Assembly (NCBI GenBank): GCA_030374765.1
Contig: JARGXX010000068.1
Span: forward strand, 2,852,001 to 2,916,000
Length of the DNA stretch: 64,000 nt
Source of the DNA: Agarophyton chilense
Lineage: Eukaryota > Rhodophyta > Florideophyceae > Gracilariales > Gracilariaceae
Direction: 5' to 3'
Shown here: piece by piece, positions 1 to 64,000 of the stretch
Layout: each line of letters begins with the position of its first letter
Numbering within the stretch: position 1 is the first letter of the stretch
The notes under the pieces: model-generated
The model's input: the letters and a program-made list of their open reading frames with translations, nothing else
The model's database searches: none
What the model was told of the DNA's origin: nothing
Made by a program: the position numbers and the translations under genes

Positions 1-364
1 GCCCCTGTATAGGGTTTCACCCCGTTTTCCTCTTGTTCTCCTTTTTGGCTCTCGTGAGTGGTCGCCCCACTCACCCCGCTCGTCCACCTCATACGAGTGT
101 TTTCTCGCTCCTTTTCCGACAATCGCCGTGGTACCGCTCCGCCTAGGATTGGTCACACCCCGGACTGTGCCGTGCTCACCTAAACATTCTAGGTATATCC
201 CGCCGGACTGGCCTCGGTCTTACACCCGACTCCGTCGTGCCTTTCCAGAGTGGCTCTGTTCCTGTGTTCCGCTGGGACGCGTCTCCTCCGTCTGAGGCGT
301 GTCTCTCAAGAGAGGAAGATCCCGAACATCTTCGTAGTGTCTCCGCTCCAAGCGTTGTCCTACA
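1..364 (+). repeat. 5' LTR of Gypsy A copy 1 (partial, 3' part only)
   Basis: This matches 10226-10589 nearly base for base (offset 10225; about 9 mismatches by eye). It ends in TACA, giving the canonical CA end. The first 232 bases of the LTR lie outside the window. Confidence 0.95.
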
Positions 365-367
365 AAC

Positions 368-383
368 TGGTCTCCCGACTTCG
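368..383 (+). promoter_or_regulatory. Candidate primer-binding site of Gypsy A
   Basis: TGG starts 3 nt after the LTR end, as expected for pairing with the CCA end of a tRNA. The first ten bases (TGGTCTCCCG) are complementary to the 3' end of yeast tRNA-Tyr as I remember it. The next bases do not continue that match, so the primer identity is open. The core TCTCCCGACTT recurs at the same place in Gypsy B. Confidence 0.45.
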
Positions 384-3300
384 AAGTTTGAGTCGGGCAC
401 ACTCAGTCACGATTAATCGGAACGACGAGTCACAAATTGAGGTTGATCTCAGTTGCCCTGTTTGAGGAAGTTTCCTGGCCCCACTAGCCGATCGGGATTG
501 GATACTCACGTGTAACGGACTCTGATCTCATGTCGTCCAAAGACCTTCCGAGGACGCGGAGTCAAAGCGGTGCACCGGAACCATCGCTACCATCCCGTAT
601 CCCGGTCCGTTCACGGTCTCATACCGGTGGATCGACTGGCGTGCCAGGTGGAAGGACCTCCAGACCTCCTGTCTCTGATTCGACACCTCCAGCAAGTGGA
701 GCAGGACCGGCGTCTGCCGCCGCCCAGATGCTCTCCCCTGCTAGGGATGTCACTCTCCATCCCAGCTTTGCAGCTGTGGAAGAGCAACTCCGCTCTATGC
801 CGGAAGCTCAAGTCATCCTTGCAGAGGAGTTCGATTCCCTTCGCAAGAAGGTGGTTGACACTGCTACGCAGGATTTTTCTGAGGACCTCCGTGTCCTCCG
901 TGCGGATGTGGACTCGATTCTAGAGTCCCTTGGTGGACCCTCGGCCTTTGTCAAGGACGTCGCGGAAAAGTTCACGCGCGTCCAAAGCCGTCTTGAGACG
1001 TTGGAACAAGCTCTTATGTCGTGGGATGATCCGCCAAGCCGGTTGCAGTATCCCACAAGGGAAATAAGGAAGAGAACCGCCCGCCAGACTCGAAAGAAGC
1101 GAAGAAACACGGATCCCGAACCGTCAGACTCCTCATCCTCGGAGTCCGACTCTTCCAATTCATCGGTGGAAGTAGCTCGCCGTGAGCGTTCCTCACGCTC
1201 TAAGCGGTCAACAGCCACCCATGGTGTGATCCGCGCCCGCACGAAGGGAAGGAAGCACACAGATTTGAAGGTGCTGAAACCGACCAGTTCGCTCTTTAAG
1301 AAGCTCCAATTATACCGGTACTACCGTTTGGAGGACTCCTCTTTGGATCGTACACCCCGTTGTACGGGAATAGTGAAAGACTGCATTAAGCGAATGCAGC
1401 TCTCACTTCGCAACCAGTTGTTTTCTGGAGAAGACCCAATATTGGTGTTCGATTTCTTGGCACGCTTTGTCGCGGAAGCTGACATCCTTGGAATGAACGA
1501 GGGACAGGCCTACATTGCCTTACCGTACTTCTTACGGGGGCTTGCAGAAGACCAGTATAACTCTGTCAGAGGTACATCACGCGCGTCCGAAGGAGGGGTA
1601 ACGTGCTGGCCCGAAGCAGTTCAGTACCTCCTGAGGTCGTATGCTACTAACTCCGCTATTCAGCAGGCTATACTAGCCCTACGGGACACTCGCCAACGTC
1701 CAGGCGAGTCGGAAACCGATTATTCGTCGCGCCTTGACAAGGCCTTCCACCGCTGTGGCAATGTTTACCCCGCTGAAGAGCGTTGTACCATTTTTGTCGA
1801 TGGTTTGGACCCGGCGATCCGGACTCTTGTTGCTGAACGTCAAGAAGATAGACCTAAAGCCACGTATTTGGAACTAGTGCAGTTCGCTCGCGCAGAAGGT
1901 GAAGCCCTGCGCGCACGCACTCCTGGATCCAGGGTTAGGTCCGCAAAAGCGTTGATGTTACAACCAGGTACCCTGTCAGCTTCGATGATCGAAGAACAGG
2001 CCTCTCGAAGGGATTATGATAACGTGCAGCTAGCCCATAGCGACGTTCATTCCATACCGACAACGGAGTTACCCCAACCTCGGACGAGTCACAATACGTG
2101 ATTGAGGATAACACGCTACTCTATGCGTATAATGGTCGCGTCCGTGCGCCACGCGTCCCACACGACAGTGGTAATGTCCGCTTTTCGCGTCCTGGTTGGA
2201 GAGATACCCGCCCCGCGGTGAAGTTCGCCGAGCCTCGCCACCCAACACCGGCTTCTGGTCTGATTTGTCATCTCTGCTACAAACCAGGCCATACTTCTCC
2301 ACAGTGTGTGTTGTCTCTCCGAGAATGGGCACAAGTCGTAGTCAATTACGAGGCCCTATCCCGGGAGGACAAAGCAGCTGTTCCGATTGCATCGTATATC
2401 CGTGCTCGAACGGATGTTCCACGTCATGTGTCGCTTTCCCGAGCTTGGGTGGTACCTGCACCGGAATCCCGTGTCACCGACGTGGTCGGTCACCCCACCG
2501 CATCTGCAGTACCTTCTGGACCTGATGCCCAGGCGTTGCCCGCTCAACGCCCTGAGCAGCCGCCTCCGGCGGGGCAGGCGCAGAAAAACTTAATGTGGGA
2601 GTCTCCTCTCAAGGAGGGGCGCCCTCAGATTCGAGTTCGACGGCGCCCAAGTCGTCCAGGCCTCGCTCCCCGGTCAAAATCTTTTCAAGGAAAGAGACCG
2701 TCAATGACGTGAACTCGGAACACTTTCGTATTCTGCATCGGCCGTGGAAAAGTTTTTCCCATAACCGATTCCCGGATAGAGTTCTGGTGATGGCCAAAAG
2801 AAATTACAAGGTCTATGCTGACCTTGGCCTTTCACCCCAGTTTATGGTGCGACACTTTACCGTCTTAGACACCGGTGCCGGTCCGAACTTTGTCGTGGAG
2901 GAAGTGTTACCGCCTGCCTTGCAGTATAGGATCCGCCGCGACCAAGTCCCGGAGGTCGCTGACGCAAACAACAAACCGTTAGAGACGGTGGGTTTCATAG
3001 AACTGGTAGTCCGCTTTGGCACTCGCGTGGTGAAACTCGACTTTGTCGTATGTCGGAAACTAGCCACCCCAGTCATCTTGGGTTGCGACTTTTGCAACCG
3101 CTTCGTCGAACCGATCTTCCCCCGCCAACGTGTCGAGATAGAGGATGGATCGTCCACTCCGATCTTTCGTCGTCCGCTTAGGCGTGCCACGAAGAAAAAT
3201 GTCTCGCTGCCGGCAGCACAGTAACTTGGACCGGATAACCGTGAATCTAATAAGCTCCGCGTCGCAGCGTCGTTGTGCGTCCCGCCTGAGTCCCAAATGA

Positions 3301-6300
3301 TGGTGAAAGTAACCTCCCGTCAACACGGACTGCGAGTCTTGCAACCATTATCCTCACTGTATGACAGGCACAGCCTGGCAATTGCGAATGGAATCTTCCA
3401 TTTGAAGCCAAACCAACCGTTTCACGTGCTGATCGCCAATCTAGGGACTGTACCCCAGTATCTGGTGAATAACCAAGTGATAGGGTCCGTCATGCCGCAC
3501 CCCATTGCTGTGGTGCCGACAAAGCTGACCGCAGCTGATGTTCTCGGACTCGATCACTGTAAGGAGGGGGACAGCCCGGAACCCGTTTCATCGCCAGTGC
3601 CCGGGGTTCAACCTGTAACATCAGGGACGCAGCCCGTTTCAACGAGTGGTGGCCGCCCCGATCCAGTCCAAGAACTCGAGGACCTGGATCTCAGCCACGT
3701 CCCGCAGTCATACCGCTATCGATTGCGAGAACTTTTAAGGGACTTCGCCACTATGTGGGACGGCTTCCTTGGTGAGATTGCCACTACGGAACACCAGATT
3801 GATTTGCTACCGGACACCAGACCCATCTCTCAGCACCCATATCGTGCCGGACCCGCCGCACGCGCAGAGGAAAAGGCACAAGTGGATAAAATGCTTCGAG
3901 CAGGAGTCATTGAACCGGCTCAGTCGCCGTGGGCTTCTCCAGTAGTACTGGCTCCAAAGCAGGATTGTTCCTGGAGGTTTTGCGTTGACTACCGTCGGTT
4001 GAATGCCGTTACCGTCAAGGACGTGTATCCAATCCCAAGAACGGACGAGTACATTGACTCGCTGAGCACCGCCACCGTCTTTACAACCCTGGACGCTATT
4101 TGGGGGTAGTGGAAAGTTCCGGTAAGGAAGAAAGACCAGAATAAAACCGCTTTCGCGTGTCACTCCGGTCTCTATCGTTTCAAACGGATGCCTTTTGGTC
4201 TTAACAACGCTCCCGTTACTTTCCGGCGAGCCATTGACATCCTATTGCCCCGCTTCAAATGGCGGACTTGCCTGGTCTACCTGGATAACATAATCGTCTT
4301 CTCAGATAATCTGGACAAACATCTCACTCATGTGAGGGATACCATGACCACGCTTCGAAATGCGGGTGTCACTCTTAAGTTGAAGAAATGTGACTTCCTC
4401 ACAAACACCGTGAAGTATCTCGGCCATGTTATCCGTCCAGGACGTGTTACAATCGAGGAGACTCGTGTTAAGTCACTCAAACAGGCTAAAGAACCGCGGA
4501 CGCAAACCGAGCTTCGTTCCTTTCTGGGACTAGCGAACGTCTACCGACGATTCATCTTGCACTTTGCGGACAAGGCTGCACCGTTAAACGCGCTTTTGCG
4601 GAAAGGCCAGCCACCAAAACTGGACCCCTTCACCCCCGTTTAAACGGAATCTTTCAACTCTCTTAAGCATTCTGTCGTCTCCGCCCCGATCCTCTCGTTG
4701 CCCAAGCCTGGAAGGCCCTTCACCGTAGATACGGACGCCAGCGACTACCAAGTAGGTTGTGCACTGTTTCAAACTGCACCCAATGGGGAAAGACGCCCCG
4801 TAAGGTACTGGTCCCGATCGCTCAACGTCCACGAGAAGAATTACTTCGTCTCGGAGAAGGAATGCCTTGCAGTAGTGTGGGCATTACAAACGTTGCGCCC
4901 CTATCTCCTGGGTAATCATTTCACCGTTTTTACGGACCACGCATCACTTCGATGGCTACTCTCCATCTCGGAGCCTTCAGGCCGCTTGATGCGTTGGCGT
5001 CTCCGTCTAGCGGAATTTGACTTTGACGTGCAGTACCGAAAAGGATCGTGCAACACCCAAGCCGATGCACTCTCCCGCCTGGTCACTACTGGCGAAGCAC
5101 TACCCGTCAAAGACGATGAAATACCCTGTTTTGCAGTGAATGGCGACGACGCTACCATCGAAGACGAGGAACGAGACACGGACTCTTCAGATTCCGGTTC
5201 CGAATTGGACGACTTTCTTCCCTTGAAAGATTCCGAGAAACCCTTACCAAAGAACTTCGTGCCTATTACTCCAGAGGAGATGATACGGGAGCAATTTGCT
5301 GACCCTTTCTGCGCGAAGGTCCGCGCTCAACTCAATGGAGGAGGTACTCTCCCCTTTCAGGCGAATGACGCCGGATAAATTGTACGGACCGTTGGATCGC
5401 ACCCACAAATCGTGGTACCACATAACCTCCAGTCAAGAGTTTTGCGGTTGTCGCACTACTCCAAACTGAGTGGCCACGTCGGGGGATGGAAACTTTACCT
5501 CACCCTATGCCGTAATTTCTACTGGCCTGCCATGGCAGTGGACTGCTACGCAACGGTGCGGTTTTGTACCGATTGCGCTCGGAATGGTGTCAAACACCGC
5601 CGTCATGCGACGAAGTTGAAGATGTTTTCAGCTCGCGCTCCATTGGAGTTTGTGGCCATCGATATACTCGGTCCCTTCCTTAGAACTAAGCGGAATTACA
5701 AGTTCTTACTCGTAATTACGGATAGCTTCTCCAATCTGGTCCGGACCGTACCGTTACGGAAGATCTCCGCTATGAGCGTGGCTCAAGCCTTCGTCCTAGA
5801 CTGGGTCTTCGTCTACGGCCCACCGGTCGACCTCCTCTCTGATACCGGGAGACTGTTCGCCTCTCCTTTCTTCGAGAATGTGTGTTGCACCTTGGACATT
5901 AAGAACCTGTTCACGACCACTTACCACCCCCAAACTAATGGGCAGCCCGAACGGTTCAACCGGACATTACTTGCGACACTCCGTTCATACGTTGCAGACC
6001 ACCCCAAAGATTGGGACTTGTTCACTGATGCGCTCACCTTTGCTTACAATGCGCAGGTGCACAGGACAACTGGATTAACGCCCTTCGAGCTGGTACTGTC
6101 CCGTACCCCACCGCCCGTGGCGCTGGAACCACAGCCCACGCTGGATACATTTCCGTCATCGACTGCTTACCGCGAAGCGTGGAAAACTTGGCTCACGAAG
6201 CTCGTTCCCGCCGCACGGCGTTCAATGGGCCCAGCCCAGGCCGCTTACAAGCGTGAATTTGATACCAAATCCCCTCGCTCGCCGCCACGTCTCGCCCCCG

Positions 6301-7597
6301 ACGGTTATGTATTCATCCGCAAGGAGTATTGGAACCCAGAGAAGGAGAAACGCCACAAGCTGTCACCCGTTGCCGACGGCCCCTTTCGGGTTATTTCGGT
6401 GGCTCCCGACACTGTCGTTGTTGACCTCGCTGGTAGTCACGAACGCATCTCCCGCGATCGCGTGGTATCGGCTCCTCCGCCGTTAATATCCCAACCTACC
6501 GGTGTGACTGCTCCCGTTGAAACGGATTCATCGACCCCCTCACCCCAGGTCCACCCGCGTGCCTACGCGTTACCACACCCATCTCGGGGTTTGTGTGACC
6601 TTCCGCTACCCGCGGCGCCCTACCCGCAAGGAATCGTGTCGCGCATTCGTCGCTCCTCCCCAGTCCACCCGACGGACACCAACTCCGGTGCATCGTCTAA
6701 GGAGGGGGAGTCGCCCGAAAGCCGTCGTAATCCGGTCGATACCATCGCTAGAACCGCCGCACCGTCGCGTGTCATTCTTCGCCCATCAAAGGTGCCTGAT
6801 ACCGACGTCCTGCACGACTCGACGCAGCCGCTATCCAAGCCTCAGAAAGCAGCTGCGGATAACGCCACCAACACTCACCGAGGTGTCACCACACGGGCAA
6901 CACGGAATGCAAATGCGCTCGAAGCACCGCAGCCGGACACAGTACGAGTGGACGACGCACCGCCAAGTACCCCGCACAGGAAGGCGGATACATCCACGGC
7001 GCCGACGCCGGACAGCCAGCCATGGGAACCCTCACGTGACTACACGGAACCTCGCCGTGGGACAGGGAGGTGCGACAATGCGCCACCGCCCCAGCGAATC
7101 TCATCGCCGAAGCGAGCTTCACCACGCCGATTAGCGGAACGACCACCCGGGTTACCCGCTGGTGTGGGCCCTCCAACCGGAGTGGGAAGCTCTGAAACAA
7201 GTCCGGCACTTGGAGAAAATGAACCGCCGAACTCGGGTCGACATTCTACTCAGCCGAGGACTGCCTTGCTCGCTACACGGTCCGAACGGAGCGAAGCCGC
7301 CCAACGCGTGATCACTTCGGTACCCCCTGGCTCAGGACGGGTACCACTCGTAAATAGCGACGCCGTCATACGGGATGGCCGGGAAGCGTACCGACAAGAG
7401 TTCGTGGTTGGACGCATTTTGGAGCACTCTTACCACCCAAAGGGGTATATCCAATACTTGGTCCGTTGGTACGGGTACGGCCCCGTATGGGATTCAGACG
7501 AACCGATAGAGCACCTACCTCGGTCAAAGGTGGTACAGTATCATCGTCGTACTATCACGGCTTTGCCGGCTACCATTAACCGAGCCCAAGTGGGATA

Positions 7598-9993
7598 AGA
7601 AGACACCCGATGGGGAGAAAGGAACAGAAGATCTGGATAAGGTCCCTTGGAAGAAGGAGAAGATGCACAAAAGACCTGTAAAAGGACACTCAGAAGAAGT
7701 GGAAGAGAAGAAAAAAACAAATACGTCATAGACGGAAGCAGTTTACTATTTTCGAAGTTGCTGCACACACTACGGCACAGCGGGGTATACTAACCAAGAT
7801 CCCAAGGGATCAGTTGGAAGAACCCTGATTACCGTGCGCGGCAGCCGAATCGCTAGCAGAGTTACTCCCGCCGGCTAGGCGTGCCACGAGGGCGTCTCTC
7901 ATTGTACCGATGTCGCCGCTCGCCGCTTGTGCTTTCAGTCCGACACCCCGAAAGAACTGGGAGATCACGGCCGCCTCTGGGCGTATGGGAACCTCGATAA
8001 CTTCCAGTTCGTCCGGCAACGCCGCCGCCACTGGAGCGATGACCGCACCTGCGTGAGTCGCTCCCTGCGCCGGCTGCGCCGTTGTATCGGCAGCATCGGG
8101 GTCGCCCATGTCTTCCATGACCTCGTCGCCACGGTATTCGCCCTCCTCCTCCGGGAGATCATCACCGCCATAGGCGTAGTAGATGTCATCCGAGTTGACA
8201 AACCCCACGGGATGGTATGCCTCGCGGAGCCATCCGGAGTGCCGACGCCTCCGCCTCGGAGATCTCTTACTGCTCCCATGGGTTAAAGAAGATGAAATCT
8301 CCCGCCAACAGCGTGCGACGCCCCGGAGACCGATCAGCCCCACCGGCTTCTCGACTACGGTCGCTCTGCCGGACAGGCACGACAGCCCAGTCGACACGCC
8401 CAATGATGTCGATGAGCTCCTGAGCTTCATCAGCGTTATTGACACCTCCAAGAGGGAGTTGAAGGTCCAGCTGCCTGATGTAACCACGCAAACGGGGAGG
8501 AAGATACCACAGTCGATACTGGTCGTAGGCTTCCCACAAGATGTACACCGCGGCGCGGACTGCCCATTCGGTTAGGACCACGGACCACAAGCCGGAGTGC
8601 AGATCCTCGATGACGTACGAGTCCAGATAGGAGACGACTGGAGGCAACTCCACGTAACATCCCCGGCACACCTCGACGGAGGACCACCACCCAGGCAGGG
8701 GAACGTATCGCCCCAACTGATAGAAGGGACTAATCCGGTTTATCTCCGTGTTCTGATAAGGGGCAAAGAACCCAAAGCGGGATCTGCCCCGACGTTCCTC
8801 GCGGATGAAGTTCTGTAACCACCGATATCGGGACTAACGACGAAGGTGACGGAACTCGGCACGAATGATCGGACGGACCCACCAGATCGCTTCTTGACGC
8901 GCTCGCGGTTGACCGCGCCATGCGTAATTATCCAACGCCGCAAGGTGGTCACAATAGCCGATCTCACCCTGAGTCCGGTACATCCGTAGGTCGAAGCCGA
9001 ATTCGTCGGGGATGGGAAATTGAAAGCTTGCCCGGTTGATCCGTGAATAGCCGATGCGGACGAATATGCAATGCGCCTCCTCCACCGACTCGCGCCTCCG
9101 TCGCAGAATCGCGTGAACGGGAACCGCCACACGGCGTCGCCAATCCCACGAGGTGGTGATCAAAGCCGGCAGCTCGCCCGGGAGACGCACATTGCCATCA
9201 GCATACGACACCACGAGTTCTTCGTCGAAGACCGCTGTCAGATGGAACCACGGAGCTCTCCGGAGATTCGCCGCATGTTGACGCGGGTTTAACCCGACGA
9301 GTTCGTCGTAAGTGGGCCAGGTGTCCTCCCCAGGAGTGATGTGGCTTGAAGCTTCAACGGGACCCCAGGATCGGCTCGGCGCGGTTGACGAGGCACTCCC
9401 CGGCGGAAGGGGAGCCGAATGGACACCGTAGAAGTAACCCCGGCGGGGATTGTTACCATTGTTCATCGGGAGTACTGATCGCCGAGGTATCGGCATTTGT
9501 TGGCTGGAGAATGGTGAACGATGCACAAAAACGCTCGAAGTTCGAGGAGTGGTAACCGCGTTGGTACGTTTGTCGTTCGGTTGTGCAGCTCTGCCTTTGA
9601 CAGTCGAGTGGTCGCTTGACGCGTTACGCGGCTCGCTTTTATGCCGGTTGGACCGTTGCCTCCTCGCCATGTCGACGGCGTGTTCGTCACCTAAGGAGGG
9701 GGATATGAAGGGCAATGCCCTTCAAGGTTTCTTCCCAGGACTTAGATATTTAGTGCACTTGAGGACTAGCTTGGTCTATGACCAGCTATACCGCTATTGC
9801 GTGCAGACGGCCGGTTAGGACCGGAGGTGAACACTGGTGGAACACGTGGACTGCATGGATGCCGCCGCTCGAGTGCAAGGCGTGCCACACGTAGCTCGAA
9901 TTTTACCTAATGGTTAGTATTATTTAGTAATTTTCAGTATTTATTTAGCTACTCTATCGCTATTTAGTGTCTATTTTTCGGGCGCGCGCCCAC
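7598..9993 (-). other. Antisense open-frame region of Gypsy A (between integrase and 3' LTR)
   Basis: After the integrase-chromodomain reading frame there are 2.4 kb with no sense coding. The opposite strand holds long open stretches between about 9715 and 7810 with protein-like composition: an N-terminal Arg/Ser/Pro-rich part, a middle part rich in Trp, Tyr and Arg, and an acidic then alanine-rich C-terminal part. Antisense additional ORFs in the 3' region of Gypsy elements are known in plants. I recognise no domain. The region is interrupted and is treated as part of the fossil element. Confidence 0.55.
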
Positions 9994-10589
9994 TGTCAGG
10001 GGCCGCGCGCCACACTACTTAGGAGGTTGAGCACTGCTCCCCAGTAAACACCCTCTTGGGAGATCCCAAGGAGGAAGTCTTGACTCTGAACTCTTCACCT
10101 TCGGCGCGTCTTCACCGCATACTGCGTGAGCGCCCGTCGCACGTTAGTTCATCCACCTCTCTGTCCACCAGAGTGCTACCACCACCGTGGGTTCATATTT
10201 AATCGCCGACACTTGTTGTAGTCTCGCCCCTGTATAGGGTTTCACCCCGTTTTCCTCTTGTTCTCCTTTTTGGCTCTCGTGAGTGGTCGCCCCACTCACC
10301 CCGCTCGTCCACCTTATACGAGTGTTTTCTCGCTCCTTTTCCGACAATCGCCGTGGTACCGCTCCGCCTAGGATTGGTCACACCCCGGACTGTGCCGTGC
10401 TCACCTAAACATTCTAGGTATATCCCGCCGGACTGGCCTCGGTCTTACACCCGACTCCGTCGTGCCTTTCCAAAGTGGCTCTGTTTCTGTGTTCCGCTGG
10501 GACGCGTCTCCTCCGCCTGAGGCATGTCTCTCAAGAGAGAAAGATCCCGAACATCTTCGTGGTGTCTCCGCTCCAAGCGTCGTCTTACA
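9994..10589 (+). repeat. 3' LTR of Gypsy A copy 1
   Basis: 596 bp, starting TGTCAGGG and ending CTTACA (TG...CA). The start is fixed by the matching 596-bp LTR at 63371-63966 on the other strand, and the end by the repeat at 1-364. The LTR is immediately followed by Copia-type coding sequence, so this is the outer edge of the insertion. Confidence 0.95.
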
Positions 10590-11060
10590 AGGGCAAGTCG
10601 ATAATCAGTTTTTTAGCAATTTTTCGAAGCATGCGAAGGTTGATGTGATTCAACTTTAGCTGCCACTCGTGAAATGTTTTGTTTAGAATAACGTGGGTTT
10701 CGTCGTCCGTGCACGAGGGGTTTCTTCGGTCAGATGTTTTTGAAGGGCTAGTAACAGTGCCGCCCTGAAATCCGATCAATATTCGAGATGTGAGTACATT
10801 CGAACCTGCCAATGCCTGGAACGTCTCTAACATTTTCCGAGTTTCGAAGATAGTTGGTGGTGTATCAGCCACGAAAAGAGTGGCTGCAAATTTCGAGAAT
10901 CTTGAATTTGTGGATAGACCTCAAAGTATGAATTTGATTGTACGAGTATTTCTAGAGAAATCATTGGCTCCCGCTTGAATGAGTTGAGCTTGATAGCAGA
11001 GGTGTGTTCGATGTAGTCATTCACTTCTTTAGATGCGCCAAAGTGGGGCATCTGGACTTC
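10590..11060 (-). mobile_element. Copia-type retrotransposon relic (protease end / GAG-pre-integrase)
   Basis: On the minus strand the open frames contain a stretch reading EWQLKLNHINLRMLRK, which resembles the GAG-pre-integrase motif (WHxRLGHxNxxxLxxL) between protease and integrase of Copia elements. Upstream of it lies protease-end-like sequence. The relic is cut exactly at the 3' LTR of Gypsy A, so the Gypsy element landed inside it. It is broken and short. The remaining DNA to 11390 shows no further gene. Confidence 0.55.
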
Positions 11061-11390
11061 GGATAATATCTGATCGACGTCCTTGAAAGTGGATGTGTCT
11101 AGAAGGGTTTTTATATGTCCGACTATTTTTAGAAGGTAAGCTGTAAAATAGAGACTGGGACAAATTCGTTGACTTCATCAAAAATTCTGTTCGTTATAAG
11201 TGAGCGGCTAGATAAAAACGTTATTTTCTTGATGCTGGTGTCCTGGAAAAACTAATTCTTCAATATTTCAGAGAATCCATGAGTTGCAAGTATTTCCGTG
11301 AGGCTCGCGTGAAATTAAAAGATGTTTGTTTTAGGGATGAGGGATCCATATCTCGACCGTTGTAGACATAAGCATTCAGAGTCAAAAGGG

Positions 11391-14377
11391 TTAAGCGTTA
11401 ATCCCCCACCAAGCTCTTTCGAGAGCGCAAAGAGCCCACGTGTTGAGTGTCTCCATGTGCTCGTTATTCCTGAGCACGTGGAATGCTGCTTTAAATGGAT
11501 GAAGGAGTAACGTTGCTAAGCTTGGATGAACAGCAGATGTTAATGTGCTGGCAACCACTCCATTTACGACAATATCCCCATGTAGAGTATGAGGATTGTG
11601 TAGACCGCTCTTTCTGATTCTTGATATTCCAATTACAACCGCGGTCTTCGCATCTTTTCCAATAGATAATTCGTCACCCCTTTGAACATCAGATGCTTTC
11701 ACAAGAACCCCGTTGGCATATACTAAATGCCCAGGTGAAAGAGTCAGAGAAACACCTTCAACTGACGTTTTCAACTCCAAAAACTCCGAATTCTTTTCAG
11801 GGTGTTTGTGCGAAAAGAAAAACACTTTGCTAAACTCATCCGGATGGGCGACTTTGACGCTCTCTCCAATACGTAGAAGAGCCATTAACTTTTTTGATCC
11901 ATCCTGCAATTCGACAAGAGCGTCAGATGGAAAACAAGAATTTGTTTCGTCGGCGAAGTCCTCTGAGGAGGACTCAAGACCGACAAATAACTCTTCTTCT
12001 TCAGCAAGAAAATTAGACTCTTGAGGTTCTTCTGAACCAATGAGCAATGATTCGTTGTTGGGATTGGTTTCGATTAATGTGGTAGACTCGGAAGATAAAT
12101 CTAGAGGATAAGAGAAAAAAAGGTTAGCATTTTCGACCACAGAGCTAGACTGAACATCTGCCCCTCGCAACATCTAACCGAGTTAAAGCTTGTTTAAGTA
12201 TTTCCAAGAAAATGACTTACCGGTAGGCAATTCTTGACTCATTTCATCTTCAGTTATTGACGATTCTGATGAAGATTTATCAAATGGCTGAGTTCCTTCC
12301 GAATCAGTAGAAGAAGGAAAGCCGAGAAGAGCTGGGGTGGGGGATGGTTGCACTGAAGCAGAGACCAAGGCTGTCATCGGTGATGATTGGGCACCCACAG
12401 GAGCCGGGCTTTCTGGTTTCCAAGGCGAGGCCATCTCTAGAGAAGATGATGCAGGACTGAAATCGACCTCAACTGTCAGTGATGATGCTTTTGAAGATTC
12501 AGTGGCATGCTGAACTTCAAATACTGTGGTTGATGCCATTGGAGATATGGAGACAGCCTCCACTTCAACTGCCGCTGGTGGTAATTCAGGAAATCCACCG
12601 ACACTCGCGACAGCATCTGTCTTTGGAAGTTCTTTTGGAGCTTCGGTGGTATGCTCGACCTCAGATTCCATGGTTGATATCACTGGGGACTCGGCAGCAT
12701 ACGCTACTTCAACTGCTGCTGATGATGCTTCTGGAAGCTCAGTGGCATTCTTGACCAAATCTGTCGTTAGGGTTGCTTTTGGAGATTCCATGACAAGCTC
12801 ATCTTCCGTAGTCATTTGTGATGCTTTTAAAGATTCTCCCGAGTCTGAGGTTTCGGATTGCGTATAGCTTTCTGCAGAGGACTCCAAAACTGCTGCTGAT
12901 TCATCCCTTCCCGAGTTCTCCCTGTCTCTTGCACGGCTTTCCCCAGACATTTCTTCCACGGGAACCTCTTCAGAAGGGCTAATCAGGGTTTTGGTGGGCT
13001 CAAGAGGTTCGCTCTCAGAGGTAGAAGGGCCCAGATTCGGAGAGGACTCAGGCGATATTTCGATTGAGATGGAGTCCATTTCGACATCAGCAAAACTGGT
13101 CTCGGAAGACGGAGGCACTTTAGGCGAGCTGGATGCCACTGGATCGATCAAGGAAGGTCTTGGCGAGATTAAGACAGAATTCATGATTTGATTGGAAGGT
13201 GCAGGTGTTGTGATATCTGAAGATGCCCCAGTTACAGCAGGTTTCTTGGAAACGTCGGCTAAACCAATGCCATCTTCAGGAACCGTAGGACGATTCTGCT
13301 TCTCTTCCAGGGTGTTTCGACATGGCGGTGGATGGCTTCCTTCGAAGAAAGCGTATGTCTCATCTGCATTGTTACCTCCCCCCAACACACGCGCGCCACC
13401 GGCAATCCATATAGCACCGTTACAAGAAATAACACCTGTTCCATGACGGGGCTCTGGCAATGATATTCCCTGTACGAAACCGTCGTTCTCTAGAACGTCA
13501 ACTTCAGTCCAAGCTCGATTGTCACCTTCCCCTCCGATCAAATATACTCTATCATTATAAACAGTAGATGCTGTTCCACCTCGCGGACGGTGAAGGCTCG
13601 TTATGGTACTCCACTTGCCGGAACGAAAATCATAGACATCAACTTCAGCCACGGTGTCCTCAAAAAACTCTGGAGCACTTGATGTAGAACGGCGCCCCCC
13701 CGCGACGTATACCCTGTTGTTCTTAACCACGGCATGGCAGTGATCTCGTGCTTTACACGCAAGAAAGTTTCGTTTAGAATGATACCAGGGAGATAGCATT
13801 TCTGGCTGAAAAAAGTACATGCGTATTACATACCGTGTGGAATATCAGGAAGTTGCTCCCACTTTCCCGTCTTGGGATCGTAGGAATCAAACCATGGGAC
13901 AACCATAGCTCCCTCACGATGACCACCAACATTTCCCGTGACTATGTATACCTTCCCATTGTGAAAAAATGCTCCCCCAGAGCCTCGTGGACGAGCTATC
14001 GGGTCGCCCTCAAACCACTTACCAGAGTCAGGGCAATATCGCCATATGTTGTTAATCGTCTCTTCATTCGGATAAGGACCAGTCCAAGCCCCGACTACCC
14101 AAATGCATTCGTCCGGACCTTGAAATCCTTGGAAATGATGCATCTCAAGAGAGTTTGGCATTCCAGCACTCCATTGGAGAGTATCGGTGTCCAAAAGGTG
14201 CACACGGTTCGAACCGCGCCCACCGAGGAGGCATAGCTTGTTTCTTCCACATTGAGAGAATGCGGTCTCTCCGCGTCCGGGATAAGTACCAGTCACAGAA
14301 ACCTTTTTCCAAGTGGCTTGGGCGAGAACACAAGGCTGGAGGATCAAAGCAGTGAGAAACAAAACATGCAAAACCAT
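11391..14377 (-). CDS. Secreted Kelch-repeat protein with C-terminal Hedgehog-type Hint domain
   Basis: I read one gene of three exons: 14377-13834, 13801-12221 and 12157-11391. The introns of 32 and 63 nt have GT-AG ends that keep frame, giving 963 aa. The N terminus is a clear signal peptide (about residues 1-19, hydrophobic, ending VLA). Kelch beta-propeller repeats follow over roughly residues 25-340 (GG motifs, PRGGTAS, RVYLIGG). A long Ser/Thr/Glu/Pro-rich stalk runs to about 770. A Hint domain starts at Cys about 782 (NSCFPSDA), with the block-B-like LSPGHLVY and a terminal VVNGVVAST segment. Hint domains self-cleave by N-S acyl shift at the first Cys; here the usual TxxH appears as SxxH. 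Likely a cell-surface or secreted protein that releases its Kelch part. Ligand and partner are unknown. Hint/Hog proteins outside animals, including red algae, are known; this Kelch fusion is what I infer from the spliced model. Confidence 0.8.
13802..13833 (-). other. Putative 32-nt intron in the Kelch-Hint gene
   Basis: Starts GTATGTAAT and ends TTCAGCCAG on the minus strand. Removing it joins the signal-peptide/Kelch exon to the next Kelch exon in frame (PDIPHEMLSPWY). The nearer acceptor, 4 nt upstream, would break frame. At 32 nt it is close to the lower limit for spliceosomal introns. Confidence 0.6.
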
Positions 14378-15123
14378 CTTCTGTTAGTTCTCAAAAACCA
14401 CTCCTTGACAGACAGAAATGCCGTTTAGGCTGCATGATTTTCTTTTCCTGCGTCCCCGGAAGACTCGCCTATTACCCAATAGAACGCTTCATGAGTAAAC
14501 GGCAAATCTTCGTTATTGGAAACCGAGAATAAACGAATGATGGATTTTGTCGTGGTCAAGGGCCATCAACGGGTTTACTCTCGATTCTGGTTGTGTTTTT
14601 AACATACAACTACTGTTGCACCGGTCCACTGCGGCCATACTCGCGGATAAATGGCGCAATATCAGCGGGTCCCGTTTCAGGTTCGGTGTGGAGTTTCAGG
14701 TTCTAACGAGAAGTTCGATTTCATGGCCGCATTTAATGCGTCCTTTCCTCACTCATTCCTTTCGCCTTATCATCTAGAAGGGATAGGGTTTGCATGGGCG
14801 TAACTGAGGGCTAGCCAAAAGGAAAGAAAGGTTATGCGCTTAGATCTTTGTGCCGTACTACTGTTCGGCGCATGCATCGCTGCTTTGGAATTTTCACGAA
14901 CGACAACGGAACAGGTCTCCTCAACTTGTCTTTCGGAGATTGATCAAATACATTTATGAATAGGACAGATATCGATTCGCAATTTCATAAGCATTGATCT
15001 TCATGCTCGGCAGCGTACGTCAGCCCCAGATCGAGTAATTCTATCTTCGAAATAGATATTCGATAGTAGGACCAATGAATACTTTTTTTGACAAATATAC
15101 GTTGTTCAGTTACTGTTAAGTCA
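14378..15123. other. Intergenic region, promoter side of the Kelch-Hint gene
   Basis: About 750 bp between the start of the Kelch-Hint gene and the stop of the P4-ATPase gene, both on the minus strand. Only short open frames occur and none looks coding. It should hold the Kelch-Hint promoter and the ATPase 3' UTR. I see no repeat or RNA gene. Confidence 0.6.
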
Positions 15124-18100
15124 TCAATTTCGGCTGTTCCTGGCTTCGTATTGTTGAAGTTGAGATACAAGACTGCTCTTTCGCCGCATCCTGAGCAGAA
15201 TAACCATAAAATCAGGAAGAAACGCGGTAACAAACACAATTGGCCAAAGTAAATGGTACAGTCCGCTAGAAATTAGTTTTGATAAGACGCCCTCCAATTC
15301 TACTTCGTGGAAAACTGCAACAACAGCAGGAATCAGAGCCCATAATCCAGCAAAGGACAGTAAGATACCGGCCAAGACGATGCCAGTCCAGAGATGACTG
15401 CTCAACAGGAATTTAAACAGAGCAATGCATACTGCCATTGTAGATACGGCTAAGCCTGTCAAGAAAAAACCTCCATCGTGCCCATTCGAGAATACAGTAT
15501 GAGTGGTTTGCCCGAAGAGGAAATAGGTCATGAAGAAAAGAACCGTGGCATGCCAGATGCTATACGCCGTAGTAAACTCGATAACGGACTTGAAATTGAA
15601 GAGTCTGTTGTTGCCATTTGAGCTGTAGACTTTCGGAAACCGGAAAACTGTACGTTCTTCCAAATCGCGTTCAAATATGCCATACAAGAACGGTGGCGCC
15701 AATGTCAGTATACTGTTCCACATAGTCACGATCCATTGATTATGAATTGTGGTTCCAGATGAGAAACAGAAAAACTGAAAAAAGAACTGAGTAGCAGAGA
15801 AGAAAATGTTTTTGTAAAAAGACAGATTGATGACACCAGCCGTTCTAATATACGAGAAGCGCCCATGAATAGCTAGCAGCCTTCCCAGATGCTTGAATTC
15901 GCCCATGGAGTAGTCAGCTGCTCGCGCTGCCTGCATCCCTTCCTTTCCTTTTATACCGATCCCAACTTGAGCTTCCTGAATCATGGACACATCATTGCCA
16001 CCATCTCCTATTGCCAAAGTGACGCAGTTCTCGTGTCTATGTACAAGTTGTACAGTTTGTGCTTTTTGAAGAGGTGTTACTCGCGCGCAAATGACTGACT
16101 TGCATACACTTGCCACTTGGAGGAATCGACGTTCCATTTCGCCATTGTTAACAAAGCTTAGGCTTGCACCATCCACAATTAGAGCAAATGGTCGTTCAGG
16201 CATCAATTCATGAGCCCGCAAAGTAATGGAATCCCGAATATGACTAATACGACCTTGCGGTTCAGTAAATGTTTCGATCGTTTCAGCAGACAAACTCCGG
16301 CGATGTCGATGTCTCGGAGGGAGTTTTGAGGCGGGATCGGGATAAATTTCATCTAGAACAGCATCAAGTATGGATTGAAGTTCCGATTGCGAATTCGCGT
16401 GAATACGAAAGACACGCATATTGTTATTCAACAAATGAGACGAATATCCAATATTCTCGGCGGTTTCCGGTTTATCTCCTGTTAATACCCATACACGAAT
16501 CCCCGCTTCACGCAAGAATTGGATCGTTTCGGGAACTTTGTCTTGCAATTTGTCCTCTACAGCGGTCACCCCGTACAAATCCAGCCGTCTCTCAATTAGT
16601 GAAGCTACTTTGGCTTTCTTTGAGAGTCGATTTTCCAGCGCAATACTCGCTTCAGCAAATTTCAGGGCCCACTCCTCGTACTCCGTTGGTGGTATAACGC
16701 GCCCCGCGTACACCAATGTGCGCAAACCATCCATTGAAAAGCGCTTCGTCGCCGAGAGAAGATCTTCGACTGCAGATTCTGCCTTAAGCAGCCGAATCAT
16801 CACGGAGTCGGCGCCTTTCGAAAATATACGAATCGTGCCGTCGGGACATCGAAGTATTGTGCTCATTCTCTTCCGATCGGATGAGAACTCGAGCTCTGCA
16901 AGCAGTTCATAGCTTTCAGGAGTCGGATTAGTAAAATCTTGGATGACAAACTCATCAAGGGTCCTGTTAATCAAAATTACGCCAGCGTCTGCAGCGGCCT
17001 GAACCAATGCAACCTCATCTGGGCTTTCTCCGTAGTATTTGCTGCGCAACTCGCCAGAGCTTCGGTTTGTCCTAGGAAGCACATCGTGTGACAGTGCCAT
17101 GGCTCGCACAAGCCGATGTACACCGTTCGCGCTTGTTTCGACACCACGTTTCAAACTCTTTGGGTCTTCGCGGAGGTCGTAGGAACTCTGACAAGTGTGG
17201 CAGGCAACAAATCGCATTATGTTTTCGGTTAGAGTACCGGTTTTGTCACTGAATATGTGTTGGACATAGCCCAGCGTCTCATTCAGGTTATTAGACTTTG
17301 CCTCGACGGTAACCTTTCCAGTGTGCATTTTGGAATCATACGAGATGAACAAACCTTGGAACAATCTTACAAACTCCAGTGTGACGAAAAGCGAGACTGG
17401 GACGAAAGTATGATACAGGATTACGTACGTTCCTATGGAACGCAGAGATACAGTGCTGCCAGACAGAAGACGGTTTTCGCCCATATACCATTGGCCAAGA
17501 CCATAGCGGCGCTGCAACACGCCTGCAAGAATTGAAGTGATAAGCGTAATGACCATGAGCATGGTGAATAATCCGACGACAACACGGTTCATCATTCGTT
17601 CTATGCCACCCAACTTACTAGGGGGGTTTTTCATATTCAGGGCCACCTTGGTATCTTGCCCGTTGTAAACAACGAGTCCATAAATGAAGTCCGTGTTCCT
17701 TAAAATGGAGCCGCGTAATAGCATATTCGCAATGTCAAGCGGGCTCTTTTGGGATGGTCCGGAGCTAATTGAACCTTGCAGGCTGTACAGTTCAGGAGTG
17801 GGTGATGCTGTGACGACGGTGACCGGCAAAGAATGCAGTTGTTCCGGAGAAGAGGACAGCGAATGTAAATTGGTTGGCACAAGGCGACGTTTGAGATTAG
17901 ATTCTCCATCAAGGTTGGCAGTCGAGACATAACAGACACCCGATGGGTCCGAAGAAGACAACAGGATGAGATCTGCGGGAAAAGCAGAGCCCTCAGTCAC
18001 AAGCATGACATCTCCTACGCAAACATGCTGGGATTGAATAGCCACCAATTGATTCTTCGGAATGGACGGGTAGTTCTCTAGTAGTTGGTGAACATCGACA

Positions 18101-18504
18101 GAATGTGTATTGGTGGAGAGTATTGGGTGCGACTGAGATTTGCGGCGCTGAACTATAACTGGAGCGCGATTGATGACATTGTCAGCTTTTTTCCGACGCA
18201 AATCTTCGTAAACATCACGAGCAAGTCCAAAACCAATGACAACGAGCAGCGGCAGGGTGGTAGTCACAGGGGAAGTAGGGGAAATTCCGGGGATGAATGA
18301 AATTATTGCAACGATAAGGAAATAAAAGTTTGACAAACGGCGAAATTGTTCATAGATAGCTTTAGGAAGCATATTTAACCAAGTGTACTTTGCAGAGGTG
18401 ACTGCATTATCTCCAAACTCGGGGTTGAATGCGCCCAGCTTAACCGTACGTGTTGTATTTTGCTCAAGCACCGCTTGCGGCCGCCTGAAGGACGGCAGGC
18501 GCAT
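15124..18504 (-). CDS. P4-type ATPase (aminophospholipid flippase)
   Basis: An intact 1126-aa frame without introns. P4-ATPases move phospholipids such as phosphatidylserine to the cytosolic leaflet of Golgi, endosome or plasma membranes. Visible: an N-terminal WLNMLPKAIYEQFRRLSNFYFL block typical of the family (written here in part), an actuator motif LDGESNLK (usually DGET), a membrane helix 4 motif VPVSLFVTLE (family PISL type), the phosphorylated Asp about 418 in SDKTGTLT, the nucleotide-binding ESPDEVALV and KGADSVM blocks, GDKPETAENI, the hinge GDGGND near 833, and a C-terminal set of about six membrane helices. Length fits the family. It probably works with a CDC50-type subunit, not in this window. 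Start: first ATG, directly before a basic segment. It shares a 1.27-kb divergent upstream region with the LHC gene. Confidence 0.95.
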   Translation of the reverse strand: MRLPSFRRPQAVLEQNTTRTVKLGAFNPEFGDNAVTSAKYTWLNMLPKAIYEQFRRLSNFYFLIVAIISFIPGISPTSPVTTTLPLLVVIGFGLARDVYEDLRRKKADNVINRAPVIVQRRKSQSHPILSTNTHSVDVHQLLENYPSIPKNQLVAIQSQHVCVGDVMLVTEGSAFPADLILLSSSDPSGVCYVSTANLDGESNLKRRLVPTNLHSLSSSPEQLHSLPVTVVTASPTPELYSLQGSISSGPSQKSPLDIANMLLRGSILRNTDFIYGLVVYNGQDTKVALNMKNPPSKLGGIERMMNRVVVGLFTMLMVITLITSILAGVLQRRYGLGQWYMGENRLLSGSTVSLRSIGTYVILYHTFVPVSLFVTLEFVRLFQGLFISYDSKMHTGKVTVEAKSNNLNETLGYVQHIFSDKTGTLTENIMRFVACHTCQSSYDLREDPKSLKRGVETSANGVHRLVRAMALSHDVLPRTNRSSGELRSKYYGESPDEVALVQAAADAGVILINRTLDEFVIQDFTNPTPESYELLAELEFSSDRKRMSTILRCPDGTIRIFSKGADSVMIRLLKAESAVEDLLSATKRFSMDGLRTLVYAGRVIPPTEYEEWALKFAEASIALENRLSKKAKVASLIERRLDLYGVTAVEDKLQDKVPETIQFLREAGIRVWVLTGDKPETAENIGYSSHLLNNNMRVFRIHANSQSELQSILDAVLDEIYPDPASKLPPRHRHRRSLSAETIETFTEPQGRISHIRDSITLRAHELMPERPFALIVDGASLSFVNNGEMERRFLQVASVCKSVICARVTPLQKAQTVQLVHRHENCVTLAIGDGGNDVSMIQEAQVGIGIKGKEGMQAARAADYSMGEFKHLGRLLAIHGRFSYIRTAGVINLSFYKNIFFSATQFFFQFFCFSSGTTIHNQWIVTMWNSILTLAPPFLYGIFERDLEERTVFRFPKVYSSNGNNRLFNFKSVIEFTTAYSIWHATVLFFMTYFLFGQTTHTVFSNGHDGGFFLTGLAVSTMAVCIALFKFLLSSHLWTGIVLAGILLSFAGLWALIPAVVAVFHEVELEGVLSKLISSGLYHLLWPIVFVTAFLPDFMVILLRMRRKSSLVSQLQQYEARNSRN

Positions 18505-19770
18505 GTTGATGGGTGTTTTGGTGGCGGGTGAGCTGGGCGTTTGTTTGGGAGCCAGCCAGGCCTGAATCGAGGTTGTGCGAACGCGCTCGCACAGGGCAGT
18601 GGGGAGCCGGTGGTGCTGGACGGTGTGGTGGGGGGCTTTTTCAGGGTTTTACGGAAGCTTTGACGATTTGCGCGCGTAGACCAAGGCCGGCGGGACCGAT
18701 GTATGGGGGTCTTTACGCGAAGGCTTTGGCGACGCAAAAAAGAACAGCTGGACCACTCTAGCTAGCAAAGGTTGGATGACCACTGCCGTATTTTGGGGAG
18801 GGGATAGCGCGGCGTGAACGGTTATGTGCCATGTGTGGTGTGTGGGATCTACTCTCGAGAGTAACCTAACTGCTAGCTCTACTCTAGAGTGATCAAGAAA
18901 AAGATGACAAACACGATTTGTTCAATTTTGTGCACCTGCCATGCGACAATGGAAACGTCGCAACGTGTGCGAATAAAGGCTTTATTATTCTTACATGGTA
19001 TCGAATATGTACAGCAGGCTGGGGTGTCACCAATATGGTGCAGAGGGCCACATGGTGATGAATGCACTACCAGCAAAGTAGAAGAGGACGCTCTACCAAC
19101 GGCGCGCCCCTGTCCCTGTTTACACAGAATTTGGCCATCTCTGTTTGCGCCTTAGACGCACAGAGGGGCCATTCACAGCCCCAGTGCATTGGGGCAATGT
19201 TGAGGCGCGGAAACTCTTAGTGCATGCATGAACGAAGCCGAGAGGCATGTCTCACCGTCGTCGGGAGAGCTAGCAGCACCTGGTTCGAGCACACGCGGAA
19301 GCAATTGCCGTTGTCAAGTTTGTGAGCGGGCAAACAATCAGTGACGAGCGAGTAGCGCTGATGGCTTCTCTTGCGGAAGCGATAAGGGTTTGTGGTGTGC
19401 GAAATTCGTGACCGTGAGCCCTTCCCTCACCGTCTCTTGCTGGAAAGCGAGCGAAGAAGCGAAAGACAAAATTGTCTCCGAAACATTTGGGGAAAAATCA
19501 AAACTATTTGTGCAAAACTCGGGCGGCGTTTCGGCGGCAGATTTTTGACGAAGCGCCACCCGTTTTGCGCAGATCTTTTGCAGCAGTGAGCTCGCATCAC
19601 ACAGTAAACCCTCTCTATCGTCGGAGCCAAGGGCAAACTTGGGGCCGAGCCTCCTCAAAAGGACGCCCTCCGCCTCCGATACGCCTTCACTCACTATCAT
19701 CTGCACCGCACTCCCCCCATTTCGCACACATCCTCGCAGAAAGAAAACAGTTTGATCAACCACTACTAAC
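18505..19770. promoter_or_regulatory. Divergent promoter region between P4-ATPase and LHC
   Basis: 1266 bp separates two head-to-head starts. The half near the LHC gene holds only short open frames. Two palindromes, ACTCTCGAGAGT (18851-18862) and ACTCTAGAGT (18881-18890), start exactly 30 bp apart and are the clearest candidate regulatory sites. Confidence 0.5.
18851..18890. promoter_or_regulatory. Pair of related palindromes 30 bp apart upstream of LHC
   Basis: ACTCTCGAGAGT and ACTCTAGAGT are perfect dyads sharing the half-site ACTCT/AGAGT; each is preceded by CT. Three helical turns separate their starts. This looks like two sites for one dimeric factor; the target gene could be LHC or the ATPase. 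Confidence 0.4.
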
Positions 19771-20415
19771 ATGTTGGGCTTCATCAACCATGCATTGCCG
19801 CTGACGCGCGCCACCCGGACGACGCCAGCCGTGTCTACGCGCGTGGCCACTGTGCGTGGTCCGCGCATGGAGGCGTCTAAGATGTCCAAGTCGGTGCCGT
19901 TCCTGCTCAAGCCCAAGAACCTGGAGGGGCTGCCCGCATCGTACGACTTTGACCCGCTTCTGATCTCGGATTACATCAACGTGCGCTTCCTGCAGGCAGC
20001 CGAAATCAAGCACGGGCGCATCTGCATGCTGGCGGCCGTGGGGCTTATAGTGCCGGAGTTTTTCACGTTTCCGAACCCTTACTTCCCCAAGATGCTGCCG
20101 GTTGACGCGCACAACTACTTTATCAACACCGGGGGCATGAGCCAGATTCTGCTGTTCATCGCGGCGTTTGAGGCGCTGAGCTGCTACGCGCTCAAGCAGA
20201 CGGTGGAAGGGAAACACGAGCCGGGCTACTTTGGATTCGACCCGCTAGGGCTCGGCAAGGACCCGGTTCAATTCAAGAAATACCAGGCGAACGAAATCAT
20301 GAACGGGCGGTTGGCGATGATTGCTGTGGGGGGCATGATTCACCAGATGTGGGTGAGCAAGATGGGCGTGATTGAGCAGCTGACACACTTCACGCCCACC
20401 ACGGGAGGCATGTAA
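19771..20415 (+). CDS. Red-lineage light-harvesting chlorophyll-binding protein (Lhcr-like)
   Basis: 214 aa, one exon. Binds chlorophyll a and carotenoid and feeds photosystem I in red algal plastids. The first about 40 residues are basic and rich in Ser, Thr, Ala, a transit-peptide-like leader; it begins MLGF, and I see no clear secretory signal, which fits a primary plastid. The mature part starts around SVPFLLKPKNLEGL. Helix 1 carries the chlorophyll-ligand motif AAEIKHGRICMLA; helix 3 carries its partner NEIMNGRLAMIAVGG; a middle helix (about residues 120-140) lies between. The usual GFDPLG appears twice as YDFDPLL and FGFDPLGLG. Length matches Lhcr proteins. Start: the only ATG in a sensible position, after ACTAAC. 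Neighbours are not photosynthetic genes. Confidence 0.93.
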   Translation: MLGFINHALPLTRATRTTPAVSTRVATVRGPRMEASKMSKSVPFLLKPKNLEGLPASYDFDPLLISDYINVRFLQAAEIKHGRICMLAAVGLIVPEFFTFPNPYFPKMLPVDAHNYFINTGGMSQILLFIAAFEALSCYALKQTVEGKHEPGYFGFDPLGLGKDPVQFKKYQANEIMNGRLAMIAVGGMIHQMWVSKMGVIEQLTHFTPTTGGM

Positions 20416-21290
20416 AGCTAGAGGGGCGGGCAGTGGTGGTTGGCGAATAGCTTTTTTCTTTTAATCTGTAAAACTCAAAATAAACCGGCAGCTTTTGGGC
20501 TCGCAGTGCACGCAATGCAATCCTTGTATGCTTGCGTGTTGCAGACAGCGAGCCAATGTCACACGTGTATGTGATGGACGCCCACTGTTGCCGTTTTTAA
20601 AACAGACAAACTGCGCGCTGTAGACACGTAGGGCGTGTGCGTGAGCGCACGCGTCCCCGTCGCAACCACTCACGTCCCCGTCGCGAGTCCACGCGCCCCC
20701 CGTCGTCGTGAGCGCGTCGTCGCTCGAGAGCGCGAGAGCGCCCGAGCGCCGCAGCCACCAGTGGCCTCCTCTCCGTTCCACCGCAGAGCTTGTTTTGGCG
20801 GTGCGCCGTCTGCCAGCTCCCTTCGAGCGTCGCCGCCTTCAACGACTTGTCCGTCTTTTTGGGCTGACGACCTTGCTTCTGACGACTTTGCTTCCGACTC
20901 CCCATGTTTGTTGTGCGTGCTTGTTGCTTACGCACACATGCGTGCTATTCGTGCCGTTTTGCATGTTTTGTCGCTGTCGTTCTTAGCTCCGCCCCGACTG
21001 AGGCTGCCCGCACACAATGCAATGCGTGAGCGCTATCATTATGCCGCAAGTGTGACACTGCCCCAAACGCGCCAAACGCGCGGCATTTGTCGCCGTTCCC
21101 ATTCACGTTGAGCCCGCGCACGCCGTGCGATTCAAGTGGCGAGCACCACGGTGGCACTCAACATGACTACTGGCACCTGTAACAGCGAGAAGCAGCGAGC
21201 GCTGACGCGAGCGCACGAAGGTAAGAGTGCGTCACTCCGCCTCCCGCACACACAGCGTGTACGTGCGCGCGCGTCGCAACTGACCACCGA

Positions 21291-21428
21291 CAGTCGCGTA
21301 ACCGCCAGTCGCGCACCACCAGTCGCGCACCGCCAGTCGCGCACCGCCAGTCGCCCTCCGCCAGTCGCCCTCCGCCAGTCGCGCACCGTCAATCGCGCAC
21401 CGTCAATCGCGCACCCCTGGTCGCGCAT
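21291..21428. repeat. 14-bp minisatellite, about 10 copies
   Basis: Tandem units of the type CAGTCGCGCACCGC repeat with a 14-bp period; variants include CAGTCGCCCTCCGC and CAATCGCGCACCGT. The first unit is 15 bp. The period is not a multiple of 3, so it is not coding repeat structure. Confidence 0.9.
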
Positions 21429-23191
21429 GCGCCAGCCAACAACAGTCCACCAGATATGCGTGAATTGTGCGCCCCAGCGCACCCAATTACCAATTACACA
21501 CCATCGAGCGCGAGATACGCGCGCCCAAGGGCGAGGACGCCCCAATCAACGACTACGTGCTGTGCCCTGCTCTCCCCCCCCCCCCGCCCCCCCATTTTGC
21601 ACGCAAGCTAAACTTAGCTCGCGCACGCTCACGCCTCACGCCTTGCCGCTCCGCGCGTTATTGCAGTCCACGCGTATCGTGCAGATCACGCCGCGCTTGT
21701 CACACCTCCCTACAAGCCTGCTCCGCTCCTCTTTGGCGTTCATAAAATGCTTTTTTTCCGCCCCTTTTTATATCTCGAGCTTGTGCCCGTCGCGGATCAT
21801 CCGCGCTACCTGACCCACCCCCCCCCCCCCACTGACCCGGCCGACACTGCGAGTAGTATCCGACTTCTGAGCACGTGCTATTCAGCTGTGACTTTGTTCG
21901 TTCGCCTTTTGTGTCCAGCCGCTCCTTGCAGCCGCTGTCTTCCGTCGGCCTATTAGTCAATGCTATTGCGATACCCAACCAAACCTCCTCGCTGTGAACA
22001 TACAGTAGTAACTCTTCTCACCACGCGCAGCACTTTCCGGCTTCCGGCTCTTCTTTAAACCTCGGGCAGCGCATTTCTCTGTCTACCGCGTAGCTTGGCA
22101 CGTAAGCACCTGTCGTTTGCCCCGGTGTTTCTGCGCTGAGTACGTGCTCTTCTGCACCACCTTGCCGTCCGATCTGCGCTTGGCCCCTAGACAAGTTCGT
22201 ATTCAGGTGCAGTGTAAGAAGCAAAACTGTTTCACACTGCTCCACTCTCGCCCTTGCGGCACACACCAAACTTGCGTTTGAACCACTCTGCTCAGTCCGT
22301 GACCACCCGTATTAAACAAACATGCAAATTTCAATCATTCCCCCGCGTCATCGTACGAAGGTATTCACCTACTCCCCGGGGCCCCGCCGTATCTTATGAA
22401 CGCAACTCACCTGCCTCCACTTGTATAATAAGCTCTCTACCCAGAGTACAACAACCGTGAAAAAACTGCAAACATGCTCCCATCATGCCGTTCCTACACG
22501 GGTGGCCCAGTTAAAACTGCGCTACACTGCACTCACCCCTCACGCGTGTTGCAAGGCCCAGCCCACCTCCTCGTTTTCACGCAGCACACCGAAAACGCCT
22601 CTCACTGTCCCGCAGCGCTCCGCCCGCGCCGCCAGCGCCGCCCGCGCCGCCCGCAGCACCCGCAACCCTGAAACAGCCGCCCAAACAGCCTTGGTCTGAC
22701 TTTCGCAACGCCCCAACCAACCGCATGCGCTCCACTACGACACATCGCTTCCCGCCAGAGCGAATGACGAAAGCTGTCCGAAATAAAAACACCCCGCCCC
22801 ACAAATTACGCCCTCTTCTCCCATCCCCCTCTCAATGCACCAACCACATCGCGTCTTTCCCAACAAGCGCGTGCCGTACACACGCCCCACTCGCAAGCGC
22901 CACCATCGGGCGCAAATGTTTGCTTCTACGCCGCTCGCTGCGCGCGCTTGCGGGTGAGTCGACGCGTGCGCCGCGCGCCTGAGCGATGGATCTGCCGGGC
23001 GCGAGCGGCTCGGACGTTGCGTCTCGTGTCACGCTGGACGTGCGTCTGTTCCAGCCATTTTTGGGGCACTTGCGCGCCTCCTTGCTCCGCTTCTCCCACC
23101 TCGCTGCTCGCGTGCCCGTGTGCTATAAGAGCATCGCTTTTGCGCTCGAGCATGTCGCGAACTCTCGACCTAGAGTCATCCTCTCTCGCCT

Positions 23192-23213
23192 CCCCCCCCC
23201 CCCCCCCCCCCCC
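23192..23213. repeat. Poly-C tract (C22)
   Basis: An uninterrupted run of 22 C about 215 bp upstream of the DUR3 start. Shorter C runs occur at 21574-21593 (with one G) and 21818-21830. Length in the assembly may be unreliable. Confidence 0.85.
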
Positions 23214-23427
23214 GGTCTCCTCCCCCCTGGCTGGCTCCCCTGATCGTGGGTTGCGTTCCCTTCACATTTCCTCTCTCCACCCGATCAATAGCCGCCGTGG
23301 CTCAACCCGTCACGTCGCATCCGCAATCACACCTCTTGTCATCGTTGCCGTTGTGCCGTTGTCTGTTACTGGCGAGGGAGACTAGCCACCTTTTCTTTCC
23401 CGGCTCACTGTTATAAATTTTCTCGCC

Positions 23428-25500
23428 ATGGCTGCCAGTATTGCCGACAGTATCGCTCAAGTTAATCCGTTCAATTGTGATACAAAGGCTGACCCGAGTT
23501 ATGTCGCAAACTACTTTGGCCTTGAGATATACAAATGTGCCACCCAGTTCTTCACTGATGCCCCTCTGCCGTCGTGGACCGGATGGGTCGTCGTGCTCGC
23601 TTTCGGTGTGGTGTTCGGACTTTTCACTGTTGGTTTAGTATACCTTGAGCAGTATATTACCGGTGTTTCTATGAACTCCGAGTTTTTCAACACCGCCGGT
23701 CGTACCGTTAAGATTGGTCTCACCGCTTCCGTGCTCGTGTCACAATGGACGTGGGCTGCCACGCTGTTGAAGTCCTCCTCTGTTGCCTACGATTACGGTG
23801 TGTCAGGTCCTTTTTGGTATGCTTCCGGTGCCACCATTCAGATCCTTCTGTTCTCTATGCTTGCCGTGTTGGTTAAGCGTCGAGCGCCGTCATGCCATAC
23901 GTTCCTGGAGATTGTGAGGGCACGCTGGGGGAAACCGGCGCACATCGTATTTGTTGTGTTTGCCTTCATGACCAATATCATTGTCACTTCGATGCTTATT
24001 CTCGGCGGTTCTGCTGTGGTCTCTGCGCTCACGGGCATGAACACCGACTTAGCCTCGTTCCTCATTCCGCTTGGTGTCATTCTGTACACTCTCGCCGGAG
24101 GTCTAAAGGCTACCTTCATCGCATCTTACTTCAACACAGCCGTCATCCTTATTGCGCTGTGTATCTTCATATTCGAAGTGTATGTTTTCAGCGATGAGTT
24201 GGGATCGCCAGGAAAGGTGTGGGACAACCTCAATGCCATCAACGGTCTCCCTGGTACAGCTGGTAAAGTCGATGGCAATTACCAAGGGTCATACCTCACC
24301 ATGCTCTCCAGGGATGGGCTGTTTTTTGGCTTGACCAACATCGTTGGCAACTTTGGAACTGTGTTTGTGGACCAATCATACTGGCAATCTGCCATCGCCG
24401 CTACCCCCTCTGCTTCCTGGAAGGGTTACATCATTGGTGGTCTTTGCTGGTTTGCAATTCCTTTCTCGTTGGCCACTTCACTGGGGCTTGCTGCGCTGGC
24501 GCTTTCGCTTCCATTGAGTGACGGCGAGATTGATGCTGGTCTGGTGCCGCCTGCTGTCGCGACTCACCTTCTGGGCTCTGGAGGTGCCGCGCTGATACTG
24601 ATAATGCTGTTCATGGCTGTGACGTCTACTGGTGCTGCCGAACAAATCGCCGTATCGTCACTGGTGTCTTATGATGTATACCGTACGTACATCAACCCGA
24701 ATGCCACAGGTCGCCAGATCATTTTCGTGTCGCGGGTGGCCATTGTGGTGTTTGGTGTTCTGATGGGCGTATTTGGTATTGTTCTCAACGCGATTGGCGT
24801 GAAGATAGGCTTTTTGTACTTGTTCATGGGAGTGATGATTGGATCTGCTGTGGTGCCTGTTGCATTCTCCATCTCGTGGAGCAAGTGCTCCGGACTTGCG
24901 GCCATGTGTGGAGCAATTGGGGGGCTAGCTCTCGGTTTCACGACTTGGATCGTATATGGTGCGATTGACGGCGGCGTTAGTGTGGAGAACTTGGGGGAAG
25001 ACCGCATCATGCTTGCAGGCAACCTTGTGTCAATTCTGAGCTCGGGGGCGATTTGCATTTTTGTGTCATTGTTCATCAAGGGTGATAATTGTGATTGGTC
25101 TAACACAAAATCAATTGCTCTGGTGGAGGAGGACGAGAACGCCGTGGTGAGCGAGGAAACGGATGCGGAACTAGCGCGTGCGCAAAAGCTGATCATGGCG
25201 TGGGGCGTGGGACTGACTTTGGTGCTAGTTGTGTTGTGGCCGTTGCTAGCGCTGCCGGCTCGTGCTTTCTCCAAGGGGTACTTTACATTCTGGGTGATTC
25301 TTTCGTTCATCTGGGGAATTATTGCTACGGTTGTTATGGTGACTCTGCCTGTGTACGAGAGCTTCAATACGATCTTAAGCGCGGTGCGCGGCAAGAAAAT
25401 GGGAAAGAACATGGACGAGGAATCGATGATGGACACGGGCAAATCAATGACTGACACTGTGGCTGAGTCTGAGATGACTGCGCGCAGCCTGGAGATGTAA
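23428..25500 (+). CDS. DUR3: DUR3-type urea/proton symporter (SSS family)
   Basis: 690 aa, one exon. Imports urea, and in some organisms polyamines, across the plasma membrane with a cation gradient. The chain has about 15 membrane helices; early motifs SMNSEFFNTAGRTVKIGLTAS and SQWTWAATLLKSS (written in part) and the mid-protein VGNFGTVFVDQSYWQ are hallmarks of DUR3 rather than other sodium-solute symporters. A hydrophilic acidic loop (about residues 560-580) precedes two final helices and a charged C-terminal tail with repeated Met-Asp/Thr. Length fits plant and fungal DUR3 (about 690). The start CGCCATGG has a good context. Probably nitrogen-regulated, but I see no defined site. The TATAAAT 15 nt before the ATG is too close to act as a TATA box. 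Confidence 0.93.
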   Translation: MAASIADSIAQVNPFNCDTKADPSYVANYFGLEIYKCATQFFTDAPLPSWTGWVVVLAFGVVFGLFTVGLVYLEQYITGVSMNSEFFNTAGRTVKIGLTASVLVSQWTWAATLLKSSSVAYDYGVSGPFWYASGATIQILLFSMLAVLVKRRAPSCHTFLEIVRARWGKPAHIVFVVFAFMTNIIVTSMLILGGSAVVSALTGMNTDLASFLIPLGVILYTLAGGLKATFIASYFNTAVILIALCIFIFEVYVFSDELGSPGKVWDNLNAINGLPGTAGKVDGNYQGSYLTMLSRDGLFFGLTNIVGNFGTVFVDQSYWQSAIAATPSASWKGYIIGGLCWFAIPFSLATSLGLAALALSLPLSDGEIDAGLVPPAVATHLLGSGGAALILIMLFMAVTSTGAAEQIAVSSLVSYDVYRTYINPNATGRQIIFVSRVAIVVFGVLMGVFGIVLNAIGVKIGFLYLFMGVMIGSAVVPVAFSISWSKCSGLAAMCGAIGGLALGFTTWIVYGAIDGGVSVENLGEDRIMLAGNLVSILSSGAICIFVSLFIKGDNCDWSNTKSIALVEEDENAVVSEETDAELARAQKLIMAWGVGLTLVLVVLWPLLALPARAFSKGYFTFWVILSFIWGIIATVVMVTLPVYESFNTILSAVRGKKMGKNMDEESMMDTGKSMTDTVAESEMTARSLEM

Positions 25501-27391
25501 GCTTGTACAAAACGTATTTTGGATTTTGGGATGGTATTTGTACAATGGTGGAAGAGGACTTAGCTTTTATTTACACAATCACACACACATACGCACTACT
25601 TTTTTTTATTATTGATTCGAAAAATTGGGGGCCGCGCTACGTCAAAATGAACAGCTCGGCGGAGATGCAGGGAGAGCAGTGGGGGAACGGGCGAAGATAT
25701 CAAAGTGCAGACACGCCGGCAACGGAGAACTGCGAAGGTTGTAGTTTTCATGTTCCGTTCGCAGGAAGAGTTGTTTTTTGAAGCGAAGCAAGAAAATAAG
25801 CACGCGCGGTGAAAACCGAATTTTTTGTTGTTGAATTTGAGCGCCAACCAACGTGACAGCACACTTGCGAGCGGCGCGCGTAGCAGTTTGGCAAGTCACA
25901 CACACACACGCACGCCAGCGCGGCGCCACAAGCAAAACGCGCACCTCGCGGCGTGCGTTCCAACGGCGCGCTTACAGCGCGGTGAGTTTATAACCAAAAA
26001 AAAAGAAAAAAAAAGACCAAGCTGCGAAAAAGTTTTGCGCATAGACGCTGTCGAGTGCCAGCGCGAGTCGGGGCACCGTTTTAAAGAGCGCGTGCGCATC
26101 GCGAGCCGCGATTGCGAGCGTTGGGGGCGGGGGCGCCGGGGGCGTCGGCGTGACGCGCGCTGTTGGGCCGCGACGTCGTAACGTGTGCCGGGCGCGCGCG
26201 CCGCTGGCGCTGGAGATGGCGATGGCGATGGCGATGGCGATGGCGATGGCGATGGTGATGGAACGCGCTACGCGGACGCACATCCGCAACGGAGCGTTTG
26301 GCGGTGCGCGCCCGAAATAGCGCTCGGGTTCGCGTTGGACTTGCGCGGCACACGCATACACGTTTTTTAATCGCCTGCCTGCCGTCTGGTTCGCTGCGAG
26401 CCGCGACACACGTCTGTACGTCGCAAAGACCTTCGACGGCGCCATTGTGAAGCGGCGTCGGCGGGGCTGTTGCGCGCGTTGCTTGCGCGCGCCGCGCTCG
26501 CATGGCTTGTCGTCTCGTCGCTCCCGTCGCGGAAGGCGGCTCGCGTGGGCGACGACCGATAGGCACAACGAGGGCGGCGACGGCACACGCGTGAGCAACG
26601 TACCCCAACGGAAAGAACATGTAAAAGTCACCATTACTGGCGTGGCCCGGCGTCGCCCCAACATTTTGAGCACAACAAGCGCTGGTTTATAACAGCCAAT
26701 CATCATCGTTTTGACACCATTATAGACCGATCAACAAACAGCCGCAGCATCGTGCGCATGATTGGCGCTCTCGCGACTGCAATCTTCGCTTGCGTTTCCA
26801 ACAACTTCTCATCCTCGTTCTCTCTCATTCGCCGTCGCGCCTTTGATTATACCCCCATACATTTGTAGCTCGAGCGTCGCGTCGGCCTTGATCGTCAGCC
26901 CCCGGCGCGCCCTTGCGCCCGCAGGCTACACTGCCAGGTGCCGCAACCGACAAGCGCACCGCGTCTACCTTCGTACAACAACTAGCAGCGCAGTAAGGAA
27001 AAAAAAAACGCACGCCGCCACGCTGCTTTAAGGCGCGCGTTATACGCCCTTCGTCTGCCAAAAGTCCAACATCATGTCACATACACCCCCACCTCCCCAT
27101 TCGCTTACCGTCCCCGCCAACACCTCGCGCCCCGCGCGCAACGCTGTCGCAACCGCGCGCCCATCCACCTCGCATGCTGCGTCGCAGCGGTGCGTGCAAT
27201 ACCAGCGTGCAATGAGCTCGAGTGTGTCCAATCACACGTGGTCCACGTGCCACGGCGCGCGCGCGCCCGAAACCCTTTTCGGAAACACACAAGTCAATTC
27301 AACGCGCCGCGCGCGTGCGTGTCGACCCCACCAAAGTGTTGCATTTCGTTGCATCCATTGAGTAGCGCTTCTTTGTGCAAATGTTCGTTGA
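25501..27391. other. GC-rich intergenic region between DUR3 and the hemerythrin-like gene
   Basis: 1.9 kb with no convincing gene. Many frames on both strands are arginine- and alanine-rich shadows of GC-rich DNA. It contains a (GGCGAT)n array at 26215-26261 and A-rich tracts near 25995-26015 and 27000. The 3' UTR of DUR3 and the promoter of the next gene must lie here. Confidence 0.6.
26215..26261. repeat. (GATGGC)n hexamer microsatellite, about 8 units
   Basis: GATGGC repeats with one late GATGGT variant. It creates an alternating His-Arg run in one reverse-strand frame, which I take as an artefact. Confidence 0.9.
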
Positions 27392-28825
27392 GTGCTGTTC
27401 GACTTGCCCCGAGAAGCGCAGTCGAGACCGACGCTGTCTTTTGTCTTTTCCGACGTCTTGCTCGCCGCCCTCATGTCCTCGTCTGTCCCCCCGCAGCACC
27501 TGCGCTTCGACTCGGTCTTCAGCGATGACGATGACCTCACGCAGCTCAGCATTGTCGATGTCACCCCGCGGCACTCCCTTGTGCTGGCTCCTTCGCACTC
27601 CGAGTCCACAGCGCTGTCCACCTCAACCAGCTCTCACTATACATCCAAGCCTTCTATCGATATTGCTTCTCTCCGCACAACCCCCTCGGCTTTTGGCAAC
27701 ACGCAACTGGACAAACAGCAGAATCACTCACCGGCCCTCTCTCCGTCACCGCTTCAAACACAGGCCGTTGAAGAACCTTTTTCTTTCGCTTCATTGTTCG
27801 CGGGCTTTAAAAAGGCACTGAAAGCTCCATCCCCCTCGTCGGTGCTCCATGTGACCCCCTCCCCAACTGCCAACAGACCGCCTCACCAACATCAAGGCCC
27901 CGCCAACAAAATCTTTCTTTCGGAGCCTCCGTCAAAGTCTGCAGCAGAACTGTCTCGTCCGATATTTCGAGCCATCGACGGAGCCGATGCAAGAGAGTTT
28001 CGCCTCTTTCTCGAAGACGACGCTGAAACCAGAGGTAATCCCGCGCTTGCACTTTCCACATACGGACGGGAAGGCACTTACGCAAGCGACCTATTCGTCA
28101 TAATCCATAATACCATTCGTCACGAGCTCTTGGACACCTTTCAAATCATCTCTGTCATTCGAACTAATTTTCTTTCACTAAGTCTTCGGGATGTACATAA
28201 TTTTCGCCAATGGTGGCGTTTCTTCTTTCTTCTTTGGACAGAGTACAATGTATATTATACTAACTTGCTGGAACCTATTATACAAAACATTTGCCAAGTC
28301 GATGGTCGCAGTCATATATTGAAGAAACGACTGCGTCCGTTACGCTCTTCAAAAGAATGGCTTTGCCTCAAGATGGAAGAAATTACCAGCTACATCGAGG
28401 AATTTGAATCCCTGCCTCCTGCAAGAGCACTTTGTCTCATTTGCAAGAATATCCACTCTTTTGCAGAGCATCTCAATACGTACTTTCGGGGCTGTGAACA
28501 TCTTTTTCCTTCCTTCATCGAAAGCTACCACAGCGAACAAATCAAGCTTACCACAGAATGTCACTTAATCGAGCAATTAAGGAAAAATGACCATTTTCCC
28601 GAGCTTATGGCCTCCATCATACGATGGATAGGCACCACTACTTCCAGTCCGCAAGATGCGTTTGACCCTAAGCAACAGGCAAGGGTGCGCGAAAAATGGC
28701 TTGCGTCGCATGTGTTTTGGTTAGAACGTCCAAAGGTCTGGTACTTTTTCCAACGTTACGAAGCTACGCATCGATCCATATTTAAACGATTTGTTACGCG
28801 TGTGAGGACGTTGGATTCTATATAG
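27392..28825 (+). CDS. Hemerythrin/HHE-like four-helix protein (tentative)
   Basis: Up to 477 aa; a second ATG at 27473 gives 450 aa and is at least as likely. The first about 200 residues are Ser/Pro-rich and look disordered. The rest (about 215-470) is helical and resembles HHE domains that bind a di-iron centre through His and Glu: HNTIRHEL in helix 1, WWRFFFLLWTEYNVYYTNLLEP in helix 2 (part), and FAEHLNTYFRGCEHLFP in helix 3. In helix 2, where the family usually has His in H..H..EE, this protein shows Tyr/Asn, so several iron ligands seem missing. It may be a structural relative without the metal, or a different helical bundle. Function unknown. Flanked by 1.9-2 kb non-coding stretches. 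Confidence 0.5.
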   Translation: MLFDLPREAQSRPTLSFVFSDVLLAALMSSSVPPQHLRFDSVFSDDDDLTQLSIVDVTPRHSLVLAPSHSESTALSTSTSSHYTSKPSIDIASLRTTPSAFGNTQLDKQQNHSPALSPSPLQTQAVEEPFSFASLFAGFKKALKAPSPSSVLHVTPSPTANRPPHQHQGPANKIFLSEPPSKSAAELSRPIFRAIDGADAREFRLFLEDDAETRGNPALALSTYGREGTYASDLFVIIHNTIRHELLDTFQIISVIRTNFLSLSLRDVHNFRQWWRFFFLLWTEYNVYYTNLLEPIIQNICQVDGRSHILKKRLRPLRSSKEWLCLKMEEITSYIEEFESLPPARALCLICKNIHSFAEHLNTYFRGCEHLFPSFIESYHSEQIKLTTECHLIEQLRKNDHFPELMASIIRWIGTTTSSPQDAFDPKQQARVREKWLASHVFWLERPKVWYFFQRYEATHRSIFKRFVTRVRTLDSI

Positions 28826-30085
28826 ATGTGTGTACTCGCAGGATTTATGGCACAGCGATTGGTTTTTGTTTCGTCGTGATATAAAAGATGCTCTTTCTTT
28901 TTTAGAAGACAAGAGTATGATTGCGATAGTCACCGATTTTCAGTCAGCGACGACATGTAGCTAGCTAGCTAGAATGTCTGTGAAGGCGTTGGAACAAAAC
29001 AAGGAAACACGACCTGGGCAGGAGCTGGGGGAAAGGTATTTTGTGATTCTAATTTTCTTGCACCTACTTAAAATATATCATTCATTGTAAACTCTCAAGA
29101 TTATTAAAGTATCCGAACGATACAGCTCTTGAACAAACATCCAAAAGAAAGAATACGTTTTTTCATGTCATGAAAAGTGAGAGCTTTGTGCCCCGAATCG
29201 ATTTCTGGTCTCTAGTTTCGTGCGCTTGGAACGTGAGCAACGATTTTACTAGGCCTCTCGAATGCGGATCGTCCGGGATTGTGGCCTCATCCAATGGCTT
29301 CCCCGTGCTATTTTCTTTGCTTGATGAAACAAGACCTGAAGAATGTCAGGTACGGCACAGGCTTTTCGCGGGAACCGCTGTCATCGTGCACAGAGTGCAA
29401 ACGGACTTGAGGCAGGGTCACGCCTCTGCGGTGCAGTACATCACGCAGATCATCACGCATAGTGTACCTGTACACGTATGGTCGACATCACACAAGTAAA
29501 CGGTCGCGACCCCGGCTCACGATGGCAAGGGTCCGACCATCGCTTTCACCGGCTCACAACCGCAATGGAGTTCCATCCAGTCTAAAATCTGTGGTGCATC
29601 GGGTGCTGTATAAATCGAAAACATAGACGACCCTCGGGGTCACGAGTGCGCTATGCACGTTCGGAAAAGACCGCAGTGGACGAGATGGGTGGTTATCCGT
29701 GGGAAGTATAATGACCAAAGCGACCCTATTTGGTCTACTGACCCTGCTTTGGTGCACCGGATGATACTGTGCACCTCACGTGTGATGAGCTGCACGTCCG
29801 CTGCATATTGTGCATTTCGCAAAAGTTGACTGAAACGCAAACGGACAAGCGTACTCATTATACTTTTCATTCGTTCTCCCAGAGAGAGCTAGCTCTTTCT
29901 AGAGGAGAACTTGAGTTTTCATGTCTCCAGATCAAACGGCCCAAGCGCAATGTAAAACCGCGAGCCAAGCATTCTACAATCGTCCGTTGCGACGAAGCTT
30001 ACCGCAATATAAGTGCACAACACGGGAAATCTTTCTTCACGGAACATTCCCCTAAGAAAATCTAGACCACCTCCTCAAGAACTTT

Positions 30086-30387
30086 GCCAAAGCTATGGAC
30101 ACGGAAGTCGGCTTCACGCGTGCAAGAGAAAACTTTCTCGCTTATGCATATGCTGCTGTTTACAATGCCACATGGAACATTAAAAGGCAGTGCACAAACG
30201 AACCGTTGTGCAAATGACGCCACATAGACCCCAATTTTGCTACAACTACGGCAACGGGAATCGGTTTCAAGCGTGCAAGAGAAAACAATCTCTTCTGTGG
30301 CTATGATGCAGTTTCCATTGTTTCCTCAAGTAGTAAGATTCAAGAGCACAAATGAACCATTTTGCAAAAGGCGTCAGATAGTCCCCA
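30086..30387 (+). repeat. Imperfect tandem duplication, period about 153 bp
   Basis: Copy 1 (about 30086-30232) and copy 2 (about 30240-30387) share GCGTGCAAGAGAAAAC, CACAAAYGAACC and a tail of the form GRCGYCANATAGNCCCC, in the same order and spacing (offset 153-154). Copies are clearly diverged. A weaker third match lies near 30464. Confidence 0.6.
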
Positions 30388-30500
30388 CGCCTCGTGCCCA
30401 TCACAACTGGCAAAAGCGGGCCAGTCCCAAATTATTGCTGTGTCACAACGGTCTCGAGAGCCACCGCGGTTTAAAGCGTGCACGAACTTCTGACGCTACG

Positions 30501-30668
30501 ATGGAAGTGCAGGATGTTGAGACCCCTCCTACCCCTGCTGAAACCGTTGAGGTCTCTCCTGTCACACATAACCATGACACGGTTGCTTCCTCCGACCCGA
30601 CGGGTTTTTTGAATGGGCTATTTTCTATGGAATTGGACCCAGTCGCAATGCTGGTTCTCGCCACATGA
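30501..30668 (+). CDS. Possible small protein, 55 aa (hypothetical)
   Basis: An open frame starting MEVQDVETPPTP with an acidic, Thr/Pro/Val-rich composition; the frame is open upstream to 30237 through the duplicated sequence. It resembles an acidic activation-type or disordered tail. No homologue recognised; it could be chance or the end of a gene with missed exons. Confidence 0.2.
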   Translation: MEVQDVETPPTPAETVEVSPVTHNHDTVASSDPTGFLNGLFSMELDPVAMLVLAT

Positions 30669-30819
30669 CAGCAAGGACTACATATCTAGTCTCGTCAGTT
30701 ACAAGTTTGAAGCATTGTAAAACTGCAAAACTCCTTAACCAGAAAGTATTACAGTGATTCCTTCGACAAAATCCTGTACTTGATGCATGATCTGTTGTGT
30801 ATCTCGAGTTAATTGCTTC

Positions 30820-32487
30820 CTATGCTCTTTGAAACTTCACATCGCCTCTCATTCGCAAGACTTGATTGAGACGGACGCGAACCTGTTCCTCGGTCAGGTT
30901 GAAAATGTCTGCATCTGGAAGCCAGTCTTTGTGCCAACAAATCCAGTTCCATAATGCGGATGTTGCGCGATCAAGGACGACCTCCCGTTTGCCACATAAA
31001 TATCCTCCTTCCAGGAGTTCAATAAAGGAGTCTGCCCATTTTCGCTCACATCCTCTCAACAGTGCCACTGCCCAAGAAATATGAATTCCTCTTTCACTGG
31101 CTATAGCTCGTTTAAGCCATTGAAGAGTGCCCTCACTTCGCCCACTTATCATCCAGCGTCCAAGAACTGCAGCGATATCCTTGTGGTTTCCTTGAGCTAG
31201 AGGTTCAACGTCAGACAATTGTCGGCCTTCCTCCTTCTCTGGGTCTATGGCACCTAAGTCCGCACGATACATTCGGTCCATTTCTCTCGGTTTAGCACCT
31301 TGCAGCAATCGCTGTCGTAGCGGATGCCCTCTCGCCGCTATCCATAGGGCACGTCTCGCGCGACCTACACCCATCCACGACCGTCTCAACTCCCTCCATC
31401 CACGCAACGCAGCCTCGAAGTCATTCGTTCTGGCACAGTAGCTCGTGAGAAACTCTAGAGCTGCACGATCAACCAGAACATTTTCCTTATGAAACCAATC
31501 CACAACAGAAACTGCCCGTTGTACAGCCGTCGATCGGTTCTCATCGGCATCAACACACCGCAAGTAAGAACGCACAAGTAGGCCACCTACACGACCATTA
31601 AGCCGTACACCTCCGTTTTGAATAATACTCGACACAGCGTCAACGCTCTCTATTTCTCGAGCGCCAATCAGAAGAGCTTCCATTGTGTCACAATTTGCTA
31701 CCAATCCACGATTTCCCATTTCGTGCATGACAGCCCGTGCATGAATCCCATCACCACTTTCACAACAGGAACGCAGCAAAACATTAAACATACGAAGGTT
31801 CGGTTCTACTCCAACGCAGATGGCACGATGCAGCAGCGCGATGCCTTTCTCGACACTGGTCCTTTCTATGAGTTGCGTATAGGTACCGCGTCGAAGTCCG
31901 ACTTCCAATACACGAGAGAGTTTCTCGCCATACAGAGCACCTTCAACATCACCTTGTCTCAGCTTTCCGCGAACGAGGATATCAAGCACGGTTCCCACGT
32001 CGGTGTTTGAAAGTGTATTAATCGTTGGGGAGAGTGCATTCATGACCGCTTCCGTTTTTTCTTTGTCATCTGCCACGGCTAACACTGCCCGAACAGTTAC
32101 TGCGCGCAGACATGTAGTAGGGTTGCCATCTCGGATCATCGATGCATGTCTTGTGATGCTCTCCAAAGTACATAGGTCGCCCGTTTGAGCTGCCATTCTA
32201 GCTTCCCTTACCATTTCTGAGATAGTGCTACGTCCGTGGCGATGTGGCTTTGGGAAGTTTTGCTTTTGCTTCTTCATCAACTGTTTCCAATGTTGTTCAC
32301 GTCCCAACGTCTTGAGGAGAAGATCTCGGTGAGGCAAAGTGGGATGCATGTCAGACTCTGGGGCATAAACACGGCCTTTCTCTCGCAACCTTGCTAATAG
32401 AGATGTTCTAGACGGCTTTGCACCCGCAAAACGAACTACCCTTGACGCCATGCTGTCTACTTCGAAGACGTGATTTCCAATTGCCAA
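30820..32487 (-). CDS. Pentatricopeptide-repeat-like organellar RNA-binding protein
   Basis: 555 aa, one exon. PPR proteins bind RNA in mitochondria or plastids and act in processing, stability or translation. The clearest repeat pair is around residues 230-285: VEPNLRMFNVLLRSCCESGD (20 residues shown) followed by helix B ARAVMHEMGNRGLVANCDTMEALLIGA. Further degenerate helical pairs run on both sides (about 110-470). A second ATG at 32451 starts MASRVVRFAGAKPSRTSLLARLRE, a basic, Ser/Arg-rich, organelle-targeting type sequence (seen in part), so translation from there is plausible. The C-terminal about 90 residues carry no clear repeats. RNA target unknown. It faces COG4 head-to-head across 580 bp. 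Confidence 0.7.
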   Translation of the reverse strand: MAIGNHVFEVDSMASRVVRFAGAKPSRTSLLARLREKGRVYAPESDMHPTLPHRDLLLKTLGREQHWKQLMKKQKQNFPKPHRHGRSTISEMVREARMAAQTGDLCTLESITRHASMIRDGNPTTCLRAVTVRAVLAVADDKEKTEAVMNALSPTINTLSNTDVGTVLDILVRGKLRQGDVEGALYGEKLSRVLEVGLRRGTYTQLIERTSVEKGIALLHRAICVGVEPNLRMFNVLLRSCCESGDGIHARAVMHEMGNRGLVANCDTMEALLIGAREIESVDAVSSIIQNGGVRLNGRVGGLLVRSYLRCVDADENRSTAVQRAVSVVDWFHKENVLVDRAALEFLTSYCARTNDFEAALRGWRELRRSWMGVGRARRALWIAARGHPLRQRLLQGAKPREMDRMYRADLGAIDPEKEEGRQLSDVEPLAQGNHKDIAAVLGRWMISGRSEGTLQWLKRAIASERGIHISWAVALLRGCERKWADSFIELLEGGYLCGKREVVLDRATSALWNWICWHKDWLPDADIFNLTEEQVRVRLNQVLRMRGDVKFQRA

Positions 32488-33065
32488 CTACTATGTATTT
32501 ACTTCTTGCCTTCGGAGACCTTCGCATTCGTCGAAAGGGAGAGATTCAGAGATTACGAAGGGTAGATTACAGATCTTTCTCAGTGGGTTTGTCGGTATGC
32601 CCGCAGAAACATCCCTGTGTCATACGCTCCACGAAAAGCCCCGTGTTCTTCAATTGTGAAGCATACCAGGTCGATGCTTTTCTATCCTGCTTTTGTACAT
32701 GAAGATAAAGGCTCCGACTGTAACAGAATTCGTGTTTGGACTAGAGACGGGGGGTTTGCAAAGTGAATCACCAGCAACGTCTCTCCTGCTAATCTCATTC
32801 GCAACGGCAACTGTCCTTTCCTTGAGAAAGTTCTCGAGATTTCTCTAGGAATACCTCTACTTGGATGATCATTCGTCGAGCCTACAGGGCTTACTCGCAA
32901 GCACGCAACTCTGGTTTGTCCACAGCACTGGCTGTGGTTGAAAAGGCTGGATCAGCTCGAACAATTTTGCCCCATCTTATCAGGTTATCAGGCACCGATG
33001 CACTGTACAGTAGAATGATGCTATTTTGCATGTGCATACAAAAAAATCATGATTAATGATGGGAA
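32488..33065. promoter_or_regulatory. Divergent promoter region between PPR-like gene and COG4
   Basis: 578 bp between two head-to-head start codons. No repeat, no convincing frame, no site I can name. Confidence 0.5.
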
Positions 33066-35450
33066 GTGTCAGACATGAGTCCCAAGTTCGCGATGAGAAG
33101 CTGCGTCGTTGCAAGCAGTGGCGACATGCCGGCTCCGGTACAAGAGACCCCGATCACTTCTCTCGAAACACTATCTTCTATAACCCAGGCGCTGCAGGAT
33201 GCGATAATTTCATCGGAACAAACGGGGGCCTCCCTTGATGAACAGCTTGTCCACTCAGCTCGGAGAGCAACCGAGAGGTCGCAGATTTTGGAGACTGCAT
33301 CAAAGTTCTCGACTTCTGTGTCAAAAGAGACGCAAGAGCTCGCTTCACTTCTAGAATCAGCAGTCCGAAAGTCTGCCTCAGCATGTTCAAATGTTCGTAC
33401 CCTTGACGCTCTCCTCACTAGAGCCAATGACGCTTTGTCTTGGGCTGACGATATTCTAAGTTTAAGGGTTTGCGCTGAAGGAGCTAAAACAAGCCTGAGT
33501 GCTGACGATCTCGCAAGTGCTGCGCGCCATGTACAGACATACCTTACACTAGGTGATGCAATTCGAGCAGATGCCGCTTCTGCAACAGCGGTTTCTCAAA
33601 TCGAACAGTCACGTGCGGAACTATCTCGCAAAGTTCGCACTGCAGCTGGCCAAAAGCTCAAATCAGAGCTTTCAACGGAAGATGCAATTAGTACCGTACA
33701 ACTTTTTGTACCTATTGGATTGCCAGAGGAAGGATTGGAAAAGCTTTGTGGGCACTTTAAGGCACGACTTGCCCGTGAGAGCGATACTGATGTGAGGGAA
33801 TTGTTACTCGATACAACAGCTGAAAGCACGGGGGCTGAAGAACCTCATATAATCGCTCTCGCTCGTCTGTTTGAAAGCGTTGCTGCAATCGTACATGACG
33901 GAAGGCCAAGTCTTGTGAACCTTTTCGGGGTCTCTGCTATCACGTTCATTCTCGGAGGGCTTCAAGAGCAATGTGATTTGAGTTTAAAACGTATTCTTGA
34001 TCGGTATGAAGAAGCGAGGCGTATGGATGAAGTCATTCGAGCCTTACGTTCGGAAACAACAAATGCAAGAGAATTAGATGGTCTTCTCAACGAACTCACA
34101 TTAATGAGTCAAAGAATCGCGGGATACATCGACTTCCTGGTTGGAAAAAAGATACCGGCCGCTGCTGTTGGGGACACTGATCATGCAAATGACGAATGGA
34201 AGGAAGAATATCTTAAAATCGAGAAGATGTTACAAAAATCTGGATTGTTTAAGAGGAAGCGCGATCTGGCTGGATTCTATAACACTATTGAGTCCTACTT
34301 CATGAGAGAGAATGCGAGACTGGCGATTAAGATTGATGAGAGTAACGGAGAAGATGCTGAGACATCAACCGCTGTTGACGACTTTTTCTTCGTTTTGCAA
34401 AAGTGCTTTCAAAGAGCGTTTGCGTATGGCGACACAGATCCTGAAGTGCTGCGTTTGGTTCTAAATCAGGTTAGCCTGTGCCTAACGAATGACCTAATTC
34501 CATACATGAGACGAAGGCTTAGAGAGACTGAGGCTGCTCTCGAAAAACTAGTCGGAGGTGCAGGTGCTGCCTCTGCTCTTCCAGCTGCTGCTTTAACCGT
34601 GTCATACCTCACGGAGCTGGCGAAAGCAAACATCAGCATCCCAGGTGGAAGCGATGTGTCATCTAGCAGCACTGACGTCGCGAAGTATGACTTCTTCGTT
34701 GCGCTCAACAATACTTCAGTTTCTGCGGATTACGCAAGCCGTCTTCGTAGTAACGTTGAAAAGGCAATTCATGCGTCACCGAGGCTATCAGTTGACGACA
34801 GAACTCTTGTGGTTGCACCTCTAACCAACATTAACGACGCTTCTCGCACACTTTTGCAGACGTCAGAACAGGGGGTTGGCCAGCTAGCCTCAGTTCTGTT
34901 GGACAGGGTAACGTTTCTGGTTCAGAGCTCATTGAAAGCAACGTCATACATGGTTTCCGAGGCACAATATTCGCTAGACTCCGATGCAACTCCATCATTT
35001 TCGCGCGAGGTCGCTAATCAGATAGAGAGTAAGGTCTTAAGCCCTTCTCTTGAGAAGCGTCTCACAGAAAAGAATTGGGACGCACTGGTGCGACAGGTTG
35101 CCGAGTGGTATGCACAGCAGGTAGAAGCTATTGTGTTTCTGCAACCCGCTTCTAGGGCTGTTGGTTCCAAGCCCTTCAGCGCGTTCGGGGGGCTGCGGGC
35201 AGATAGAGACGTAAGGGCGATCTCCGCATATTTTTCGAACAAGAGTCGAAGAAGTACGGTGAGGGATGTCTTTGGAAGACTATCGCAGCTAGCGATGCTT
35301 GTCAATCTTGAACGACCTGCAGAAATCTACGACATTTGGGGCCCCAACGCGGGTGGGATGACATGGAGATTGACGGCAAGTGAAGTGAGGAGGGCACTTT
35401 CATTGCGCTCCGACTTCAACAAGGACGCGATCAAGTCTCTGAAGCTTTAG
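33066..35450 (+). CDS. COG4: Conserved oligomeric Golgi complex subunit 4
   Basis: 794 aa, one exon. COG4 is part of lobe A of the COG tether, which captures retrograde vesicles at the Golgi and contacts SNAREs and Sly1. The N-terminal third is coiled-coil-like (heptads through about residues 40-180) with the family segment NVRTLDALLTRANDALSWADDI (part) and CAEGAKTSLSADDLASAARHVQTYL (part). The middle shows GLFKRKRDLAGFYNTIESYFM (part). The C terminus IWGPNAGGMTWRLTASEVRRALSLRSDF (part), ending KSLKL, matches the conserved COG4 end. Length equals typical COG4 (about 785). The start is uncertain by a few codons because Met codons recur at residues 1, 4, 10 and 20. Convergent with the proteasome gene. 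Confidence 0.93.
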   Translation: MSDMSPKFAMRSCVVASSGDMPAPVQETPITSLETLSSITQALQDAIISSEQTGASLDEQLVHSARRATERSQILETASKFSTSVSKETQELASLLESAVRKSASACSNVRTLDALLTRANDALSWADDILSLRVCAEGAKTSLSADDLASAARHVQTYLTLGDAIRADAASATAVSQIEQSRAELSRKVRTAAGQKLKSELSTEDAISTVQLFVPIGLPEEGLEKLCGHFKARLARESDTDVRELLLDTTAESTGAEEPHIIALARLFESVAAIVHDGRPSLVNLFGVSAITFILGGLQEQCDLSLKRILDRYEEARRMDEVIRALRSETTNARELDGLLNELTLMSQRIAGYIDFLVGKKIPAAAVGDTDHANDEWKEEYLKIEKMLQKSGLFKRKRDLAGFYNTIESYFMRENARLAIKIDESNGEDAETSTAVDDFFFVLQKCFQRAFAYGDTDPEVLRLVLNQVSLCLTNDLIPYMRRRLRETEAALEKLVGGAGAASALPAAALTVSYLTELAKANISIPGGSDVSSSSTDVAKYDFFVALNNTSVSADYASRLRSNVEKAIHASPRLSVDDRTLVVAPLTNINDASRTLLQTSEQGVGQLASVLLDRVTFLVQSSLKATSYMVSEAQYSLDSDATPSFSREVANQIESKVLSPSLEKRLTEKNWDALVRQVAEWYAQQVEAIVFLQPASRAVGSKPFSAFGGLRADRDVRAISAYFSNKSRRSTVRDVFGRLSQLAMLVNLERPAEIYDIWGPNAGGMTWRLTASEVRRALSLRSDFNKDAIKSLKL

Positions 35451-35794
35451 AAGTATCGCGTTGAAGAATAACAAACAGTCGAACAAGAATTTTTCTCCAT
35501 GTATTATAATATGTCTCTCGATTCACAAGAAACATATCACCCTCATTAAATATACGGTGGGGACTTGTGCCTTTTCAACCTCAACACGACGTTCCTTAAC
35601 CGGTAGCTGGTAGCGATTGAACTGATCCTACTAGAGATACTTGTTCATCCTGGTTGCACCGCATCCGCAGTGCTAGCGCCCGCAATATCCATCTAAGCAT
35701 GCTTCAGCTACAGCTTAGATTGCTTGGACTTTTGATCACCTCGTAGCTGATCGCAAAACATGAACTTCATTTCCTTTAATATCATCATCATCCT
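35451..35794. terminator. Shared 3' region between convergent COG4 and proteasome beta2 genes
   Basis: 344 bp between two facing stop codons. AT-richer than the genes, with AATAAC/TATTATAAT and ATTAAATATA type words on the plus side; polyadenylation signals of both genes are expected here. No gene. Confidence 0.4.
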
Positions 35795-36779
35795 CTATGC
35801 CGACACATCCATACCATCCTGGTCAGTGACAAGCGCGAAAACTTTCGATCGCTCCTTGAAGATTTCTGAACCAGGAATAACGGGGGTTGTGCCCTTCGGG
35901 AAGGGATATCCAGCAGGACGGCGATATTTTCTCTCATTTTCCTTGGCGAAGCCGCGAATATACTCTTTGCCTTCCGCAGTAACGACGCAAAGGTCAACGT
36001 TCCCACCAGAACCTAAATCATTATATATACCGCCTGAAATACCTTCATACACCAGTTGCTTGGCCTCTTCCACAGTCAAGCCGTCCTTGTACTTTGACTC
36101 GAAGACTGCCATTGCAGCCAAAGACCCAGATCCCATTGATACATATGGCAAACGATCCGTGCTTCCTATGAAAATGAACAGTCGTGAATCGGTTGTCAGC
36201 TTTAAATGTTGAAATGGCACCGCCATAGTTACGAAGAAGGCGTGCACTAAAACGTACCATGTGGATAAACTGTGTATAGATGAGGTCCGTGAAAGTCAAC
36301 GCCGCCCAGTACCAACGCAGCTGACACATGACCCTGATATCTGAAAAGCATGTGTTTGAGCATATTCAACGCAGTGGCAACGCGCGGCTTGCGGTGAGTG
36401 GCCAAAGAGTGCAACCAAATCTTAGACGCGATAAGTTGAGTTGTATGTTCGGTATCAGCGGCGGTGCCCGCTCCGCAACACATGATGTTATCCGCGATGT
36501 AATGAATCTTAGTGCAGTTCTTTTCAAATACGGTGGAACCGGACGTGGCTCGCGTATCGGCACCAAGCACTATACCGCCTTCGAAAACAACGCCCGCAAT
36601 GGTTGTTCCCGTCTTGCGGGCTGTTGGTGGCTTGTAGCCCCTAAGATCGGGTTAGAATTTTTGCTCGAAGTAGGGATCGGAGTTTTTGCAGCGCAGATAA
36701 CTTACTTTGAGGACAAAACGGAGTTGCGAATAGCATTTTCGAAACAGAAACCACCCTTTGCGGACTGAGGAGTGTTCAT
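35795..36779 (-). CDS. PSMB7: 20S proteasome subunit beta2 (trypsin-like activity)
   Basis: Three exons: 36779-36706, 36640-36258 and 36165-35795, with GT-AG introns of 65 and 92 nt, giving 275 aa. Beta2 carries the trypsin-like active site of the proteasome core. The first exon encodes the propeptide start [16 protein letters not shown]. The propeptide ends RKTG just before the mature Thr ([11 protein letters not shown]), the nucleophile exposed by self-cleavage. Family blocks follow: [74 protein letters not shown], and the C-terminal arm with KGTTPVI. Identity to human PSMB7 is high throughout. The second intron keeps an open frame on both sides, so read-through would give an insert rather than an early stop nearby. 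Confidence 0.96.
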
Positions 36780-38847
36780 TGTGCAGATTCAGAGGTGAAT
36801 CGATGCGATTCGCTACAAGAATGATGTGCGATTAAATGGCACGTCAAGGCGGGTACGCCGCTTTACCACGCGGGGGAGGCAGAAAGGATGACGGTGAGGT
36901 TGGATGTGGATTGGAATGGTTGATCTGTGACGTTTACAATGGACGGCATCGCTGGAGGGCGGGGCTCGCTGCGGAGCACATTGTGTCTACAGAGGGGAGG
37001 GAATCGGTGTGCTGAACGTGTGCGATTCGTACAAAATGGTACGCACCGAAATCAATTGCACACTTGCAACTGGGCATCGTGTACAGCTGATACTTGTGCT
37101 GCTGTAGCTAGAATGGTGTATTGTATTGACTACTGTAATGGTGTGGAAAGTACACGTGGCAGTGGTGTGCGATCACCCGATCATCGGGGAGGAACATGGA
37201 GGTGTTTTAGATGGCTTGATTGCACAACATGCACGGCAAGAAAGGGCGGCTGGGAAAAGGGCGGGGGAGGTACTATTGAACAGTTTGTTGCGATTCTGAG
37301 CTCAGAACAAGGCTCATGATGATGAGTATACGCAGCTGTCGAGAATGCTGTGCACAAATGGCTTGTAGATTCGGCTTGGGATGTGAGCAAGGGATGAGAT
37401 GTCAAGAGAGGGATGGAGAAAGGGGTGTATGCGCGGCTCGCAGTGGACCAAGACAGAGTTTGATTCGTACGGAGAAAGCCTCAATGCTTGGACGAGCATT
37501 GGAACAGTGTTACAAGATGTCAGGGATGAACAAGGAAGCTTGAAGCATGTATGGAAAAGGTGTGGTAGTGAGCACTAAACAAATTGCCGTTGGTCGATAA
37601 GAACACGCTCACGAAGGACAAATACGAACGTAACGTAATAAGGACATGATTCGTGTTTTGAATGAAGGCGTTTTCGGGGACAATTGGGGCTGCTGACGGC
37701 AGAGACGGAAGCGCAATGAGGGATACGTGAGGTAGAAAAGAGAGCGCGGTCAAAGAGCTGGCATTTGGCTTGAATGCAGCGACTGCATGAAACCAGGAGA
37801 TATGCGCCTTGCTCGGCACAGTGGCTACAACGGTATGCACATGATGCGGTGGGCGCATTGGCAGGGCGGCTGACTGACGGGGATTGGGAAATGATTTATC
37901 GCGACAGCACAAGCAGCGCAAAACAGAATGCAGCGAACAAAAGCGCATCCAATAGGAACAAAACACAAAATGCTGTGCATACAAAGGCTACACTTGGCGC
38001 ACGCACAGCCACGGGAAAGTAGAATAATCGAGCACATGTCCAAGCGACGCAATGAAGGCGGCCGAAACGCAACACGCGCGCATACAGCAACGCGCTTTGC
38101 ATGCTGCGCGCCACGTGCTGCGCCCGAAAAAGAAGCGAAAAACAAACATGGCGCATGTGCGCTTGAAGCGAACGCCGGCTGACAAAATATCGGCACGGCG
38201 GGTGGCGGTGCGCCACCAGTGACAGGCGTGCGCCGCGCGACGCAATTTGTAGGCATTCTCTCCTGTAGCTCGCGCGCCTGCTATTTGCGTGCGAAGCGCC
38301 GCGGCGTGTGCTGCCGCCGCGCCTTTGCCCATTGGTCGTATTCCTCCCCCCCCATCGCATCTCCGCCGCGGCGCGTGCGTGGCGCGTTCCCTCGTCTGCG
38401 CCATGTGTGCTGTTTGCACGCGTCGCGAGAGTGCCGACGAGCAGCCGTGCTGTGAGACAGTCTGCGTTTGAAACAAACCCGCTGCGGCGCGCGCGAGCTC
38501 AGCTCCCGACGCTCCCCCGACTTCCCCCCCCCCCACAACGCGCCCTTATGCTTGATTCGCCTTTGTTGCTTGCGCTGTGAGCCCCCGTGAGTCGCGCTTT
38601 AGCTTCCTTCTCACATAAATACTAGCCGCTCTGTCCCCCTCCCCATTCGGCACAACTGCGTCCGCGATAGTGTTTCAAGAAACGCTTGCTTCACTCAACC
38701 GTCGCCGCTCTTTATTTTCATTTATTTCTGTTTACTGTTTACCTACCTCACCCGTGCCAACTTGTCTCACTTCTCTTCCTTGCAACTTTGGCTGCTGTGT
38801 CCCAACGCCGCCTCGCTTGTATTTGCCGTTTTGTTTTGAACGTTACC
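36780..38847. other. Intergenic region between proteasome beta2 and the CONSTANS-like gene
   Basis: 2.07 kb. Short frames on both strands only. The right part becomes GC-rich with C tracts (38525-38535). A TATA-like word CATAAATA near 38615-38622, about 230 bp before the chosen ATG of the next gene, is a candidate core promoter. The left 150 bp should hold the proteasome promoter. Confidence 0.5.
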
Positions 38848-39645
38848 ATGGTTCGAAACTGCGAAATGTGCCCCGAGGATCACGCAGTGTTGGCCACCAT
38901 ATATTGTGCAGCCGACGCGTGCTACCTGTGCGCAAAATGTGACGCTGTCGTGCACAACGCAAACCGCCTGGCGCAACGCCACGTGCGCACCGCAGTGGGT
39001 GCATGCGAAATGGAAGGTTCATCCATTCATGATGAATCGGATGAATGTTTGATGCCAGACATGTGCAGCATGCGCCAACAGGACGACACGGACGCGTTAA
39101 CGTTCGAAGATGCTGCCGACTACGACTTCAGCGAGTTGGGTCTGGGGCGCATGCCGGGGCTCACTGGTGTGGAGGAAATCGGCGCATGGGGGGAGGGCAA
39201 GCTCAACAAAAACTGGGACGTGAGCTGGGAAGAGGTGGTGCAGGACGGCTTCGTGCACGTGGTACCAGAAATGGAGCCACGCACAGACAAGACAGCCGAT
39301 GAGGCTGTCAAGGTGGAGAGTGTGATTGTGGAGGAGAAGAAGGAACTACGGCTGAGCGTAAAGCGTGGGAGAGAGGAGCAAGTAGTGGACGCGGAGGAGG
39401 AACAAATGGTGCTGGAAAGAAGGCGAAAGCGGAGAAAGGAGGCGCTGGAAAGATTCCGGTCCAAGAGAGCAAACCGGTCTTTCGCCAAGCGTGTGCGCTA
39501 CGAATGTCGCAAGCAGCTGGCAGACAGCAGACCGAGAGTGAAGGGGCGCTTTGTGCGGAAGGTCGAAATGGCCTTGTACCGCAAATACGGCAATTTGTAC
39601 AGAGAGCATTTGCACGAGCTGGACAGTTCGACCGCATCGTGCTGA
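38848..39645 (+). CDS. CONSTANS-like B-box and CCT-domain transcription regulator
   Basis: 265 aa from the ATG at 38848, which sits in an ideal ACCATGG context; the frame is open upstream to 38686 but that stretch is hydrophobic and less plausible. A single B-box zinc finger lies at residues about 4-48 (CEMCPEDHAVLATIYCAADA, then CYLCAKCDAVVH, ending HVR), with Cys, Asp and His ligands in the usual order. A long acidic middle follows. The CCT domain (about 190-260: RFRSKRANRSFAKRVRYECR in part, ending MALYRKYGNLY-like) binds DNA with NF-Y-type partners and holds a nuclear signal. In plants such proteins control photoperiod and light responses; in red algae the role is unknown. The CCT is slightly divergent in its second half (KGRFVRK). 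Confidence 0.88.
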   Translation: MVRNCEMCPEDHAVLATIYCAADACYLCAKCDAVVHNANRLAQRHVRTAVGACEMEGSSIHDESDECLMPDMCSMRQQDDTDALTFEDAADYDFSELGLGRMPGLTGVEEIGAWGEGKLNKNWDVSWEEVVQDGFVHVVPEMEPRTDKTADEAVKVESVIVEEKKELRLSVKRGREEQVVDAEEEQMVLERRRKRRKEALERFRSKRANRSFAKRVRYECRKQLADSRPRVKGRFVRKVEMALYRKYGNLYREHLHELDSSTASC

Positions 39646-40424
39646 CCAGCTGGTGCTGACTGTCGGTCAGCGCGCCGTCCCGTCGTGCTCGCGCCCACCG
39701 ACGTAACACATTTTTCTAAACTTCAACAGTTTTTTTTTCAAATTTTATCTCTCGTCCAAGTGGCCGAAAGTTAACCCGTTACACAAATCGCAGCAATCAG
39801 TAGCAATGCGCAGCATCACATATCAACTGTAATGCGTACAGATACCGTTCGTTCAACAACTCCCCAGACACTGGCAGCGCGCTTGCTCATGAAATCACGT
39901 TGGCGCTTTTGTGCACTTTTCTGTAGCCGAATTCCGCACGCAACAGCCACAACTCCTTTCTACCAACGTAACAAACGTCCAATTGCACGCGCTCATCAGC
40001 ACCTGAGCAATACAACGCATGCCTTCGGTGATGTACACTTTTCCTTGCGCGGCATCGGCGGATCCCTGACATCTACGCTGTTGCCGGCGGCGGGACGGAC
40101 TACATGATGCGCCGATGCCGGGCGCAGGGAGCCCCCTGCCTGCCACCCAAAATTCACGCTCAACCTACTGGCAGACTCGGGAGCGCCACGTGGGTCTGTA
40201 AACCGCCGCGGATGTGCCCGTGTGTCTATACCAAGCACACGCCGAAGCTGGTTGTGGTGACGTTAACTACTTTACCGGACACGCGCTCCACCGTGCCCCT
40301 CAGCGTCTGCGCGACTGTGACTGCGGCAGCTTCGTCGCCGCCCTACTTCACAAACAACATCGCCCCGCCCCCTTCTCTTCCTCCCCTGTAACCCCCAACT
40401 CATCGAGCCGGGCCATACTTCCTT
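39646..40424. other. Intergenic region between the CONSTANS-like and SDR genes
   Basis: About 780 bp between genes on the same strand. Short frames only; no repeats or RNA genes seen. It should hold the terminator of the first gene and promoter of the second. Confidence 0.5.
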
Positions 40425-41537
40425 GTGTGCCTATTTTGCCTTCACTCTGTCGCCTTCCTCCGTCCCTTCCGCGCCCGCTTCTCCCCCGCCATGCCGTGCA
40501 ATGCACACAGCTTCCGCGCGCCCACCGCTGTCTCATCACCGGCCTCCCCTGCCTCGCCCATCATGACCTCGAGTCCGTTGCACTCAACCACAAAGCCCTG
40601 CCCCGTTGCGTCCACTACGTCACTGCCGCCACACTCGCGCTCCCCGTCGTCGCAGCCCCGCCGTTCAATACTCAACGTCGTCGTCACAGGCGGCTCTACT
40701 GGAATTGGCGAGGCAATTGTTCGCGTATTTGCCGAGGCTGGCCATCGTGTCCTCTTCACCTATCTCACCCGTCGAAACGACGCTGAGCGCCTGCAAGCGC
40801 TCTGGCCGCACGTAGCCGCTGCGCCGCTCGACCAGGCCGACGTGGCGGGCGTCGTGTCGTTTGCCCGCACCGTCTCAAAGTGGGCGGGATCGGCAGGCGT
40901 GCACGTTCTGGTTAACAACGCCGCACTGGGCTCGGCCACGGTGCAGCGCTACGTGCAGCAACAAATAGCCGTCAACGATTTTGACAAAGTGTGTTCCGAG
41001 CAACTTCCAGACTCTGCCGTCAGACTGCTCAAGCGTGCGCAGAACGATTTGGCACTGATGCGAGTCAACGCGCTGGGTCCGTTGTGGGTCACGGATGCAC
41101 TTTCAGATGCGCTCAGCAAGGCGGCCACGTCGGCTGGCAGAGCCAGCGTCGTCTTCATTGGCTCTGTTGGAGGCGGCAGCAGCGCCGTGTTCCCTGAATA
41201 TTGTGCTGCTGACCTAATGAGCAAGGCTGCCACTACGTACCTATCCAAGCATCTGGCAGCGCAGCATGTTATGGACAACATTGACGTGATGTGTATCTCG
41301 CCAGGTGCCACAGAGACGGAAATGTTCCGAAAGAGCACTTTGGCAAACATTCAGAACGTTGATGCGTTCGTCGACAGCATGCCGAAGCGGAAGCTGATTC
41401 AGCCGATCGAGGTGGCAAAAAGCGTTTACTGGCTTGCTGCGGAAAGCCCACCGGGCATTTTCCACGGCTCGGTGTTGGACGCTTCAATGGGACTAGCCGT
41501 CCGGCCTGGGCTGCAGACAGAAAATCAGTCTCGCTAG
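40425..41537 (+). CDS. Atypical short-chain dehydrogenase/reductase (SDR)
   Basis: Up to 370 aa; ATGs at 40491 and 40563 give 348 or 324 aa. The first about 85 residues are Ser/Pro/Thr-rich and may be a targeting leader; the Rossmann fold starts at ILNVVVTGGSTGIGEAIV with the nucleotide motif TGGxxGIG. NNAALG marks beta4, and GSVGGGSS holds the candidate catalytic Ser. The usual YxxxK appears as YCAADLMSK: Tyr is present but the expected Lys position is Asp, with Lys five residues later. CISPGATETEMF (PG motif) follows. I recall bacterial SDRs with this same Y-x3-D-x3-K arrangement, so this is probably a distinct subfamily rather than damage, perhaps acquired from bacteria. Substrate unknown. 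Confidence 0.75.
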   Translation: MCLFCLHSVAFLRPFRARFSPAMPCNAHSFRAPTAVSSPASPASPIMTSSPLHSTTKPCPVASTTSLPPHSRSPSSQPRRSILNVVVTGGSTGIGEAIVRVFAEAGHRVLFTYLTRRNDAERLQALWPHVAAAPLDQADVAGVVSFARTVSKWAGSAGVHVLVNNAALGSATVQRYVQQQIAVNDFDKVCSEQLPDSAVRLLKRAQNDLALMRVNALGPLWVTDALSDALSKAATSAGRASVVFIGSVGGGSSAVFPEYCAADLMSKAATTYLSKHLAAQHVMDNIDVMCISPGATETEMFRKSTLANIQNVDAFVDSMPKRKLIQPIEVAKSVYWLAAESPPGIFHGSVLDASMGLAVRPGLQTENQSR

Positions 41538-42596
41538 CAATGTGTCCTAATGTGCATTCTTCACAGGCTAGAGACTTGTAACGATCATCATCTAAAAGCA
41601 ATCCTTAACTTTTTTGTTGCACATGGTTTTGCACCAGCACGCAGAAGAGGTTGTAAACAGAACTTGTATTTACTCTGAATCAGGGAATCGAGTGCTAAAC
41701 AATCGGCCACAAGTTAAGGGTGCACACGATATCTATCGTTTGCTTTCGTTTGATTCATGAAGTGTCGTTGCAAGTAATGAGCACACATTGGCGCCAGTGC
41801 CCGACGAACACTTGTTGAGAAAGCGTAGCGCTTGGTACATTACCGTGGCATGTACCCTTCGTAGTATCCGAAGGAGCCCCTATTGCTTTGCTCGCACATC
41901 TGGTTCAAGGATAATAACAAAGTGAGTGTGGGTTACTTACCAAGGTAACCATTGGATTTTTGTCCTCCTTGCTTCGTTCCCCATCTCACTATTCCTCATC
42001 GGCGCCTGCCCATGGCAACAGACAGACCCGCGGAGATCTCATATCTGTAGATTCCAGGACGTGGCCTCCACCGCTTGAGGACGCCATAAAAACGTACAGT
42101 AACTTATGTACTGTAGTATGTATTACGGGCGAGCAAGACTGGTACCTAAGATATCCCAGATTGTGAAGGGTTAAGGGTTAGCGTCATAAATCATGGACCC
42201 CGTCGTTCTTCCTGAAATAGGCGTCGATGTTTCAGCAGATTGTCAGCGCTTTTAATTTGACATGACTGCAGAAAGTAATATTTTGACAATCGTAGCCACG
42301 GGCGCGAAAATGCCCGGGGAACCAAGATGCATCGCTAGTGTAGTTTTAATCTTAACAAAACGTACAAACATATCAAGCCTGTTCACGACATCAAGGCAAT
42401 CCAATGAAATTACCCAATCTAATAATATGTCGATTCAACAGCTGCACTCCATTAACTTTTCCAGAGCCAAGTATGCTCTGCATACCCACTGAGGGACGGA
42501 TAAACTCTTACCGCATTGACACGACGTCCGTCAGACCCCACAAGTTGCTCACGACGAGTTCCAATTCGTGTACACAAAAATGAAAGCCGTACTCAA
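41538..42596. other. Intergenic region between convergent SDR and AGC kinase genes
   Basis: 1.06 kb between two facing stop codons. AT-richer than its neighbours. Only short frames; no gene, repeat or RNA recognised. Long for a purely shared 3' region. Confidence 0.5.
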
Positions 42597-43814
42597 TCAC
42601 TGCTGTGCCCCAGTGATCTCGCGCCCAAAGTCATCAATAGTGCCCGTCCATGTCTTACCTCGCTGCATCTTGTTTCTACCTGAAAAATCTAGCCCGATAC
42701 TCACACGATTTGAGGTAGGGAACTTGTTTACCTGAACCGGCTTGTACTCTCCCTCATCCAGCATGCCTCCGTCACTCTTGTGCTTTCTCATGATTTTCTC
42801 GGCCAAGCTCTTATTTGCTTGTTTGATATCCTGCGGATTGTTTGGCTCCGTTGACTTTTCGAGCGCTGGGCTCAACGGCGGAGTAAGTTTAAATTTCTCG
42901 ACGCTACTCCAGTCAATACCCGCAAAGAAGGGATGTTTTTGTACGTCCTTCGCGTCGGGCCCCCCATGACCGAGCCTTGTGGCAGGATTCTTGTCTAACA
43001 AACGCTTAATCAAGTCCTTGCACGAGTCTGAAACCTCAGTCAGTCGTTCGTCATCTTCAAGATTCAATTCCTCTTCAGCAATTTTTCTTGTGAGCTCTTC
43101 ACGCGAATCACTCGAAAAAGGAGGTCGACCTGCCATCAGCACGTACGCTAGAACGCCGAGTGCCCACCAATCAACTGCGCGGCCATGTCCTTCACCTTTA
43201 ATCATTTCTGGGGCCTGGTAGATGGCGGTTCCGGATATATCGAAGATCTTCTCACTGGAGGCTCCAGATCGGAACTTTCCTGCGAGACCAAAGTCGGTGA
43301 GGCGCACGTGACCGTTCTCGTCGATGAGGATATTCTCAAGTTTGAGATCTCTGAAAACAAAGTCGTGCCTGTGTAGTTCTGCGACAGCCACGATAATCTC
43401 GGCAAGATAGAAACGGGCTTGTTCGTCAGTCAGGCAGCCATGGGCTCTGAGCAGATCATACATGTCGCCGCCGCTGACATACTCTAGCACAAGGACGACA
43501 GCATTGGGTGTTTGAAAGCCGGAATGACATTCGACAATAAACGGATGAGGGCCAGCTTCTCGTAAAACTTGGCGCTCGGTGACTATGTTGTCCAGCTGAC
43601 TCTCGTATACCAGTTGCGACTTGTTCATAACCTTAAGGGCAAAGAGCTGCTTGGTACTGCGTTCTCGAACGAGAACGACAGTCCCGAAAGTGCCTTCCCC
43701 GAGGAGACGAATGGGTTCGCATGAGGGGAGGATGTTGGACGTGGTGACTTTCCAGCGGGTAGGATGATTCGAGGGCTCGCGAGGTGCGGCAGGCGCGGAG
43801 AGGCAAGAGCCCAT
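42597..43814 (-). CDS. AGC-family Ser/Thr protein kinase with N-myristoylation-type start
   Basis: 405 aa, one exon. The N terminus MGSCLSAP has Gly2, Cys4 and Ser6, a good N-myristoylation plus palmitoylation site, so the kinase probably sits on a membrane. The catalytic domain (about 33-300) is complete: glycine loop GEGTFGTV, Lys in FALKVM, catalytic loop FRDLKLEN, metal-binding DFGLAG, activation loop SGTAIYQAPE (the SGT-x-YxAPE form of AGC kinases), and DWWALGVLAYVLMAGRPPF. Domain end RLGHGGPDAKDVQKHPFF is typical of PKA/SGK-type AGC kinases. The tail lacks a clear FxxF hydrophobic motif, so control by PDK1 docking may differ. Exact subfamily is not resolved. The start is fixed by the Gly2 motif. 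Confidence 0.9.
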   Translation of the reverse strand: MGSCLSAPAAPREPSNHPTRWKVTTSNILPSCEPIRLLGEGTFGTVVLVRERSTKQLFALKVMNKSQLVYESQLDNIVTERQVLREAGPHPFIVECHSGFQTPNAVVLVLEYVSGGDMYDLLRAHGCLTDEQARFYLAEIIVAVAELHRHDFVFRDLKLENILIDENGHVRLTDFGLAGKFRSGASSEKIFDISGTAIYQAPEMIKGEGHGRAVDWWALGVLAYVLMAGRPPFSSDSREELTRKIAEEELNLEDDERLTEVSDSCKDLIKRLLDKNPATRLGHGGPDAKDVQKHPFFAGIDWSSVEKFKLTPPLSPALEKSTEPNNPQDIKQANKSLAEKIMRKHKSDGGMLDEGEYKPVQVNKFPTSNRVSIGLDFSGRNKMQRGKTWTGTIDDFGREITGAQQ

Positions 43815-44710
43815 TTGAGCGGGGCAAAGCGCGGGATTCGAAGTAGGGGCAACGGGACTGGGATGCGTGGGTAAACGGGGGGGCGGTGGGGGAAACCGAC
43901 GACAGTGGTGCGTAACAGAGCGGTGGAGCGGAAGGCAGGCGGTGGAGGCGTCTCCTGCCTTGGCTCATCTAGGGCGGAGTGAGCGAGCAGCGAGATTTGT
44001 GCCGTCACAGTGAGAGAATCTGGCGCACGCGAGAGTGCACACCACGGCGAAGGCATGCCGTAAACCCATTGGAGGAGCGATGTGACACGTGGCGAAGCTG
44101 TTTATTCACTGCATATGGTTGGATGCTGAGCGCGATGCTGTGAATGTGAACCAATAGAAATTACACAAGTGGACATAGAAATGGCGGGACGAGCTGTCAT
44201 CCAGGCACCTACCTGCTGCAAGGCGAACGCGTGGCTTGGGACTGGTTTGGGACAAACGACCATCGTTGTTGCTCTTGGGCATCCTTACACCACGCCAGAC
44301 CGAGTTTCACAACACCAATTCTCAACACGTCTTTTGAGTTTCGAAACGGGAGCAGGGAGCACGCACCACCGTCGACCCATGCCTGGCTCAGTACTTCCGT
44401 GTGGCCCAAAGGTACGAAGGATGGGGAGTAGTGGTCAGCGTTGCTGGTGATCGCGAAATCATCAAACATGATATTTGTTGCCTGGCGACGCCAGAAACGA
44501 TGCGCCTCGACGACATGGTGAGCACGAGCACCCGCGAGCACGAGGAGCTCTTGCTTGGTGTGGCTCTGTGCGCACTTGCAAGTTGCAGGCACGCATGGAG
44601 CTGCTCCACGTGAACCACGTGGCTTAGAAATATGGCTACGTGGTGTGTCACGTTCACTGCGGCGCCGCCGCCTTCCCGACCACGCGACTGCCGTCAGTTG
44701 GCATCGCAAC
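43815..44710. promoter_or_regulatory. Divergent promoter region between AGC kinase and UTP13
   Basis: About 900 bp between head-to-head starts. Short frames on both strands look like shadows of GC-rich DNA. No site named with confidence. Confidence 0.45.
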
Positions 44711-47284
44711 ATGCCGCCCCGTCGTTTGCGCTTCGCGCCGTCTTCCTTCGTGCGGCCCATCTTCTCGCAGCTGCGTCCGGCTGTCAGCGAACAGGCCTCT
44801 GTTCTGCTACTTGCAACTGATGAAAAAGTTTCGCTCTACCCGCCATCTCCGTCCTTCGTCCCGCCGCCACCTACCCCGTCAAATCCCGTGTGTGCCACCG
44901 CTCTTACTCCGGATGCCGCCATTGCCATCGTCGCTCATACATCTGGCCATGTCTCGTTTCATTCTATCCTTCAAGAGCGCCCTTCTTCCACCATAACTCC
45001 GTTCCGAGATGAGCGGGTCGTTTCCTTTATCTCCGTTGATCCGTCGGCTCACTATGTTGCTCTCGCGTCGTCCGACGGTCTCGTACATATTTACGCCGTT
45101 GAAAACCGATCATTGACTCATGTCTTGCGTGTATCCTCCATGGTAACTGCCATTTGTTTTGCTCCTAGTTCTTTCTTCTTGTATGTTGCTGCGGAAGACG
45201 GCACTGTGTCTGTCTTCGACTTGAAAACAAAATCGCGCAAGCCAATCTCCGTGTTATCTCCGCATGTAGCCCGAGTTACTTCTCTGGCTTTTGCAGATCA
45301 TCGATTGCTTTCCGTCTCACAAGACAACGTTCTAGCCATTACCGACCTTAATAATGACAATGCCAATGCCAATCCAGCCTTACTTCGCGTTGACGATTCT
45401 CTTGTCGACGTGATATGCCTGGACCATTATGCGCTGACTGTTGGTGAAAAAGGCCTCGTACGCGTTTGGAACACCAAAACAGCCCAGGAGCTTCGTCAAA
45501 GCGCTCTGCAGTTGCCCTTTGTTTCTAGACACGCTGAAGATCCCGTCACAGTTACTTCCATGCGCCTAATGGCAAAGCGAAAGATTGCCATTGCGTTTTC
45601 AGATCACTCTTTGCTTTTCATACACGCAGATAATTTGAACAAGTTGGCGCTCTCAGACGAGCTGGTATGTGGAAATCTTGAAGAAATATACGATATGCGA
45701 GCGATTGACCAAACGACGCTCGCTATTGCGTCAAACTCTAATGCTGTGCATATTCTTAAATACGAAGACGAACAGTGGCGATGTCAAGCTCGACTGCAAC
45801 ATCATTCGGGCATTATACTGGCTTTGGACACCCTAACAGGGCAAAAAGCATTACAACAAGATGCGGCAAACGCTTACCTGGCTTCAAGCTCTCGGGATAA
45901 CGACGTTCGGGTGTGGCGACGCATAAACAATAAGTGGCAATGCTTCGCTATTGGCGAAGGACACACGGACGCTGTTGGAGCAGTGGCGCTTTCCCCTCGG
46001 ATAACGCATGGTCAGTTTTTTGTCGTCAGCGGGGCATCTGATCGCACATTAAAGCTTTGGAGCCTGGACTCCGCGAAGAGTAAAGCCGAAAAAGCTATTG
46101 ATGCAGAAAATCAACCTTCTTTCGATTCAAGCTGTAATGCTTCCTCTCTCACAGCGAAATGGACAATTTTGGCACACGAAAAGGATATCAATGCGGTTGC
46201 GGTGTCGCCCGATAGTCGCATTATTGCTTCTGGATCGCAAGACCGTTCTATAAAGCTGTGGGACCCGTCGAACGGCAAGCTTCTCAGGAAATGCGTTGGA
46301 CATCGTCGAGGCGTGTGGGCGGTGCAGTTTTCAACTGTTGACAGAATACTGGCTAGTTGTAGTGGCGACTCCACTGTGCGCTTATGGAATGTTGCAGATG
46401 GTAGTTGTTTGCGAACTCTACAAGGTCATCTAGCAGGGGTTCTGAAAGCTAACTTTATCAGCTCTGGAACTCAGCTTGCTTCAGTTGGAGCTGACGGATT
46501 ATTGAAAGTATGGAACGTACGGAATGATGAGTGCTGCGCAACACTTGACGGTCATGAAGATCGGATATGGGCTCTCATCAACGTGGAAGATGGAGAAAAG
46601 CTAATCACCGGTGGTGCAGACGGCTTGATACAGATTTGGAAGGATGTCACGAAAGAGACTACTGACGCAGAGATGAAGAAGAAAGGGGAACAGGAATTAA
46701 TGAAACAAGCTGTTCTTAATGCAGCCCGTGCACGTCGTTGGGAAGTTGCAGCAAGCGGTGCCTTACAATTAGGCATGTCTCAGAAGCTGAAATCAATATT
46801 CTCTGAGCTTGTTACAACTGTTGACGACCCCGACAGAGAGCTGATTAAAGTCGTGAGAGCCCTTGTTAAAGAGAAAGGCGAATCCCAGTGGAGCTTGGTT
46901 CGAAAGCTACTCCTTTGTTGTCGGGAGTGGAATGCAAGTGGAGGTTCTAAGAGTGCCGCAGTTGCGGCTTACGTGATGAAAGCAGTGTTTAGCTGTTGGT
47001 CATGTGACGTTCTGTGTGGCGCGTTTGGGGGTGAGGGGAGAGCTCTCATGGAAGCACTTGTTGCGCACGTTGACCGACATGAGGAACGAATTAGCAAAGT
47101 TATGACGAAGCTAGGACTCCTAGAGTTTACCTTGAATTGCATGCGAGGTCTGCCTGAGGGGCAGACTTGGAGTTTGTTAAAAGGGAAATCTCTTGATAGG
47201 GGCAAGAAAAGAGCAACAGTTCCAACAGTTTCCGCCTCTAATCGAAAACGGAAAGCAAGGGATGCCTTTCCTGTGGAGTACTGA
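44711..47284 (+). CDS. UTP13: UTP13/TBL3, WD40 subunit of the SSU processome (U3 snoRNP)
   Basis: 857 aa from the ATG at 44711 (AACATGCC), which starts MPPRRLRF; the frame is open upstream to 44555 but without family features. UTP13 is part of the UTP-B complex that binds the 5' ETS of pre-rRNA in the nucleolus. It has two WD40 propellers: repeats over about 60-390 and about 395-690, with GH...WD-type units such as SGSQDRSIKLWDPSNGKLLR and SCSGDSTVRLWNVADGS. A helical C-terminal UTP13 domain (about 705-835: LNAARARRWEVAASGALQLG in part, ending LLEFTLNCM) tells it from other WD40 proteins. The end is basic (GKKRATV...RKRKARDAF), a nuclear signal. Length fits the family. Confidence 0.93.
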   Translation: MPPRRLRFAPSSFVRPIFSQLRPAVSEQASVLLLATDEKVSLYPPSPSFVPPPPTPSNPVCATALTPDAAIAIVAHTSGHVSFHSILQERPSSTITPFRDERVVSFISVDPSAHYVALASSDGLVHIYAVENRSLTHVLRVSSMVTAICFAPSSFFLYVAAEDGTVSVFDLKTKSRKPISVLSPHVARVTSLAFADHRLLSVSQDNVLAITDLNNDNANANPALLRVDDSLVDVICLDHYALTVGEKGLVRVWNTKTAQELRQSALQLPFVSRHAEDPVTVTSMRLMAKRKIAIAFSDHSLLFIHADNLNKLALSDELVCGNLEEIYDMRAIDQTTLAIASNSNAVHILKYEDEQWRCQARLQHHSGIILALDTLTGQKALQQDAANAYLASSSRDNDVRVWRRINNKWQCFAIGEGHTDAVGAVALSPRITHGQFFVVSGASDRTLKLWSLDSAKSKAEKAIDAENQPSFDSSCNASSLTAKWTILAHEKDINAVAVSPDSRIIASGSQDRSIKLWDPSNGKLLRKCVGHRRGVWAVQFSTVDRILASCSGDSTVRLWNVADGSCLRTLQGHLAGVLKANFISSGTQLASVGADGLLKVWNVRNDECCATLDGHEDRIWALINVEDGEKLITGGADGLIQIWKDVTKETTDAEMKKKGEQELMKQAVLNAARARRWEVAASGALQLGMSQKLKSIFSELVTTVDDPDRELIKVVRALVKEKGESQWSLVRKLLLCCREWNASGGSKSAAVAAYVMKAVFSCWSCDVLCGAFGGEGRALMEALVAHVDRHEERISKVMTKLGLLEFTLNCMRGLPEGQTWSLLKGKSLDRGKKRATVPTVSASNRKRKARDAFPVEY

Positions 47285-48605
47285 TAACTGTTTGCGAGGG
47301 TTCCCTTGTGAACCTAGCCCAGCAAGAGTTCTGAATTACGAACCATGTCAACAGGTATCATTTCTCGGGACTTTTACAGCTTTCAAACGTGGACGATAAA
47401 TGCTCTCGACTTGGTGTTAGCATCGTTCAAAGAAAAGCGAATGAGTTCGGTTATGAGCACGACAATCGACCTCTCAATTTTTGTCTTCCTGGTTAAGGCC
47501 ACTCACCAACGCAAGTAAAGCCGTGCCCCTTCTGGAACTCAACACGCCATTTCACATGCTTGAAGTCTTTCCTCACATTATTCGACTGTGTGCTTATCCC
47601 TGTTGATTCTCTATCCAAGAAACACTGACAAACTAAGTCTCTGAGAGAGAAAATGCCACGGGAATCCAGTGTTGGGAACGTGGCAAAAGGCAGAGCCCAT
47701 CCACGAAAAGTTGCACAAACATATCGATTCCATCAGTATCAATAAATGGCACCCGGACAGGACTTAATCGAAACGTTCTTGAATCCCCTACCAAAATTCA
47801 CCCCTCGTGCATGACTGCTGTGGGTGCCATTTTTGGATGTGACGCTGTGGGCTAGACGTTACAGTAAACTTCGGCGGAAGTAAACCTTTTCCGTTACTGA
47901 ATGGCCCAGATAGATGATATGAGATATAAATATTTCGATATAAACTTCTTTTTGATAATCTTAAACCAACGCAACAAAAGACTAATGTCAATAGTCACTA
48001 AGAATCAGACACCCTGGCTTCAGGTCAGACACTCCGGATGTGTAACGATTTCTTCATTCTTCTCACTTTTGCGTTTTCAGAAGCAGGCATGTGCAATCTC
48101 TACAAAGCTTCCCGAGAAGAGGTAATAACCAAAGATGCTTTTCTCACTCTATTTCCAAATCTAGTCTTTTGCGGTAAAGGTTACGCGGCACCACTTGCAA
48201 AACATTCCCGTTTAGTACTATATCTCAAATCGCAACCAATTCTTAACGACCGTTACAGTTTTTTCACTCTGTAGGGGCTTTTTCGACAGACCTACTACTG
48301 TTGGTACACACAGATCATCTCTCGTCTATGTCGAAGCCACTTTAAATGGGCATTGGGTTGACATTTGGTTCTCCGCTAAGCAGCTAACGCCTCACTGGAC
48401 CCCTGTACTGCGACACACGCATCACACATTTTGATAATGTATGGGGTTCTTCTTCAAGCGGCAATCGCCTCACTAGAGCCCAGGCGGAATACGTCTCACC
48501 TTGGATAAAGTTGTAGGTCTCGAAGCCAAAACAAATGTGTTTTGGCTGGGTGTCCAGTGTTGGTTTAAGTCGTTTGAGAAAGAACTCAGAGACATCAGAG
48601 CACCT
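47285..48605. other. Intergenic region between UTP13 and Gypsy B
   Basis: 1.3 kb without a recognisable gene. AT-richer than the coding DNA, short frames only. It ends at the TTCAT target duplication of the Gypsy B insertion. Confidence 0.55.
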
Positions 48606-48610
48606 TTCAT

Positions 48611-49173
48611 TGTGAGAAAGCGCCGAAAAGCGTGTAAGTTTCCTATAGACGCGACCCGTGAGGAGTCCGTAAGTGGGGCGTGCGTGTCACACGAGGCTGG
48701 TCGAGGAACGGTGACGCGTGGAGACGAGCGCCGGCACCGGGCGGTCGTAGGGAGACTGGGCGGTTGGGAACGTCAGGCGCGATCGAGGTACGCGCGAAGA
48801 GTCCGAACGGCTTTTAAACGTGTAGATATCCCGTACGGAGTAACGCTTAAGGTCTGCTATAGAAACGATACTTAGATTGAGACGGTGGTGCTTACCATTT
48901 ACTGTTTGGAGGGTGGCGGGGAGCGGAGGTGCATAAGTAGTGTGCACCTCCCAGCTGCAATCCGCATTACAGTCCGTAGTGGCGCCTGCACCCACGTGGC
49001 GAAAATATCACGGGGTGGGGTGCGCCAACTATCTACAACTATGACACGTGGTAACCTACTGTACATGTCCGTCCGGCGTGCCATCTTCGCACACATGTGC
49101 AACCAGGCAACTTGCAATCATTCCTGACCACCCCCTCCTTACCTGACAACCCGCTCGGATCCACTATACTACG
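48611..49173 (-). repeat. 3' LTR of Gypsy B
   Basis: 563 bp, aligned without gaps to 59632-60194 with about 38 differences. It begins TGTGAGA right after TTCAT. It contains several CCGNNCGG motifs (48737, 48803, 48831, 49069, 49151). Confidence 0.95.
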
Positions 49174-49199
49174 GACCCCCCTTCTAGAGTGCGCGATGT

Positions 49200-51300
49200 C
49201 CTCGGAGCGCCAATATCCTAGGCAATAGAGGGTTGAGTGCAAACCGAGCGGACGCGGCGTGGCGTCTGCGAACCGACACGAAACGCACTAGAAGCGACTG
49301 GTCGCGTTATACGGGCCCGTTCGGAAGTCCATATCGTACCACAGCCGCTCGGTAATGCACGCCATATCACAGCCGTTCGGGAGTGCACGTCATATCACGC
49401 CCGTCGGCGAGCGGTCGTCGGCGGCGTATTTAAGCACTTCTCTTAGCCGGGCGGAGCGACGCCTAGACTGCACAGAGGACCGGTACGGCAGGTGCGAAGA
49501 GTACGGACTGAGGAGGCTGCGTCTTTCCGTTCGGTTCGACGATGGACGACAACAACGGGGCTGTCAACCGCGACCTGGAGGAGAGCGTGGGACGCCAGCC
49601 TACTCCGGCCCTCGCAGACATACCGGTACCGCGACGGGCACCTGTAACTGCACACGATGCAGCTTCCGCGGGGCCTCCGTTCGGTGCCCAGGGTGGCAGT
49701 TACGCGATCTGGGACGCCCGACCGACGGGAATTCCGCCGGCGTCGGTGGGGAATCCTTCCGTGCCTTCATTTATTGCGTTCGGTGCGATACAGTTGCAAA
49801 TAGTAGGGCGTGTGGGTGCGGGCGTTCTGGTATCCCCGTTCGGATATCAAGCGCCTGGCGCGGGCTTACCCGGTGTGTTTCGAAACCCGCTCCCTGGGCA
49901 GGAGCACGACCACCGCTGGCGACGCCCGCAGGGCCGTAAGAGTGACCGACCGGGAACGAATTTCCGTTTTCGGTTGAGACGCTGATTTCAGGGGACGAAT
50001 GGAGCGGATGTTTGGACGCGCGGCGGTTCGGCGCAATACCGACGCTGCGAACGTTCTTCGAACGCACCGGCTGGAATCCGAAGCTGACGCGCCACGAGGC
50101 GTGGTGCTCGCGTTGGAGGCATCATTCGCGAATAACCGGTCGGGAGGGCGACGACACTGTGGGCAGCTGTGACATGTCGTTTCTTTGTAGTCCGGAAGAG
50201 TAGGACTTCCAAGGTCGTATGCGCGACTTCGTCACGCGCATGCTGTCTGACGAGGGTATTCCCGATCCGCACGGTAACCCTTTGAGGCTCGTGATGTTTT
50301 TCCCTCCGTTCGACGGGCTCTATTTTCTGAACCGACGCCGTTGGGGTGATCATGTCGCGACTGAAGCGCGAATCCGGTCGGGCTTGGGTGGTTTCATGCA
50401 CGGGTGGCACAACGTGGAGTTCTTCGACGTTCCAGTGAGCAGGTATCCGCATCGGTCGGCGACGAGGAGCGTTATGCCCTGAGAACGCTGCAGGAAGCCT
50501 GCCGGGCGAATGATGAAGAGCCTCCCGAATCGGTCGTCGAAGCCTTAGAGATGGCGGTTGAGGTATGGGTGCCCCGCGCGGATGCGTTCACCAGCCTGTT
50601 GAGCGCAGAGATGGTCAGTACTTTCGACTTAATGTCATATGTCAGCGCTCTCTGCGTTGAACTCCTCCAGCACCGCGTCAATACCTTCGGGGACATGGTA
50701 ACCCGACCGGGTGGCGCCACGGTATCTCAGCTCATTGGGCATTTGGACCTGTCAATGGGGCTTGCAAATGACGCCGCCCATGAGTGGCTGCAGAGAATGC
50801 GAGCGGCGATACGGTCCGGGTCATTTTCCGCAGCGCCTGGGGTTTCCGGCGTCCCGGCGGCTGAGGTCGTGGCGGGAGTTTCGGTGCCGGACCGGGCGGG
50901 GGATGCTGAGGACCCGTCGACGTTAAGGACGGCGGCGCAGGCCGCTGCGTCGCGGCGGGGGGACGAAGAAACCGGAGGGCCGACTCCTGTTCGGGGTCCT
51001 AGGAACAAGACCTCCGTACAGGCCGCGCCTCTGTCCTCTCTGTGTCTTACCGTTCAGGGGGTTGCGCACAATAGTGCGGTTAGTGCCCTCTTACAGCCGT
51101 CCGGGCGTCTTTTGGGCTCCGCGTCGCCCGTACCAGGTCCTGGGAACGCCGGCAGGGGTGGTTTGAGAGGCCAGCGGGGAGGCAGCCGCGGAAGGCGTCG
51201 TAGCATCAGGGACTTTGCGTCCCTGTCGGTGAGTTCCTGTATCTTGAAAGCGTCTTCTCCGTCCGGAAAGCGAGGAAGGTGAGTCATTCCTTCCTGCGGT
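49200..51300 (+). other. Antisense open-frame region of Gypsy B (between 3' LTR and integrase)
   Basis: The plus strand, antisense to the element, holds protein-like open stretches from about 49.36 to 51.28 kb, beginning about 330 bp inside the 3' LTR, in the same relative position as the antisense region of family A. Composition: Pro/Gly-rich N-terminal part, a middle part rich in Arg, Trp and Phe, then a helical segment (QHRVNTFGDMVTRPGG, part) and an Arg/Gly-rich tail. No known domain and no clear similarity to the family A antisense frames. Interrupted; part of the fossil. Confidence 0.5.
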
Positions 51301-52467
51301 TGAACCCAAGTAAACGATCCTAGCATTTCCGTCATGCTTCACTGCGCGAAACACGGTGCAGCGACGCGTGCGAGATTGCATTTTCTGAGCGCGCGTCGCC
51401 ACGCGCGTGCGCCACGCGCGTATCCCACCGGTGGGCGCCGGTTAGCGCGTTTGCAGACTTAAAGTGCACGTCCCGATACAGCAATGCCCGGCTAGGTCAG
51501 TATCCGATTCGGTATACAGTAACGCATGGAGTGCGCCTTCGTATCTGTAGTGCAACCCTCCTGAGGGCCGTTTTCCAGGACTTGTTGGTTTTTCCGCCTC
51601 GGGCGATACTTGTGAGATCTATGAGTAATACCGCTACTAGCGGGCTGGCGTAGCCAGGTGTATACGCGTTGTACGCGAAGTGCACCGGCGGCCGTGCGCC
51701 GTGGCCCCGATTCGGGTGTGACTTACCCACGTGTACCACGGGTGGCCCATGACAGGTTGGCACAGCATAGCTGGATATTTCTCTATTTATTAAGCTTTAT
51801 TACACTAGGTTAGGGAGCTCTTTACAGTATTCTACACTATATAGTGCCAGGGCGATCTCGCCCTGACACTCAGTAAACCTCCCCAACCAGGGTTCTTGGC
51901 TCTAAGTCTTTTTCCGCTTTCGCGAGTCTTCCACACTCTACGGAGGTGAAGCCGCGTTACTAACGGTACACTTATCCACCCTGCGTCAACAGGAGACTCA
52001 CCGCTGTTAGCTTGTATATCTTTCATACCACTGCCGTGTTCTCGCCCCAGTGTTGGGTTTGCTACATATTTCTTTTGGCTCTCGTGGCCCATGCCCCCGA
52101 TCGCCCCCACTGGGTGGTCCCCACTTTATCGCTTACCCACTCTCGTGGTAGCTCCCCCTTTTGCTTTGTGGTTGGTTATTCGTGCCGCTCGCGCGTGTGC
52201 CGCGCGCCGGCTTACAGGGTTTACCGCCACTCCAGTGGGTGCATTACTCGATCTCGAGACTTGCCCACTCTCGTGGAATACAGCTCATACCTGGTCTGCT
52301 CCCTTCTAGCATCCCGCACTCTCCCCGCTTGGCGTGCCGGTGAACCTCGGCCTTACACCCCGACTTAGTCGTGTTCACTCCGGAGAGGCTCCGTCGCCGT
52401 GCTACCCTCCTTGGAGGAAGACTCGGACATCTTCGTGTGTTTCCGCCGCCCTTGGCGTTGCACTACA
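51300..52467 (+). mobile_element. Family A-related LTR segment inserted in Gypsy B
   Basis: The LTR proper is 51845-52467 (623 bp, TGCCAGGG...CACTACA). Its second half follows the family A LTR closely in order: CAGTAAAC, CTCTCGTG...CCCCAC, CCTCGGYYTTACACC, CGGACATCTTCGTGTG-like, TTGGCGTTGCACTACA versus AAGCGTTGTCCTACA. It is a diverged relative. The 545 bp before it also lack the motif that marks Gypsy B, so they may belong to the insertion. I see no clear target duplication, so the left edge is uncertain. An old relic. Confidence 0.6.
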
Positions 52468-55400
52468 GTATCAACTCAAAAAATCAAAAGTCTTTTGGCC
52501 GTGCGGAGAGTCCAAATCGGCCATTTTCAGAGCCTGAAACGGCTTCGTTTCTGAGATATCAGCCAGGACATTTTTTGCGTTTTTGATTCCATACGGAGTG
52601 GTAATTTCCGCGTCGGATTTTTTTGATTATCCTTGCAGGTAACCGCTCGGTCCGGCGTGGAGCGCAGCGCGTATACGCTTGCCACGGTTATGCAGGCGGG
52701 CACCGCGGGGGCAGGCGGGCACCAGGTGGCGTGTTGTAATCGGTGTACGCGTGTTGTCCGGCCCCCTGCGGGCCGCGGTGCCGGAGTTACCGAGTATACA
52801 AGAGTGTTTGTCGCTGTGGTGGTGGTCGATGTCCATGCCTGGTTGTGTTGGGGTGCGGTGCTGACGGAGTCGCACGGAGTCACTCCTTCCTTCTTTTTGC
52901 CGCGCGATGGCTCCAAACACGCTGTTGACTACCGTTCGGAGGTGATGTACAGTATTCGGCCGGAGGCCATGTCCAATTTCGGAATTTCCCCGGTTGTTCG
53001 GCACTGCTGACGGAGTCGCACGGAATCACAACACACTCTGGTGGGTGTCGATCGGAGGTGAACTGCGATGTTCGGCCGGAGGCCATGTCCGATTTCGGAA
53101 TGCCTCCTGTCGTTCGGCTTGTATTACCCCCCTTTTTAGATGCTACGGCTCCGCCCGGCGTAGAGTTCTATGCCGTTTGGGATTGGCGCTTCCAATATCG
53201 GCTAATAAAGTGTTGCAGAAGATTGTTGGGAGGTTCCCAAGAGTCTTCCGCAGCACTGCAACCGTACCAGCGTACGCGATAAACAAGGCCGTGCGGAGGG
53301 TCGTCGGCCATCCCATGGTCAAGGATTCGCTCGACAATTCCAATGCTGTCCGATTGGGTAGAGTTAGAGTTGGCCGAATCGGGTTGTGAAGGCTCCGTTC
53401 GGTGATTATTTCCAGCGGAGGGCGAGGTAGTGTTTGTCACGGGTTCCTCGGCGAACGGGCCATCCGGATCAAAAGTTACCGTACGGGCGCGTTCTATGGT
53501 GACCGGGGCCGGTTGTGTCCGAACGGGGATGCAAGTGACGCGGTCGATGCTGACAGTATCGTGAATCCCGTCAACATCGATCGTGACTGTGCTGTCCGTC
53601 ACGGAGATGTCTTTGTAGGGCCCCGCCGTCCTTGGCAACAGTTTGCGCGAGGTACGTTCGTGCTCTTCGAGCACGATACCGGTCGGCGTTGTCGTAGGGC
53701 TGTCGAGGAAAACCTCATCCCCGGCCGCAAATGACTCCAACTTCGGCCCAGCTTTATCAAAGTCCTCCTTATAACGGCGCTGCGCGTTCGTCAGTCGATT
53801 CCGTGCGGATTGAAGCGTCGCCTTAATCAGGCGCAATGTGTAACGCTTCATCTGCCCCGGCGTAGGTGGGGCCGGTGTGGCAGGATCCGTAGCGGAGCTA
53901 GGCTCGTCGAGCACCACGTTCGGAGGTACTCGGGTAAGAGTAAGGTCGAACGGCGTTGTGCCCGTACTCCGGTGAATCTGTAGATTGTAACCGTACGTAC
54001 GTGGTTTCACGTACGCGCGCCCGTTAGACTGGTGATCCGCAACTTAGTGCCTTAGCCGCTGAACCAGCGTCCTATTAAACCGTTCGTATGGACCATTGGT
54101 CTGCGAGTGGTACGCCGTCGTCGTGACGTGTTTCATGCCTAACGCCCGGCAAATCTCCTCGAAGAACTTTGAGACAAACTGAGGTCCGTTATCGGTGAGC
54201 AAGTAGTTGGGAATTCCGTACGGGTAAGCCCAATTGTCTAGGAACGTCCTGGAAACCAACGGGGCGGTTGTGGACCGTAGCGGAACTGCTCCGCAAAGCT
54301 TTGTGAACCGGTCGGTGATGAAGAGGATGTACTCACTTCCAGTGACTGACTTCGGAAATGGACCGACAATGTCCATTGCCACGAACTCAATTGGCCCCGC
54401 AGCTGGAAAGAGCTTACGCCGCTTCTGTGAACTGTTTTGTGTGCCGCGCATTGCAGCGCACGAGCGGCAACCCCGAGCGGTTTGATAAACATCATTAGCC
54501 ATCTGCGGCCAGTAGAAGTCCCTTTGGAGAGTGTTATACATTCGAGTCCCGCCCGGGTGTCCTTCCAGGCGCGGGTAATGCGAAAGATAGAGGACGCGCG
54601 GAACCAGCGAGCGGGTTACCACCTTCTGTAGGGCTCCGTCCAGCGGGGAGCGACGGATGAGAACTCCGTAAATGTTGATGTCGAAGAGGGTAATCCCGTT
54701 ACCCACGTCCTTCCGCACGAACTTGCAGTACTCGTCCTCCGCCTGCGCGCGGATGAGCTCTTCCAAAATGATCGGTCGAACGTTCGTCTCCTCCTCAACG
54801 ATGGCCATGACCTCTGGGCAGCCTATCGGGTTCTGACTATCCTGCCAGTCAAGGACAGTTTCTGTCTTGACTTCACCGTCAACGGTGATGTCCGCGACGA
54901 GGTCGTCGTTCTCTTCCGCGCGGTCTGCAAGAAGTAGGCATGGGACCTCCTCGTCCAGGGAAGTGGTGTCTTTTCCGTTCGTCTGGATTCGCAACAGCGC
55001 GTCAGCGGCCTGGAGTTTTATGCCCGGCCGGTGGACTATGTCGAAGTCACACTCCATGAGACGAAGTCGCCAGCGAGCTAGCCGTCCGGATGCGGCCGCC
55101 AGGTTGAGTATCCACCTCATGCGTGGTGGTCCGTACGTAGAGTAAAGCGGGCTTCCCCGAGATACGGTCGGAGATGCAGTATTGCCCACACGACAGCTAG
55201 GCATTCCCGTTCGGTTGTGGAATATGACCGCTCGGCTTTATTCAGCGAGCGGCTCCAGTATCCGATCGGAAGTAAACCACCGTCTGGTTGCTTTTGTAGT
55301 AAAACGCAACTGACCTGCTTGTCGCAGGCGTCGGTGTCCAGGACGTACGGCATATCTTGACGCGGGGTGGCCAGAATTGGGGGTCGTATTAACCGTTGGC

Positions 55401-58400
55401 GGAGTTTCTCAAAGGCCTCGTGTTCCATATCGGTCAGGGCCTCGAAGTTGAACGGTTGGTTCTTTTCGAGCTTGCGGTTCAACGGGGCCGCAATTCGGTC
55501 AAAGCTTTCAACAAAACGTCGGAAGACGTTGCACAGTCCCAAGAAAAAACGGAGTTCGGTTTGGTTAGTTGGGGGTTTAGCCGCTCGGATAGCGTCCTGG
55601 GTCCTTGTGCAGACCTGCAGCTTGCCCGGACGGATAACGTGACCCAGATAATCGACAGTACCGCTGAAGAATTGGCACTTATCCAAACGGAGAGTGATAC
55701 TGGCTGATCGGAGTGATGAAAGAATGGCCCGAACATGGTCGAAATGCTTCGAAACCGTGCGGGAGTAGATGATAACGTCATCAAGATAGACCAAAGCGTA
55801 TTGCCACTTGACGCGGGACAGTATGATGTCCAAGGCCCGTTGAAATGTGGAGGGGGCGTTCTTCAAACCGATTGGCATTCGAACATACCTGTACAGTCCC
55901 ATATGGGACGTGAAAGTCATTTTATCCCGGTCGGCTTCATCCACTTCGGTCTGCCCATACCCGCTGTTCGCGTCCAAGGTGGAGAATTTTTTCGCTTCTC
56001 CAAGAGAATCGATGCATTCGTCCATTCTCGGTAGTGGATAAGTATCCCGAACGGTGACCGCGTTTAGTCGGCGGTAGTCGACACAGAAGCGTAGACTGCC
56101 GTCTTTCTTCTGAGCGAACACGACCGGACTCGCCCATTCGGCCGAGGATGGCTCAATTACGCCAAGCTCCAACTGCTTGGTGACCTCCTTACGTTCCAGT
56201 TCGCGATGCGACGGACCCGCACGGTATGGCATCTGGTGATCGGCTTCGTACCAGGTTCCGATTGGATCCTGTGCTTTGCTGCCGCGATACGGCCTAGATG
56301 GCCGTTCCACATGTCCCGAAATGGTTTGAGGAGTTCGATGACCCTTTCCCGTTCGGACTCGAATTCGGGAGACAACTGGACCTTTGCGATCCAGTCGTCC
56401 TCTGCATCAGGCGTTGGCTCCTGTCCGGTGGGCTTCGATACATCCGAAACGGAAAGAGATGCGTCATTGGGGCCCTACTCCTTAGTTTCGTCGCTCTGAG
56501 ACGGAAAGTCGGGTGTTATTAATGCGACGGGGGAAGGCAACGCCAGGCCGATGATTTTGCCTTTGTGAAGGCGTACCGGGCGGTCGGAAAAGTTATCCAC
56601 CTGAACGTAGAAGGCCACGCCAAGTCGGATTTCCAGTACCCCGTTAGCCAAGAGGGTTAATTCCTCTTTATGAGCCGAGCGATGATGTCCTTGGATAAAC
56701 ATGAGGCCAGCGGCCCGGGAGGTTACCAGTACATGAGATTTCGACATCGGTGGTTAAGAAACCGGACGGGAAACACGAATCTTGTTCGACGGAGTCTCCC
56801 GAACGGTATTTGGGGCAGGTCGCATGGGTTGCCCGGACGGTGTTGAGCTTTGCCCGGACTCGGATTGAATCGCGACATGGGGCGAGTGGCGTAGTACAAC
56901 AATTCGTTTCGGAAGATGTATCGCCAAAACGTACTTGTCTATGAAAGACGTGCCGAGTATGTAGCTGGCAGCCAGATTGCTGGCTACAATAAACTGAACC
57001 CGGATGGTCAACGCGCCAAGCTGGCCAAGGAAGGGTACGACCCCCAATATGTCCATTCGGTTGCGGGACGCATCCGTAATGTTATCTACCGACCGGGGTT
57101 GCGAGTGTCCTCGCCAGTGCGGAGGAAGGTGCCGCTCGTGGATGAGGTTCGAGCCCGCGCCAGTGTCCAGTACACCTGTAAGTGGAAACATTACCGATCG
57201 GGAGAAGCCGACGGAGAAATTCACTTTATAGTGCAAACTGTTTAACAACATTACTGGCGCGGCCGGATCGGTTTCATCCAAAGCGTCCACAGGGTATTGC
57301 TCCACCAGGTCGGAGGTCGTACCCGTGTAATCCGCCTCGTTGAGGCTTTCCGGCCTAGGAGAGTCGTGCGCCTCTACAAGCTCTCCTCGGCGTTTTTCTG
57401 TTCCGGAACGGGCTGAGCTAGGGGTTCGTTCTTCATGACCATAACCGGTCGGGGTGAGCTAGCGCGGAATGGGGTAGCCAGTGCGGGGGGGCCCGAGCGG
57501 ACGCCAGTAGAAACCCGAGCGGATCCATTAGGACCGTCACGGTTGAAGTGTCCCTCTTTAAGACGGAATTGGTAATTTTTCTCCCGTGCGGCAAGTTAGG
57601 CTTCCCGGACGTCCGGAGGTACCATCTGACAGCAGTTGGGTTCCCGCAAGAGAAAAATCCGGCACGGACGGTTCATGAATCGTCCGGGAGGCGCTGTACC
57701 AACCGGAGGCGTCCGAAGGAATCCTGGGGTCATAGCTTGTGCCGTACCGTAAGTGCCCGAGTTGAAAAATGTTGACGAGGACGGTGTCGTCGGGGCCGAT
57801 GGGGCGGATCTTCCACGCCCAAAGGCGAGAATGGCTTCGCCATTTTCCGAGTCGGTATCAAAAGAATCCGTCGGGGTTCCCACGCTCAAGACTTTCCGTG
57901 CGGAACTTCGGAGAGTGATCAGCTTCGTGCCGGACGTCGTCTCGGTCCGGACGGACTGGCGTCTAGCCGAGCGGTGGGTATCCCCGTAGGACTCGGCGTA
58001 TCGGGCAAGTGCGTCGTATCCGATGTGCGGATGAGACGTGAATTAATTTCTCACATTCGCCTGGATGGCAGGAAGCAATCCCTCCACGAAGATAGACTTC
58101 AACCTCCGATCGGAAAAGACATTGCCGCAACGGAGGGCCTTCGTCCACAACTTCTGGGAGTATTCCGTTTCGGACATCCCAGAGGACTGGTGGTACAGAA
58201 TAACCTCCGAGTAGGCGTCGGCAATAACTTCATCCGTAGCGTACGTAGTCAACAGAAAGTTGACTACTTCCGAGTACGTACGGAGCATTTCGCTGCGCCG
58301 CACGTCAACGGTGCCCATTTCTCCCAAGAGGCGAGACTGGATCAACACGTAAGCCGGTCCGGTCAGGTAGAATTGGAAGCACCAAAGTGCTGCTCCCTCG

Positions 58401-59599
58401 GACAGTCCGTCGTGGTTGCAGGCGGTTTTAAACCGCTGCAAAAAGTTCAGAACTGAAATAGCATCAGCTCCGGAAAAGGATTGTTCCTTCATCTGGACAT
58501 TCAACTTCTTGTGGTAGCGCGCGATTTTCCGCGCTACTTCGAGTTGTACTTCCGAATACGGTCGTTGAGCTGGTACGTACGGTAGTCCACCAACTTGGTG
58601 AAAAGTTCGTTCAGGAGCTTGATTCGCCTGGGTGCAGATTTCTCCGAACGGGAACGGTAACGATCGGATCGTCTTTTGCGACCAGAACTGTCTGAGTCAG
58701 AGTCACTGTTAGTACGGGAAACGGAATTCGAACTATCCAAGTGGTCAGAATCAGTGTCCGAATCGGAGTTAGAGTCAGCCCTACCGCCCTTCTTACGGCG
58801 GCCTCTTCCCACGTCATCAGAGGAAGAGTCGTCTGAATCTCCGTTCGGATCATCTCGGTGTGAATTAAACGGACGGACTGGAACCATGGGGGCACTCTGT
58901 TGTCCCCCTGCATGTTGTTCCAGAATCCGTTCGGGTTCGTGATCTGGGGCTACGTCCGGGCGGCCCATTGAAAACTTTGGGAGGGGTGGCAACGTCGCCG
59001 TTGCCATATAAACTGCCGGTCGGTCTTCCTTCTTTCCTTTTCCAAACCCGATCGGTGTCAATTGCTGCGGCACCTCCTTGACGGTCTCGCGGACCATCGG
59101 GGAGATGATTTCGGAGAGCAACTCCGGTAGGCGCTCGTGCAGATAGCCCTTAACCCGAACGGGAACACGGGACTCGATCTCGGTCTTGACCTTATAGTGC
59201 CAATACAGTTCGAGTTCCTTCCACAGTTCTGTAAGCGTCCGCGGAGGGCTATTCTGAGGATCCTGTCCGATCGGAACGGGGGACTGCTGGGCAGTCCCTG
59301 CGGCGGCCGAACTCACTGGGGGGCTTTCGTACAGTGCGGATGAGGAGGCGGAAGGCCCAGGGGGCCTCGAGGTTTTCGGACGAGAACCTCGGGGTTCTCC
59401 AGGCGGAATTCCAGGGCAGGTGCAGTGCTGCGGGTGCTGCAGCGGCCATCTCAGGTGGTACCCGTAGCGATCTGCAGGGGTGGCTCGCCGGACGGAGCCA
59501 ATTCTTTTTTGACATCAACCCGTGCGGTCGACTCCAGGTTTGCGTCGAGAGACTGCATCGCGTGACTCCTTTCCAGATCTGATCTAACCCGTTCGGTAA

Positions 59600-59631
59600 A
59601 CAAGAATCCCACTTATAAGTCGGGAGATCAA
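59600..59631 (-). promoter_or_regulatory. Candidate primer-binding site of Gypsy B
   Basis: Just inside the 5' LTR the minus strand reads TTGATCTCCCGACTT. The core TCTCCCGACTT equals that of family A at the same distance from the LTR, which supports a shared primer tRNA. Confidence 0.4.
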
Positions 59632-60194
59632 TGTGAGATAGCGCCGAAAGGCATGTAAGTTTTTTAGAGGCCCGACCCGTGCGGAGTCCGTAAGCGGGGC
59701 GTGCGTGTTACACGAGGCTGGTCGAGGAACGGTGACGCGTGGAGACGAGCGCCGGCACCGGGTGGTCGTAAAGAGACTGGGCGGTTGGGAACGTCAGGCG
59801 CGATCGAGGTACGCGCGAAGAGTCCAAACGGCTTGTAAACTTGTAGATATCCCGTACGGAGTAACGCTTCAGGTCTTCTATAGAAGCGATACTTGGATTG
59901 GGACGGTGGTGTTTACCCTTTACTGTTTGGAGGGTGGCGGGGAGCGGAGGTGCATAAGAAGTGTGCACCTCCCAGCTGCAATCCGCATTACAGTCCGTAG
60001 TGGCGCCTGTACCCACGTGGCAAAAATATCACGAGGTGGGGTGCGCCAACTATCTACAACTATGCTACGTGGTAACCTACTGTACATGTCCGTCCGGCGT
60101 GCCATCTTCGCACACATGTGCAACCAGGCCACTTGCAATCATTCCTGACTACGCCCTTCTTACCTGAGAACCCGCTCTGATCCATTATACTACA
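59632..60194 (-). repeat. 5' LTR of Gypsy B
   Basis: 563 bp, from TGTGAGATAG to ATACTACA, followed by the TTCAT duplication. Contains CCGNNCGG at 59677, 59852 and 60090. Confidence 0.95.
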
Positions 60195-60199
60195 TTCAT

Positions 60200-61465
60200 A
60201 GACGTCCAGATCCTCCAAAACGGAGCTGAAACGCATTACTTCTCAATAGTTACTAATATGTGATTCTGGGTTACTCTAATCGCTGCTATTGGCGTCTACA
60301 GCAGCACACTCAACAATAAAAATATAACAACTAGACTTTTTCTTCAAATGCGCCATTATGGCTTTCAAAGCTAGCGGTGAAGTACAGAGTGCAGATCCTG
60401 TTGGCACTTCATAAACTTGTGTTCCAGCAATTCTGAAACACTTTACGCATTACGAGACCAACAACTGCGTTGTATATTGTGTAGATGTGTTATTTACGCG
60501 GAACGTCCCGTATTGAACGAGTTTTGTAATATTTAACATAATATACCCTTTGGGCCGCAGTAAACATGAGCATTTGAATATGCAACTAAAAACCATCAGT
60601 TTCAGCATTTAGAATAACGTCCATGTTTCGAGGAAGTGACGATTAACCCTCCTCTGTCCTTTGCAACATCGAGAGGTGCTGTATCTTCGCCATCTGCAGA
60701 ACCGGGCCTTTCCGCTTCATCACCAAAATCAGATAAGATATTCACAAGCTTTTTGCACTTCCTCTACTATTAAATACTATTTAAAATCGTACAAAATCAC
60801 TTTCTTAATCTTTGAATTCCTCTCTACCGCAATGGCACGCAAACGAATTCTAAACAGATCTTTTGTCATACAATCATCTCTGGGGTATGCTAATGTCTTG
60901 TCTCGGGAGAGTGGTGACGCTCAACCGTAGGGAGCGTGGTGACGCTCAACCTTAGAAGGTAGACGGAATAAACCTCGATGGTAACAGGGCACCGTGAAAA
61001 CCCGCAGAGGCAAACGGCGGGGCGACTAGCCTATTCCGTGTAGGTCAACGATGGTAGGCGTCGACGCGCGGGAAAGACTGTGTGGTAGTTGAGAAACGAT
61101 AAACCAAAAGGTATAGTCGTGACCCAAGTGGTGCCTGACTTTATCAGATTAGGATGGGGGAGGTTCAGTTCCCTATACGCAGTGGACTGCACTCTCCAGA
61201 TCACCTGGGAGGTGTCAGCAAGGCACAGTCTCTGACCTAGTGTCAGAGACCTGGCCAACACTGGCTACAGTGCCAGGTGGCCACTCCACTACTGAACTAA
61301 AATAAATATAATTACAATTACTATTACTTACAATTACTCAACCAGAAGATACATGTCAACACTACACGTGGCTGACAACACCTAGATGGTAGCTCGCCCG
61401 GAGCTGCGTGGCCGATGATCCCTCGCATCCATCACCTACAAAGTCAGTGTAGTATATCGACAACC
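60200..61465. other. Non-coding stretch between Gypsy B and the Copia relic
   Basis: AT-rich at first (60200-60840), then mixed. An imperfect 24-bp tandem repeat lies at about 60906-60953 (both copies end GGTGACGCTCAACC). The part from about 61000 may be decayed Copia sequence but I find no motif to prove it. No gene. Confidence 0.5.
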
Positions 61466-62830
61466 TCAAAGGTCAGAGCTTCTGCCACTATACGACAATG
61501 TAGAAGTGAATAACACCATAAAGTACACGCTAAGGACACCAACAGATAGAATGTTGGCCCCGAAAGCCGGTCGGTGGTAGGCTTCAATGACTGTACCATT
61601 GTTGAGAGGTATCCATACCTGTCCTATCCCGACAAGACGAGCAGTGCCGGAGGCAGCTTTTACGAGCTCAATGTCTTTGTGCTCGTAGCAGATAAAAGAC
61701 TTACGCAAATGGAAGAAGGGGTGGGTTGCGCCAGAGTCGATGTAGGCCGAATCGACTTTATTCTGCGACCGTAACGCGATGTTACTACTGTACTTTGCAA
61801 AATTGCAGTTGTATGGAGATGAAGGCGGAGGATAATCATCCTTTTGCGCCACGTATGATCGGGGGTTGAAGTTTTTACCTACATTTCCATTCCCTCTTAG
61901 TGCAAAGCGTGAGATCCAGTTCGACTGACGTTTTTTACCTTGGTTGTATTGTGGTCGGTACTGCGAGTTACCGCCAACACTATTATTCGAACTATTTTGT
62001 TGACGGTCAGATTTACCGGAAGTATGTTTGTCGTTGTATAATTTTCGTTTGGAGCTGTTTCGAGCGTAGTGACCGCGACGACCGCAATAGTAGCAGTTGT
62101 TGTCGCCGCGATCCCTGTTGGAAGATGATTTGTTTCGCCAGGTACGTCGTCTGCGTCAAATTTTTCTTGCCTTGTATGCCTTAGGTTGTGTTAAAGACGA
62201 GGATGTAATGGTGGAAGATTGTTCCGGGTTGTTCGGGTTCTAACGGCGAGCCACTTTGGCTTCGACAGCATTTAAGATGGAGTCGAAGCCGGCTTCTGGG
62301 AGGTTGGACATCATCTTCAAAGGGGCGAAAGAGTTTGGAAGACTTCGGATGAGCTTTGAAACTTTTTCTTTGTCCGAAAGCTCTTTACCAAAGGTTGCAA
62401 GTTCCCCAACAATTTCCAAGAACTTAGACACATGCTCGTTCCAGTCTTCACTATCTCTGAAAACGAGAGTTTCTAAGCGATGACGGATGTTCTGAACTGC
62501 TCGTGTATTGGATGTGGTGTACACTCGTTTCAGTTCATCCAAAAAGTCCTTGGCCGTTTTGTCGTCGTCGTCCGTAAAAGTACGGACGAGAGCAAGAGCG
62601 GAATCACCGAGGCATAATATGATGGTAGTCTTGGCTTTCATGGAGTTCTCGAACAAAGATCTCATTGCACGGTTAGTGAGAATGAATTCTTCGGGGCTAG
62701 GATCTAAACCGCTGAGAAAAACGCCTTCCCGGCGAAGATACGCTAGAAGACGACGGCGCCATAGAATGTAGTCCGTGGGAACCTTGAGCTTCGGTGGCTT
62801 TCCACGGAGAGCCTCTTGAGCACCCTGCAT
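61466..62830 (-). mobile_element. Copia-type retrotransposon relic (gag and protease)
   Basis: The minus strand from 62830 encodes a Copia gag of the UBN2/DUF4219 kind (WRRRLLAYLRREGVF, then DFLDELKRVYTTSNTRAVQN and LIRSLPNSFAPLKMM). Cys/His-rich zinc-knuckle sequence lies around 62.1 kb. A Copia protease core DSGATHPFFH and ILSVGVL end the readable part near 61.5 kb. Integrase, RT and RNase H are absent. Broken and truncated. LTRs were not resolved. Just upstream (62880-62945) two imperfect copies of a CGCTCAAACARGTTGA word occur. Confidence 0.8.
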
Positions 62831-63370
62831 TGCTTGTAGATGTGGATATAAGATTTACCTACTTTAGTTGAAAAGGCGTCCGCAAGGTCAACCTGTTTGA
62901 GCGGGAAAGGAGTCCATGTGATCAACTTGTTTGAGCGAGAGAGGATTCCGCAACTTTTTTAGCAGCAACGATATCTTCTTCTTCTTTCACTTCAACTTCT
63001 CCCGTCCCCTACGGGTGGAGGAAGTGATTAAAACTTAAGGTGATGCTAGCCCAACCCAGGGAACTAGGCGATCGATGCAGTACAGGTCCTTGCAATTAAG
63101 AAGCTAACCCTGCAACACAAAGACCCGACCTTCGAATAATAAAAGTTTTTCTCTACGCTCCAATCATTGTTTGTGACTGAGACTGAACGATGAGACACCC
63201 TATCACCGAAGGTCCGCAGAGCACACCCCAGCAGACCTAGTCATTCAGTGTGATGCATCCCAAGCGGACTATTTCAAGTCCCTAATCGAGTTCCAATCCG
63301 GTTCTCAGCATGACAGTCACAAACTCCCGTCAAATTCCATGCTGCCTCATGTGCCTTTTTTGATTGTGTG
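62831..63370. other. Leader region of the Copia relic up to Gypsy A copy 2
   Basis: 540 bp without a gene. It probably includes the 5' untranslated leader and perhaps the 5' LTR of the Copia relic, but no second LTR copy is visible to define it. It ends where the family A LTR starts. Confidence 0.4.
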
Positions 63371-64000
63371 TGTAGGACAACGCTTGGAGCGGAGACACCA
63401 CGAAGATGTTCGGGATTTTCCTCTCTTGCAAGACACGCCTCAGGCGGAGGAGACGCGTCCCAGCGGAGCACAGAAACAGAGCCACTCTGAACAGGCACGA
63501 CGGAGTCGGGTGTAAGACCGAGGCCAATCCGGCGGGATATACCTAGAATTCTTAGGTGAGCACGGCACAGTCCGGGGTGTGACCAATCCTAGGCGGAGCG
63601 GTACCACGGCGATTGTCGGAAAAGGAGCGAGGAAACACTCGTATGAGGTGGACGATCGGGGTGAGTGGGGCGGCCACTCACGAGAGCTAAAAGGAGAACA
63701 AGAGGAAAACGGGGGCGAAACCCTATACAGGGGCGAGACTACGACAAGTGTAGGCGATTAAACATGAACCCACGTTGGTGGTAGCACTCTGGTCGACAGA
63801 GGGGTGGATGAACTAACGTGCAACGGGCGCTCACGCAGTATGCGGTGAAGACGCGCCGAAGGCGAAGAGTTCAGAGCCAAAACTTTCTCCTTGGGATCTC
63901 TCAAGAGGGTGTTTACTGGAGAGCAGTGCTCAACCTCTTAAGTAGTGTGGCGCGCGGCCCCTGACAGTGGGCGGGCGCCCGAAAATTAGGCACTAAATAG
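63371..64000 (-). mobile_element. Gypsy A copy 2: 3' LTR and internal edge, running off the window
   Basis: The LTR is 63371-63966 (596 bp), the same length as in copy 1 and about 95% identical by eye, in the opposite orientation. The last 34 bases match the sequence just inside the 3' LTR of copy 1 (TATTTAGTG...CGGGCGC...CCCAC), so a longer element continues to the right. It lies next to the Copia relic, as copy 1 lies inside another. Confidence 0.95.

Follow-up and report, generated by a model that had tools for sequence, protein, structure and literature searches.

The locus raises the question of why one retrotransposon carries the same palindromic word, CCGNNCGG (CCG-N2-CGG), along its whole length, and what might read that word. 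The window (the whole stretch of DNA analysed, 64,000 nucleotides) holds the following features.

1..10525, plus strand: family A chromovirus with a CGC-N5/6-GCG dyad, read in one copy
7813..9721, minus strand: antisense gene of family A in three ORF pieces, of which 8270-8833 matches the B antisense protein profile
48611..60194, minus strand: family B Ty3/Gypsy LTR retrotransposon (chromovirus) with TGT...ACA ends, LTR repeat and 77 CCGNNCGG
48611..49173, minus strand: 3' LTR of family B with 5 motif sites, end approximate
49316..49404, no strand: 28-bp tandem array of 3.2 units, motif at 49317, 49345 and 49373
49542..51282, plus strand: antisense-gene remnant for a candidate palindrome-binding protein, frames broken
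51548..52474, no strand: insert of 927 bp, probably a solo LTR from a different high-copy element, 0 motif sites
53168..54043, minus strand: pol C-terminus and chromodomain (PF00385, by Pfam)
54044..55237, minus strand: integrase (Integrase_H2C2, rve)
55117..56406, minus strand: reverse transcriptase and RNase H
56754..57458, minus strand: retroviral-type aspartyl protease (RVP)
58043..59514, minus strand: gag-like region, named by position alone, without Pfam match
59632..60194, minus strand: 5' LTR of family B with 3 motif sites, inner end approximate

The family B element and its word

Family B is a Ty3/Gypsy chromovirus with LTRs, the domain order protease, reverse transcriptase, RNase H and integrase, a chromodomain and a 5-bp target duplication. 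The duplication (TTCAT, 48606-48610 and 60195-60199) is perfect, and the two LTRs of the window copy showed 93.4% identity. The 927-bp insert matched repeats in other parts of the genome, which have the look of LTRs from a different element, and it was not found in 9 other family B copies whose DNA spans that place.

The occurrences of CCGNNCGG were counted over the window. The element 48611-60194 held 77 sites against 8 in the remaining window, of which five lie in family A (488, 898, 5947, 6211, 7282) and the others at 16873, 41497 and 61567. When the insert was excluded, 77 sites in 10.66 kb stood against 7.7 expected from 100 dinucleotide shuffles (z 27), and base composition was rejected as the source of the word. 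This excess of about tenfold is in accordance with the sequence-only reading, which had put about 75 sites against about 5 expected; 20 of its 22 example positions were exact, while 52641 is to be read as 52643 and 57491 as 57493. Its figure of about two sites in family A was too low, and the positions given there, 5949 and 7276, are 5947 and 7282. No other 3+N0-12+3 word of the element ranked as high. The same half-sites at other spacings from N0 to N14 were found 3-13 times each, except N3, which was found 23 times where about 15 had been estimated; outside the insert N3 reached 21 against 7.4 expected (z 5.9). As N3 is itself enriched, the N2 preference is strong and not exclusive. The claim that spacing is selected was therefore upheld for N2, the other spacings not being equally enriched, and has to be widened to N3. 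The density was even over the LTR, gag, pol and antisense region (5.3-8.8 per kb, about one site per 140 bp), as had been described for the LTRs, gag, pol and antisense frames. A recogniser of two half-sites would be the natural reading of such a word.

The sequence-only reading had named three outcomes that would refute it, a lack of enrichment in other family B copies among them, and none of the three was seen; it had also asked for motif conservation to be compared with flanking bases. In each of the 21 family B loci (L006-L026), the window copy L006 and 20 others, CCGNNCGG outranked every other word, with 22-35 sites per about 4 kb. Between B subfamilies the fixed motif bases were better kept (95.0-98.0% identity) than the spacer and flanks (84.6-92.8%). 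Retention of CCGNNCGG was 78.9% over 635 site-by-copy cells, which represent few independent events because the B1 copies are closely related; by the same measure N3 gave 74.5%, and N1 and N4-N8 gave 30.0-57.6%.

Dyads of the sister families and family A

Dyads of this kind are not confined to family B. Most sister families in the host, probably a gracilariacean red alga, lack CCGNNCGG itself (0-4 in each of the sister loci L027-L035), but the sisters and family A carry others. The words of the sisters were CCT-N2-AGG, CCA-N1/N2-TGG and ACC-N4/N5-GGT, with the common core CC-N3..5-GG, and a scan of CC-Nk-GG for k=0-12 revealed peaks at 3-5 only, in B, C, D, L058, L059 and L060. The word matrix compared observed counts with the shuffle expectation. 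The leading words were ACC-N5-GGT (42 vs 3.2) and ACC-N4-GGT (36 vs 3.5) in family C, CCA-N1-TGG (29 vs 3.4) in family D, CCT-N2-AGG (17 vs 1.5) in L060 and CCGNNCGG (19 vs 2.2) in L058. The words partly overlapped, as CCT-N2-AGG was raised in D too (12 vs 3.3; 9 vs 1.3 in L029), CCA-N1-TGG in L060 (10 vs 1.8), CCA-N2-TGG in family C (14 vs 3.1) and ACC-N4-GGT in L058 (7 vs 1.7). The enriched short words thus differ between related families, with partial overlap of D and E. In 1.87 kb aligned between B and L058 there were 14 and 3 CCGNNCGG sites respectively with 1 in common, so that the shared word rests on word identity and not on homologous sites.

In the one copy of family A that was read, enrichment of CCGNNCGG was not found; CGC-N5-GCG and CGC-N6-GCG were counted 19 and 16 times against 4.4 and 4.2 expected. 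This dyad is weaker than that of B, and its outer bases are asymmetric.

The antisense gene and its protein

Family B carries an ORF of 852 codons antisense to pol and ahead of the 3' LTR, uninterrupted in other copies and free of stops in 6 of 10 full-length matches among the matches listed. The window copy holds a remnant, from which about 740 bp are gone near 50437 in comparison with B1 copies; the 28-bp array lies upstream of a TATTTAA (about 49427, spotted by eye) and of the ATG of the gene at 49542. The dN/dS of the protein was 0.19-0.32 between B subfamilies and 0.57-1.12 within B1 (0.82 for the window copy against L051).

Relatives in the same place were found in four more families, A, D, E and L058 (L058, L059, L060, L057 and family A), and none was found in the single stretch of family C (L056). 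Identity to the B protein was 38% for L058, which shares the word of B, and 31% for L059 and L060, which do not. In family A the piece 8270-8833 matched the B antisense profile and the piece 8837-9721 did not. The apparent link between word and antisense protein comes from about six families, where it is confounded with the pol tree. The database homologue was P0121 of Gracilariopsis chorda (47% identity over 72%), and a profile search of the protein collection, with 8000 candidates scored, returned P0121 again and nothing else. First-look searches of the genome itself gave 1239-1595 candidate antisense proteins.

Searches for a known domain or a structural relative were negative within their scope. 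With Pfam, two B antisense proteins had no match at E values up to 1, and P0121 and the L059 and L060 proteins none up to E 10; no known DNA-binding domain was recognised. The PDB search showed no relative; the sole match of another PDB search, a spider silk protein at E 1, was taken as chance. The AlphaFold2 model had a mean pLDDT of 29. Fungal Zn2Cys6 factors bind everted-repeat sites CCG-Nx-CGG, and CCGNNCGG agrees with these in its half-sites and in their everted arrangement; unlike these factors, the family B antisense protein has no Zn_clus match in Pfam. A Zn_clus search of the genome gave 0 matches, but the control genomes gave 0 as well.

Candidate mechanism, alternatives and known systems

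The antisense protein is probably a dimeric DNA-binding factor that reads the palindrome of its own family, with anti-silencing as the favoured effect. Chromovirus families would encode, on the strand opposite to pol and ahead of the 3' LTR, a protein that would bind DNA as a dimer at two half-sites of the CC...GG type. Each family would fill its own sequence with the version preferred by its protein (CCG-N2-CGG in B, N3 tolerated). Point mutations creating sites would be favoured, because the bound protein would mark the copies of that family, and those breaking sites would be disfavoured. In the favoured outcome the chromatin of the element would be shielded sequence-specifically from host silencing, as by VANC for VANDAL. 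We infer the binder, its dimeric action and the anti-silencing effect from the change of word from one family to the next, the better conservation of the B word, the conserved antisense gene and its occurrence in several families with CC..GG dyads. A bolder form, put forward tentatively, is an evolvable recognition code in which fast-diverging antisense proteins read CC-N3..5-GG, coat their own copies and shield them from silencing; each family would then recast all of its coding sequence to suit the protein it encodes, at about one site per nucleosome length.

It is possible, though on balance doubtful, that the antisense protein binds these sites for element regulation, copy-number control or the handling of double-stranded cDNA and not for anti-silencing. 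Coating of cDNA would need even coverage, such as was observed over LTRs and coding parts, and the three array sites, which lie a short way ahead of the antisense ATG, would suit autoregulation; regulation alone, it may be argued, would not need about 77 dispersed sites per element.

Recruitment of a CC..GG-specific host factor (an activator, a centromere or a replication protein), with another task for the antisense protein, is considered unlikely. The core common to B, C, D, E and L058 could be read by one host protein family, D and E share words in part, and the antisense protein has no recognised binding domain. A single host factor would, however, favour one word, and the top word differs by family, that of B not being clearly raised in C, D and E (max z 2.1, L059). 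Host stretches likewise showed no raised word (14 words), their max z of 1.8 coming from loci fetched for holding CCGNNCGG. A set of paralogous host factors stays in contention as a variant.

That the palindromes act at the RNA level, transcripts pairing with one another or with themselves for packaging or condensation, is very improbable. In principle CCG pairs with CGG and the sites could pair mutually, but pairing would favour continuous palindromes, and self-complementary spacers made up 12 of 77 against 4 of 16 dinucleotides, so the spacer shows no selection for pairing.

Mutation bias, codon use or tandem duplication as the maker of the word carries still less weight. None of 1000 synonymous shuffles of B pol (4 copies) and the antisense ORF (2 copies) reached the count and the sites occur in all three codon phases, which supports the earlier exclusion of codon use; sister families of similar G+C carry different words, and most non-shared sites are one-base differences. 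The earlier exclusion of tandem repeats holds for a general source and fails only for the one motif-bearing array (49316-49404). That the word is an integrase target, kept so that new copies insert into old ones, is hardly credible: LTR retrotransposons are reported to target palindromes, according to the title of PMC6911290, but CCGN2/3CGG lay in the 40-bp empty site of 0 of 9 insertions with perfect 5-bp duplications (nine of eleven copies, C111 and C13 left out).

The preferred reading, a self-encoded dimeric binder, may be compared with two known systems. As described in the available excerpts, VANC binding and demethylation are demonstrated for Arabidopsis VANDAL (Mutator-like) transposons, and the VANC words, YAGTATTAY and AGTTGTCC/AGTTGTAC, are found chiefly within non-coding tandem repeats in one orientation (PMC5735166, PMC10398659). 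To the extent of these excerpts, both systems have short words that are enriched per family and differ between related families, and an element-encoded, diverging protein as candidate reader. In contrast, the family B dyads are symmetric and spread over coding and non-coding parts, its copies differ mostly by single bases at sites, VANDAL are DNA transposons while family B is an LTR retrotransposon with reverse transcriptase and integrase, and VANC has DUF1985/DUF287 where the B protein has no Pfam match. The comparison drawn by the sequence-only reading thus fits as an analogy and no further: the B antisense protein is a candidate binder with no VANC-like domain, and the action of VANC is demonstrated.

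The second system is aORF-3R, additional ORFs that lie in antisense direction in the stretch from pol to the 3' LTR (Grande gene23, RIRE2, Retand with TRP28). The excerpts available describe them as fairly common among plant LTR retrotransposons and their function as unknown, TRP28 being a predicted DNA binder with a suggested regulatory role (PMC7264820, PMC11963269). The family B gene is such an aORF-3R, a conserved ORF that runs antisense to gag-pol, past the end of pol and ahead of the 3' LTR, with the same place and orientation and kept in most copies. It differs from those in the excerpts in belonging to a red algal chromovirus and in having no TRP28 (PF04195) or other Pfam match; no element-wide word is mentioned in those excerpts, and the Retand repeats there are tandem arrays. 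Among the titles and abstract openings of an open-access library, none described words of this type, or this antisense gene, from red algae.

A family-related word filling each element leads to a direct prediction, that family X encodes a protein which binds the family X word. It also suggests that transposon self-recognition arose a second time from an unrelated source, its sites having been made by point mutations within genes and not by tandem repetition, and that the related proteins, each with another recognition word, form a natural series. If true, it would amount to anti-silencing of an origin separate from VANC, and would give the antisense ORFs of LTR retrotransposons a function.

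Steric exclusion with a 20-bp minimum was dropped as an explanation of site spacing, no such effect being seen in L058, C, D and L060. The window copy itself has 0 site pairs less than 20 bp apart where 6.4 are expected (P 0.0005), and two other B copies lean toward the same minimum (P 0.0145 and 0.0085).

The enriched word in the family B element

The following features were annotated for the family B element.

48611-60194, minus strand: Ty3/Gypsy chromovirus, family B copy; the LTRs end in TGT...ACA and the target duplication TTCAT (5 bp) is perfect
51548-52474 (927 bp): insert within the family B copy, judged from repeat matches to be probably the solo LTR of another LTR element with high copy number

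The element carries PR, RT, RNase H, integrase and chromodomain, and its LTR pair is 93.4% identical (96.1-98.9% in five other B copies). Among the 120 listed of 5385 RT relatives, the named organisms were Agarophyton chilense (3) and one labelled bacterial MAG. Together with the Gracilariopsis chorda relative of the antisense protein, they suggest that the DNA comes from a gracilariacean red alga. The 927-bp insert is probably a solo LTR, since 39 other places (40 scored of 294 candidates) matched it with 96-98% identity, several of them in pairs about 11.1 kb apart. It contained no CCGNNCGG and was missing from all nine other B copies whose fetched DNA spans the place.

The word CCGNNCGG was found 77 times in the element, 7 times in 1-48610 and once beyond 60194, and ranked first in the element among all words of two trimers separated by 0-12 bases. 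The sequence-only reading had claimed about 75 sites for about 5 expected, which agrees with the computed count; the expectation was 7.7 from 100 dinucleotide shuffles of the element minus the insert (z 27) and 10.1 from trimer frequencies. The proposed preference for the N2 spacing stood, but it is not exclusive, as N3 was a clear runner-up (21 vs 7.4, z 5.9). The spacer and flanking bases were almost unconstrained. The claimed spread was borne out by densities of 5.3-8.8 per kb across the 3' LTR, antisense region, pol, gag and 5' LTR.

Codon use was rightly dismissed in that reading as the source of the word. The longest stop-free pol ORF of four B copies (693-1289 codons) contained it 12-28 times vs 2.8-5.8 after synonymous-codon shuffling, in all three codon phases, and the antisense ORF of two copies 18 and 17 times vs about 4; in each of these ORFs all 1000 shuffles fell short of the observed number.

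When the window copy, a member of subfamily B2, was aligned to copies of B1, identity was 95.0-98.0% at the six fixed bases and 84.6-92.8% at spacer and flanking positions. The whole CCGNNCGG was retained in 78.9% of 635 site-by-copy cells, N3 in 74.5% of 157, N1 in 48.8% of 43, N4 in 37.0% of 119, N5 in 57.6% of 59, N6 in 52.6% of 38, N7 in 30.0% of 70 and N8 in 34.7% of 98, the independent events being far fewer than these cells because the copies are related. Retention within vs outside the word was 91.4% vs 76.2% for CCG and 85.7% vs 74.3% for CGG. The window copy shared 57-59 sites with each of four single copies, with 16-19 sites window-only and 24-33 in the other copy only; since most of the non-shared sites differ by one base, B sites are gained and lost through point mutation.

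Over the genome (79.8 Mb, 135 contigs) CCGNNCGG was counted 16413 times vs 13410 for the backward control, and pairs 8-19 bases apart 279 vs 37 times, many of the listed close pairs stemming from one repeated sequence. A recurring pair, CCGTCCGGCGGATTGATTCCGTACGG, contains two CCGNNCGG and lies outside family B at G000:C1:670497-670522 and many other places. Close pairs occur beyond family B, as four such places, compared by eye with the RT match list, each had an RT match from another Gypsy copy some 2.2 kb away.

Words of the other chromovirus families

Searching the genome for RT yielded 99 matches (4049 first-look candidates, of which 98 were scored). CCG-N2-CGG was the top word in all 21 B loci (L006-L026, the window copy being L006), and only 0-4 CCGNNCGG were present in each of nine loci with about 60% RT identity (L027-L035). 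Family C (L027, L030, L031, L033) has the word ACC-N4/N5-GGT and family D (L028, L029, L032, L034, L035) CCA-N1/N2-TGG. Three further stretches were picked via their antisense protein: L058 has CCG-N2-CGG, and in family E, L060 has CCT-N2-AGG and L059 CCT-N1/N2-AGG with TCC-N3-GGA. The words are partly non-private: D also had an excess of CCT-N2-AGG, L060 of CCA-N1-TGG, C of CCA-N2-TGG and L058 of ACC-N4-GGT.

Scanned over k 0-12, the bare dyad CC-Nk-GG exceeded expectation solely at spacings of 3-5 bases (peak z 4-10) in the groups B, C, D, E and L058, and in host DNA it was negative for each k; no group had raised GG-N4-CC (largest z 1.3). The family-word count was reached in none of 1000 synonymous shuffles at both spacings for D pol (L028, L032) and for C pol of L031; for L030 it was 0 for N4 and 11 for N5. 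The L060 antisense ORF contained CCT-N2-AGG 7 times vs 0.8, with 0 of 1000 reaching the count.

1-10525: family A chromovirus
7813-9721, antisense, between pol and 3' LTR: family A antisense gene, related to that of B

Family A had been taken as a control with few sites. It showed no peak of CC-Nk-GG at k 2-4 (k 5-10 mildly raised, z 2.1-3.5), but it is itself a chromovirus with a weaker dyad. CGC-N5-GCG was found 19 times vs 4.4 and CGC-N6-GCG 16 vs 4.2, the dyad being also visible as CCG-N7/8-CGT (25 and 22 vs about 5.4); these words were chosen out of a many-word scan of a single copy. In its three ORFs the combined CGC-N5/6-GCG count was reached in 0, 82 and 6 of 1000 synonymous shuffles (exceeding in two ORFs), and CCG-N7/8-CGT in 4, 99 and 338 (exceeding in one). 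The dyad of this one copy is weaker than the other families' words and has asymmetric outer bases, C before and T after.

The antisense gene and its relatives

An uninterrupted 852-codon ORF opposite to pol, between pol and the 3' LTR, was present in four B copies read, codon 25 being ATG in three and GTG in L054; a fifth copy, L048, had no antisense ORF above 300 codons. The genome search gave 54 matches from 1489 candidates (53 scored), with 10 full-length among those scored, of which six were stop-free, query included. Several B copies retain the gene end only, and since these matches begin at residue 736, B variants without most of the gene exist. The B copies L038 and L045 are without about 1.5 kb of its middle (window-equivalent 49431-50930). 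The window copy is broken by a frame change, one stop and a loss of about 740 bp near 50437. Between subfamilies, dN/dS of L051 vs B1 was 0.19-0.20 for the second stretch and 0.30-0.32 for the third, in which L051 itself has stops; the values of 0.57-1.12 within B1 and 0.82 for the window copy vs L051 are as expected for copies drifting after insertion. Three B sites sit in a 28-bp array shortly before the antisense start, which hints at autoregulation; a TATTTAA upstream of the ORF was spotted by eye.

Among 5.8 billion proteins (8000 candidates scored per search) the one relative found was Gracilariopsis chorda BWQ96_10536, a protein of 824 aa with 47% identity over 72%. Pfam gave no relative, and PDB none of any weight. 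Relatives at 31-41% were numerous in the same genome (1239-1595 first-look candidates, 53-60 scored per search). The protein lies opposite chromodomain, RNase H or H2C2 in L059 and L060, and opposite a pol alignable with B pol in L058. In D (L057), residues 428-647 of the L060 protein were matched (E 5e-15) by a part read from the strand that opposes pol, and a 434-aa ORF (L057 3912-5216, minus) adjoins the element; in the one stretch of C (L056) no relative was seen. Family A 8270-8833 matched the antisense protein profile with an hhalign probability of 95 (E 2.5e-8); a neighbouring piece did not.

A candidate reader of the words

The family words are dyads, symmetric and with one to three neighbouring spacings; their spacer is free, and they have the core CC..GG in common. 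Such a pattern would be left by a set of dimeric binders that are homologous but diverge in half-site preference. The antisense protein is a candidate binder, being element-encoded, conserved and fast-diverging. It is joined to the word by L058, whose protein is the closest to that of B in another family (38% identity) and which shares B's word, and by the 31% relatives, in which the half-site is changed by one base (CCT instead of CCG); this link is a correlation across about six families, unseparated from the pol tree.

Anti-silencing is favoured, by analogy, as its candidate role. PMC5735166 and PMC10398659 describe enriched family-specific words for VANC and a self-encoded protein that lifts silencing from its own family. 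The comparison made from the sequence alone holds for the enriched family-specific words and the element-encoded protein, here a candidate reader; however, VANC words lie mainly in non-coding tandem repeats, unlike the present words, VANC and the antisense protein have no domain in common, and the present elements are chromoviruses. DNA methylation changes in Gracilaria and Gracilariopsis are reported in PMC9861306, so anti-silencing may have something to act on in algae of this kind. The main rival is that the antisense protein and word serve regulation or cDNA handling, and it is possible that a host factor reads the words.

Outside the two chromoviruses, the window has a Copia-type polyprotein fragment at 61466-62155 (Pol_BBD and zinc-knuckle matches, both slightly under the Pfam cut-off) and, at 44522-47284, a host gene with a long open frame that codes for a WD-repeat protein carrying the Utp13 domain.
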